A stretch of DNA of 64,000 bases from Boletus sp. NGJ (lineage: Eukaryota > Basidiomycota > Agaricomycetes > Boletales > Boletaceae), in NCBI GenBank assembly GCA_019096195.1, contig JAGTXK010000038.1, positions 333,863 through 397,862 of the forward strand. The letters are read 5' to 3'. This document shows positions 1 to 64,000 of the stretch, piece after piece. The notes beneath the pieces are model-generated. The model worked only from the letters and a program-made list of their open reading frames with translations, ran no database searches and had not been told where the DNA came from. The first letter of the stretch is position 1; every line of letters begins with the position of its first letter. A program made the translations under genes and the position numbers.

Positions 1-879
1 CGCACCATCCTTGAGTCGCCTGACCACCACGGGGAACGACATATGTTTGAGAAGCAGCGCGGTTAGCAGAGTTTTTCACAACGTAATCAATTGGAGTTAC
101 CTTTGCCGTAACTCAGTGAGTTTGTCTCCCAAGCACGTTGCCTCGTCCTACATACCTGCCGGGACAAAAAACCTTCTCCAACTGGCGTACATATCTGATC
201 TCCTTGATGGCCCTCTAAAGAAAATTTGGCCGACCTCAACAGTCAGAACGCAATGATGCATGGAAATTTCCAACACGTTCCCAGTTGGTCTCAAGATATA
301 TTAGAAAGTGGTCAAGTGACTGCCTCGCGTCAAAACGACTGCTGCTGCTGACCCTAGGCCGCCGCCTAGTATCATTTACTTGATTGTAATATCGCTGTCA
401 TTCCTGTTCCGTCTTGGATTTGTTACAACAACCATTATACATTCATTGCAGTGGGAATCCACAATGTGAGTTGACTCAACATGGTTGTCATGGTACAAAA
501 GCGGAATTTGACTCATCGGGCCTGAGGGAATGGATTGCGCCCGGGGTCCTTCTACCATGAGGCCTTGAGGTATGGGCCAAGCCGCCATGCCTTTAACTTG
601 AATGTGGAGGCCCAACATAAGGTGGCATTCATGGGCACTTCCATTCATGCATACTTTGTCCAGTCTTCTCGCGGCCTGCTGACCCTGTATCACCCTAGTT
701 TGCTCTAGTATGATTCAGGTTACATTAAAGCAGGTCTCGTAGATCAATGTGCCCATATCCTTGCCATAGCAGTCGTGGCTACAGCTTTTGCGAGTGAGTT
801 TCCAACAACTCTTTGAGTTCTACTGATTAGCGTAACCGTTTCAGTCGCGTTCAGCGTTACTCAACTGCTGACAGTTTTT
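1..879. other. no supported gene
   Basis: Short open frames occur on both strands, none with a recognisable motif, convincing codon pattern or intron structure. The stretch probably holds the promoter of the following gene and possibly the edge of a gene outside the window. Confidence 0.4.
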
Positions 880-1951
880 AGTCAGTCTCTTTCGATTGAC
901 GTTTCGACTGAAGATACGATGGTTTTGGTGGGAGGATGCGTGGGCAGCGGTAGCGATGGTTTTTGCGATGGCATATGCCACCGTAGTTCTGACATGTACC
1001 CAGACCAGTCAGTCGCGCTGGGTTTGGGTGCACTTGGACATGCAATAACTTGTTCACCTCTAGCAGGTTCTGAGACGGTTAAAATTCCTACTTGGATCTC
1101 TTTCTTATTTACCAGCATCATATATGGTGAGTCTCATCACATTTCGTTGGCAGACTGTCCGATAACTAGCTTTTATAACCATTAGGTCCGTTCGAATGAA
1201 TCTACTTTATTCAATCATCCGAATCATCTTGCCTTCCACATGTCTCCGCAGTGTTGCGCGTGCCATCCAGTGCCTTCTTCGTCGTTGTCTGGGTGGTAAT
1301 AATTGTTTTGAAGGTGTGGTCGTGTCTGAGGAGCCAAAAACTCACACTCGAAGAGTTAGCATGTCACGTTTCGAGCCCGATAGCAATCTTTCAAGTAACA
1401 GGCGAGTGCACCTATCTTTTAAAAATATTTCGCTCACTCTCTAGCAGCCGATTTCGCTGGCGACGCAAATTCTTGGACTTCTTTGGAGGGTCAAGCTTCC
1501 CCGACGACAGCGGGGGACGATCTTGTCGATATTGCGGTCATGTCCATGATTTCATTGCCGCGTGCTATCACTGAGGTAGATTGTGAGCTACCACCGATTT
1601 CTGAACTCATGCGAATGCTTCGCAGCTCATCTTATCCTCGGTTGTATGCAATTTCCTCATTATCGTTACATACATGTACCGTACTCGAGCTCGTCAGAAT
1701 CCGAGAATTCCTCGGAAGATGATGACTTCACCACGCCGGGGCCTAGAAGTACACAGTCCCTTACTACAGTGGACTTGAACACTTCTGATCCGACTACTAC
1801 GGGGGCTACCAATTACTTGAGGACCGTCGTCCTTACCGATCACCTCATCAACTTCGTGACTGCGGGAACATTCGCCGTGTCCACACTGGTTATTTTACTG
1901 TTGTACATATCCCATCCCAGTCTCGTTTCACAGTGCATTGTGTCTGGCTGA
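880..1951 (+). CDS. probable seven-helix fungal integral membrane protein (PTH11/rhodopsin-fold-like), exon joins uncertain
   Basis: I recognise this only by fragments that match the protein encoded at 12405-13600. A basic stretch followed by WFWWEDAWAAV near 900-960 resembles the loop that precedes a tryptophan-acid-acid motif in fungal PTH11-like membrane proteins. MNLLYSIIRIILP at about 1196-1235 parallels RISIIFSIIRIVP in the other gene. LLWRVKLPRRQRG at about 1474-1515 parallels the cytoplasmic loop YILRSANLPSRQH of the other gene. The last part (1583-1951) is an acidic, serine-rich tail followed by a hydrophobic segment and a stop at 1949-1951. Likely introns lie near 790-840 and 1126-1184. 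I could not join all the exons in one frame and found no convincing start codon, so this may be a decayed paralogue. Substrate or ligand is unknown. Confidence 0.4.
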
Positions 1952-2699
1952 TATTGCCAATACTCCAAACTGATTGCTATCGTGATGGGTGATTAAAATT
2001 GCAGCTTCAGGCTTCAAGGACAAGGCACGCTGCCGCATGTTCTGCGGAATCCTTGCCGTCTGTATTTGATCGCAAGGTTGACAGCTGAAAGGAACTTTGA
2101 CCAGGGACGGGTAGAACAGCTACCGAAACAATTAAAACATGTGCACTTGGTTGAAAAAAAAAAAATGCGGGGTAACTTAATCATTCGTACATGGTCATAA
2201 TTTGGTGGAGCCGTTGGACTAAGACCCGGGGTTTCGTACACTCTGACCACGGATCATGCACATGAAGGCGCAGAGAATTAATCATAGTAATAGCAAGCTC
2301 TTGGATATATTATACTTCTCTTCGCGACGTAAGTCGAAATGATGATGGCCGACGAAGGTTATCACCTTCGCTGTAAGTTTATAGACCCGGAGCGGGTCAG
2401 GATGACCAGATCCCTTGAAGAAAGAATCCGAAAAAGGGTAACGGAAAAAAAAAAAAGTAATTGTTTGATGTTTCGTCTTGAGCCTTGAGCTGTCGGTACA
2501 AATCGGTTTCTCATGCCAGCACACCTTGTACGGCTCAGTCTATTTGAAGTTGAGCGCTTGTTCGATTTAAATGCCGCAACAAATCTTGTTTTCCGCTCCG
2601 TTCTGAATCATGGCTAGCCGGTTCGTGGTTAGTTGAACCGTGGCTACCGGCTGAAAGCGCTGTCATTTTCACGTATAGGGCCAATAAGCTTATCCCACT
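1952..2699. other. intergenic, upstream of desaturase
   Basis: No gene seen. Two A-runs (about 2153-2164 and 2445-2456) and only short frames. It probably contains the 3' end of the upstream transcript and the regulatory region of the desaturase. Confidence 0.4.
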
Positions 2700-2702
2700 G
2701 GG

Positions 2703-2715
2703 ATAATATATAAAT
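2703..2715 (+). promoter_or_regulatory. TATA-like box of the desaturase gene
   Basis: The sequence ATAATATATAAAT lies 110-122 bp upstream of the desaturase ATG, in a locally AT-rich patch. Position and sequence fit a fungal TATA box. There is no direct evidence for the transcription start. Confidence 0.4.
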
Positions 2716-2824
2716 CCCTTCCCCCATGCCTACCCACCTTCCCGACAACATCGAGCCGCCAACCCCATCCGGCTGGGACGTCCTTTTACCCCCTGCTTGT
2801 CGGTTATAGACGACACTTGGAACC

Positions 2825-4450
2825 ATGCTTGGCGTCCCTGCCGTCGAATACCTTAGCAAGGATTTTCCGCCCATCACTGGCATCAGGTGGTTCAATCTCT
2901 CTGTCCTCGTGATCACCCCGGCCTTGTCCCTCTACGGCTTCTTTTGTGTCCCAATCCTCACGACAACCGTCGTTTGGACTGCACTTTATTATACTTTCTC
3001 TATGCTCGGTAAGCCCTAAGAAGCCCGCGCACTTACTCATTCACACTAACCCCGACGTCGAAGGCATCACTGCTGGTGAGCTACAAGGGACTGCCGAGCC
3101 GACGTCAATATCAAGACTTCTTTTACAGGTTACCATCGTCTTTGGTCGCATAGGTCATACGTAGCCTCTTACCCTCTTCAAGTATTCCTCATCCTCGCCG
3201 GTGCAAGCGCTGTCCAAGGGTCTTGCTACTGGTGGGCCCGTCGCCACCGTTCTCATCATCGACACACCGACACGGACCTCGATCCGTATAATTCGGAGAG
3301 AGGCTTACTATGGACCCACATCGGATGGGTTATATTTGATACCGACCTTCGCCCAGGTCCAGTGGATACATCCGATCTAAAGAATGATCCACTCGTGCAG
3401 TGGCAGCATCGCTGGTACTTTGTCATTTTGACCATTGTTGGTTATATCCTTCCAATGTGTATCCCCGGCTTGCTCTATGGGGATTGGCGAGGTGGTTTTT
3501 ACTTCGTTGGGGCACTCCGCATGACCGCTTGTCATCATGTATGTCATCCACCACACACGAATTATCGCTCTGACTTGCATTCACAGAGCACGTTTTGCAT
3601 CAACTCTATTGCACACTACTTTGGAAGCACACCTTACGATGACAGGCAATCTCCTCGTGACCATTTCGTCTCTGCCATCCTCACGATGGGTGAAGGGTAC
3701 CATAACTTTCACCATCAGTTCCCCATGGATTATCGGTAAGAATTACATCTTTCTTTGTCTGCGATTCATTCACGCGACTCCGTCTCTAGAAATGCGTTTC
3801 GCTGGTGGCAGTATGACCCAACCAAGTGGTTCATCGCTACATGCCAGTTCCTCGGGTTCGCTTCCCATCTTCGGGTATTCCCTAGCAACGAGATCGAAAA
3901 GAGCGCCCTCACAATGAAACTCAAGGCTCTCAAGAATGTTCAAGATTCAATTGCTTGGCCTGTCCCACCCGACGAGCTTCCCGTAGTGACGTGGGAATCA
4001 TGTATGCCAAGAACTCCCTTCACTTTCGGGTGCTGACCGGATGTCGCAGTCCAAGAAGAATCGAAATCACGCACGTTGTTGCTGGTGTCAGGTTTCATCC
4101 ATGATACATCGTTGTTCCTAGACCATCATCCGGGGGGGACGGCCCTCTTGAGGCAGAACACTGGGAAGGACATGACGGCCGCGTTTTTCGGGGGAATATA
4201 TTCCCACTCACACGCTGCTCATAACGTGCGTTATTGCGTGATTCTGCGTTTAGTTGGCTCTGATCGTATTTCCCTCTGCCATGCGTACCCTGGATTTCAA
4301 AACGTTTAGCTCTTAGCAATGATGCGCGTGGGAATCCTCGCAGGAGGCGTGGAAATGCCTGCGGAACATATCGTACCACCAAGCCAACGGCTCGTTATCA
4401 GTGCCACAGTCCCAAAGACACCCGACCTCGGGACCTCGAGTCCAATGTGA
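2825..4450 (+). CDS. OLE1: acyl-CoA delta-9 (stearoyl-CoA) desaturase with C-terminal cytochrome b5 domain
   Basis: This ER membrane enzyme puts the first double bond into palmitoyl- and stearoyl-CoA, using electrons delivered by its own cytochrome b5 domain. All three histidine boxes are present: HRLWSH (just after intron 2), HRSHH (about 3250) and HNFHH (about 3709). Paired hydrophobic helices flank them. The C-terminal b5 domain shows the haem-binding HPGG at about 4124 and a second histidine in SHAAHN, followed by LLAMMRVGIL, a typical fungal ending. Introns: 3009-3063, 3076-3128, 3539-3586, one from about 3737 to 3789, one from about 4002 to 4050, and one from about 4217 to 4303. Each restores frame and family sequence. 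The ATG at 2825 begins a hydrophobic N-terminus shorter than in yeast Ole1. The stop TGA is at 4448-4450. The gene converges with the epimerase 300 bp downstream. Confidence 0.93.
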
Positions 4451-4757
4451 CATCCCCGGAAGAATCTTTATAGAAACAGAATCCGATTCGCACACTCACT
4501 ACATTCGTTCTGATCAACTAACTTGTAGCAACCATTACCAACATTAGAAGTAACCGACGTCGTTGCGGTGAGGTGAGGAAGTATCGGTCAACCCGATCGG
4601 GTGCACAATCGAAAATAATACTGTATGACATGTTTTCTTTCACCTCGGGAGCTCAAGCTTCCTATCATTCTGTATATACATGTGCTACACACGAGACGTC
4701 ATGGAATACATGCTGAAATATTTGATACACCCACAAGGCAACGAGTGACTCTGGCTT
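4451..4757. other. intergenic between convergent genes
   Basis: No gene. It contains the 3' ends of the desaturase (+) and the epimerase (-); AT-rich stretches near 4610-4690 are plausible 3' processing sites. Confidence 0.5.
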
Positions 4758-6226
4758 TTACTCTTTGAGAGCCTGCTCGAGAGTCTCGGGGAAACTGTCC
4801 AAGAGAGACAACTTCTTGGACTTTGTTGGTTCCCAACCAAGTTTGTACAGCCGTTCAGGCTTCACGAATTGGTTCCCACCGAGTAATGACCACCCATCTA
4901 GTAACGTTTAGATAAACAAGTACAGCCCATCCCAGTGAAACCACCATGACTTACAGTTACCCAGAGGATCAACCACTTCAGCGGGAAGCGGGCGGCTACC
5001 ACCCTGCTTGATTATACCCTTGCTGAACAGATACTGCTCGAGAAAATGACTCGAGCGAGCAAAACCACCTGCTGGAAGCACTCACGTCGCCCATGACTGT
5101 CGTCCATTTGTGGTATGTGATTCTAGGCTCCAAACTGGCCGCAAAGTCTGAGGATACAGACATCAGTTACAGATAGTCGACGTAAAACCAATCCGTCTTA
5201 CAGAGACCTTCGGGGCCCTCGTCAGCTCTACCTTCCAGAGCTGCCTGTAAGACGAGGATTAGACCCATTGCGCAATCTTTGACATGAATGTTATTCATCG
5301 CATTTGCGCCAGATCCCCAAGTGCCGGCGTAGCCAACATTCTTCATCATGTCAATGAAAATGCGGAGCCATAGCGTCGTTTTCTGCACACCTTCCAAACC
5401 ATCCATTTTTCACTTTCGTCCGTTGTCGTGAACCCCTTGCATGTGCTTACCTTGACCAACGCCATAGATCTACAGACGGTCACAGTATCAAAAATCGCAA
5501 CCATGACGAACTTGATGGGGCACACCTGAGCTGGGTAATAGATGATTGTGCGAACTGGATTTTCAGTACGTGATCCTGCTTCCACGATCTGTTCTCTAGA
5601 ACCAAAGCGTATTACCTCGACATTGTGTAAACCCACTTACAGGTATGTCCGAATCGAGGTGGGTATTTGCCGGATCACACCTGAAATGGAATTGAGGACC
5701 ATGATCGCGGTCGGGATGTCGTTTACTCACTGTTTCAAATCCAAACCTATGTCTGACCATTCCCTGACATGCTCGACAGGTTTACCTCTCGCATTGTCGC
5801 TGAAAATACCACAACCAGACACGTGGATATAGAGGGGGGGCTTTCCTGGGTTATTTTTCGAGTTCGTCTCGAGTCCAGCAAGGGTCGCTAGATGTCACTC
5901 AATCAGCTTTCCTGATCCACTTCAAGAAACGTAGAGGCATTGAACGTACATTCGATGCTCGCAGGGTGATCTGAACTCGCACAGTTGATGACTATGGCAG
6001 CTTTCGCAACTTGTTCTTGGATGATAGCGTCGTCGTCGAGAGTACCGTCAACGAAGCTAATGTTCGAGTACACGTTCTGGACTTGTTCCTTTCGCTCTGC
6101 GGTGCCGTTACGTAGAAGGGCAACAACATGGAGATGGGGGAACTTTTCGTTCAGCAGTAGTAAAAACTGAGAGCCAAGGTAACCAGTGACTCCTAAGAAG
6201 AAAACTGTCTGAGGTTGAGTAGACAT
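4758..6226 (-). CDS. NAD(P)-binding epimerase/dehydratase-family (extended SDR) protein
   Basis: The N-terminus after the ATG at 6226 reads MSTQPQTVFFLGVTGYLGSQ, with the Rossmann glycine motif GxTGYLG. It is followed by an alternating beta/alpha pattern and VINCASSDHP, as in NAD-dependent epimerase and NmrA-like proteins. Later exons (about 5760-5880, 5410-5600 and 5210-5400) give LYIHVSGCGIFSDNARG, RTIIYYPAQIYG and NNIHVKDCAMGLILVL. These correspond to the strand ending in the active-site region, the YP substrate loop and the HVxD motif of the family. The C-terminus ends KLSLLDSFPETLEQALKE before TAA at 4758-4760. I count at least six short introns. An in-frame ATG at 6289 would add 21 residues; the 6226 start puts the Rossmann strand where it normally lies. 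The substrate cannot be told from the sequence. Confidence 0.8.
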
Positions 6227-6299
6227 CTTCAGTGAAGAAAGCGCGTTACGCCCGGTGAGATCAAGTGCACTCTTATTATAGATATGCACATTTGCAGCT

Positions 6300-8780
6300 G
6301 TATGTCATGCAAAACTGGGAAAATGACACTTTTTACTATATCCAGGATGACCCTGTAGTTTGGAGGTTCGTTGACCAACATATGAGGTATTGAGACTGTG
6401 TTATTTGGTCAACTACCAAGTCAGCGCATATTGTCTGCCTGAGGGGACGTGATAATCCACTGACCGTCATTAATCATTGGTTGCCATCACAATACGATCA
6501 CGATCACGTCGAGTTGCCTGGAACGTTCACGAACTATACATGTAATTTTGAGCATCTCTTGTTTACCACAGGGTCGAAAGTGGGTAACAAGGATACAAGG
6601 CTATGCACCGACGGCAGGACGCCACCTTCTGCCAGGTACAAGTAACGTTGGATGAGTTGCATCAGGATAAAGTAATGTGCCGTGTCCTTACAGAGTTCCG
6701 AACTCACCCTAACAATCCCTCCCCTGTGACCTGGATTCCCATAGCGTGCTGGCTAACCTTTTGGAGGTCACCGCGGAGAGTTTCAGATCCGAGACAGTAA
6801 GCGTCAACGTGTGGTGGATCAGTGCGCCCTTCGGATGGCGGAAAAAAAAGTCATCATATGACACTCATCATCAATCATCTAAGATTATTAAAATAGCAGC
6901 CGATCTCGTTTCGCTTCACTTTCGGTCGTAGTACCTATACAATATCTCCATCACCCAACCGATGGCAATTTAAACTCGGGGCATCGCTAGCAGATAAGGA
7001 GATCGATGTAGAGGTCACTGGCAGGGGAGTTTGTGGGAGAAAAACAAGTACTGTACTTGCAATGTGGTGCTAACTCAATCGGTCTGCTCATCTATTGTCT
7101 AGGCACCCCATCTTATCGGGAGCTAGCGTGTCGGGCTTGCAATGACGAGCTCAAGGGTCACCGCTGAGCGCGCAGAAACGAAGGATTAAACACTCCGACG
7201 ACTTGTTAGTTGTCCCTCGGTTCAGCCGAGTCGACTGTTGGCAGCGGGCGAATTACACCGATGTTACCCCTGAGGCATCAGTAAGCTTCCGGTGCAATTT
7301 AAGAGTCAAAGGTAGATTGTCTTACTATCTTGGTCTGCCTAGGGGAAAGCAGCCGTACGGTCAAGTTCGAGAAGGCGGGAACTCGAGTTCTACCAATTTA
7401 CAACTCAAATCTTAATGCTAAAATATATTGTTTGCAGCTCCATACAAGCTATAGTCTAGGAATACATACATGAGCGACCCTTGGATTTGGTGACATTGAA
7501 GGCACTTTTCGGTGTACTCACCAAATGATATTCAGATCAGCTGGGTTATTTCCGTAAGGTCAAGGCGAGCTGTCAGCACATGCTTCAGTAAGAAAAAGGA
7601 GCTACAATGAAATTTATGCACTCGCACAGCGAAAGAAGGTTTTCCATGAGGGTCGTAGGGATGATACTGATGGAGCGACGTGCGTGATTCATGATTTCAT
7701 TGTTCCTCCCGGGCCCGGCTTTGACGACGAGTTCGTTCATCCAGGAGATCACCTCCCCGATCGCTAGCGAATGGGCTTGTGTTGCGCGCGCACGCGGAGT
7801 CCCTCGAAATGAACTTTTGAATAAAGACGATGTCGGGACAGGTCGGGACCGGCGAGCGCGTGTAAGGCAGACAACTTTAAATAAACATACCTCGGTTTCA
7901 TCCCATTCGCAAATGTTTAGGAGGCGGTCGCCGAAGAGAGCTCGGAGACACTGAAGTCTCCACCTTGGAAGGCTTCATAACCCAAGACCTCGCCATTAGA
8001 TAACATGTTGAGGTGGACGAGAACTTTGCATCGCATTTGCACCAAACCTACCTCGACTTGGAAGCTGTTTACTATGCGCTATCGCCGCTATGCAGAACCG
8101 GAGTACGTCTTATTGAACTGCAGTAGTAGTAGTGTGGCCGAAGTGAGAGGGGAATAGATGTCTGACTTTGGGAAGCGCTGTCAGATCGAGTTCCTTGCGA
8201 TAGTCGGGTGCTTTTGCACTGGCAGAGGTGGTTGAGAAAAGATGGTTTTCCGTTCTCGTTCGCCTGACCGGTGTGAGTAAGAGGGGTGGGTTTGAGTGTC
8301 CAGTATATCGGAAGTTGCAGCAAGTTGAGTGTAACCAAAGAAAATACACCTTTTCGATGTTCCGGAGGTCTGTTCATCTGGATCGAGATTCTAGGGAACT
8401 TGCTGTCGACGGAGATGCTGACTCGTGTAGATGAGTAGTGACGAATGTCACGTAGTTAGTGATCCAACTCAATCAAATGGCAGGAAAACGGAATAATCTG
8501 TTTGTGTTCACAACCTGAAAGGAACTTACCCGTGTACCCCCCCAAACATGGATGAGTCCACACACGACATCTTAATGCCTGTCGGTTGATGACAAAGGGT
8601 AAACATTGTATTTGAGCGGACATCCCAGAAACACTATGAAATGACATGGGAGGTGTCACTGCGGCCGCTGTAATAATGCACCATATCAGAAGTATCGTAA
8701 AATACCATAGGCAATGCAAAAGAAGTGAACGAGACCGAATACATCCAGTGTCTCAAACAAAAGTATGCGCGACCATGATG
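6300..8780. other. 2.5 kb without a supported gene
   Basis: Short frames on both strands, none with family motifs, paired splice sites restoring a long frame, or repeated structure. A small unrecognised gene is possible around 7690-8430, where several frames overlap, but I cannot support one. Confidence 0.35.
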
Positions 8781-9865
8781 CTAGAAGCATGTATCAGCGT
8801 GTTCGGCTTCCCGTTCTTCCTTCGCTTTCCTGAATTTCTCGAAGTAAGGCTACGCGATTGATTAGGATTATGTGCTGCACGGTGCGAAAATGACAACTTA
8901 CAGCTTTTTCCTCCGGGGACATGGAGCTCCAACGATTTGCAGCTGCGAGCACACCCCGAACTACATAGCTTTTCTCTGGAGATGTCTCATTGATGAGGGC
9001 TTGTCCATCTGGGCTATTGCGGAACTCGTTCGAAAATCTGGGAACATGCTTAATGAGAGATACCTTCTTAACAACACATAAAAATCAAGAACACACAAGA
9101 GATACGCGGATACGGGATTTGAAGCCTTCTTCTTTGCGTGGAACTTGGGTTTGCCCTGAACTTTACGAATTGCGTTGAGTCGTTTCAGGTCGGTTTGGGA
9201 AGTGTTGCGGCAAAACTCTTCTCGCTGTTCCTTGGCCTGCGCCTTTCTGGCCTCATTCTCGTCATAGAATGGCTAGAGAAACGACAAAAGGTTGAATTAC
9301 AAGGACGCTATACTGGTAGGTCATACATACTTGTTTCTCAGCCATGGAGTAGCTCCTCCAAGTTTCACCAGCACGCCTGGTCAGCTCATGAATCTCCTCC
9401 AGTGAGCTCGCGCGGGGTTGAGATTTGAGGAAAGAGGTATAGAAAAGGAGGTATGGGCCGGGTGCACGCTTGGGAGGCTTGAGATTTTTTGGTATGCGGA
9501 CTAGCAAAAACGATGAGTTTGGCCGAGACATGGTACAACGCATGCACACCTCTCTGTTGCTCCTGTTTCGGCTTCTTCTTCTGATGCTCGGATGGTGGCC
9601 TGCCTCTCTTGACGGGAGCTGCGCATTCACCCTTGATAGCCCTCTTTTCGACAGTCTTGCGCGTGTTCTCCTCGCCTGTCTCCTGAGATACATTGAACTG
9701 AGTGGTCGCGAAGAGGGTGCGACGCGTGATAATTGAAAACTTCGCTGAATGAGCGATGCGGGCAGCGACAGGGACTATCGTGCCGAGTGTCATACGCTTA
9801 GCAAAGAGCGACAAAATCATTCTGGAGAGCAGATGGACGATCTGTTGAGGGGTCGCGACTCGCAA
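8781..9865 (-). CDS. double HMG-box DNA-binding protein, probably mitochondrial (Abf2/TFAM-like)
   Basis: The N-terminus is rich in Arg, Ser and hydrophobic residues and lacks acids (MILSLFAKR...), as in a mitochondrial presequence. A basic linker, KRGRPPSEHQKKKPKQ, follows. After an intron near 9490-9540 comes HMG box 1: KRAPGPYLLFYTSFLK, then WRSYSMAEKQPFYDENEARK across a second intron. A second, weaker box continues through WSSMSPEEKAPYFEKFRKAK and ends with TAG at 8781-8783. Two boxes behind a leader peptide is the arrangement of proteins that package mitochondrial DNA. The start may be the ATG at 9865 or the one at 9820; the shorter form is a cleaner presequence. It is divergent from MED8, with ATGs 91-136 bp apart. 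A nuclear HMG protein remains possible. Confidence 0.8.
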
Positions 9866-9875
9866 CAGGCTCTTT

Positions 9876-9903
9876 CAATTGTCACATGTCACATGTCACG
9901 GTC
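9876..9903. promoter_or_regulatory. tandem TCACATG repeats in the HMG protein/MED8 divergent promoter
   Basis: GTCACATGTCACATGTCACG lies between the two divergent start codons. It gives two overlapping CACATG E-box-like sites repeated every 7 bp. It is the only obvious repeated element in the short shared promoter. A regulatory role is inference. Confidence 0.35.
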
Positions 9904-9956
9904 GAGCGTCTGTCACGCTACCTGTGACTTGCGCATCGTGCTCGTCGTGTGCGACG

Positions 9957-10811
9957 ATGGCGACGTCGAATCCACCACAGCTCGACTTCAATCCAAACTC
10001 GATTCCCGTCGCCCAGCTCGAGTCTCTCCGTTTCAAAGCGAATCAGATCATCGAGTCCATACAGGCGTTGCAGCGCACTATCGATGCTGGCGGGCTTCAG
10101 GTTATGCCTGCATGGCCCGACATCTTGTCCAAGTACAATGTCATACTCTCACAGACCCACAGCTTCTACTCCTCCCTCAGCTCACCCCCGTCCGCGACGC
10201 ACACGCAGCAGTCACAGCCGCCCGCAAAGAGTCCATATGAGAACATTGCCCTCCACCCAGGCATCGCCATGACGGACCAACAACTCGACAACGACCTCAT
10301 ACCACTCCTGCGCAACCAACAGACGACGGACGTGCTCCGCATGGAAAACGCGACTGTTCGTCGCCTCGCTGAATGTATGGTCACCCGTGGGGCAGTCGCT
10401 ACCAACACTTTGGAGGGCCAGAACAGTCAATTCGCGTCCGGCTTCGGGACGGGCTCAAGACAGAAAGTAACGTACGAAGACGTCCTCCGTGAATGCGCGG
10501 AAATACGTGATGCACACGATCACCGTGTCGAGCGTGCAGTCCGTGCCGTACTCATGCTAAGGGACAGGTTTGACTGGAAACAACGTGTCGAAGTCGAAGA
10601 GCCAGAGCCAGAAGAACTCGAGTGGGATCCGCGTGTGCGCCAGCAGGACATGCAGGTGGAAAAACAAGTTGTTTCTGAGATCGCAGATGTCGAGGGACAG
10701 AGTAGTGACGAGGAGGAAGTCGTCGAAGGTGAGCTCGCGGGCTACGATGGCCAAACACCCGTGGCTACCCCTGCGGACGTTGAGATGACCCCCGCTGAAA
10801 GTCACAATTAA
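9957..10811 (+). CDS. MED8: Mediator complex subunit 8 (MED8), head module
   Basis: MED8 is a subunit of the Mediator head, which links activators to RNA polymerase II in the nucleus. The start of the protein carries the family core: LDFNPNSIPVAQLESLRFKA, then QIIESIQALQRTI, MPAWPDILSKYNVILSQ and THSF. This is the N-terminal helical bundle conserved from yeast Med8 to animals. The C-terminus is acidic (EEPEPEELEWD, SSDEEE) and low in complexity. The gene is a single exon of about 284 codons, in the usual range for fungal MED8. An upstream in-frame ATG at 9879 would add 26 cysteine-rich residues translated from the repeated promoter motif, so the ATG at 9957 is preferred. It converges with the next gene, whose stop lies only 45 bp away. 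Confidence 0.88.
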   Translation: MATSNPPQLDFNPNSIPVAQLESLRFKANQIIESIQALQRTIDAGGLQVMPAWPDILSKYNVILSQTHSFYSSLSSPPSATHTQQSQPPAKSPYENIALHPGIAMTDQQLDNDLIPLLRNQQTTDVLRMENATVRRLAECMVTRGAVATNTLEGQNSQFASGFGTGSRQKVTYEDVLRECAEIRDAHDHRVERAVRAVLMLRDRFDWKQRVEVEEPEPEELEWDPRVRQQDMQVEKQVVSEIADVEGQSSDEEEVVEGELAGYDGQTPVATPADVEMTPAESHN

Positions 10812-10855
10812 AGTTCCTTGAAGGTATGGTGCTGAATATATCGTAAATCAATGCT

Positions 10856-12164
10856 CTAGTAACATGGCGCGTTCTTCAGGATCTCTACACATTTGGGCAA
10901 GATGCTCCTGGCCCATCGTATTGTTTCCCTACCGGATGCCTGTGTTGTTTCCCCCCCTTCTCCTTGCGGCATCTCCTCAGCCAAAACCATCAAGGCTAGG
11001 TATACGGTATACCACATCCTCTTTGTCTTGTGTCGCGGAAACACGATCAGCGTACCGTCTTCCTCACTACCAAAGTACCCTTCTTTTATTGCTGTGGTTG
11101 GCCCCGGTGGCAAGAACCACGTCTCCATCAGTGGATCTCCCCAGAGCGCACGTCCAAACGTCGGGAGTACATATGCGATGTCAGCTTCTGTGTCCTCCTC
11201 GGATGCTGCACCATCACTTCCTTTCTCCCGAGTGACGGACACGATAACATCTTCTTCATTTCCTGTCACCCATATGAGCCTTGGCATCTCCACATCATCG
11301 AAGAGGAACGACCCGATTGCGCGAGTGAGGGAGCGTCGCAGATCGTCGACATCAATGTCTACGTCCACCCTGTAGCCAGATGGAGCAGTTCTGCGAGCCT
11401 CCGCGTCGCCACACACATGTTCGAGGAGTTCCTCCAATTGCAAGACAAAAGTGTCTTGCCAGCTATACGGTGTCATGTCTTCCCCATCTCCTTCCCCGTC
11501 CTCGCCGGTTTGGCTCGCAGCCAGTAAGGTGGCGAACGAAGGTATAGATGGAGGCTCTGGTGTAGGTCTGTCCATCGGTATACCAAACCAGTCGTTTGTG
11601 ATTCCATGGAGTGCGCAGAGATATGTGCCTAGTCTGAGTTCGACCCGAGCAAGCTGTCCGGGCGAGAGTTGGTGGCGGACGGATGCCAAAGACAATGGCG
11701 GGTGAGTGTGAGGTAACGAACCGGGAACGCGAAGTAATAACCAGCCAAACTGCCATTTTCCCTCGCCACCCGATACATCGTGTGCTACGGGCCGTGGGAC
11801 TGGCACCACGGTGTTGTCGAGAATCTTGGAGAGGAGGTCAGAAAGGGCGGGGAGTGTGATCAGCCCGGGAGGCGTCGCAGCCCCTGGTTGTGGACAGCTC
11901 GGAGTGAGTGGGGAAACCAACAAGAGATAGGATCTGCCAGAGTCACACAGAGCGATGTGGTATGATGTCCAGGACGCCGTGTAGCTGTTACGATGATGTG
12001 CGTGCGCGTAAGCGCATGGCAGACATGACTCGACTATTCTCAAATGCACACCTGTAGCTGGTGCTCTTGATCACGGAAAGCGAAGCAATGTGGGCGTTTT
12101 GGTTCCCGTCGTTGCTGCCGACGATATCCTGCACTTGTTCTGTGGTGACTGGCATGACTGGCAT
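10856..12164 (-). CDS. conserved-looking protein of unknown function
   Basis: I do not recognise this family. The ATG at 12164 starts MPVMPVTTEQVQDIVG; one 67-bp intron (11985-12051, GT-AG) joins it to a 376-residue exon ending with TAG at 10856-10858. The total is about 415 residues. The protein looks soluble: no signal peptide or membrane helix. It has an acidic low-complexity stretch (EDGEGDGED) in the middle and an ordered-looking C-terminal third with VLPTFGRALWGDPLMETWFL and FPRHKTKRMWYTVYLALM. The open frame has no internal stop over 1.1 kb and a coding-like composition, so it is probably a real gene. Its 3' end abuts MED8 tail to tail. Confidence 0.72.
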
Positions 12165-12404
12165 GGTGGATACTTGACGGGGGCAAGGTGGACTGGTGGT
12201 GATATGGTAAGATGACAATGCGTGCTTGATTTGTGTGGAAGTTGAATACAAGACAAATGTCATGCCTTGCGACCATGTATATACTAACAATCTATATGAT
12301 AATATTACTACAGCAGGTAGACTACTATGACAACAGGTCGTGATGGAGGAGATGTGAGGTAACACACAGGCAACAATTCAACAACCAGAGCCAGTAACAC
12401 TGAC

Positions 12405-13600
12405 TTATTTAGATACAATACCATCGCTAGTAACAGACACACTATCTCCGATTTCTATTGAGAACAGGTGCTCGATGGTCGTCAAAGTCATTTGTCGAGG
12501 CAAGGAGGGTGTGGATTTCGCGACAGCTGACTCCAGTTTGGTCGGATCACGGGCCGAATCGTGACGCCAGTAGCCTAGGATGCGATAGAGGTAGGTCACG
12601 ACGACGAGTAGATTGCAAACTATCAAGCATATGGCGATCTGGTGAGCGTCAACCATACGCGTTTTTAGTCCAGTTAGTATAAGTGAAGAACTCCAAGTAC
12701 AGTACCTGGAAAGTGGAGATGACAACGGACCAACTTGATAGCTCTGGAACGAGCCGGGATGCCGCGCGAACAGAACACACTATTGACACCATTAGGCTAG
12801 ATGAGAATAGCAGGCGGAGAAGTCGATGCTGTCTTGATGGTAGGTTCGCGCTACGAAGTATGTATAGGGGAAAGACAACAGCAATCGCGTCGGCAATGCA
12901 GCCCACTGCGAAATCACGCTGAGTACGAAGGTGTGGACAGAAGAAAGGAAATTACCTGCCAACTCGGAGACCTTGGACGAAAGAGGCAGAGAACAAAGAA
13001 AGTAGGGATGCGATAGAGTTGGGTAGAATGCGTGGTACGCATAGATGCAGTAGATTGCCTGCTGCGCCAAAAAGGCGAAACAGACGAGGAGAAAGAAAGC
13101 AACGATCATGAGTCCATATCTATGGAGACATTCTCTGGCTGGTACGATTCGAATGATGGAGAAAATTATGCTGATACGAACTGACCTATATGCTCTGGAC
13201 TTAGCCATATTGACACAGCAACCTGGGAGGAACGCACCACGCGACACATGTAAACGTAAACATGTATATCCACATCGAGATTGACGACGATTCATCACCT
13301 GTGAGCAGGTACATTGTAACTTTGCAATAACACCAAGCAAGGCTGGGTGCTCACTCAGTTGAACGACGTAGATCCAATCACTGATCACATTTATCGTCCC
13401 GCAGACAAATGCAGCTGTCGCCCAGATATCGTCCCAGCCCACTCGCTGTATTTTTATGCGTATCCACAACCGGAAGATGAAAAAAAGCAGCGCCAGGGTA
13501 GCGAGAACGCTGCTAGCGACTACATAGGGTAAGTAGAGTACGACTAATTAAGATGAAGTCGTACTCAGCGACTCTGTCACATGATTGCCCATCGTCCAGC
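12405..13600 (-). CDS. seven-helix fungal integral membrane protein (PTH11/rhodopsin-fold-like)
   Basis: Read on the minus strand, the exons give LWIRIKIQRVGWDDIW (the basic loop with W-DD typical of PTH11-like proteins) near 13440-13470, then RISIIFSIIRIVPARE, helices rich in Phe and Leu, and a loop YILRSANLPSRQH near 12840-12880. After that come SSLMVSIVCSVRAASRLVPE, another helix with the N-terminal VDAHQIAICLIVCNLLVVV, and a hydrophilic tail ending IVSK before the stop at 12405. Several introns are needed, for example near 13210-13310 and 12910-12960. The exact first exon is unclear: an ATG near 13594 is plausible but a stop follows within 50 bases unless an intron removes it. Function is unknown; a receptor-like plasma membrane protein is an inference from the fold. 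The 880-1951 gene is a paralogue. Confidence 0.65.
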
Positions 13601-14718
13601 AAACGTGGGTTTATCCCGACGGGCGAGATGGGTTGGTATCAGAGGTGGGGTATGGCTAGGATGCGTCGAGAGCCGTATAGGGTGTTGAATGTGTACGAGT
13701 ATATATAGCTATGCAATCGCGACCCTGTTGCTCGATGAACGCGGGAACGTCGACGACACTGAGAAAATGGCTCACCTGAAACCTGATCGGATAGCATGAG
13801 GGCTTGGCTCGCCGAAAGTCAGTGGAGATGACCAAACCACCACCTACAGTGTGTCGGTGTAGGTTTTGCTATCCTCCTTACACTGTACCGGTGCTGCAAA
13901 CACATTTAGTGTGAAACTAACAATATCTAAATGCTGATTGCGTTCCGACAGCAGAGAGACCAAAGAAATGTACAGAAAGGTAGGGAAATACCTTGCCTTG
14001 AGCTCACAATGCCAGTCTGAGACATTGTTTCCACTGGCGAAAACCCTAGAAGGGCCCGAAGAGTAGTGCAGACATACTGAAACTGTTTCTCTTCATCCTT
14101 TCGGAATTTTTTGCGGTAGATATCATGGTGTCAGTTGTCATGCACATTGACAGATCGGCACTGCCACTGTTACGTAAAAGGACTGTGGTCTTATCCCATT
14201 AGATTTGCTGCTTGTTCATTCTTTAGAGCGATTAGACTTATGTCAAGGGTGAATTTGCCATCGACTGCCTTGTTAGAGATGTCTTCAGCGTCTGGATACG
14301 GTGAGGGCAGGGGACTCGGACGTCACATCCGCAGCGCTGCGTAAGGTTCAAGGTCGAGCATAAAAGGTAACACCGAGCACCTCAGTACTTTCCGCATTTA
14401 TGAATGTGTCTGGACGATGTGTTGGGAATCAGTGAGGCTTGCCCGACGTCTGTTAAAACTCTTGCATCTTTTCATTGTTGTGAACCTTTGGCATCAAAAG
14501 GGTGCATAGTTTGCTACGCTCGAGAGTGTCCGCAAAGAACTCCCAAACATTGATCCGGAGAGAAAGCAATAACATCGGAGGCATGACCTACGTGGTCGCT
14601 CTATGGAGATCAGTCGAGTCCTCAGCGAACTGAACAGCTTGCGAACTACGAGCGGGACAGTTAATTTCGGTTGGTTTCTCTGGAAGATGGGTACGCCTGC
14701 TCTCCTATCGCAGGGTGG
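13601..14718. other. 1.1 kb without a supported gene
   Basis: Only short frames. It contains the presumed promoter of the minus-strand membrane protein and the 3' flank of TFB5. An imperfect hairpin of about 20 bp per arm is visible near 13836-13880 (CACCTACAGTGTGTCGGTGTAGG). Confidence 0.4.
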
Positions 14719-15098
14719 TCATTGACCGGCCTCCAAGCTGTACGTGTTCTTTTCCAGCTAAATAGGACGAACAGCTCTTAAACAGATGCCTCCTCGAAGG
14801 AGGGGGTGTGCGTACCTCGGCCTCCAATTCCTTTCGTACTTTGTACTCCTCGTCTGCCTTGATGATCAGGTGGTACTCGTCTAGATCCTCTATTATAAAG
14901 GGGTCTTTCTCGTTCATAGAGTGAAGTATTTGTTTCACCGCGGAGTCGCTGACACCGTAAGAGACGATCAAGAATTTATCCCAGGTCGCTCATCGCGTCT
15001 TCAATACTCACCATGTGAGAAGGATACCTTGAACCCTCCGTGGTTTACTTCATATCTGAGCAGGGCGCGGAGGTGTGCGCACCTTTTATAGCTCTCAT
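14719..15098 (-). CDS. TFB5: TFIIH basal transcription factor subunit 5 (TFB5/GTF2H5)
   Basis: TFB5 is the small (about 70 residue) subunit that stabilises TFIIH for transcription and nucleotide-excision repair in the nucleus. The gene is recovered only by splicing four exons on the minus strand: 15083-15098, 15012-15027, 14816-14948 and 14719-14757, separated by GT-AG introns of 55, 63 and 58 bp. The spliced length is 204 nt, 67 codons plus stop. The protein starts MRAIKGILLTCDSAVKQIL, matching the KGxLxxCDxxxKQ start of the family. It continues FIIEDLDEYHLII (family: I-x-DLDDTHL-x-I) and ends LEKNTYSLEAGQ. The size, motif order and charge pattern all fit TFB5. The first two exons are only 16 nt each. 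Confidence 0.88.
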
Positions 15099-15649
15099 GT
15101 TCTTGCACTAGACTTTTGTCCTGACGTCTCGTTTTCCCAGAAGAACGAACGACTATCTTCCTTCGACTCTTTGGCCTGCCTTAGTATACGAGAGACTGGT
15201 GTTGGCCAGTGCGAAGATAACTGCTGGGCTTCCCGGGATGATGAGAAACGTCAATGAGTTTCGCGCGTTTCCGTGAGTCTGAGCCCCGAATGAGGGTGCA
15301 GTGTCACGGCAGACAGCGCCAGTGGACTTGCAATCACCGATGCTGTGGGCATTTGCCCGACCACGAGTCTCTTCTTCTCTTTCTATCTCCCATCGTCCTT
15401 TTGCCGCCCGCAGAGCGCCCTTGCGATACCTTGGTCAAGTTCTGTAAGTCGGTCCGCCACGAAAGTATCACTACTAACGCAACACCCCATCTGTCTCTTG
15501 CTTTCCGGCATTACACTACTATTCTGAAATCATTTCCTTGAAGGAAAGCCACTGTCCCTCGACCAGCGTCTATTCCAGAATCCATATCTCCTGGTAAGCC
15601 CTCGGGTTCCCAAGTACCAATTCCGAAGCTTGACCTGTTCCCAGTCGCC
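15099..15649. promoter_or_regulatory. divergent region between TFB5 and ribose-5-phosphate isomerase
   Basis: No gene supported. It must hold the promoters of both divergent genes. Pyrimidine-rich tracts occur near 15366-15420, as is common upstream of fungal housekeeping genes. Confidence 0.4.
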
Positions 15650-16810
15650 ATGTCTCAGCTCTCAGCTATTGAGCAATCTAAACGGCTCGCTGCCTACACT
15701 GCGGTGGATAATCATATCCTTCCCAACCACAAGGTACCGCGGTGCGATTCTTGCCACGACTATCCAAGCGATACTCACGGCTCCCTGAGATCATCGGAAT
15801 AGGTTCAGGTATGCACTTGCTTCGCCGCTTTGCCACGCTCTCATCGCCATCTTCAGGTTCTACCGTGCCATATGTCGTCGAGCGCATCGTGCAGCAAGGT
15901 GCTGAATTGAACAAGGACCGCGTCTTCATCCCCACTGGGTTTCAGTCAAAGGAACTCATCATTTCATCCCACCTTAACCTCGGCGACGTGGACCAATTCC
16001 CAACGATCGATGTGACCATAGACGGTGCTGACGAGTCCGTTGCCCCCGTTGCCCCTTATGGCAGGCTTACGCATCAGGCATCGCCTGTGTAGGGTTGACC
16101 CTCAGCTGAACTGTATCAAGGGTGGAGGAGCATGTCATTTGCGAGAAAAAGTCCTTGCAGAGGCTGCCAAAACGTGTGTCTGTCGAGTTTACTGATTTCC
16201 CCTGGTTCGGCTCACCTTTGTTGGAGGTTCATCGTCGTAGCAGACTACAGGAAAAACAGCGAGTATCTTGGTAAGAATGTACGTCCGCTCTCCTTGGACC
16301 TCTTCTCCACAAACATCCATCTATTCTCTTTGCCGATCATCTAGTTCAGCCAAGGCGTACCGATTGAGGTCGTTCCCTTTGCGTATGCCAAGGTCTTGCG
16401 GGACCTGCGTGAGGTGCTCGGCTCACCCAACGCGTCGCTCCGCATGGCGAAAGCAAAGGCGGGACCTGTTGTCTCAGACAACGGCAACTTTGTCATCGAT
16501 GCGCCATTTTCGAGGGACCTGATAAACGATCCCCACACGGTGCGTTCGGATTCATGTCTGATGTAAAAATATGTTTACCTCCCGTGCGCGGAGCAGCTGT
16601 TGACAAAGATAAAGATGCTAACGGGCGTCGTGGAAGTTGGTCTATTCTGCAATATTGCGCAAGCGGCGTACTTTGGTAACCAGGTGCTGTCTTCATTCCC
16701 ATCTCTGGAATATATATGTTGACACGGCTCAGAACGGAAGTGTGACGATAAAGAAGATCAAGGGTCCGGGAGGAGCGATTGAAGAACGTGTATTGGCGTA
16801 CGTCACTTAG
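15650..16810 (+). CDS. RKI1: ribose-5-phosphate isomerase A
   Basis: It interconverts ribose-5-phosphate and ribulose-5-phosphate in the non-oxidative pentose phosphate pathway (cytosol). Family blocks in order: N-terminal helix [27 protein letters not shown] across two introns; [20 protein letters not shown] followed after an intron by [19 protein letters not shown], the catalytic aspartate/glutamate and phosphate-binding regions; [36 protein letters not shown]; and [19 protein letters not shown]. The ATG at 15650 ([13 protein letters not shown]) is the first in a suitable context, and the frame reaches TAG at 16808-16810. At least six introns of roughly 45-65 bp are required. The product size, near 280 residues, is normal for the fungal enzyme. 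Confidence 0.92.
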
Positions 16811-17349
16811 AGGACTCGACTCGCTTTTCTAGCGTCATCTCTCTTCACAATGCCTGCGAGGAGGACACCCTCATTTTGTAAGCTCAAGTTCAGAAGAGTT
16901 GTTATTATGAATAGTCTGTTCGCTCAACCTGACGGTGCTCCGAGTCCCTCTGATAACCCCAAACGCTTTGAGACCGCACCGCAGATCCCTAGATCTTTGA
17001 ATCGCTCTTATACATGATCTGCCGTAGATCGACCCAAAGGAATGCTCGCTTCCATTGACTGGGTACAAGTACCTGGTAGTGGTGTGGTGAGGGCCGTCGG
17101 GAATGCTGCTAGCTGCTTCCTCCAAAGACGAGTGGGCAGGTTTCTAGACACGGATGGATAGCCCATTTTCGCCAGTACCGACGAGGGATGGTTCGAGAAT
17201 GTTTCGTGTCCCCTTTTGTTCAAGCATTCAGGATGTTGCGCAAACATTCAAATATTTATTATGGTCTTATGTATATACCTGTTCAGATCTGGCTCACGAT
17301 CTATACACGCAGCTCTAACATATTCACATTTGCCAGTTCCGCTCCTGAA
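16811..17349. other. intergenic, 3' of RPI and 3' of AROM
   Basis: The two flanking genes converge here. No motif-bearing frame is visible; an AT-rich patch near 17245-17280 may serve 3' processing. Confidence 0.4.
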
Positions 17350-22698
<5,349 letters not shown>

Positions 22699-25125
22699 AT
22701 GAACATGCTCGCTCGTGCCCGCCTCGTCCGCGCACTCTCAACGCTACCCCATCGCCCGCCTCAGCCTCAGAGTCGATGGCGCGGCTTTTCTGCAGGTCGT
22801 CGGTCGCGTCTCGCTCGTCTCCGTCGTCGCCGGTCAGTCTTGCTCACCCCGCACTCACCACCCGTCTCACCCTCTCTCCAGCGACCGGGACGCTCTACTA
22901 CGTCTCCTACAAGGAACGCCATCCCGGCCCACAGCTTCCATTCGACCCCGACAAGAAGACCCTCGTCGTTCTCGGCAGCGGTTGGGGTGCAACAAGTCTC
23001 CTCAAACATCTCGACACTGAGCATTACAACACCGTCGGTCTCTTCTTCTGTCTTCTGTTTCCTTTCTCACACCTCGCTTACTTAGATCGTCGTCAGTCCA
23101 AAGAACTTTTTCCTCTTCACCCCTCTCCTCCCCTCCGTCGCGGTCGGCACTCTCAATGCACGTTCCATTCTGCAGCGTATGTCCCATCCTCGTTCCCTTA
23201 TCTCCCTCATCTCCCCCACAGCCACCCGCTTCCTCACCCGTCACAAGGCCAGACAAGTCTCCGTCATCGAGGCAGAAGCAACAGACATCGATGTATGTCC
23301 CTGCTCCACCTTGTGATCCCTCTCTCCTCATCTCTCCCTAGCCCGTCAACAAGACCGTCACCTTTACTGGTACTTCATTTTTCTCTTGTATCCCTTCTCC
23401 CTGACCCACTTTTAGACTCGTCCCCTCTCCGTCCCCTCGAGCCAACCAACACCATCCACTATGACTATCTCGTATACGCTGTCGGTGCTGAAACACAGAC
23501 ATTTGGCATCCCTGGCGTAAAAGAGAACGCCTGCTTCATGAAGGAGGTTGCAGACGCAGAACAGGTCCCTCCTCCCCCTCCATATACTCTCCCCTCTTAC
23601 ACATTCTCAGATGCAAAGACGCTTCTTGGATTGTGTCGAAACAGCCGCCTTTCCCGGTACTAGCGAGGAAGAAAAACGTCGATTGTTACACATGGTACAT
23701 CCACTCTCTTTCTCGTCATCTCCCCTCACCTTGGCCACAGGTCGTCGTAGGCGGTGGTCCCACAGGCATCGAGGTCGCAGGTGAACTACACGACTTCCTC
23801 GAGGTTCGTCATCTCCCTTACCAGCTCTCTCATCCTTCCTCATCCAAAACAGGAGGACCTCAAGTCTTGGTACCCCGAACTCCATCCCTATATGCGTCTT
23901 ACTCTCGTCGAGGCACTCCCCAGTGTCCTTCCCATGTTCAGCAAAGAGCTCATCACATACACCGAAAAGACCTTCAAGGAGAGCAGGATTGACATCATGA
24001 CCGGAACAATGGTACACCCTCTTCTTCTCCCATAGGCACATCCTTGACACAAATTAGGTCAAAGGTATCAGTCCTACCTCCGTCACTCTCAAGCCGAAAG
24101 ATGCTCCAGAACAACAAGTCGACTGTGGCCTCGTCGTTTGGGCCGCTGGAAATACCAGTCGATCCATTACAAAGGATCTCATGGCCAAACTGTCAAACGA
24201 CCAGACCAACAAGAGGGGTATTTCCGTCGATGGTACGTTACTCCCCGTGACTTTTGACCTGATCGCAGTCCTCACCGACCTTAGACCACCTCCGAATGCT
24301 CGGTGCACCTTCCATCTTTGCCATCGGAGACTGTACCTCGACCTCGTATGCCCCCACAGCCCAAGTAGCTTCTCAGCAAGGTGCTTATCTCGCGCGTATC
24401 CTCAAGTTGGTCGCGAAACGCGACGCCCTAGAAGACCAGGCCAAGATGCTCTCGTCCGCAAAGGATAGAGAACAACTCGACGACGAGGCAACGAAACGCA
24501 TCGAGAAGCTCAGGAAGAAGGTTGCCAAGATACGTTTGAACCCATTCGAGTACAGTCACCAGGGGTCTTTGGCGTGAGTTTCAATCACGCTTCGTCTTTC
24601 TTGCACTGACGATGCCCTCAGTTATATCGGCTCTGACAAGGCTATCGCTGACTTGCCCATATTCGGTCGAGAGGTGCGTCATTGTCTTCCGTTTACCAAA
24701 CTCTTGTAAACGTCGCTTCAGTGGGCTAGTGGGGGCATGGCTACATATTTGTTCTGGCGAAGTGCCTACATTAGCACGCTCTTCTCGCTTCGGAACAGAG
24801 CGTTGGTCGCTGGTGATTGGTTGCGAGTCAAGTTCTTTGGCCGGTGAGTGACACGATGAATCCTGGGATTCTACTCGTTCGGGTGGACTGGACCTCCGCC
24901 TTGTGCGCGATGGCTGCGCAGTGGCACAAGCCATTGCAGTGCTCTGGCAGTGTGCTGACTCGAGGCCAATGGTGTGGCGCTGTTTGCTCCTAGGCAACTG
25001 TTCCCGACGCCGTTTGAGCGTATCACGGGGCTGATCATTGCCGGTCCTTGGCCCTGCTTATTCTATTTCACGTTGATGGTGCGTGCTAACGCCACGCATG
25101 TTGCAGGGACGTGAGCCGCGATTAA
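22699..25125 (+). CDS. NDE1: external-type (type II) NADH:ubiquinone oxidoreductase, mitochondrial
   Basis: This single-subunit flavoenzyme passes electrons from NADH to ubiquinone without pumping protons, on the mitochondrial inner membrane. FAD-binding VLGSGWGATSLL (about 22970) and NAD-binding VVGGGPTGIEVAGEL (about 23748-23790) are clear. Also visible are YDYLVYAVGAETQTFGIPGV, IFAIGDCTSTSYAPTAQVASQQG, a helical insertion (EEATKRIEKLRKKV-like) and WRSAYISTLFSLRNRALVAGDWLRVKFFGRDVSRD at the end. At least ten introns are present; the last (24844-25106, 263 bp) is much longer than the rest. Start: the ATG at 22699 gives an Arg-rich mitochondrial leader but needs a one-base shift near the T-run at 22796-22799 to reach the membrane segment RVSLVSVVA-ATGTLYYV. 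An ATG at 22776 reads into the same domain without splicing or shift, but loses that helix. Confidence 0.9.
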
Positions 25126-26095
25126 GGGCATTTTCATCTGATCCTGGCAAGCTTTGTATAGCCATTCACTACCGTACCATGCGCTCCAGTTTGATAATTA
25201 CCATAACTCGTTCACTCCGATATACACGCACCAAGGCGGGACATGCGGTGCCTGTCGATGGCCGGTGTCATTTAATACGTATTTAACATTAGACATAGAC
25301 ATAGACATTCCTTGTAGACCGCTGATCGCTTTATAGAACATTCAGTACATACGACAAGAGAAGGGTCATCAGAGACGTGATTTGGTTTTCCCGTGTGGGC
25401 AGCGATCAACCCCCGGATATCGGCAGTCTTTGGCATTTCTCTAACCGTAGCCCGTCGCGATGTCGAACGTGTCAAGACCGTCGGAACCCTCGTTGCGAGC
25501 GAACTGAGCACGCCGATCCGTCATCGCCGCACTCAGTGGCACTGCACTGTTAGGCACTCCATGCGGTTTACGTTCGTCACAGCGGTAAATACGCCGAGGG
25601 TTTCTGCCTACCTGGCCGTTGAGAGAACTTGCTCTTTTGAGTGAATCCTCGTTTTGCTGCACATCTATTTTTCGTTTCATGTGTATGTTTGGCGCCTTTC
25701 AGAAGCTCTGGTGTCGGGCAAGCTGGCAAGAAGCACCAAACAGCAAAGGCTGCCGAATGAGACAATGAATCTTGGCAAAAATGAAAATCGAATGGATGGA
25801 TGGACTACAGCGCCCAAAAGGCGCAAACTACGGTACACTATGCAGAAACGAAGCAAGAGGCATTCTCACGCCACAGACTATGTATACCATGTAAGAGTTA
25901 TAACATCTAAACAATGCCCAAAGTTTTTTCGTGCGTATCGTCGTATCTGAATCGTCTTCTAGTCCGGACGTGAAAACCTAATCGTGGGCGGCTTGAAACT
26001 CGTCAAAGGTCGTCAAATGGTCGTAAACGTGTCTCAAAAACGAATCCAAAAAAAAAAATGGGGGAAAAATTGAAACGACAAAATTACAGGGTCGC
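25126..26095. other. intergenic, NADH dehydrogenase to MFS transporter
   Basis: Tail-to-tail region of nearly 1 kb. No gene supported. A short near-repeat of TAGACA occurs near 25290-25310, and an A-run at 26048-26059 lies at the 3' end of the minus-strand gene. Confidence 0.4.
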
Positions 26096-27925
26096 TCAAG
26101 GCGTGGCGGTGGCCGCACCACCGTAATTCTGCTGCACGGCGTACGGTCCCAACAGCGGCGCGACGGGACCGATATACGCGGCACCCTCATCCCTGGAGCC
26201 GGGAGCCGGGCCACCCACGACGACGTCTTGCTTCGCCCACCGACTCCGCGCTCTCAGGCGTTTCCCATACGCCAACAAGATCAGCCCCGTCGGGAACCCG
26301 GCACAGCTCACATACGCCAACACCGTGCTCGCGTTCCATATACCCAAAGTACTATACAACGGCACCGCCAGGCTCGGGAACACCGCCGCTGCGATATTCC
26401 GCACCGCACAGTTGGCGGCGACGACCGAGGCCGATCGGGTGGGGTAGAGATCGATGTAGTAGTTGAGCAGAGAGAGCTGCATCAGCGTCATGCCCATCCC
26501 CACGGGGATACCTGACAGGATGGCGAAGAGACGAGGGCTATCGGGATGCGCGGCCAGGGCAAACCAGAACATGCCGATGGGCGTGAAGATGGACGCGAGG
26601 AGGACCCCTGGGAGACGTTCTTCGGGAGAGATTTCGCGCTTCCCTGCGGATTGGTAGAAGACTTGGTTCCGGCGCGCTCGGTGCTGGGGCTTGAGGAAGA
26701 TAAAGTAGACGACGACGCCGAGGAGGTTACCAGCCCAGGGTGCGAGGAAGACCAGACCGGTCTCTTGGCGGGACATGCCGTAGAGAGACTTGTACACGTG
26801 TGGGTACGCCTACGGCGAATGTTAGCATCGGATGCGAGAAAGAATGGCAGTACGAAAGTACCTCGAGAAGGAGAAACAAGAGTCCGTAGACGAACGCGTG
26901 ATAAAGCGTGGTCCACGTCACGATTGGCTCGTGTAGAAGCATGGCTAGAAACGTTCACGTCAGCCTCATTATCCACTCCTTCATAACACACTTACTGATT
27001 GGCGTGAAGAGCACTTCCCTCCAGATGTTTGATATATCTGGAGTGGGGCTCACCGGGATGCCTTGTTGTTTTGCGACCCTTCTCTGCATCACAGAAGGCT
27101 CTGTCTCTGGGAGAAGTGCAAGGAGACCTGCGATGATGGCAGCCCAGAAGGTGATGAACCCCATCAACCAACGCCAGGGCACAAACGGGCCGAGGAGCGA
27201 CGCTGGCACAGGACCAAATGTAGGTGCACCCTGCAACATGACCGTGAAGAGCGCTACAAGCGGCGCGCGTTCACGAGGGTTAAACATGTCCGAGAGCGAA
27301 CCACCATAGAGGGAGAAAACGCCGGACCCGACCAAGCCCGCGAGTGCACGAGAGACAAGGAGGGTGGATATGGACGGAGACAGTGCCGTGCACAATGAGA
27401 GTACTGTGCTGTGTCAGTCGCATTCAAGATAACGGGCATGCAAGTGACTGACTGGTAAATCCCACCATCGATATTATATAGGCCGGTCGGCGACCGTATA
27501 ATTCGCTCAAGGGACTGGCGATGAGCGGTCCAAAGATGGCCCCCTGGTATACATGTCAGATGAGTAAACACACACTACATTCATTGACTTGCAAAGTTGT
27601 AGAGGCCAACGCCAAGGGTGGCTATGGATTCCGTGGTGTGAAAGTCATCTTCGATCTGCTGTTGAATGCCAGACTAGAAATCTATTTAGCATGCGTCCAA
27701 CTACAAACACGGTTAATGACCTCACATAAAACGTCAAGGTGAGGTCCCTGTGGCGAAGGAAACATGTATGAGAAGTTCGGTGTCGCCCGCTACGAGCCAG
27801 AACGCTTACACAGGTGCAATGGAGTTCCAGATGACGAAAGTGATCATCCACCGCCGCCACTTGCTCCATTGATGAGGGTCGTGCTCGTTGCTCAACATGT
27901 ACGACCCGGATTGCACTGAAGACAT
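26096..27925 (-). CDS. MFS transporter, DHA1-type (polyamine/multidrug antiporter-like)
   Basis: A plasma-membrane proton-coupled exporter by family. The ATG at 27925 begins MSSVQSGSYMLSNEHDPHQW followed by SKWRRWMITFVIWNSI: the DPxxW-xxWR/KKW lead into helix 1 seen in fungal DHA1 drug/polyamine transporters. The exon near 27470-27540 encodes IFGPLIASPLSELYGRRPAY, the MFS signature loop between helices 2 and 3. The next exon (26955-27395) has ALAGLVGSGVFSLYGGSLSDMF and RERAPLVALFTV, then WRWLMGFITFWA. The last exon (26096-26797) holds helices 7-12, including GMTLMQLSLLNYYIDLYPTR and AANCAVRNIAAAVFPSLAVP. Several short introns separate them. The C-terminal tail is long and rich in Gly, Ala and Pro. 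The substrate is not determinable. Confidence 0.88.
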
Positions 27926-29651
27926 TGGAGCAAGATGGACGGGCAGATGAGGAACGTAAAACCTTTATAGCTCTACCTCGTACCTTGTCATCTTGACTCG
28001 CCTTCCTTGAAGCCCGTTGCACTGGACTTGGACTTGAGCTTGGAGCGACCAATCGCCAAATTCGCGTCCATTTGCGTACAGGACTATCAGAGACGTACAA
28101 AGGAAATGGTTCCCCACCACGGAGCGACCGCTATTTTTACGATTCGACGGCAGCCAGAGGAATGATGCTGTGATCCGGCCATCATCCCGACTGTGTTTTT
28201 CAGGCATATTCGCATCTGAACCTGCGCCAACAATGTCAGGTGTAAAAGAAGGTTCCGAACGAGAGGTGATTTCCAATTTAAACATTAGGCTGTTAATACC
28301 GCGCCATCGCGCACGAGCTTATTGTTTGCATGCTCACGTTCGAACGTACTCCAATAACGCTCGGCGTAGTCGCTAGAGAAAGAAGGTTCGAATCAGATGC
28401 AATTTAAATGTTGTGATCTGACGCCATCACCCTTTCGTTTTTCAGAATTTCATGGGTAATGCGCGTACGTACCTGGTCCGTATAGTGTTGCGTGGAGTCG
28501 CCAGGAGAAGAAGAGTCCGAACAAGAGGTGTTTCCTAATTTAACTTACACATCGCCTTCAAAGCCCGTCAACCGAGACTGCGAGCTTTTCTCACAAGCAT
28601 CTGTCAGGGGTCGGGGCGCCGAGGTTATACCATGGTACAACAGGCTTTGAGCCGGCGAGTGCAAAAGCCCGCGGGATAAATTTGTTGTACCCGCCTTGAA
28701 GCGCTAACTAGAAGGAGACTGCCAAATGTGGTGAATGTCCCTAGTCAGACGATATTCTAATAGTACCTCCCATGAGAACCGGTGGCAAGGTGACAGACGC
28801 GAACGTTCGTGCCAGAATTCAATAAAGTCAGCGTCCGAGATGGTACTAGCTCTGCACAATTGGCTATAATCAGTGTTTGAATAGCCACCGACAGACGGAC
28901 CCTACCACCAGTGCGGAAATGCCCCGGCGTTCTCACGACAATAGATGTTCGCGTATGATCTTGTCGAGACTGGGGTAACATAACGTTCTCATGGCAGCTC
29001 CTTTTGCTTCTCAGTTCCAGCCATCGTTCGATGACCACATGCAACGTCCTTCATTTCATTAGTTTCCCCCTTCCGAGGGATTAATCCGAACAATAACGAG
29101 ACGAGGCAACAGAACAACGGCGGCGCCTGCCAAACCGCTACAAGCCAAAACTTTCGGTCCGATTCTCTTCTACATGGTGCGATTTTTCATTGATCGAGCA
29201 GTCAATCACCCTCGTTACTGATCAGGAACGCCATGCACGACCTTGTGGAAAGGTTTTTCAAACGCTGGATGACACCCCAATCTCAGCGAATTGAAAGCAA
29301 GGTGAAAGAAAGGCTAACATTGAATATTGATCCCTCGCTCATCGAATGGAAATGGCCGAGTCGGAAACATTGATAGTCGACAATCTACGGAAAGCGTCGG
29401 CTTAAGTATGAATTGAACAAGGTGTACGACAACGTGGAGAAGGAAAAAAGTAGTGACCCCGAGGTATACATGCCTAAACCGCGCAACAGCAAAAAAAAAA
29501 ACAAGGTCGCATTGGAAATCATCCTATCTCCTGGGTATATAGATAAGTTACAGCACCTAACCTGGAGGAAAATTGGGGGTGTCTCGGGTGCTACGAGTCA
29601 TTCTATCCAACGCCCGGCGCTTGAGGTGGAAGGTATCACCATCCGAATGTT
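27926..29651. other. 1.7 kb without a supported gene
   Basis: Only short frames, none recognisable. The phrase AGAAGGTTCCGAACGAGAGGTGATTTCC near 28250 has relatives near 28382 and 28506 (GAAGAGTCCGAACAAGAGG), each followed by AATTTAA: a threefold degenerate repeat with a spacing near 120-150 bp. Confidence 0.4.
28249..28550. repeat. three degenerate short repeats (GGTTCCGAAC...GAGGTG...AATTTAA)
   Basis: Copies begin near 28249 (GGTTCCGAACGAGAGGTGAT), 28384 (GGTTCGAATCAGATGCAATT) and 28510 (GAGTCCGAACAAGAGGTGTT), each preceded by AGAAGA/AGAAG and followed shortly by AATTTAA. They look like a decayed tandem array upstream of the MFS gene. Weak evidence. Confidence 0.3.
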
Positions 29652-31926
29652 CTACGTTCCACAGTCAGCCAAACAACACAAGAAAGAAAAGCCCGGGAGA
29701 ACGCACTCCTCGTGTATCTCGATCCCTCCAACTGCCCATCTCCTTCCCGGATCTACCGCAGACACAGCCTGCGAGACTTCATCCCCAATCCCGACGGGCC
29801 CACACACCCCTACCACAACACCTGTGATGTCCATGTATGCTTTCACGCTTGATCCATACGATACCGCTCGCGCAATCACCGAGTCCAGCACTTTGGCGAT
29901 CCTTGGGCGTCCCGCAGTGAGTGTCAATCCGGGTGGCAGGCAGTTCTTTGCAGGCAGGACATCTGCTGCGCGAGTGTAATGCACAGAAATCCGCAGCGGC
30001 GTGCGCGTGCTTTGTTGGATGAGCGAGCTGAAGAGCGGAACAAGTGGGTTGAGCGCAGCTGCATAGTATCCAACCTCAGTCAGTTTCCAAGGAGTAGCAT
30101 AGTTTCAAAAGTAGAGATATGAACGCACAAGGATCCTGGATGCTCCAAATAAGTTCTATGACCTTGACCCTACTCGAATCTTCAGAGTCCCTCTGGTCCC
30201 CGCTGTTAAGATCCAGCCATACGACGTAGGTACGCAACTCACCTGAATAAGGTCCTGGATTGCAGAAAGTGCAAACGTAATCCCACTCCCTCCAACGACA
30301 AACATTGCGGCTGAAAAACTCGCAAATACCGAGTGTCCCGGTCCACCTGTTGGTTCCCAAAGTGAGTTCAACATTGACTCAACGGGGAAACTGGAGAAAA
30401 ACCACACCGTATGGTCCATCGAGCATGACAGCAACCATTCTGGTTGCGTCTCCGTCTTCACACCCGTATCCAGCAACTTTTGCCATCTCGTACAACCGCT
30501 TCGTCCACCCCCCCGCATTCTTGCACAGCAACACGAGGCCATCCGGGGTCTTGGCAACGCTTGCTATGGTGAACGGATGTGTCTCCGCCCACCCTATCAA
30601 GCCCATTGCAGATGATAGAACACGTATCCGAACGTGCTGACCCGCACGCCAGCCCGCGTTCAGCGCGGGAATTTCGAGCCGCGTAACGGAGAGATCGGGA
30701 ATGGGTCGTATGCGGGCATAGAAAATACGTGTTTTGAGGATCCGAAGGACGCGATCGAGACCGTATGCAGCAACAGCGGCGATGATGTACTGCAGCGTAC
30801 TCCCTTCATGCGCATGAACCTACCCGTGCACCACGAAGTAACGCTCAGTGCCGACGACTTTCTCGAATTGGTGAAGCTTACCATAGGAAGGAACACAGCG
30901 AAACAGGCGATGTGTGAAAAAAAGAAAATATTATAGGCTTTACGCCTCCAGAACGAAGTTGAGAAGAAGAACAAAACATCTAGAGCAACCAGGGCAACAA
31001 CTCCCATTCTGTTTGCAGGGACTTGCATGTTCTTTGTGAACTGGCCCGCAAAAGTCCATTGATAAACTATTGAGACATCAACGCTTTGTACTCGACGAAA
31101 CACGAGGACAGGACTCACTATAACCGTAAGCATGGATGTTTGAGAGCAAGACTAACATCATTCCTGCATAGCGGTGGATATAGTTGAGCTATTCAAATTC
31201 CGCAAACAGATGAATCAGGATCAGCACAAATGCATACACACCACGACAGAACAAACTATCTGCTAACGGACGGAGACTCACTTTCTCGTACCCCAGCCCG
31301 ATACACATTCCTATGATGTTATTCTTTGTCCCAAGCGCAAAAACTATCGGGATCTGGGACATCGCCACGATACCCATCCTCAAAGGATCTTTGAACGGGT
31401 TGCTCTCCAAGAACGACGCATATATGAGGATGACCGCGTACAGGCCCAGTACGAGCGCCTGGCCCACACTGAATCCGGGTTTCAGCCGGCGCCGTAAAAA
31501 GCCTCCCACCGGTGGGAGAATCGCAGACCATGAGGAGAAGTGCGGGGGGAGGTTGGAGACCGAGCCCAGAGTGCGTGTAGAAGCTTGTCGGAGGAGATGA
31601 GTGTGGGAAACATAGGTATACGACTCCTCAGTCATAACACCGTCTTGCACATGGTCGTGTCCCAAGGAAGAGGAATAACCCGCCCCTTGTGGCGATAAAT
31701 ACTTTTCATTCGGATCCTGTAAGCGCGGGTAGGAAATGTGCGTTTTTGCTGCGCGAAGATGCGCGACTCCAAGGCTGATGGAGCGGAGAAGATGCCCTCG
31801 TCTCCACTCTGCTGCGGAGGAGTAGCGTGCAGCGACACGCGGGAGCGTTGAAAGTGCGAATACGGTGGCGATGGCGACGAGGAAGATGTCGATGTGGAAG
31901 ACGAGGCTGAAAGGGTCAACGGCCAT
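29652..31926 (-). CDS. ferric/cupric reductase transmembrane component (FRE family)
   Basis: It reduces extracellular Fe(III)/Cu(II) with NADPH through FAD and two haems at the plasma membrane. The ATG at 31926 starts MAVDPFSLVFHIDIFLVAIA, with helix 1. The haem core follows: LNYIHRYAGMMLVLLSNIHAYGY across an intron near 31190-31275, then MGVVALVALDVLFFFSTSF and RKAYNIFFFSHIACFAVFLP. The cytosolic half has the FAD motif HPFTIAS (about 30560), LVLLCKNAGGWTKRL, LDGPYG, the NADPH motif VVGGSGITFALSAIQDLI (about 30280), IELIWSIQDP, and finally CGPVGIGDEVSQAV with AVGGIEIHEE. Usual FRE endings stop soon after HEE-x-F-x-W; here about 22 extra residues precede the TAG at 29652-29654, possibly readthrough of an unrecognised intron. 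At least six introns are present. Confidence 0.88.
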
Positions 31927-32760
31927 TCTGAGATCTAGTCTGAGATCTAGTCAAAAGTCTCCGAAAGTACCGATGTTAAGAAAAAGTAGATGCCAGCACC
32001 GAACTTGAATTTGATGGAGTGCGCGCGGTGCCTGCAAAGGAGTGTGGAGCGCAAGTAAGAGCAAAAACCAGACTGAATGGATCGAACAGATCCGAGCTCC
32101 CAATGACAAGGAGAGGAAAACCGGTAGTTGAAACTACCAAGGAGTGGACGGGGACACTGTAACAAACGCGTGTGGTAGTAAGAGTTGAAAGAGAGACTGC
32201 GAATCGTGCCCACCTCAATGCTACGGGGCAATTATAGCTGCCAGACAACGAGTCCCGATAAGCATGCTGTGGAAGGTCCACAATTGGGTGCCACGCCCAT
32301 TATGTACACAATACGGACGTCGGAAATGAGGTCCATCTGGCGGCGGCAACGTGTCTGGAAAAGTGTCCTCATGTGTGAGTTGGTGACATTCCAGGACCCA
32401 GGCGTCAACGTGATGAGTTGAAATATGCTGGATAAACTGTCCTGGTCTCCATAGATATATGACAGGAGCCGGAGACGCGATGTCAAGAAGATGAGCAATT
32501 ATCTACGACGTTTTCTGAACATTACCTTTTTGTCTGGATCAGGCAAGAGAGGTGGCTGTGGGATAGTCCTCTTCCGCTGGGTAGATAGCCCGCTGCTAGT
32601 ATCAATTTTCCTCTTAGTAACGGACTCTGCTCTACCTTGGCAACCTGAGGTTCGTGGTGTCCTGGTGATGTGCAATATCAGCCCTAACTTCGCACCAATA
32701 TTGCCTAGCCTATCAGTAAAATCACCACTTACTTTTCGTTGCTTTCCAGTGCTTTCATGA
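31927..32760. other. upstream region of the ferric reductase
   Basis: No supported gene. A 12-bp direct repeat (CTGAGATCTAGT twice, about 31929-31952) lies immediately upstream of the start codon. About 150 bp further upstream a minus-strand frame reads LFDPFSLVF, echoing VDPFSLVF at the start of the reductase. It may be a partial duplication or an unused upstream exon. Confidence 0.35.
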
Positions 32761-32930
32761 ACCCGCACGAAAAGTACTAAAAGTAGATCTCTATGCTTTT
32801 AATCATACTTTTCAGCCCTTTTATCATACTTTTATTCCCTTTGTTGTCCTTTTACCATATAACAATGCAAGCAATCAAATGCATTGAAAAGTGTACTATA
32901 GTAAGTTACATAAAACCAATAGTACTAGTG
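32761..32930. repeat. AT-rich stretch with repeated ATCATACTTTT motif
   Basis: CTTTTAATCATACTTTTCAG and CCCTTTTATCATACTTTTAT follow each other near 32795-32840, with further CTTTT units on both sides. It marks the edge between the gene-rich part and the GC-rich repeat block. Confidence 0.4.
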
Positions 32931-33124
32931 CGAATGGGCACACGGACGGTGGGGCAAACAGGCGCGAGCTAGTAGCATATCCGTTTCGACTCGTTTTGAG
33001 TCGCGGCGTGCTGTGCTCGTTGCGCTGGCCTTTCCGCCTCGCATCCCATGCGTTAGGGCTCCATTGCGCGTGCTTTGGCACTGCGCTTCGTCCTTGTCGC
33101 CTCTTGTCGCCTCCTCCTTGTCCA

Positions 33125-33725
33125 GTTGGCCTTCTAGCCCCGGATCTCGATATAGCGCGCTCGTTTCGACATCGCGCTCGATCCTGGTCCTGCTGAGGCC
33201 TATCCTATCGGTTCCGCCGCGTTCGATAACCTCTGGGTGGTGCGGATTGCCTCGACACCTCCCAACTCGGCCAACTCGACCTTTTGACCTCCTGACCTCC
33301 TGTGTCGACGCCGTGCGCTCGTTTCGACGACGCGCTGCATTCCGCCGCTTGTGGGGCCTTTCTGGGTGTCGCGTGGACCATCTCGGCACGTCGCATCGCT
33401 CTCAGCGCGCTCCGGCTTGTCCTCCTCGGGCTTCTTGCCCATTCCACCTCCTGGCCCTATACCTCGACGTAGCGCGTTCGTTTCGATGGCTCCTGGGACT
33501 TATCCCATCGCGTTCAGCGCTGTCGATAACCTTTCCGTGGTCCGGATTGCCCTCGACGCCCCCCGACTCGGCCATCTCCCCTCCTCGACCTCCAGGTACC
33601 CTATGTCGACGCCGCGCGCTTGTTTCAACGACGCGCTGCATTCCTTCGCCTCTGGGACGTCCTGGGGTGCTGTGGGAGCTGCCTGTCAAGTCCGCGCTGC
33701 CTCCCTGGTCATGCATGGCGCGCTT
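33125..33725. repeat. two-unit tandem repeat, 300-bp period
   Basis: Matching landmarks are exactly 300 bp apart: TATCCTATCG (33201) and TATCCCATCG (33501), TCGATAACCT near 33223 and 33523, GTCGACGCCGTGCGCTCGTTT (about 33303) and GTCGACGCCGCGCGCTTGTTT (about 33603), ACGACGCGCTGCATTCC near 33328 and 33628. Units are diverged by substitutions and small indels that nearly cancel out in length. On the minus strand both encode RVVETSARRRH-like peptides. Confidence 0.7.
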
Positions 33726-34388
33726 CGCCTTCGTGCGCGTACCCAGTGAGTCCGACTTGTTCTTGTCGACGCGCTCGGGTCCTAACTTGATCCTCAGCTT
33801 CTTCAGCTGATCTGTGACCTCCTTGACGTCCTCGCAGGGTTCTGGTAGGTCCGCTTCAGGTGCAGCGTCGTAGTTCGCCAATCTACCTCTCTCCCCCTCG
33901 AGCTCGACACTCGGGGGTCGGTCTCGTTGTGCGGTTTGTGCAGGTGGGCTGGTAGGTGACAGAGGTAGTTCCTGGGTCCATCCAGGTGCGTCCTCCTCAT
34001 CCGTCAAGGTGCGCTGATTGTTTTCTTCGTCAGCCACTTTCCTCTCCCCCTCGATCTGCGCTCCGCCCGTGCCTGTAGGCTTGTCGTCGCGCCGTTCCGC
34101 TTGCGTATGCATGTTGTCCACCTCGTCTGGAGGCTTGGTGGGTTGATTGGGTCGACGCGTCTTGTCGTCGTCGTCACCCCCGCTCATCGCCACTTGCTTA
34201 TCTTGTGGCCTCGACTCGGCCTCCTCGACTCCCTCAGAGTGCAGCAAATGGGCGCAAACGGCTGGGGTGAATAGCTGCATGAGGGGTGCATCACAGCAAA
34301 GACGGGTGGGGGCAGGCGAGGGCGGGGTGATTGCAGGGGCGAGGGCAAGGGTGAGGTGCACACAAAGTGGGTCGGATAGGGAGTGCAA
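33402..34388 (-). CDS. uncertain low-complexity ORF, GC-rich
   Basis: An open frame of over 300 codons on the minus strand; the upstream-most codon is TTG, so translation would have to begin at an internal ATG (for example the one in MQLFTPAVC). The predicted product is hydrophilic and disordered, rich in Asp, Arg, Pro and Thr (SGGDDDDKTRRPNQP, TDEEDAPGWTQELPL, QLKKLRIKLGPE). It overlaps the second unit of the 300-bp tandem repeat. No domain is recognised. It may be a real species-specific gene or a chance frame in GC-rich repeat DNA; an opposite-strand frame of 265 codons is also open, which weakens the case. Confidence 0.3.
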   Translation of the reverse strand: MHSLSDPLCVHLTLALAPAITPPSPAPTRLCCDAPLMQLFTPAVCAHLLHSEGVEEAESRPQDKQVAMSGGDDDDKTRRPNQPTKPPDEVDNMHTQAERRDDKPTGTGGAQIEGERKVADEENNQRTLTDEEDAPGWTQELPLSPTSPPAQTAQRDRPPSVELEGERGRLANYDAAPEADLPEPCEDVKEVTDQLKKLRIKLGPERVDKNKSDSLGTRTKAKRAMHDQGGSADLTGSSHSTPGRPRGEGMQRVVETSARRRHRVPGGRGGEMAESGGVEGNPDHGKVIDSAERDGISPRSHRNERATSRYRARRWNGQEARGGQAGAR

Positions 34389-34489
34389 GTGGTAATGACG
34401 ACGCCGTGGTGATCATGCAGTAGCGATCGTCGCGTCATTGTCGCCAGTGTGTGCCGCATACGTGGGTGATGGTTGAATGCTAATAACAA

Positions 34490-36561
34490 GGATTACTATT
34501 AGAAAAAAAGAAGACTATAATCTCAAGTGACAGGCTCCTAAGAAGAGGGGTATGTCCCATCCATGATCTTTATATTCCAGCAGTTGTAGTCAATTAATGT
34601 CAACAATGCCTGCCACCTCCAGCTATGTAGTGTTTTTTGCATTATAGGATGTTCATGAACTTCTTTTTGAGCTCCTTCCACTGTGCTCACTGATAACTCT
34701 CTCAGATACTGCCCATCTTTAGCATCAAGCCATCTTTCTCTACATTAAGCATCACATCATTTGCTACCTATTCAGGTTCTCAAACATCCATTCACTTTTC
34801 TGCAGTCTCTCAGAGAATCTGGAGGTGTTATTTTAGGCTCTGGTGCTCTCTTCATGCTCTTTTCTGCTGAGAACTCATCTTGGAAAGCCAATGATCTGAA
34901 TATCTATGTCTCAATCAGTAATACATCCTGCTTGGTTGACTTTCTGGTCACTGCCAGGTTCATGTGTCACAGTCTTCACTATTCCAATCCATATGGAAAT
35001 AGTTCCATCTCCACAATTGCTACCTTTTGTTGTGATGCCATCAAGGTGGACATGATTGAATTGTGCACACACATCCCTCTCTCTCCTATCTTTGAATTTC
35101 ATTTGATGATAGTGATGAACTACTTCTCTGCAGATGCTATATTTTCCACATACCCTTCTCTTACATACTGAATGAGAACCATTGTCAACCTGCAAGTGTT
35201 TAGTTAGGGCAGACTTATAGTATTAACCTTGTTTGCCATCTGCAAGTACAGGAACAGAGATTTTTTCATTCAGTTATCAATTGAGGCCTGCTTAATGAAT
35301 GAAGCAATCTCTTTTCAAGGTTATGAATGTGCTTATGCAGTTGCATGTTTGGAGACCTGCAGATCATCAGAGGACAAAGGTTGTTTAAGAGCTGAAATGT
35401 ACATCTTAGGGTGTGGCAACTTCAAAGTGGATTCTACTCTAGGAGCTATGAGTGAAATACATTGGCATTTACAGTAAATATGTAAACCAACAACAACACG
35501 ACACACTTCTTCTTTGTGAATGATATGATCTGTATTCATGCTGTGTAACAATAAAATTGTCAACAGCTCCATTTGAATGTGTTGACTGGACCACTTATTG
35601 TCTGATGTCTTGGATTGATAATGAATCATCTTAGTTTCCAATAGCACAAGGTTGTCTTTTTTGATGTCTGTGACTGGGTACAACATCATCTCTTCCTTTG
35701 TGGTTAGCACCTTCTGCATGTTATAAATGCCCTCAAAAAACACCTTGGATTCATTAGCTCAGAAGATATCTGAAGTGGGACTCTTTACTGGATTATTTGA
35801 GCCCTTCTCACTCTACTATTTGACCACTCATATTGCATTTATTGTCTTGCTTGGGAAATCTAAGATCATATTAGCAAATGTGTAACAGGTTCAAACACTC
35901 CCAAAAATATCTATTGGTGAGTTTGCAAGTCCACCAAGTGGTTTCATGGTCTGTTTTCCCAACTCTTCTGATAAGGGAATCACAGTAATTGATGCTTGTT
36001 TCTCTGGTTTACCATTCTGATGGAATCAAGTCAATGCAACATGTCCAATAGTCCAGATATTGATTAGTTCATTTGTTATGGAACTACACAACTTGGACTG
36101 ATGGTCATGCAAGGGTAGGTACTTCTCCCATGTTGCAGTAGGTAGTATTTTGCCCAAGGCACAGACATGGGCTTCTTTATTGATAAACAGCGATAAGGTA
36201 TTGATACAGCTTGCCTGAAAAAAAAAGGGAGTGGGATCAGCAAAACACACCTTATATGAGGGGAAAAAAGAAAGCAGACATGCTTGTATGTACTCAATAA
36301 GACCTGCATTATAGTCCACAACTTAGTGATCATCAACAAGAATGAGACAGGGTTTCAGAATGATATTTTGGACAGCCACTACTCATTCAGCAGGTTGTGC
36401 CTCATTCTTCATGGTAGCCTTTTTCAACTCTCCTCCTTGCTGAGCATTGGAACTTTCAGCAACCTCTTTATTATACATAAGGCATGTCATCTCTGTCATC
36501 ACTTGTGTTTGTCAAGATCTGCTCTTAATTTTGTCCACTACCTGTCACATCAACACATGTA
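34490..36561. other. CpG-depleted, AT-rich decayed repeat DNA, left of the chromovirus insertion
   Basis: From about 34490 the composition changes abruptly: CG dinucleotides nearly vanish while TG and CA are abundant. Minus-strand frames at 34911-35195, 35333-35743 and 36026-36319 have no recognised domain and are interrupted by stops. The same style of sequence resumes at 42999, on the other side of the chromovirus, so the two parts were one block before that insertion. Confidence 0.7.
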
Positions 36562-36566
36562 GTTAA
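36562..36566 (+). repeat. 5-bp target-site duplication GTTAA (left copy)
   Basis: GTTAA immediately precedes the left LTR and recurs directly after the right LTR at 42994-42998. Five base pairs is the usual Ty3/gypsy duplication length. Confidence 0.9.
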
Positions 36567-37048
36567 TGTAATAATATGGGAAATTTTCAAACTTTTCAAA
36601 CGATCACTTACTTTTCATTTTCTTCAAACTTCTTCTTCATAAGTCACGTGACTGTGCACGTGACCGTGGGAACACATCACATGACAGGTCTAGAACCTAT
36701 GACGTCATATGACATCATACCTCATGTGATCCACGACCTTTTAATTTCCGCTCTTCTCACACAGCCCTATTAATCTCCGTCTTACCATACGTAGTAATTT
36801 ATCACACGCACAGCATGGTCCGTGCGCACTTCTCTCATGTATATAAACTAGCACTTTGACGACTGGTACCCCAGTCTAATCCACTTGTATCTTCCTCCAA
36901 CAATCCATTAGCTTCGGTCTTCAGGCCGTCGTAGGGTTGGGAATATCCAGGACTAAGACTCCCCTCCTGATTCGTTCAGCCAGGACTCGTGTAGCCTGCA
37001 ACGCATTTCCGAGCCTTGTGGTTTGTTTTCCGAAAGGGACTCATAACA
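36567..37048 (+). repeat. left LTR of the chromovirus (482 bp)
   Basis: TG...CA ended. U3 contains GTCACGTGACTGTGCACGTGAC (two CACGTG E-boxes) and a TGACGTCA-TGACATCA pair. The core promoter is GGTCCGTGC at 36817-36825 with TATATAAA at 36840-36847. Confidence 0.95.
36817..36847 (+). promoter_or_regulatory. LTR core promoter: GGTCCGTGC plus TATA box
   Basis: GGTCCGTGC starts 23 bp upstream of TATATAAA. The same pair with the same 23-bp offset occurs at 54145/54168, and with 22 bp at 47667/47689, in LTRs that are otherwise hard to align. Confidence 0.6.
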
Positions 37049-37050
37049 CT

Positions 37051-37066
37051 TGGATTAGACTGCGAT
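37051..37066 (+). other. probable primer-binding site
   Basis: TGGATTAGACTGCGAT begins 2 bp after the left LTR. It starts with TGG, the complement of the tRNA CCA end. I did not identify the tRNA. Confidence 0.55.
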
Positions 37067-37662
37067 ACACAACGCTCGGACTCCAGAGCTAAGGAGATAT
37101 ACGCGGGCCCAGCGTTTTAAGGGACATCTGCATAGTATTCACCACTTGACGGTGACGAGAAAAGCACTCGCCGAAACGCTTGAATATACGCTCGTCCGGC
37201 GTCATAAATAAGGATAACGTTGCTGCCGGGCATAGTGCACTAGCCCCACTTCTTAGGTGGTTGCCGACCTAAGCGTACGCTGGTTCTACGATAGTGAACC
37301 CAGGTTCTCGTGATCACCTGTGACGTCACGAAGTAGCGTTAGGGGGATTTATCTCGCCTTTCTCCTGTGCTACACCTGCTTGTAGTAAAAGCAGTTATAC
37401 TCCGGTCCCCCTACCACCGTCGCCCACCATTTTTAACGATCTATACTTCGACTCCTACGAAGGCGTAGGAACCCCAGAACCGGATTGCAAGATATCTGGT
37501 AGTAAGGTTCTGAAAGAAGACCGACGAAGGAAAAGGAAAACTATACAAGAAACCCCGACAAAGTCAGACCTCTCCGCCCATCCTCCGCATTCGCCCTTTA
37601 CCGCATCCAATACTTCCGCTCTTACCTCCGCCCCACATCACTCCTAAGGCCCAACCAACGAT

Positions 37663-38772
37663 ATGTCTAGAGTCGACATTGACGACTTGGTCAAGAAACT
37701 CGCCGACCTTACTCAGGAACGCGACAAGGAAAACATCACAAAGAAGATCGCCGATCCTGGGAAATGGGACGGCACAAGGTCATCATTCCGCCCCTGGTGG
37801 ATAAAGCTCCGTCTCTGGGTTGACGCCCAGAACATGGAAAAACAACAAGATTATGGACATCGCTGTCCTCTCCCGTCTCGAAGGAAAAGCAGAAGCCTTC
37901 GCACAACTAATCATGGAGCACTACCTCGATGAGGAAGCTACCATCGAGACGGACGCAAACGGGGTCTTGCTAGCCGGCAAAAGGAGCCGACTGCTTGGCC
38001 CACTTGGAACAGGTTGCAGGAGCAGATAAAAACCCATTTCTGCATCGACACTCTGGCCCACGAGTCTTTAAGGAAACTCGAGACCTTAAAACAAAATGGT
38101 CATCCTATTGACCTGTTCCTCCAACGATTCGAGATCTTAAGGAAAGAGTCGTACATCGACGACCACCACGCTGCAGTTCTACTGAAAAAGGCGGTAGACT
38201 ACAAAATTTACGAACGTTCTCGTCTTGAACAGCCCCGCCCGCAATTTTGACTACGAAGATCTAGTCATAAACTACAGAGTACATAGGGCGGGCATTCGAA
38301 CAGATCGTAAACGAGCGTGGTCCTCCTCACAGATCTCAACCCCGCATCATCCTTCCCTCCTCCCCGTGGGCAACCCCCACAAAATTCTTATCGTCCTACC
38401 TACACGGCAGTAGGAACTCAACCGGGTCGCGGCGCGCCCATGGAGATAGGTGTCCAGCAGGCTGGACCCTCCAAGGAAACTCGCACCTGTTTCCATTGTG
38501 GCAAACCCGGCCACATAAAACCTAACTGCCCGACGAACCCTTTCAAAAGGACAGGTCGTCCGCCCATGCAACGCCAGATTTGGGACTGGAATCAAGGCTC
38601 GTACGTCGAGCAAAATCAGGGAGAAAATGAGTATCCCCATTTTTTTAACGAATCCCAATCTCGCGCATATGCGCAACGACCTCTCCCGCAACCTCCCGTA
38701 GCTACGGCGGCACCAAGCGTAGCAGCAAGGACTTACGTTTCCGATGAGGCGGAAGCGTACTATCAGAGATAA
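37663..38772 (+). pseudogene. gag of the chromovirus, interrupted by frame changes
   Basis: The ATG at 37663 starts MSRVDIDDLVKKLADLTQER. The capsid-like part continues in other frames (KIMDIAVLSRLEGKAEAFAQ; then SLRKLETLKQNGHPIDLFLQ and RFEILRKESYIDD), and the nucleocapsid part has CFHCGKPGHIKPNC, a perfect CX2CX4HX4C knuckle, at about 38490-38531. Frame changes lie near the A5 run at 37838-37842, near 37980-37995 and near 38245-38330. The frame ends at 38770-38772. Gag forms the particle in which reverse transcription takes place. The breaks may be true decay or consensus errors. Confidence 0.85.
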
Positions 38773-38813
38773 ATTCGAGGTAGAAGCAAAAGCCCGAGCT
38801 GCACAGGCTTTAA

Positions 38814-41800
38814 ATGGACAGCGCCAATGAGTACAGAGGGAACTCAGCGGCAAGAACTTTCTTCTCTCTTTCATCTTCTCTTACGACATGTACACATACC
38901 GATTTCCCTATCTCTGATCTCTCCGCTGTACTACGTAAATTATCTATGAAATCTGCGAGGGCGTCTCAATTGAGCGTGGCACCAGAATTAAGTGTACTTA
39001 ATTCCCTCGTAAAACAACAAAAAATATCGAATATATATAAACCCACAAAGGTCACGTTAAACCAAGCATCTACGCTTTCCTATGGTGGAGAGTTCTCTCT
39101 TGAAACCATAGTATCGTGCAACGTTAACGGCCAGTGGTCGCGTTACCGTTTCCAGTCCCTCCTGGATTCGGGAGCGTCGCATACGTTTATCGATCAGGAC
39201 TATGTAAAAAGACACGGAATACCTTTTTATACCATCGACAACCCCATTAAGATACATAACGCTGACGGTTCGGAAGGAGCAATCGGACCAATCCGTCATG
39301 CGGTAACCCTGATGGTGGAAATCGAAGGACACTACGAAGTAATAGACGCTTATATATCTAAATTAGGCACTCATCGAATGATCATCGGGTATGACTGGCT
39401 ATATCGTCATAACCCTGACATCGATTGGGTAAAACAGACAATTACGTTTCCTCGATGTACCTCATACTGTAAAATTATGGGCCTAGGACCCACTTCTTCT
39501 TACGAGCCGGCTCAACTACGTACAATAGAAGAAGGACTAAAAGAAAAAGTTCCATTAACTTATCACGAATTTCTAGATGTCTTCTCGGAGAAAGAATCTC
39601 AAAGGATGCCTTTACGAAAACATTGGGATCACGCAATCGATCTCAAAGAAGACTTCATCCCCAAGAAAGGACGTGTTATTCCCCTTTCGGACATCGAGAT
39701 GGAAGAAGTCAGAACGTTTATCGAAAAGGAAGTCAAAAAGGGTTACGTCAAACCCTCCAAATCTCCACAGACATCTCCCGTCTTCTTCATTCCTAAAAAA
39801 GACGGCAAAAAACGAATGGTTATGGACTACCGCTATTTAAACGAAGGAACAATCAAGAATTCCTATCCACTCCCTCTTATTCCGCAATTAATTGATCGAC
39901 TCAAAAATGCGGATCTATTTACGGCTATGGATCTCCGATGGGGCTATAACAATGTCCGCATCAAAGAAGGCGACGAATGGAAAGCAGCATTCGTTACCCC
40001 TATTGGAGCATACGAACCTACCGTTATGTATTTCGGTCTCACGAACTCCCCTCCTACATTCCAAACTATGATGAACGATATATTTAACGACATGTATGCC
40101 GTAGTCGTCATCTACATCGACGACGTCATGATATTTACCTCAAAAAAGACAAAAGAACAACACGAAGAAGTTGTAAAGGAAGTTTTACGCCGTCTCCGCG
40201 AAAACGACCTTTACGTAAAACCAGAAAAGTGTACCTTCTCGGCAGACAAAAGTAGATTTCCTAGGAATGGTGGTATCTAAAGAGGGGGTAGAAATGCAGT
40301 CGAAGAAAGTAGCTGGGGTCATGGACTGGCCAATTCCTACTCGCTTGAAGCAACTTCAAGGCTTTCTCGGACTCTGTAATTATTATAGACGATTCATAGA
40401 AGGCTTCGCGCAAATCGCACGACCCTTGAACGATCTTACCAAGAAAGACGTTCCATTCAAATGGGGTCCAGATCAACAAGAAGCATTCACCAACCTAAAA
40501 AGAAAATTCACGGAAGCACCACTTCTCGCGTATCCTAACCGCGATCAAGAAATGCGTGTGGAAACCGATGCTTCAGACATCGCCACGGGAGCAGTGCTCT
40601 CCACATTATGCAACGATGGTAACTGGCGACCAGTCGCCTTTATCTCTCACTCTTTTGACAGCGCAGAGCGCAATTACCCCATCTACGATAAAGAACTGCT
40701 TGCAGTTATACGCGCATTAGAAGAATGGCGTCATTATTTAATAGGTCGCGAAGGATTTGAAATCTGGACCGACCACAAGAATCTAGAATATTGGAAGAAG
40801 CCTCAAACGCTTAGCGGACGTCAAGCACGTTGGCACGCACTTCTTCAAGAATTTAATTATTCTTTCGTTTACAAACCTGGATCGTCCAATGGAAGAGCCG
40901 ATGCTTTATCTCGACGACCAGATCACGGTGACGCAGTTGTAGATCACAATCAAAACGTCACCGTTCTTCCTCCTTCTATATTTATAAACCACGTTTCTCT
41001 TTCTTCTGATCTTATGACAAAAATACAAAAAGAATCTAAAAAACATAACGTCGACGCTATAAACAATTTCCTTTTCTACTCAGAACTTAATCTATTCAAA
41101 AACGAAAAAGATCAAATCTACGTACCTGAATCTTTACGTACAGAAATCATTACATTATGCCATGACTCGCCCATTGCAGGACACGGCGGTCATTCAAAAA
41201 CTATACATACTCTCTCTCGATATTTCTCGTGGCCAGGAGTCACAAAGGACGTAAAAACTTACGTAGATCACTGCCAAGTGTGCGCCCTCACGAAGGGTAA
41301 GCAAAATGCACCGGCAGGAAAAGTTATTCCTCTTCCCGCGGCAAAAAGACCATGGGAAGATTTATCAGTAGATTTCATCACAGGTCTTACCGCCATCACA
41401 ATCTTTTACGGCTATTTGCGTTGTTGTGGACAGATTTTCAAAAGAAGTTATTTTTATACCAACATACGATACTTGTTCTTCGAAAGATCTAGCTATCCTA
41501 TTTAGAGACCATGTCTGGTCAACACATGGACTTCCCTCTACCCTCGTATCAGATCGAGGACCACAATTCGTTTCTGCTTTCACCCAAGAGCTTTGTAAGC
41601 TTCTTGGTATAAAACAAAAAATCTCTACGGCATATCATCCGCAAACAGACGGACAAACCGAACGCGTTAACCGAGATCTCGAGCAGTATCTCCGCGCGTA
41701 TGCCGGAAAGAAACAAAACGAATGGGTCGAATGGTTGAAATTAGCCCAATTCTCTCACAACAACACCGTCACTACAGCCACTGGAGAAATTCCCTTTAAA

Positions 41801-42446
41801 GTAACACGAAACTACATACCGCGTATGGGTTTCGAAGGGAATCTCACGGGTTTTGCAGACGAAATTGGGCGAAATCATAAGGAGATTGAAGAAGCGCTGG
41901 AAGCTACACGAGAGAGGATGATCACCTCTTCCGATAAAAAACGATCTACAGCACCACGAATATTCTATTGGTCAGCAAGTCTGGCTTTCAACAGATAAAT
42001 TAAAACTTCCTTATACGGCGAAAAAACTCACACAAAAATGGATTGGCCCTTACGTTATCACTCGGGTACTTCCTAACGCCGTAACGCTCAAACTACCTAA
42101 TTCTGTTCACATCCATCCAACTGTGAACATTTCTCGCGTCAAACCATATAGAGATACGCTGCCTGGACAGCCTAAATCTCGACCAGACGCTATAGAAATT
42201 GACGAAGAAGGAGAAGAGCAATTCGAAGTTGATTATATCGCCGCTTCCAGGTTGAAGAAAGGCAAAATAGAATATTTGGTTCATTGGAAAGGTTACGACG
42301 AAACCGATCGAACTTGGGAATCTGAAGACATTCACGTAACTGCACCGGATGCAGTACAAGATTTCCATCGTCTTAACCCTTCCGCACCACGCAAGCTTCG
42401 TGGTCTTATCGTTATCAGCATTCGCTTCTTTATTCTCACCTTATGA
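38814..42446 (+). pseudogene. pol of the chromovirus: protease, RT, RNase H, integrase, chromodomain; frame interrupted
   Basis: Protease: LLDSGASHTFID (about 39160). Reverse transcriptase: YRYLNEGTIKNSYPLPLI, LFTAMDLRWGYNNVRI, and the catalytic YIDD at about 40112. RNase H: VETDASDIATGAVLS (about 40560) and WTDHKNLEYW. Integrase: HH-CC zinc finger (HDSPIAGHGGH to CQVCALTKG, about 41160-41300), DFITGL, DRGPQF and HPQTDGQTERVN. Chromodomain: FEVDYIAASR, EYLVHWKGYDETDRTWESED (about 42222-42335). One-base shifts lie in or next to the A-run near 40249, near 41388 and near 41955. Without them the polyprotein would be complete. The chromodomain in chromoviruses directs integration to heterochromatin, which fits the CpG-depleted target. 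Confidence 0.92.
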
Positions 42447-42494
42447 AAATTTCACCGAAAACGAAAAAACAACGACTCGCCTGGAATTCGAGTC

Positions 42495-42509
42495 TTAAAG
42501 AGGGGGTAG
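42495..42509 (+). other. polypurine tract
   Basis: TAAAGAGGGGGTAG directly precedes the right LTR, the standard plus-strand primer position. Confidence 0.8.
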
Positions 42510-42993
42510 TGTAATAATATGGGAAATTTTCAAACTTTTCAAACGATCACTTACTTCTTCATTTTCTTCAAACTTCTTCTTCATAAGTCACGTGACTGTG
42601 CACGTGACCGTGGGAACACATCACATGATAGGTCTAGAACCTATGACGTCATATGACATCATACCTCATGTGATCCACGACCTTTTAATTTCCGCTCTTC
42701 TCACACAGCCCTCTTAATCTCCGTCTTACCATACGTAGTAATTTATCACACGCACAGCTTGGTCCGTGCGCACTTCTCCTCATGTATATAAACTAGCACT
42801 TTGACGACTGGTACCCCAGTCTAATCCACTTGTATCTTCCTCCAACAATCCATTAGCTTCGGTCTTCAGGCCGTCGTAGGGTTGGGAATATCCAGGACTA
42901 AGACTCCCCTCCTGATTCGTTCAGCCAGGACTCGTGTAGCCTGCAACGCATTCCGAGCCTTGTGGTTTTGTTTTCCGAAAGGGACTCATAACA
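42510..42993 (+). repeat. right LTR of the chromovirus (484 bp)
   Basis: Nearly identical to 36567-37048. GGTCCGTGC is at 42761-42769. The length difference of +2 is explained by three 1-bp gains and one 1-bp loss. Confidence 0.95.
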
Positions 42994-42998
42994 GTTAA
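42994..42998 (+). repeat. target-site duplication GTTAA (right copy)
   Basis: Matches 36562-36566 exactly, directly after the terminal CA of the right LTR. Confidence 0.9.
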
Positions 42999-44175
42999 GA
43001 GACCCAGATCTTTTAGGGGAGAGTTATGGTCTATTCTGGCTTCAGTCTTGAATGTCCCTGTTGACCAAGCAGCCTCCTTCCCTTTATTAGTATCAATAAT
43101 GATACCAGCATCAGCTGCATTTCTAATGATAATGGTCAGCCTCAAAACATATAAATCAATTTTAGAAAGACTCATCTTTGACATTTGCTCATTTGTTGCT
43201 TGTCTGTCAGATGCTTGTCACACTTCCTCATAGTAGCTGAATGGTAACTTCTGATCATATACTTTGAAAAAGTAAGGCAGAGTAGACAGATAGCAAGCAG
43301 ATGAGAGAGCAAGAACAAAAAATAGGAGGGATGAAAGGGGGCTACCCTTTAAATCAAAAAAATGAATACTCATCCTGTTTAGTTTGCTGTGATGGTAATA
43401 GGAGTACCTGTGACTGCAGACAATGACTAATTCTAGTAATACATTAAGTCACTAGTCATTAATGTTCCAACACCATGTTCACAAGCTAAACAGTTCTTGT
43501 GGATCAGGTTGAAGACTACAAGTATCCCACTAGTATGAAGAGTATTTAGGACCTGGCCATCAGACTTCAATGATTTGTCTACTTGTTATGTTAACTACCT
43601 AAGTTACCAGTTTCCACTCTTGTGAAAAGTACATTACTCATGACAAGAATAGCCAATCTTGAGCTCACTATCGACCAAGTGCTACTCTTTCTCTGCTCTT
43701 TAAAAGATAATTCACTATCATTAATAGATGCTAATTTGATGTTAGTAATTTTGTAGGAGAACATTAGCAGAGTTGAAATGCTCACTATTATCAAAGCCAA
43801 TGTCAAATAGCTAGAGGTAAACCCTGGCACTTGTCTTACAGTATGTAAACATTAAACTACTACTGTCTCTTCACAAGCACAAACACCACTGTCATCACAA
43901 TGACAGAACCATCTGAGTGTTCTACTATTGAGACACAAAATATGCTGTAGTTTCATTCATAAATTCTGTTGAAGCTGCAAAAATATATGATGGGATGAGA
44001 ACTATCAAAAAACAGCAAGCTTTTGGAGTCCTTTTGCCTGAGACTGCATCACATATGCATTATGAATACTGTGTGTGCTTGCCAAATCCATAATTACTGT
44101 ATTCATTGATGCCCCTTGTACTTTATAATCTATAAAGGCCCATGCAGGTGAAAGTGGAGGCTGCCTGTGATTGAT
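42999..44175. other. CpG-depleted decayed repeat DNA, right of the chromovirus
   Basis: Continuation of the block at 34490-36561. CG is very rare. One minus-strand frame (43591-43830) reads ITNIKLASIN followed by a short pattern faintly like the start of a LINE endonuclease, too weak to call. Confidence 0.6.
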
Positions 44176-44185
44176 CTAAAAACTT

Positions 44186-47100
44186 CTAGAATTTGATGTG
44201 CAGCACATAAACTGGACAATCTGGGAGAAAATAGGGATGACTGATTTGGGCAAACCATTGATTACTATTGGGGAAGATGTGACTTTCACATATGCACATA
44301 TGGTTTTCCTTCCTTTCTCTTGTGATCTGTATATGACACTTTGCAAGTACTCCTTTGGTACCATTAACAATCTTATTTTGCATTGAAAGATTTTCCGTAA
44401 TTATAACAATCATACCAGGAATTAAAGGCAATTGTCCTAATGTTTCCTTTGCTTCCTTAGTCCTGATGTACGATAGTTGAGTATGGTCATCTTCATGCAC
44501 AACCCTCTTTTGAATCTTGTCAATTGTGAGATATTCCTGATATTCTTGGCCTATGTTGATGGTGAACTCCTATGCTTTTAGGTCATTATATATGTTATGT
44601 AAATGATGTTCTCTAAATACAACAGGTGTGTCATGTAGTGCCTTATAATCTTCTGGGAGATCAAGTGTAGCTTATGTAGTGTACACATCTTCAAGACCTT
44701 GTAGTTGCTCAGGCCATCCTCCATGAAGACAGTACCTTTTTCTTTGTGAATACAATTAAAAAGGTTGACATAATCTGGATCCTTGAGAGTCCTTATTTTT
44801 TTTTTCAACTTGACAATATGTGTAAGTTGTTGCCAAACAACCAAGTAGATCTGATGAATATAATACTGCACTTTCCATGGGTTGCAGTTGTCCCAAATTG
44901 CCAGCAAAGACTATGTTCACCCCACCGAATATTTTTTCTGTGGCTCCTAGAATCCCCCTTTTCCCTGAGGCAATGTGCTCAGAGACCTGGCAAAGAAATT
45001 CTGTAGATATCATAGAGATTTCATCCAATCTAAGGTAGTGCACCCTCTTCCAAACCAATTCCAATTCAGAATGCTTATAAGCAGACTCTCTTCCAGAAAG
45101 AAATGTTAAAGCATGAATAGTATATCTGTTGATAAGTATAGCAGTGCTTCCTGTTGGTGCACTTAGCTACAGATTGTCAGGACAATCACATCACTTGAAA
45201 AGAGCTACAATTGCCTTTATGATATGACTCTTGCCAGAGCCTCCAATTCCCATTATAAGGAGCATCCATCATGCCAAATGCAAAATGCTCTGTAGCAATC
45301 TAAAATGAGGACTGTTCCTCATTGTTGTCAAGTGAGAATTCTGCATGTATAGCATCAATAGTGACAATAACCTCCTCATTTGTCATCCTAGAGGCATATA
45401 CAGGTTTGGGTTAAACAGAGTCTAGAATTTCTATAATAGAAATTTGAGGATTGACAAGGAGATGTCTTTTGCTAGATAAAGATTTCCCATGGTTGTTCAA
45501 TGGATGCAAACACTTATTCTTCTTTTCTTGCACCATAAAACAAGTTTGCTAGGTGATGGTTGGCTCCGTCTTTCCAGAAATTATTGTGTTCACCAAACTG
45601 CTTTAAAGCATGTTTCCCAGGCTTTGTTGAAAAGTGTCTTCAGGCTGTTTTGAAAATCTCCTGTTCATTATTGGTAAGTCATTCTATTGAACAGTCATTT
45701 ATCCCACTGAGGTCACTGTCATTTAAAGCTTGAGAAGATATTTCTTTGTCAAGATCATTGTCCATAGCAAGAATGTGGCATAGTGGATCTCTGTTGATCA
45801 GAATATGCCCATCATCTTCAAAATCTTCTGAACTATGTGGTAACCCAACTGCTGATCGAACTGTTCAGTCTGCCTTTGCATCCTGACACTCAGCATTGAC
45901 CATCATATTATTCATAAGCTCCAAGTAGTATGGTGTGAAGAGAACTCCTTCGAATGCATGCATCCAAGTTTCCCCCAGTTATCTCAAGTCACCAAATGAC
46001 TGCGATAATTTGAATAACAAGAGCATGTAGTGGAAGTACTTCTTGTCATCAGTAGGAAGTCCATTTCTTCTCAGAATGGTATCACCAATTAGAACCAGTA
46101 AGACCATAAGAGCAAGCATGCCCATGCTATAAGACTCCATCTGAGGGTGTTTCTCTGATGAAAATGGAAGTTGAATGATGTGAGGATGTCCACATCTACA
46201 CTTGGTCTGCTCTCCTTCATTGTCACCCTCAGAATCAGAACCCTTTCCAAGGTCACTAGCTTTATTTAGCTTTCAAACATATTGATCTATGTAAAAATTA
46301 CAATCAAATCAATCTCTATCTTATTGCATTACACCACAACCAACCTTTCATGTCTGCTCAATGAACTCCCACACTGACATGTCCTCAAACAGCATCACCA
46401 GAGGTCTAAACTGATAATCTAATATATTACTGGAGATAGTAGGTTTTTCTGAAGACACATCAATAACAAATTCTTTCTCAGCTTCATCATTGATTTCATT
46501 ATCAATGTTATGTACTCCTTCATCTCCATCACTTTGGATATGTTTGTAATGATTGAGTGCTGCCAAAAAATTGTGAAAATAGATGGATCTAAGTTGATGA
46601 CTGCTATAATAGTCTCCTTCACTAATGAGATAACTTATAACTTGCTAATACAAGACTTCTTGATGACTCAAGTCCATTTAGATATTTTGTCACTAGATTT
46701 CAATCACAAACTGGCTGACTGGTTGTGTCATCCTCACAGAACTTCTCTGTGTGACTCTTGATGGCAGCCTGTAAAATTCAAACTCCAGTATGAATCTTCA
46801 GGTCACTTTTGGTAATGTAGTCAGTAATGTAGTATATCAACACCTTCACTGTGGGTCCACTGCCAATGTATTTGATGTCCATGTTACTCTGAAAGAGAAA
46901 TAACATGACATCATTGTAATTATTGATCTAAGGATGCAAGCACCATAACTGGAATAAAAGTGTCTCCTCATTCAGTTTTGTAAAGGTGTGGATCTGACCA
47001 TCTATATGCATCCAACAATTTCCATCAGTTCGAGATTCACCCCTTTTGAGATGTTTGAAACATGTATCAACATGCATATACCAGTTGCACTTGATAGTGA

Positions 47101-47520
47101 GATGATGAATGAAATTTCTAAATTTATGGATAAAGCACAGACTATTCATTTCTGCCACTTCAGGAGGTTGTTCAGACCATACATCCATTTCTTCAGCTTC
47201 CTGTGGTAACAGTAACTGAGCATTTTCAACATCTAATGGCTGTGTCATTCTGGGAAGCTCATAGTTAATATTATTCTCCATTCATGAAAATATCATGATG
47301 TGACATTCAGACTCTTTAATCATTTGATTCTGTAGAACTTGTGGGTTTGGATTACCATCCAGCCACAAGAGCATATGACAATGCAGCATTCCTCATCCTT
47401 GTGCCTCAACTATACCATAGTAAGTCTTGCATGTTCTAAACAATCCACTCCCCTTGTCATACCATTGAAATGATTTTCTCCATTCTTGTAGATACCATAC
47501 CACTTAGCTAAAGGATGCTC
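44186..47520 (-). pseudogene. decayed Helitron transposase (Helitron-like N domain plus PIF1-type helicase)
   Basis: Collinear fragments on the minus strand. Helitron-like domain: GMLHCHMLLWLDGNPNPQVL (about 47330-47400), GNCWMHIDGQIHTFTKLNEET and NMDIKYIGSGPTVKVLIYYITDYITKSDLK (about 46800-46900). PIF1 helicase: Walker A GIGGSGKSHI (45221-45251), APTGSTAILI, Walker B LRLDEISMIS then GVNIVFAGNLGQLQPM (about 44860-45020), and LPLIPGMIVIITENL (about 44370-44430). Stops and shifts are frequent, many of them TGA where CGA (Arg) is expected. The helitron relaxase tyrosines and the 3' CTRR hairpin were not found. The upstream end runs into an LTR near 47528, so the Helitron is probably truncated or interrupted there. 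Confidence 0.8.
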
Positions 47521-47527
47521 CCACAAA

Positions 47528-48097
47528 TGATTATATAATAGCTAACACCCAAGGCCTCAAATCCATGTCTAGACCTATGATGTCACTCTCACATCATAGA
47601 ATGCTCTAGAACAATACATTACAATTATGTCACTATTCCAGCACATTCCATGCTGACCCTAAAGATGGTCCGTGCATGTATCTTGTAGTATAAATAGTAG
47701 CATATGCTGTCCATAGTACTCATTCTTGGAATTGCTATTCTATTCTTTGGATATCACTTTTGAGTGACTCTTAAAATTGTTAGCTTGATTTTTTCAAATT
47801 TCAAGAATACTGTACCCCTTGATCACTGGGCCCTTTGTCCCCCAACTACCTTTCCTCCATTGTCAAGCCTTGCTATCATCTTTAACAACATGCCTGTTCT
47901 TTTCTCTACTTCCCTCTCATTGCATCAATTTGCTAGGACAATCATAGACTCTGAGGGTTGAGGATCCAAGGGAGCTCAATTAGTGTTAAGCATAAACCTA
48001 GCCTATCAAGGTGGTTGCTAGTGTTGAGCATAAGCTACAACTAGCAGAGAAGATAAGGAGTTCAGAAACCTTTTGATTTCATTTGCTATCCATAACA
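47528..48097 (+). repeat. decayed 5' LTR of the old gypsy element
   Basis: The probable end is CCATAACA at 48097, aligned with the CTCATAACA end of the young chromovirus LTR; the following sequence aligns with the young element's leader. GGTCCGTGC at 47667-47675 and TATAAATA at 47689 mark the core promoter. The start at TGATTATATAATAG is approximate. CG dinucleotides are almost absent. Confidence 0.6.
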
Positions 48098-50273
48098 CTC
48101 TCCCCACTATCTGTCCTTATGACCCTTCATTACAGACATTCCATAGCTGGACCTCAGGCTTAAGAGGAATCTGTTGGCATATGTGACATGCCTGAGTAGA
48201 CCCTCATTAAAGCTGTTGCACATATGCTTGTCCAGTATACTAAATAAGGATAACATTGCTACTGGGCATAGAGCACTAGCTCCCATCATCTGCTGAATGC
48301 CTAGCAGTCTGTACCCTCCTTGATGCTACAGGAGGTAGGTTCGCATAATCACCTGCAACGTCATGCCAGTATGACAAGGGAACTATCTTGCCATTTTCCT
48401 GTGCACACCTTCCTGCAGTATGGAAGTTATCCTCCAGTTCCACTTTGACAATCTTCATCCTCATCAGGATCTCTTCACAGAACCATCTTCCCATCATTCC
48501 ATATAATTCTGAGCATGCAGCCAAGTGCCACTTAGTTGCATCAATCCCCCATTTCCACTTGTTACCAGCCACCTCTGGTACTACCTTCACCAGGCTATAT
48601 CCACCATGTCACATCAATCCAGTTCACATCCTCATATCCTACATCACATGCTTTGGGACTTTCTTACCTGCCATATCAGACTAACCAACATACTCATTGA
48701 AATACTCACAGAACTCCTCTACTTCCTCCAATGATAATGAGCTACAACTTCCTAGCACCAACACCAGGACCCTCTTGGGGCACCACATTTGCAGCCATGG
48801 CTGTGACCCTTGAAGATATCAATACTGTGTTGTCCATCCCCATGCAACAATTGCTGGTAGAGGCCCCCTCATCTAGAGATCCCTTGGCAGCTTTGCCATT
48901 TGGATTTTTGGGCCAACAAATACCTTCCAGCCTTGTTACTACCATGCCCACAAACCTGTTGCTCCACCATCAGCACCCCATGCCACCCATGGATCCAGTC
49001 AGAACATGGCTGGCTGCCTTCAAAGCATGGCAAAGAATCTATCAGAGAGCAGGGGCAGTGGCAGGGCTGCCACCTCTTCCTCCTCCCAACCTTACCACCA
49101 TGATGATACTGCCACAACAACCATCACCCTGCCATCCCCTTCCACCAACTCCCCATTCTCCTCCCTCACCAGGAGACCCCTGGGCAGTAGCACACAGCTC
49201 CCCCAGACCTTCACCTAAACTGGGCAAGTCTCTGGTGGCAAAGCTGGAATATTATGATGGCAATAAAGAGAAGTTCATATCCTGATGGAGGACAATGAAA
49301 CTGTACTTGTTGGATTTTGAAACAACCCTGTAAGACTACCAAAAAATCTTGATCATGTTGTTGTATCTTCATGGTAGCAACCCAATGGGGAGATTTAGAG
49401 ACCTCATGATAGCACAGGGAGCCATCCATATCCTCACCTTTGTGAGCTTTGAGGAAAAGCTCAAAAAGAACTTCCAGCCAGCAAATCTAAAGCACATAGC
49501 ACAACAAAAGCTCATGGGGCTAAAACAAGGCAAGGACACAGTGGAAGACTATTTCACTAAACTCTATCACTATGCCAAAGAAGCCAAGTTCAACATCGGC
49601 TATAATGGAAGAGTAGTTGTAGACTTAGTAAGGTGAGCAGTACACTCAGACATCATAGAGTTTGTGGAAAGAAATCAGCTGGCACTAATTGAGTCCACCA
49701 ATGTCCATGACTGGGAGACTGCCCTCATAAAGGCCTCAAACATCCTCACAGAAATCACTAACAGGAAGTGGTTAGTTTACACAACAGGCCTAGTCTACAT
49801 CCCCTATTTTGTATCACACCCTTGGTATACTGCCCCTGCAGGCCCTCCTCTCACTGCTGCAGCCACTTCTGTAGCAAAGCCTCACCCAAACACAACTGGC
49901 ACATTCACTGGTCAAGGCACTCCTATGGAGCTCAATAAAGCATGCACAGCTAGAGTGTGCCACAAATGTTCAAAGCCTTGGCCTTATGCTGATCACTCCC
50001 CATGCCCTGCCCTCATCAAGCAAGAGGCATTGTAATCAATGGACAAGAAGTGTCACCAGAGATGTTCACTAGTATATGTGTGATCATGACAGACACTGAA
50101 TGGGCAGAGCCCACCATAGAGTATGCCTCAGATGTTGCACAAAACTTGTCTTTTCTCCTAGTACAGTAGACAACAGCTGCTCTCCTATATAAATACCTAA
50201 GTCATTGCAAAAGAATCATTTTGCTCCTCTTTGCAGTGATGAGGCTGAACTAGAAGAAATTCAAGTAAACCTC

Positions 50274-50278
50274 CTGAC
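50274..50278 (+). repeat. target-site duplication CTGAC (left copy) of the solo LTR
   Basis: CTGAC directly precedes TGTTACGG and recurs at 51212-51216 directly after CATAACA. Confidence 0.85.
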
Positions 50279-51211
50279 TGTTACGGTTATGGAAGAGGGT
50301 ACATCTTTTTCTCTTCCTTCACCTTCTCTTAGACTCTAGGACAACCTCTTCTTTGACTCCTCCGACTACCCAGGATTCCTCCATGACACCCATGCAAGCA
50401 TCGCCCCATCTGAAATCCCCCTTCCAAGTGATGCACCACTATGGCTGTGGCACAGCCTACTCTATTTCACTTTACATGCATTTCACCTCTGATCTGATCT
50501 GATCATAGACATTGCCTCCTCAGCTGTGTTCTCTTGCACACAGCCCAGTATTCCACTTTCCTCATTTGACTGATGATATAATCCCTTATGGTAATACTGG
50601 AGTATTACCATATATGATACAAAGCCTGCCCTAAATAGGGAAGGCCTATCTATATATGGGCAACTGCCCTTCATGTAAACTCCAACCTAGATCTACACAA
50701 CTTCCTGTGTAATCTACCCAGCTCTCGGTTCCACTTCATCTCAGAAGCCTGCACCCACTCTGAAGGTGATCACCACAGTGCTCGTGATCATCCTTCTCAT
50801 CACTTCGCACTTGTGTGGCCTTGTTACCGTTTGGTCATGTACCTAGCCAATGGCAACTCCCATGCAGACAGAGGTCTGCCTGTCTAAGCCCAGGACTCCA
50901 CCACTGGCAGCACAGTAAATCCAGGACTCTGCCACTGGTACCAGCATAGGCCTGGAACTCCACCACCAGCCCTCGTATATGATAGGTCTGCGCCTCCACC
51001 AGACTGTGCCACCATTGTCAAAGTCCAAGACTCTGCCATTGGTTGTAGAATAGACTCCAACCCCAAGGGAGGCTCTACATGAAAGCTAGCTGTCAGTTCC
51101 CAGTCTGAGGAACATTGGACCTTGGGAGGTATTTTCCCCTCAAATCTGGCTAGTCCAGTAATCAAACAGGTTGATTACTTGGGAACGTGTCACTTGTTAC
51201 CTGGCATAACA
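50279..51211 (+). repeat. solo LTR (933 bp) nested between gag and protease of the old gypsy element
   Basis: Begins TGTTACGG and ends GGCATAACA, with a CTGAC duplication on both sides. It is homologous along its length to the CpG-rich LTR at 54337-55338 (for example GTTACGGTTATGGAAGAGGG against GTTACGGTTAACGAAGGGGG). It has lost many CG sites. Removing it and one CTGAC rejoins the flanking reading frame (VNLL then TPEVKI). Confidence 0.88.
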
Positions 51212-51216
51212 CTGAC
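51212..51216 (+). repeat. target-site duplication CTGAC (right copy)
   Basis: Identical to 50274-50278. Confidence 0.85.
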
Positions 51217-53256
51217 ACCAGAGGTAAAAATCACAATCATAAAGCATCTCCTGTCATCTAAGAAAGTCATCTTTGATCCATTAGTGAAAGGAGATGATGG
51301 ACCAAATGACTCATGAACAATCTTTCAGAAACTCTCCAAGAAACTCCCTTGAAATCTCTGTATGATTGAATTTATTGAACAGTGACCAAGCAGAAGTTCA
51401 AGCCCTCATTGATTCAGGCTATATAGGATCTTCAATCCTTGAAAACTTTGTCACTGAAAAGGGGGTACAAACCCATTCATTACCACACACCCTAATGATG
51501 TATAATGCCAACAGCACTGCCAATGCTGGAGGCAAAATTGAAAAATTTGTTATAGTTGGGCTCCAGGTCCAAGACCACAAAGAACAGATCACCCTTGCAG
51601 TAACAAACCTTGGGCCTAACACAATCTTTTTAGGACACAACTGGCTGAAGATGCATAATTCAACCATCGACTGGAGAACAGAATGAATTTCCTTCTGCTA
51701 TAGAAATGACCACATCACTACCTTGGTAGATAAGGAAGATGATGAAATGGACAAAGACTTTGCTCCCTCACAAGAAGACCAACTCTTCCAACTAGACAGC
51801 AACAAATATATATGCAATGTCACAATGGAAGTAGCAATCAAAGACTATGTCCAAAAGAAAAAGAAGACCTTTGAGGAAGCTGCCCCTGAATGTGTTCATG
51901 AACTCAAGGACACGTTCACAAAAGAAAGTTTCAATGCACTCCCCCCAAAACATTCTTGGGATCATGCAATTGAACTACTCCCAGGGAATCATAAGATAGA
52001 CTGCAAAGTATACCCTCTGAACCTGGGAGAACAAAAGGAACTCAATGGCTTCCTTGAAGAGAATCTCAAATCTGGACACATACGTCCCTTGAAATCTCTG
52101 TTCACCTAGGCATTCTTCTTCATTAAAAAGAAAGATGGACACCTCTACCCTGCACAAGATTATCAGAAGCTCAATGTGGTAACCCACTGCAACTGATACC
52201 CCCTCCCCCTTATCACTAAACTTGTCAACAAACTCAAAGTGGCAAGATACTACACCAAGTTCAACATTAGATGGGGGTACAACAATGTATAAATGGCAGA
52301 AGGAGATGAGTGGAAAGCAGCATTCTGAATAAATCACAGGCTCTTTGAACCCCTTGTGATGTTCTTCAGACTCACCAATTCACCAGCAGTGTTTCAAACT
52401 ATGATAAACACATTGTTCAAAGACTGATGTGTAGTGGTCGTCTATATAGACAATATCATGATATTCACAAAAATGATCAAAGAACACCAAAAAGTAGTGT
52501 GAGAGATGCTACAAATCCTGCATGGTGCCCACCTATACCTTTATCACAATAAATGTGACTTCAAAGTTCAAGAGATGGAATTCCTTGGACTCATCATTGC
52601 CTAAGACAAGGTCAAGATGGACCACAAAAAGATCTCTGCCATCATAGATTGGCCCATCCCAACATCCAAAAAGATGCTTAGCGGTTTCCTTGGATTCCTC
52701 AACTTCTACTGATGCTTCATCAAAAACTTCACCATGATTGTGTGACCACTTAATGCACTCATGTCAGTGAAAAAGGACTTCATCTGGATGAACGACTGCC
52801 AAAAGATGTTTGAAGACCTCAAACACACCATCTCCATAGCACCCACCCTTGCCATGCTGACAGACAATGACCACTACCATGTTGAAACTGACAGCTCTGG
52901 CATTGGCATTGGCACTGTCCTCTCCCAGAAACACAATGGTGTTTGGCACTCCATCATGTTTATCTCCCACTTCCTCAATAACATGGAAAGAAATTATCAC
53001 ATGACCAACTTGAAGATACTTGCTATCATTTTCGCTCTTAACAAATGGTGACAATATCTCCTTGATGCTACCCACCCAATTGAGATTCTGACTGACCACA
53101 AGAACCTCGAATTCTTCCATTGTCCACAAAATCTTTCCTGCCATCAAGCCCAATGGCAAAAAATCATCCAAGAGTACTCCCTCACCATTACTCACTGATC
53201 AGACAAGACAAACCCTGCCAACCCTCTGTTTTGGAGGCCAGACTTTAAAAAGGGGG

Positions 53257-54336
53257 TGAAACATAACAACACCCAGCAAACGCTGGGGTATATTCAAGAA
53301 GACTGGGATCTTTGCATGTGCATGTGAAACGATCACGGATGATATCACCTATTTATTAGCACCCCTACCTACACTTTCGTACCACCTACAGACGATACAC
53401 TTGCCTACTCTCACCCAACCTCCATCCCTACCCCATTACACATACACCTAGAGTAGTCACTCGTCGTATCCTCCCCCATATGATACATCATACCACCGAC
53501 TACACCCATGTATGCTTTCACTAGTCGTACCCTCGTCATATCCGTTACACTATGACACCAAGTAGCCTCATGGCTAAACCCCGGCCTCACAGCCACAAGT
53601 AAGGCCCGCACACCTATAAACTACGCCCTCCCCCTTGTGGACCTACCTGATGCAGCGCTTGGTAGCCACACCGTGCATCACGATGCCCCATACGATGACA
53701 ATAACCCCTTTGTCACATATACACTCGTTACACGCATGTCCCCCTGTAGACAGTACCTGACGCAGAGCTCGGTACACTACACAAGTACTAATCAAGCTCA
53801 TGCTAGATTAACCCAAGTACTGATCAGACGAACGCCAGATCACAACCCCTAGACAAGACCCGATCTATCGCCCGATACAATCTCATCTCAATACCAGATC
53901 CAATGATCACCACATGCAACGCCTTATGTGTTACCTTTCCATTTCTCGCCTCCATTCCCATCTATTGGTTCCCTTTAGATATATCACACGTAGCCATGCC
54001 TAGAGCGCTCCGGACTACATTTCACTTACATGCGCATACCACACACATCTCATTCTATCGCTTCTCCTTTTTGCCATTGGACACTAACATTTCCTCGTTC
54101 CTATGATGTCATACCCAGTACCCTATGACATCATAACATAGCACGGTCCGTGCACCACTATCGGTAGTATATAAGTAGCCGGTAGAGTACCATGTTTTGC
54201 CTAGTCTTGAAATTGCCTTTCTCTCTGTCACATATTGCTTCAGTTAGCAACGCTTCAGATATTGGGTTTAGGTTTCTTTCTTTCGCCCATTGCAAGTTCC
54301 TTTCAGCATGCCACCATGATTTGCTTCTGTGGGTGG
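53257..54336 (+). repeat. CpG-rich LTR-like segment after the old polypurine tract
   Basis: It starts TGAAACATAACAACACCC exactly after the polypurine run, where a 3' LTR should begin. Near the end it has a TGATGTCA/TGACATCA pair, GGTCCGTGC at 54145-54153 and TATATAAG at 54168. Unlike the element it follows, CG is frequent. It is broken off at 54337 by another LTR. No open frame of note. Confidence 0.55.
54145..54175 (+). promoter_or_regulatory. LTR core promoter: GGTCCGTGC plus TATA box
   Basis: Same motif and same 23-bp offset as at 36817-36847. Mirror copy near 57314-57344 on the minus strand. Confidence 0.55.
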
Positions 54337-55338
54337 TGTTACGGTTAACGAAGGGGGTATATCTTTTCCCCTTCCTTCTCCCCCTGTAGGACTATGGGAC
54401 GATCTATTCTTCGACTCTGACCAGGGATTCCCCCGCGACACCAACTCAGGCATTGCCCCATCCGGAACTACTGTTCTAGGAAGTTATTCATAACTTCCTC
54501 TTTAGGAACCTACCCGTTTGGTATGGACATCGCCTTCCTATTTCATTTGATACATGCCTTCTTCCTTTTTGATCTGATCATAGACATTGCCTCCTTGGCT
54601 ATGCTCTCTCGCACATAGCCCAGTACTCCTACTTTCCCCATTGGACTCATGCCTGATCCGTTTATAGTAATCTTTCGTCTACGACTAAACATTACTATAT
54701 TCGTCACGAAGCCTGCCCTAGATGGGCAAGGCCTATAAATAGGGACGTGGGCCCTTCATGTAACTCTAACCTAGATCTACACTCCTTCCCGTGTAATCTA
54801 CTGCTTCTCCCGCTAAAGGTTCCACTTCACCTCAGAAGCCTTCTCCTGCGATCTGGAGGTGCTCGCCCTCATGCTCGTGATCATCTTCCTCATCACTTCG
54901 CACTTGTGCGCCGTCGTTGCTGTTACAGGCTTCTAAAGCTTTGGCAACTCCAACGACCAACAGAGGTTGGTCGTCGTCGGTCAGGACTCCGCCACTGACC
55001 CAGCAAGCCCGGGACTTCGCCACCGGCATCGAAGACTCCGCCATTCGATATTAGGCCCAGTAAGCCCTAGGAATCAGCAGACGGAAGGCTACTGCTCCTA
55101 GGCCTGCGCACCGGTCTGCCCCCTCCTTAGTGTAAGGATTGGGATTCCGTGGTAAATCCGAGACTCCACCATCGGTCGTAGAGGTAACGAGAGGACTCTA
55201 CGTAAAGCTAGCAGCGGTCCCCAGTCAGAGGGTATTTGGGCCTCTGGAGGTTAAGTAATCTTCCTCAAGTCCTGCTAGTCCTATAATCCAACAGGGGGAT
55301 TATACGGGAATGTGTCACCATTGTTACCAGGCGTAACA
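54337..55338 (+). repeat. LTR (1002 bp) with TGTTACG/CGTAACA ends
   Basis: The terminal inverted repeat TGTTACG...CGTAACA marks it as an LTR of the same family as the solo LTR at 50279-51211. TATAAATA at 54734-54741 is a likely TATA box. It is CpG-rich. The flanks GGTGG and AAAGA do not match, so it is not a simple solo LTR; it is followed by internal sequence. Confidence 0.75.
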
Positions 55339-55733
55339 AAAGATCTAGGTTATAAATTGCCGAAGACTATCCAGTCTAGCAACTCCCATTGTCATTCCAA
55401 GGAGGAATTGAAACCGCCTATCAGAGGATAGGCCCTCGCTCTACACACTGCGCAGAATCAACCTTTCCCATCTCCTAGGAGAAGATTGAGAAGAAGAAGC
55501 CGCACTGTCACGGGCTTCTACTCCTATCTCTGATACGTCTTCATCAAGAAGGATCCCAGGGTCATCATCCCATTACAACAACCCTCCCGCCCACACATTT
55601 CCAGATCAATCCAGATGACCAGATTTTCCAGGTGGTCTCCGCTCTCGCACCGCGACCCCATCAGACGCTCCCATCCCACTGCCAGCGTTCCAACCGGTCC
55701 CTATCCGAGTAGATTCACCCGATCCTCTGTTCC
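55339..55733 (+). mobile_element. 5' internal start of a gypsy-type element, truncated at the palindrome centre
   Basis: Sequence after the LTR, including a proline- and serine-rich stretch (55560-55730) typical of a gag start, runs into the 28-bp spacer. The rest of the element is absent; the right arm holds its mirror image. Confidence 0.5.
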
Positions 55734-55761
55734 CAAGCGGGAAGATCTAGTCCGCGATCCA
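55734..55761. other. 28-bp spacer at the centre of the inverted repeat
   Basis: The only sequence not paired between arms. It contains an AGATCT site and an imperfect GCGG...CCGC stem. No telomere-like repeat, tRNA or origin-like motif is seen in it. Confidence 0.9.
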
Positions 55762-56157
55762 GGAACAGAGGATCGGGTGAATCTACTCGGATAGGGACCG
55801 GTTGGAACGCTGGCAGTGGGATGGGAGCGTCTGATGGGGTCGCGGTGCGAGAGCGGAGACCACCTGGAAAATCTGGTCATCTGGATTGATCTGGAAATGT
55901 GTGGGCGGGAGGGTTGTTGTAATGGGATGATGACCCTGGGATCCTTCTTGATGAAGACGTATCAGAGATAGGAGTAGAAGCCCGTGACAGTGCGGCTTCT
56001 TCTTCTCAATCTTCTCCTAGGAGATGGGAAAGGTTGATTCTGCGCAGTGTGTAGAGCGAGGGCCTATCCTCTGATAGGCGGTTTCAATTCCTCCTTGGAA
56101 TGACAATGGGAGTTGCTAGACTGGATAGTCTTCGGCAATTTATAACCTAGATCTTTT

Positions 56158-57152
56158 GCTGGTAACAATGGTGACACATTCCCGTATAATCCCCCTGTTG
56201 GATTATAGGACTAGCAGGACTTGAGGAAGATTACTTAACCTCCAGAGGCCCAAATACCCTCTGACTGGGGACCGCTGCTAGCTTTACGTAGAGTCCTCTC
56301 GTTACCTCTACGACCGATGGTGGAGTCTCGGATTTACCACGGAATCCCAATCCTTACACTAAGGAGGGGGCAGACCGGTGCGCAGGCCTAGGAGCAGTAG
56401 CCTTCCGTCTGCTGATTCCTAGGGCTTACTGGGCCTAATATCGAATGGCGGAGTCTTCGATGCCGGTGGCGAAGTCCCGGGCTTGCTGGGTCAGTGGCGG
56501 AGTCCTGACCGACGACGACCAACCTCTGTTGGTCGTTGGAGTTGCCAAAGCTTTAGAAGCCTGTAACAGCAACGACGGCGCACAAGTGCGAAGTGATGAG
56601 GAAGATGATCACGAGCATGAGGGCGAGCACCTCCAGATCGCAGGAGAAGGCTTCTGAGGTGAAGTGGAACCTTTAGCGGGAGAAGCAGTAGATTACACGG
56701 GAAGGAGTGTAGATCTAGGTTAGAGTTACATGAAGGGCCCACGTCCCTATTTATAGGCCTTGCCCATCTAGGGCAGGCTTCGTGACGAATATAGTAATGT
56801 TTAGTCGTAGACGAAAGATTACTATAAACGGATCAGGCATGAGTCCAATGGGGAAAGTAGGAGTACTGGGCTATGTGCGAGAGAGCATAGCCAAGGAGGC
56901 AATGTCTATGATCAGATCAAAAAGGAAGAAGGCATGTATCAAATGAAATAGGAAGGCGATGTCCATACCAAACGGGTAGGTTCCTAAAGAGGAAGTTATG
57001 AATAACTTCCTAGAACAGTAGTTCCGGATGGGGCAATGCCTGAGTTGGTGTCGCGGGGGAATCCCTGGTCAGAGTCGAAGAATAGATCGTCCCATAGTCC
57101 TACAGGGGGAGAAGGAAGGGGAAAAGATATACCCCCTTCGTTAACCGTAACA
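56158..57152 (-). repeat. mirror copy of the TGTTACG LTR, lacking 6 bp at its inner end
   Basis: Identical in reverse complement to 54337-55338 except that GCGTAA is missing, which removes most of the terminal CGTAACA. Confidence 0.8.
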
Positions 57153-58232
57153 CCACCCACAGAAGCAAATCATGGTGGCATGCTGAAAGGAACTTGCAAT
57201 GGGCGAAAGAAAGAAACCTAAACCCAATATCTGAAGCGTTGCTAACTGAAGCAATATGTGACAGAGAGAAAGGCAATTTCAAGACTAGGCAAAACATGGT
57301 ACTCTACCGGCTACTTATATACTACCGATAGTGGTGCACGGACCGTGCTATGTTATGATGTCATAGGGTACTGGGTATGACATCATAGGAACGAGGAAAT
57401 GTTAGTGTCCAATGGCAAAAAGGAGAAGCGATAGAATGAGATGTGTGTGGTATGCGCATGTAAGTGAAATGTAGTCCGGAGCGCTCTAGGCATGGCTACG
57501 TGTGATATATCTAAAGGGAACCAATAGATGGGAATGGAGGCGAGAAATGGAAAGGTAACACATAAGGCGTTGCATGTGGTGATCATTGGATCTGGTATTG
57601 AGATGAGATTGTATCGGGCGATAGATCGGGTCTTGTCTAGGGGTTGTGATCTGGCGTTCGTCTGATCAGTACTTGGGTTAATCTAGCATGAGCTTGATTA
57701 GTACTTGTGTAGTGTACCGAGCTCTGCGTCAGGTACTGTCTACAGGGGGACATGCGTGTAACGAGTGTATATGTGACAAAGGGGTTATTGTCATCGTATG
57801 GGGCATCGTGATGCACGGTGTGGCTACCAAGCGCTGCATCAGGTAGGTCCACAAGGGGGAGGGCGTAGTTTATAGGTGTGCGGGCCTTACTTGTGGCTGT
57901 GAGGCCGGGGTTTAGCCATGAGGCTACTTGGTGTCATAGTGTAACGGATATGACGAGGGTACGACTAGTGAAAGCATACATGGGTGTAGTCGGTGGTATG
58001 ATGTATCATATGGGGGAGGATACGACGAGTGACTACTCTAGGTGTATGTGTAATGGGGTAGGGATGGAGGTTGGGTGAGAGTAGGCAAGTGTATCGTCTG
58101 TAGGTGGTACGAAAGTGTAGGTAGGGGTGCTAATAAATAGGTGATATCATCCGTGATCGTTTCACATGCACATGCAAAGATCCCAGTCTTCTTGAATATA
58201 CCCCAGCGTTTGCTGGGTGTTGTTATGTTTCA
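57153..58232 (-). repeat. mirror copy of the CpG-rich LTR-like segment
   Basis: Reverse complement of 53257-54336. Confidence 0.8.
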
Positions 58233-61200
58233 CCCCCTTTTTAAAGTCTGGCCTCCAAAACAGAGGGTTGGCAGGGTTTGTCTTGTCTGATCAGTGAGTA
58301 ATGGTGAGGGAGTACTCTTGGATGATTTTTTGCCATTGGGCTTGATGGCAGGAAAGATTTTGTGGACAATGGAAGAATTCGAGGTTCTTGTGGTCAGTCA
58401 GAATCTCAATTGGGTGGGTAGCATCAAGGAGATATTGTCACCATTTGTTAAGAGCGAAAATGATAGCAAGTATCTTCAAGTTGGTCATGTGATAATTTCT
58501 TTCCATGTTATTGAGGAAGTGGGAGATAAACATGATGGAGTGCCAAACACCATTGTGTTTCTGGGAGAGGACAGTGCCAATGCCAATGCCAGAGCTGTCA
58601 GTTTCAACATGGTAGTGGTCATTGTCTGTCAGCATGGCAAGGGTGGGTGCTATGGAGATGGTGTGTTTGAGGTCTTCAAACATCTTTTGGCAGTCGTTCA
58701 TCCAGATGAAGTCCTTTTTCACTGACATGAGTGCATTAAGTGGTCACACAATCATGGTGAAGTTTTTGATGAAGCATCAGTAGAAGTTGAGGAATCCAAG
58801 GAAACCGCTAAGCATCTTTTTGGATGTTGGGATGGGCCAATCTATGATGGCAGAGATCTTTTTGTGGTCCATCTTGACCTTGTCTTAGGCAATGATGAGT
58901 CCAAGGAATTCCATCTCTTGAACTTTGAAGTCACATTTATTGTGATAAAGGTATAGGTGGGCACCATGCAGGATTTGTAGCATCTCTCACACTACTTTTT
59001 GGTGTTCTTTGATCATTTTTGTGAATATCATGATATTGTCTATATAGACGACCACTACACATCAGTCTTTGAACAATGTGTTTATCATAGTTTGAAACAC
59101 TGCTGGTGAATTGGTGAGTCTGAAGAACATCACAAGGGGTTCAAAGAGCCTGTGATTTATTCAGAATGCTGCTTTCCACTCATCTCCTTCTGCCATTTAT
59201 ACATTGTTGTACCCCCATCTAATGTTGAACTTGGTGTAGTATCTTGCCACTTTGAGTTTGTTGACAAGTTTAGTGATAAGGGGGAGGGGGTATCAGTTGC
59301 AGTGGGTTACCACATTGAGCTTCTGATAATCTTGTGCAGGGTAGAGGTGTCCATCTTTCTTTTTAATGAAGAAGAATGCCTAGGTGAACAGAGATTTCAA
59401 GGGACGTATGTGTCCAGATTTGAGATTCTCTTCAAGGAAGCCATTGAGTTCCTTTTGTTCTCCCAGGTTCAGAGGGTATACTTTGCAGTCTATCTTATGA
59501 TTCCCTGGGAGTAGTTCAATTGCATGATCCCAAGAATGTTTTGGGGGGAGTGCATTGAAACTTTCTTTTGTGAACGTGTCCTTGAGTTCATGAACACATT
59601 CAGGGGCAGCTTCCTCAAAGGTCTTCTTTTTCTTTTGGACATAGTCTTTGATTGCTACTTCCATTGTGACATTGCATATATATTTGTTGCTGTCTAGTTG
59701 GAAGAGTTGGTCTTCTTGTGAGGGAGCAAAGTCTTTGTCCATTTCATCATCTTCCTTATCTACCAAGGTAGTGATGTGGTCATTTCTATAGCAGAAGGAA
59801 ATTCATTCTGTTCTCCAGTCGATGGTTGAATTATGCATCTTCAGCCAGTTGTGTCCTAAAAAGATTGTGTTAGGCCCAAGGTTTGTTACTGCAAGGGTGA
59901 TCTGTTCTTTGTGGTCTTGGACCTGGAGCCCAACTATAACAAATTTTTCAATTTTGCCTCCAGCATTGGCAGTGCTGTTGGCATTATACATCATTAGGGT
60001 GTGTGGTAATGAATGGGTTTGTACCCCCTTTTCAGTGACAAAGTTTTCAAGGATTGAAGATCCTATATAGCCTGAATCAATGAGGGCTTGAACTTCTGCT
60101 TGGTCACTGTTCAATAAATTCAATCATACAGAGATTTCAAGGGAGTTTCTTGGAGAGTTTCTGAAAGATTGTTCATGAGTCATTTGGTCCATCATCTCCT
60201 TTCACTAATGGATCAAAGATGACTTTCTTAGATGACAGGAGATGCTTTATGATTGTGATTTTTACCTCTGGTGTCAGTGTTATGCCAGGTAACAAGTGAC
60301 ACGTTCCCAAGTAATCAACCTGTTTGATTACTGGACTAGCCAGATTTGAGGGGAAAATACCTCCCAAGGTCCAATGTTCCTCAGACTGGGAACTGACAGC
60401 TAGCTTTCATGTAGAGCCTCCCTTGGGGTTGGAGTCTATTCTACAACCAATGGCAGAGTCTTGGACTTTGACAATGGTGGCACAGTCTGGTGGAGGCGCA
60501 GACCTATCATATACGAGGGCTGGTGGTGGAGTTCCAGGCCTATGCTGGTACCAGTGGCAGAGTCCTGGATTTACTGTGCTGCCAGTGGTGGAGTCCTGGG
60601 CTTAGACAGGCAGACCTCTGTCTGCATGGGAGTTGCCATTGGCTAGGTACATGACCAAACGGTAACAAGGCCACACAAGTGCGAAGTGATGAGAAGGATG
60701 ATCACGAGCACTGTGGTGATCACCTTCAGAGTGGGTGCAGGCTTCTGAGATGAAGTGGAACCGAGAGCTGGGTAGATTACACAGGAAGTTGTGTAGATCT
60801 AGGTTGGAGTTTACATGAAGGGCAGTTGCCCATATATAGATAGGCCTTCCCTATTTAGGGCAGGCTTTGTATCATATATGGTAATACTCCAGTATTACCA
60901 TAAGGGATTATATCATCAGTCAAATGAGGAAAGTGGAATACTGGGCTGTGTGCAAGAGAACACAGCTGAGGAGGCAATGTCTATGATCAGATCAGATCAG
61001 AGGTGAAATGCATGTAAAGTGAAATAGAGTAGGCTGTGCCACAGCCATAGTGGTGCATCACTTGGAAGGGGGATTTCAGATGGGGCGATGCTTGCATGGG
61101 TGTCATGGAGGAATCCTGGGTAGTCGGAGGAGTCAAAGAAGAGGTTGTCCTAGAGTCTAAGAGAAGGTGAAGGAAGAGAAAAAGATGTACCCTCTTCCAT

Positions 61201-63391
61201 AACCGTAACAGTCAGGAGGTTTACTTGAATTTCTTCTAGTTCAGCCTCATCACTGCAAAGAGGAGCAAAATGATTCTTTTGCAATGACTTAGGTATTTAT
61301 ATAGGAGAGCAGCTGTTGTCTACTGTACTAGGAGAAAAGACAAGTTTTGTGCAACATCTGAGGCATACTCTATGGTGGGCTCTGCCCATTCAGTGTCTGT
61401 CATGATCACACATATACTAGTGAACATCTCTGGTGACACTTCTTGTCCATTGATTACAATGCCTCTTGCTTGATGAGGGCAGGGCATGGGGAGTGATCAG
61501 CATAAGGCCAAGGCTTTGAACATTTGTGGCACACTCTAGCTGTGCATGCTTTATTGAGCTCCATAGGAGTGCCTTGACCAGTGAATGTGCCAGTTGTGTT
61601 TGGGTGAGGCTTTGCTACAGAAGTGGCTGCAGCAGTGAGAGGAGGGCCTGCAGGGGCAGTATACCAAGGGTGTGATACAAAATAGGGGATGTAGACTAGG
61701 CCTGTTGTGTAAACTAACCACTTCCTGTTAGTGATTTCTGTGAGGATGTTTGAGGCCTTTATGAGGGCAGTCTCCCAGTCATGGACATTGGTGGACTCAA
61801 TTAGTGCCAGCTGATTTCTTTCCACAAACTCTATGATGTCTGAGTGTACTGCTCACCTTACTAAGTCTACAACTACTCTTCCATTATAGCCGATGTTGAA
61901 CTTGGCTTCTTTGGCATAGTGATAGAGTTTAGTGAAATAGTCTTCCACTGTGTCCTTGCCTTGTTTTAGCCCCATGAGCTTTTGTTGTGCTATGTGCTTT
62001 AGATTTGCTGGCTGGAAGTTCTTTTTGAGCTTTTCCTCAAAGCTCACAAAGGTGAGGATATGGATGGCTCCCTGTGCTATCATGAGGTCTCTAAATCTCC
62101 CCATTGGGTTGCTACCATGAAGATACAACAACATGATCAAGATTTTTTGGTAGTCTTACAGGGTTGTTTCAAAATCCAACAAGTACAGTTTCATTGTCCT
62201 CCATCAGGATATGAACTTCTCTTTATTGCCATCATAATATTCCAGCTTTGCCACCAGAGACTTGCCCAGTTTAGGTGAAGGTCTGGGGGAGCTGTGTGCT
62301 ACTGCCCAGGGGTCTCCTGGTGAGGGAGGAGAATGGGGAGTTGGTGGAAGGGGATGGCAGGGTGATGGTTGTTGTGGCAGTATCATCATGGTGGTAAGGT
62401 TGGGAGGAGGAAGAGGTGGCAGCCCTGCCACTGCCCCTGCTCTCTGATAGATTCTTTGCCATGCTTTGAAGGCAGCCAGCCATGTTCTGACTGGATCCAT
62501 GGGTGGCATGGGGTGCTGATGGTGGAGCAACAGGTTTGTGGGCATGGTAGTAACAAGGCTGGAAGGTATTTGTTGGCCCAAAAATCCAAATGGCAAAGCT
62601 GCCAAGGGATCTCTAGATGAGGGGGCCTCTACCAGCAATTGTTGCATGGGGATGGACAACACAGTATTGATATCTTCAAGGGTCACAGCCATGGCTGCAA
62701 ATGTGGTGCCCCAAGAGGGTCCTGGTGTTGGTGCTAGGAAGTTGTAGCTCATTATCATTGGAGGAAGTAGAGGAGTTCTGTGAGTATTTCAATGAGTATG
62801 TTGGTTAGTCTGATATGGCAGGTAAGAAAGTCCCAAAGCATGTGATGTAGGATATGAGGATGTGAACTGGATTGATGTGACATGGTGGATATAGCCTGGT
62901 GAAGGTAGTACCAGAGGTGGCTGGTAACAAGTGGAAATGGGGGATTGATGCAACTAAGTGGCACTTGGCTGCATGCTCAGAATTATATGGAATGATGGGA
63001 AGATGGTTCTGTGAAGAGATCCTGATGAGGATGAAGATTGTCAAAGTGGAACTGGAGGATAACTTCCATACTGCAGGAAGGTGTGCACAGGAAAATGGCA
63101 AGATAGTTCCCTTGTCATACTGGCATGACGTTGCAGGTGATTATGCGAACCTACCTCCTGTAGCATCAAGGAGGGTACAGACTGCTAGGCATTCAGCAGA
63201 TGATGGGAGCTAGTGCTCTATGCCCAGTAGCAATGTTATCCTTATTTAGTATACTGGACAAGCATATGTGCAACAGCTTTAATGAGGGTCTACTCAGGCA
63301 TGTCACATATGCCAACAGATTCCTCTTAAGCCTGAGGTCCAGCTATGGAATGTCTGTAATGAAGGGTCATAAGGACAGATAGTGGGGAGAG
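58233..63391 (-). mobile_element. mirror copy of the decayed gypsy internal region
   Basis: Reverse complement of 48098-53256, including the nested solo LTR at 60278-61210 with CTGAC duplications at 60273-60277 and 61211-61215. It has the same stops and the same YIDN active-site change as the left copy. Confidence 0.85.
60278..61210 (-). repeat. mirror copy of the nested solo LTR
   Basis: Reverse complement of 50279-51211, with CTGAC on both sides in the minus-strand reading. Confidence 0.85.
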
Positions 63392-64000
63392 TGTTATGGA
63401 TAGCAAATGAAATCAAAAGGTTTCTGAACTCCTTATCTTCTCTGCTAGTTGTAGCTTATGCTCAACACTAGCAACCACCTTGATAGGCTAGGTTTATGCT
63501 TAACACTAATTGAGCTCCCTTGGATCCTCAACCCTCAGAGTCTATGATTGTCCTAGCAAATTGATGCAATGAGAGGGAAGTAGAGAAAAGAACAGGCATG
63601 TTGTTAAAGATGATAGCAAGGCTTGACAATGGAGGAAAGGTAGTTGGGGGACAAAGGGCCCAGTGATCAAGGGGTACAGTATTCTTGAAATTTGAAAAAA
63701 TCAAGCTAACAATTTTAAGAGTCACTCAAAAGTGATATCCAAAGAATAGAATAGCAATTCCAAGAATGAGTACTATGGACAGCATATGCTACTATTTATA
63801 CTACAAGATACATGCACGGACCATCTTTAGGGTCAGCATGGAATGTGCTGGAATAGTGACATAATTGTAATGTATTGTTCTAGAGCATTCTATGATGTGA
63901 GAGTGACATCATAGGTCTAGACATGGATTTGAGGCCTTGGGTGTTAGCTATTATATAATCATTTGTGGGAGCATCCTTTAGCTAAGTGGTATGGTATCTA

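Follow-up and report, generated by a model that had tools for sequence, protein, structure and literature searches.

Genes and repeats of the window

The window, by which we mean the whole 64,000-bp stretch of Boletus sp. NGJ analysed here, corresponds to C117:333863-397862 in an assembly of 32.8 Mb and 141 contigs. Positions 9960-10811 encode a protein of 283 residues, 281 of which are identical in a protein of Butyriboletus roseoflavus (Boletaceae), J3R82DRAFT_1754; the Boletus reticuloceps match is named Mediator complex subunit 8. On the minus strand, a gene for AROM (shikimate pathway; 17.4-19.9 kb) carries two one-base frame changes at 17894-17998, both at G runs. Judged against relatives P0001-P0005, which read through in frame, these changes in this one gene are probably residual consensus errors, in line with an earlier suggestion that homopolymer errors occur outside the region discussed below. 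A third apparent frame change, near 19625, sits at a GTAAGG site that probably belongs to an intron and was left uncounted. Further along, 36564-42993 is an LTR retroelement whose LTRs are 98% alike and which has reverse-transcriptase, RNase H and integrase domains. Full-length copies of 36567-42400, 94-100% identical, lie on at least eight contigs (query 30000-42400; best 10 of 403); the genome searches with this query and with 20000-30000, both just over 10,000 bases long, omitted the window itself, so that their lists are incomplete. The sole 5.8S rRNA match among the best 39 of 947, at C81:1729574-1729740, is close to transposable-element sequence and appears CpG-decayed against a normal 5.8S.

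The observed/expected ratio of CpG is 0.90-1.24 in the first 34 kb of the window and 0.03-0.13 at 44-52 kb, CpG being nearly gone throughout 44001-52000; around the fold described below it is 0.73. From 47489 to its end the window is palindromic, and each arm contains an LTR element, old and depleted in CpG, in which another LTR is nested, as well as the start of a second, less depleted element. With such contents, it is unlikely that the palindrome is one mobile element that was duplicated. The edge of the old element, at 47465-47466, was seen in two of the six paralogous loci compared, the other four beginning further in. The features are as follows.

44001-50252, plus strand: stretch 93-94% identical to contig C16 and co-linear over the arm's outer edge at 47489 (44001 is merely the limit of the fetched piece)
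From 47465-47466, plus strand: old CpG-depleted LTR element, delimited by homology to other copies; the left arm begins 23 bp inside it
47489-55733, plus strand: left arm, the native copy, 8,245 bases
50279-51211, plus strand: nested LTR of the TGTTACG...CGTAACA type, inside the old LTR element
About 54337-55733, plus strand: 5' LTR and leader of the second, less CpG-depleted LTR element, of the same TGTTACG...CGTAACA type; the leader runs to the fold
About 54337-55338, plus strand: 5' LTR of the second element, with the six-base arm difference at its 3' end
55730-55733, plus strand: TTCC, the left arm's inner edge and one half of the inverted microhomology
55734-55761, plus strand: loop (spacer) of 28 bp, native continuation of the second element's leader
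55762-55765, plus strand: GGAA, the start of the mirror, which fits both the native continuation of the paralogues and the complement of TTCC
55762-64000, minus strand: right arm, mirror of the left arm, reaching the contig's final base; six bases are missing near 56158

A palindrome reaching the very end of the contig

Self-alignment of the window returned a single large inverted pair, 47489-64000 against itself, with six mismatches and eight gap openings counted over the entire pair, spacer included. When the arms were aligned with one another (8,245 against 8,239 bases), no substitution was found in 8,239 aligned bases, and the sole difference was a 6-bp indel: bases 55331-55336 of the left arm are missing in the right arm at 56158. 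The original prediction of a near-perfect 16.5-kb inverted repeat with a 28-bp spacer is borne out by these alignments, as is its claim that the arms share their old mutations, since all but this one indel are common to both. A palindrome of 16.5 kb is far beyond chance. In the remainder of the window, 1-47488 searched against itself on the minus strand with blastn, no inverted repeat appeared at E <= 1e-4. The sequence had also been described as still palindromic at the end of the window; in fact, the palindrome extends to the final assembled base. Contig C117 is 397,862 bases long, window base 64000 is its last base, and the point at which it stops is the mirror of 47489. Because the contig stops there, the outer right flank is absent from the assembly.

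These features bear directly on whether the structure could be a real inverted duplication in the living fungus, in which a resected break primed synthesis by folding back, closed as a hairpin and was replicated to an inverted dimer that one nucleus or subclone of the culture carries. We consider such an origin unlikely. No outer flank is seen at the contig end, and neither a CpG substitution nor any other separates the arms. An inherited duplication would have to be extremely recent, because no substitution has accumulated despite 128 CpG sites in the left arm and the CpG-poor old repeats. On the other side, the 6-bp difference between the arms could be a true later mutation, with the right arm as the derived one.

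A further contig, C16 (60,810 bp), matches the window at 44001-46455 and 46451-50252 with 93-94% identity and is co-linear across 47489. Between the two blocks C16 carries inserted sequence whose ends are TGTTACG/CGTAACA and whose target is duplicated over 5 bp, as is ordinary for an LTR element. Because C16 is co-linear through its outer edge, the left arm is the native, chromosomal one. No palindrome was present in the 18 kb of C16 read beyond the point that matches 50252, which again speaks against a real duplication; the arm is represented in these 18 kb only by diverged transposon fragments of 158 bp (73% identical), 978 bp (78%) and 714 bp (71%), apart from two matches of less than 100 bp. 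C16 may be a second haplotype or an older duplicate. We do not call it simply a second allele, because it also holds a 68% relative of window 26279-27351 at a position that is not co-linear. Over 46451-50252, transitions make up 220 of the 239 substitutions between C16 and the window, and by our own count CpG-type dinucleotides account for just 77 of the 239, so that CpG decay alone is insufficient to explain them.

Elsewhere in the genome, only the C117 arms and C16 matched window 45500-50400 at more than 82% (best 40 of 631 candidates), and for 50250-54400 nothing else exceeded 89% except 104 bp at 92% and 63 bp at 90% (best 40 of 907). Nearer to the fold, the next full-length copies of 55000-55733 are 92% alike, with part-length matches of 94% over 518 bp and of 99% over about 335 bp of LTR (best 40 of 312 candidates). 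None of the candidates scored in this assembly could be recognised as the native continuation of this copy of the second element past the loop. The second element is multi-copy: for five loci, identity along 1.5 kb of the element body rounds to 100% (best 40 of 86), and the loss of the native path at the fold is plausible because the assembly had entered a multi-copy retroelement there.

Five of the 281 other contig ends were examined (C32 right, 13.9 kb; C58 left, 9 kb; C140 right, 9 kb; C96 left, 6 kb; C117 left, 5 kb), and none is a long terminal palindrome, although at the C32, C58 and C140 ends a palindrome exceeding the stretch read could escape. The inverted pairs in these stretches were one of 158 bp inside C32 and one of 80 bp, a transposon terminal repeat, at the left end of C117. 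Searches with the initial 1.2 kb of C117 and C96 returned, among the best 40 of 380 and 40 of 79 candidates respectively, no additional near-identical copy in inverted orientation on the contig concerned. In this small sample, with none of five ends palindromic, an artefact of this kind is not pervasive. The left end of C117 (C117:1-1339) opens with the 80-bp terminal inverted repeat of an element of about 1.34 kb, of which at least 40 copies, itself included, are 99-100% alike (best 40 of 380); copies start at base 16 on C104 and at base 71 on C130. The right end of C117 lies 23 bp inside the mirrored transposable-element edge at 47466, a closeness that is less striking because the left end also starts at a repeat edge.

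Two further observations concern these ends. C96 starts inside a leader of the retroelement family found at the fold; its base 1 corresponds to window 55691, which is 42 bp to the left of the arm's inner edge. C96 was rejected as the true right-hand neighbour of C117, since an identity of 77% over its first 73 bp marks it as another copy; its start near the fold may be a coincidence or reflect a breakage-prone site. A telomere at this end was likewise rejected: an exact four-unit TTAGGG pattern had no match on C117. The matches to that pattern, 10 forward and one reverse, fell only at C107:480617-496075 and C20:131323-131346. They are no excess, because a control pattern matched 18 and 15 times, and those on C107 are interior, because other C107 matches extend to at least 505,252.

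Native loop and inverted microhomology at the fold

Closely related copies of the second element were used to establish what the leader would look like without a fold. Ten distinct loci were compared (C89, C22, C21, C74, C81 twice, C71, C140, C124 and C44; 16 stretches were fetched), which are among the closest of many copies (best 40 of 86 candidates scored). In all ten, the leader passes through the loop sequence into GGAAATCC. The leader in the window crosses the loop to GGAA and from there follows the left arm in complement; TTCC is that arm's inner edge. Judged by this comparison, the fold reads as a strand switch at a 4-bp inverted microhomology, TTCC/GGAA, around a 28-base native loop. 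At the same loop length, an inverted match of at least 4 bp occurs at 0.5% of left-arm positions, and a chance frequency this low favours a fold primed by annealing over an accidental joining of template and complement. The same loci bear on the difference between the arms: the six bases at 55331-55336 are present in ten of ten as well as in the left arm, and the right arm is therefore the derived one.

The loop itself has two single-base insertions that are absent in all ten close paralogous loci. The 398-bp leader beside it differs from the closest paralogue by one indel event and from the other five compared by three or four. A Fisher test of loop insertions against leader indels gave p = 0.012 with one leader event and p = 0.053 with four, a result that hinges on the way in which leader indels are counted. 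Taken with the AROM frame changes, these insertions are weak support for an artefact, because native reads should span the loop too and because a more distant copy, on C96, shows different indels at this place; match lengths across the loop stretch, longer in several distant copies (170 against 164 bases), hint at the like for others.

The composition of the joint bears on several ways in which two complementary strands can come to lie in one sequence. A missed adapter is recognised by adapter sequence, or by directly abutting strands, at the joint; leader sequence and a 4-bp microhomology are found there instead, and an adapter joint at the centre is rejected, since the spacer is native retroelement sequence. 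Fold-backs in long reads are recognised, by the criterion of PMC12870357, from a second arm that maps back to its own locus on the opposite strand within 200 bp, and here the return follows a spacer of 28 bp. A biological fold-back is recognised by a native spacer with short inverted microhomology at its borders, which is what TTCC/GGAA provides.

We also weighed the concatenation of strands, in which template and complement of one molecule are read one after the other, owing to a missed SMRTbell adapter or to a nanopore read that was left unsplit, and no polymerase fold-back takes place. Missed adapters yield this read structure according to the portions of PMC6218980 used here, and those of PMC12870357 give unsplit reads as one hypothesis for palindromic nanopore reads. 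A stretch lost at the start of the complement could, on our reasoning, even leave a native spacer. Such a concatenation is nevertheless very improbable here, given that the spacer is native rather than foreign and that the inverted microhomology at the junction would arise by chance at just the 0.5% stated above.

The fold also offers evidence for a real duplication in the fungus. The loop is native, of 28 bases, and bordered by 4 bp of inverted microhomology. Human fold-back junctions have inverted microhomology of 2-8 bp in 13 of 21 sequenced, in the excerpts of PMC3907307, and short loops occur, since the yeast inverted repeat at which the excerpts of PMC10622511 describe fold-back priming is a natural one whose spacer measures 6 bp. 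Against it, the human spacers in the former excerpts measure 766-70,466 bp, compared with 28 bp here, and the latter indicate that the fused chromosome expected by that route is unstable.

A side effect of the hairpin is visible in structured-RNA searches. The Rfam mraW motif (RF01746) scores above its cut-off of 50 bits on both strands at 55676-55819, with 60.4 and 60.0 bits. The mraW motif is bacterial, and this match on the fold is most likely false and produced by the hairpin.

Probable origin of the palindrome and relation to known systems

Nearly all of the evidence fits a single molecule folded on itself, and in our judgement the palindrome is probably a fold-back artefact at the contig end. 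The sequence comparisons suggest the following course. Inside the leader of the LTR retroelement, a single-stranded 3' end would self-anneal at TTCC/GGAA, leaving a loop of 28 bases, and a polymerase would extend the folded end along its own strand to give a fragment that is hairpin-closed at one end. Given library chemistry, a fragment of this kind with just one sequencing adapter would yield a single long read made up of arm, loop and the arm's complement. The native path enters a multi-copy retroelement at this point, a frequent stopping place for assemblers, and one or a few such reads could then have extended C117 by about 8.2 kb back over its own sequence. We infer that the fold-back arose in vitro, that the supporting reads are few, and that the repeat was the reason why the assembler took them.

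What favours the artefact is that the mirror stops precisely where the contig does, that there are no substitutions between the arms in a genome with CpG-depleted old repeats, and that fold-back reads are common in long-read data. Tumour data quoted in PMC12870357, as far as its excerpts go, put them at 1-4% of genomic reads and at up to 20-30% in some cases. In amplified data sets, palindromic reads reach 45.8% (Arabidopsis) and 11.8% (gorilla) in the parts of PMC6218980 drawn on here, which name amplification and missed adapters as sources and report harm to assembly; about one third of mitochondrial reads are palindromic after multiple displacement amplification, in the corresponding part of PMC13265396. 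The original prediction had offered an artefact and a real giant palindrome as its two readings, and the former is the better supported. Its detail, a template and its complement joined without an adapter, calls for revision, given the native 28-base loop: adapterless strand joining normally leaves no native loop, so that a self-primed, hairpin-closed molecule fits better.

Several observations count against the artefact. The right arm's clean loss of 6 bp is awkward, being unexpected if the same reads corrected the arm, and a loop with a microhomology junction is also the recognised signature of in-vivo fold-back. To these come the five contig ends without a long palindrome, the missing native continuation among the candidates scored and, as a small coincidence, the nearness of the contig end to a mirrored transposable-element edge. 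The junction might be real in the sequenced culture: a break in the retroelement leader would have been closed by 4-bp fold-back priming and would persist in a single nuclear type, either as an end capped by a hairpin or as an inverted dimer of recent origin, from which long hairpin transcripts could supply small RNAs that silence the arms' transposable elements. We hold this to be improbable; were it so, the locus would offer a rare view of a young fold-back rearrangement in a mushroom. If, as we favour, the palindrome is an artefact, about 8.2 kb of the contig (55762-64000) is a spurious copy that would inflate repeat counts, and it would suggest a false giant palindrome or inverted-repeat small-RNA locus and a false structured-RNA match at the fold. 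Checking for a loop plus microhomology can flag similar contig ends without recourse to reads, as a test for fold-back as such, in vitro and in vivo alike, which it does not separate.

Giant palindromes that are long-lived, with those on the primate Y chromosome as an example, resemble the present one in their large arms, very high identity and spacer. The primate Y palindromes lie between two distinct flanks, whereas here the contig stops inside the palindrome, and its content is degenerate transposable elements. A palindrome maintained by gene conversion would be expected to have two distinct flanks and to occur in relatives; the assembly has no right flank, and the homologue C16 contains no palindrome in its 18 kb that were read. 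For giant palindromes, arm lengths of 8.7-1450 kb are quoted in the consulted part of PMC6218980. The fold-back inverted duplications of human and yeast share with this locus an unduplicated spacer between a short inverted repeat or microhomology, as described in the excerpts of PMC3907307 and PMC10622511. They differ in spacer length (28 bp here, 766-70,466 bp in human and 6 bp in yeast in those excerpts), and this locus shows no outer junction with a telomere or a translocation. Fold-back artefacts of long reads, to the extent that PMC12870357, PMC6218980 and PMC13265396 describe them in the portions used, are alike in the return on the opposite strand within 200 bp, in near-perfect symmetry and in a known disturbance of assembly; they are known from reads, whereas the palindrome described here is known from an assembled contig.
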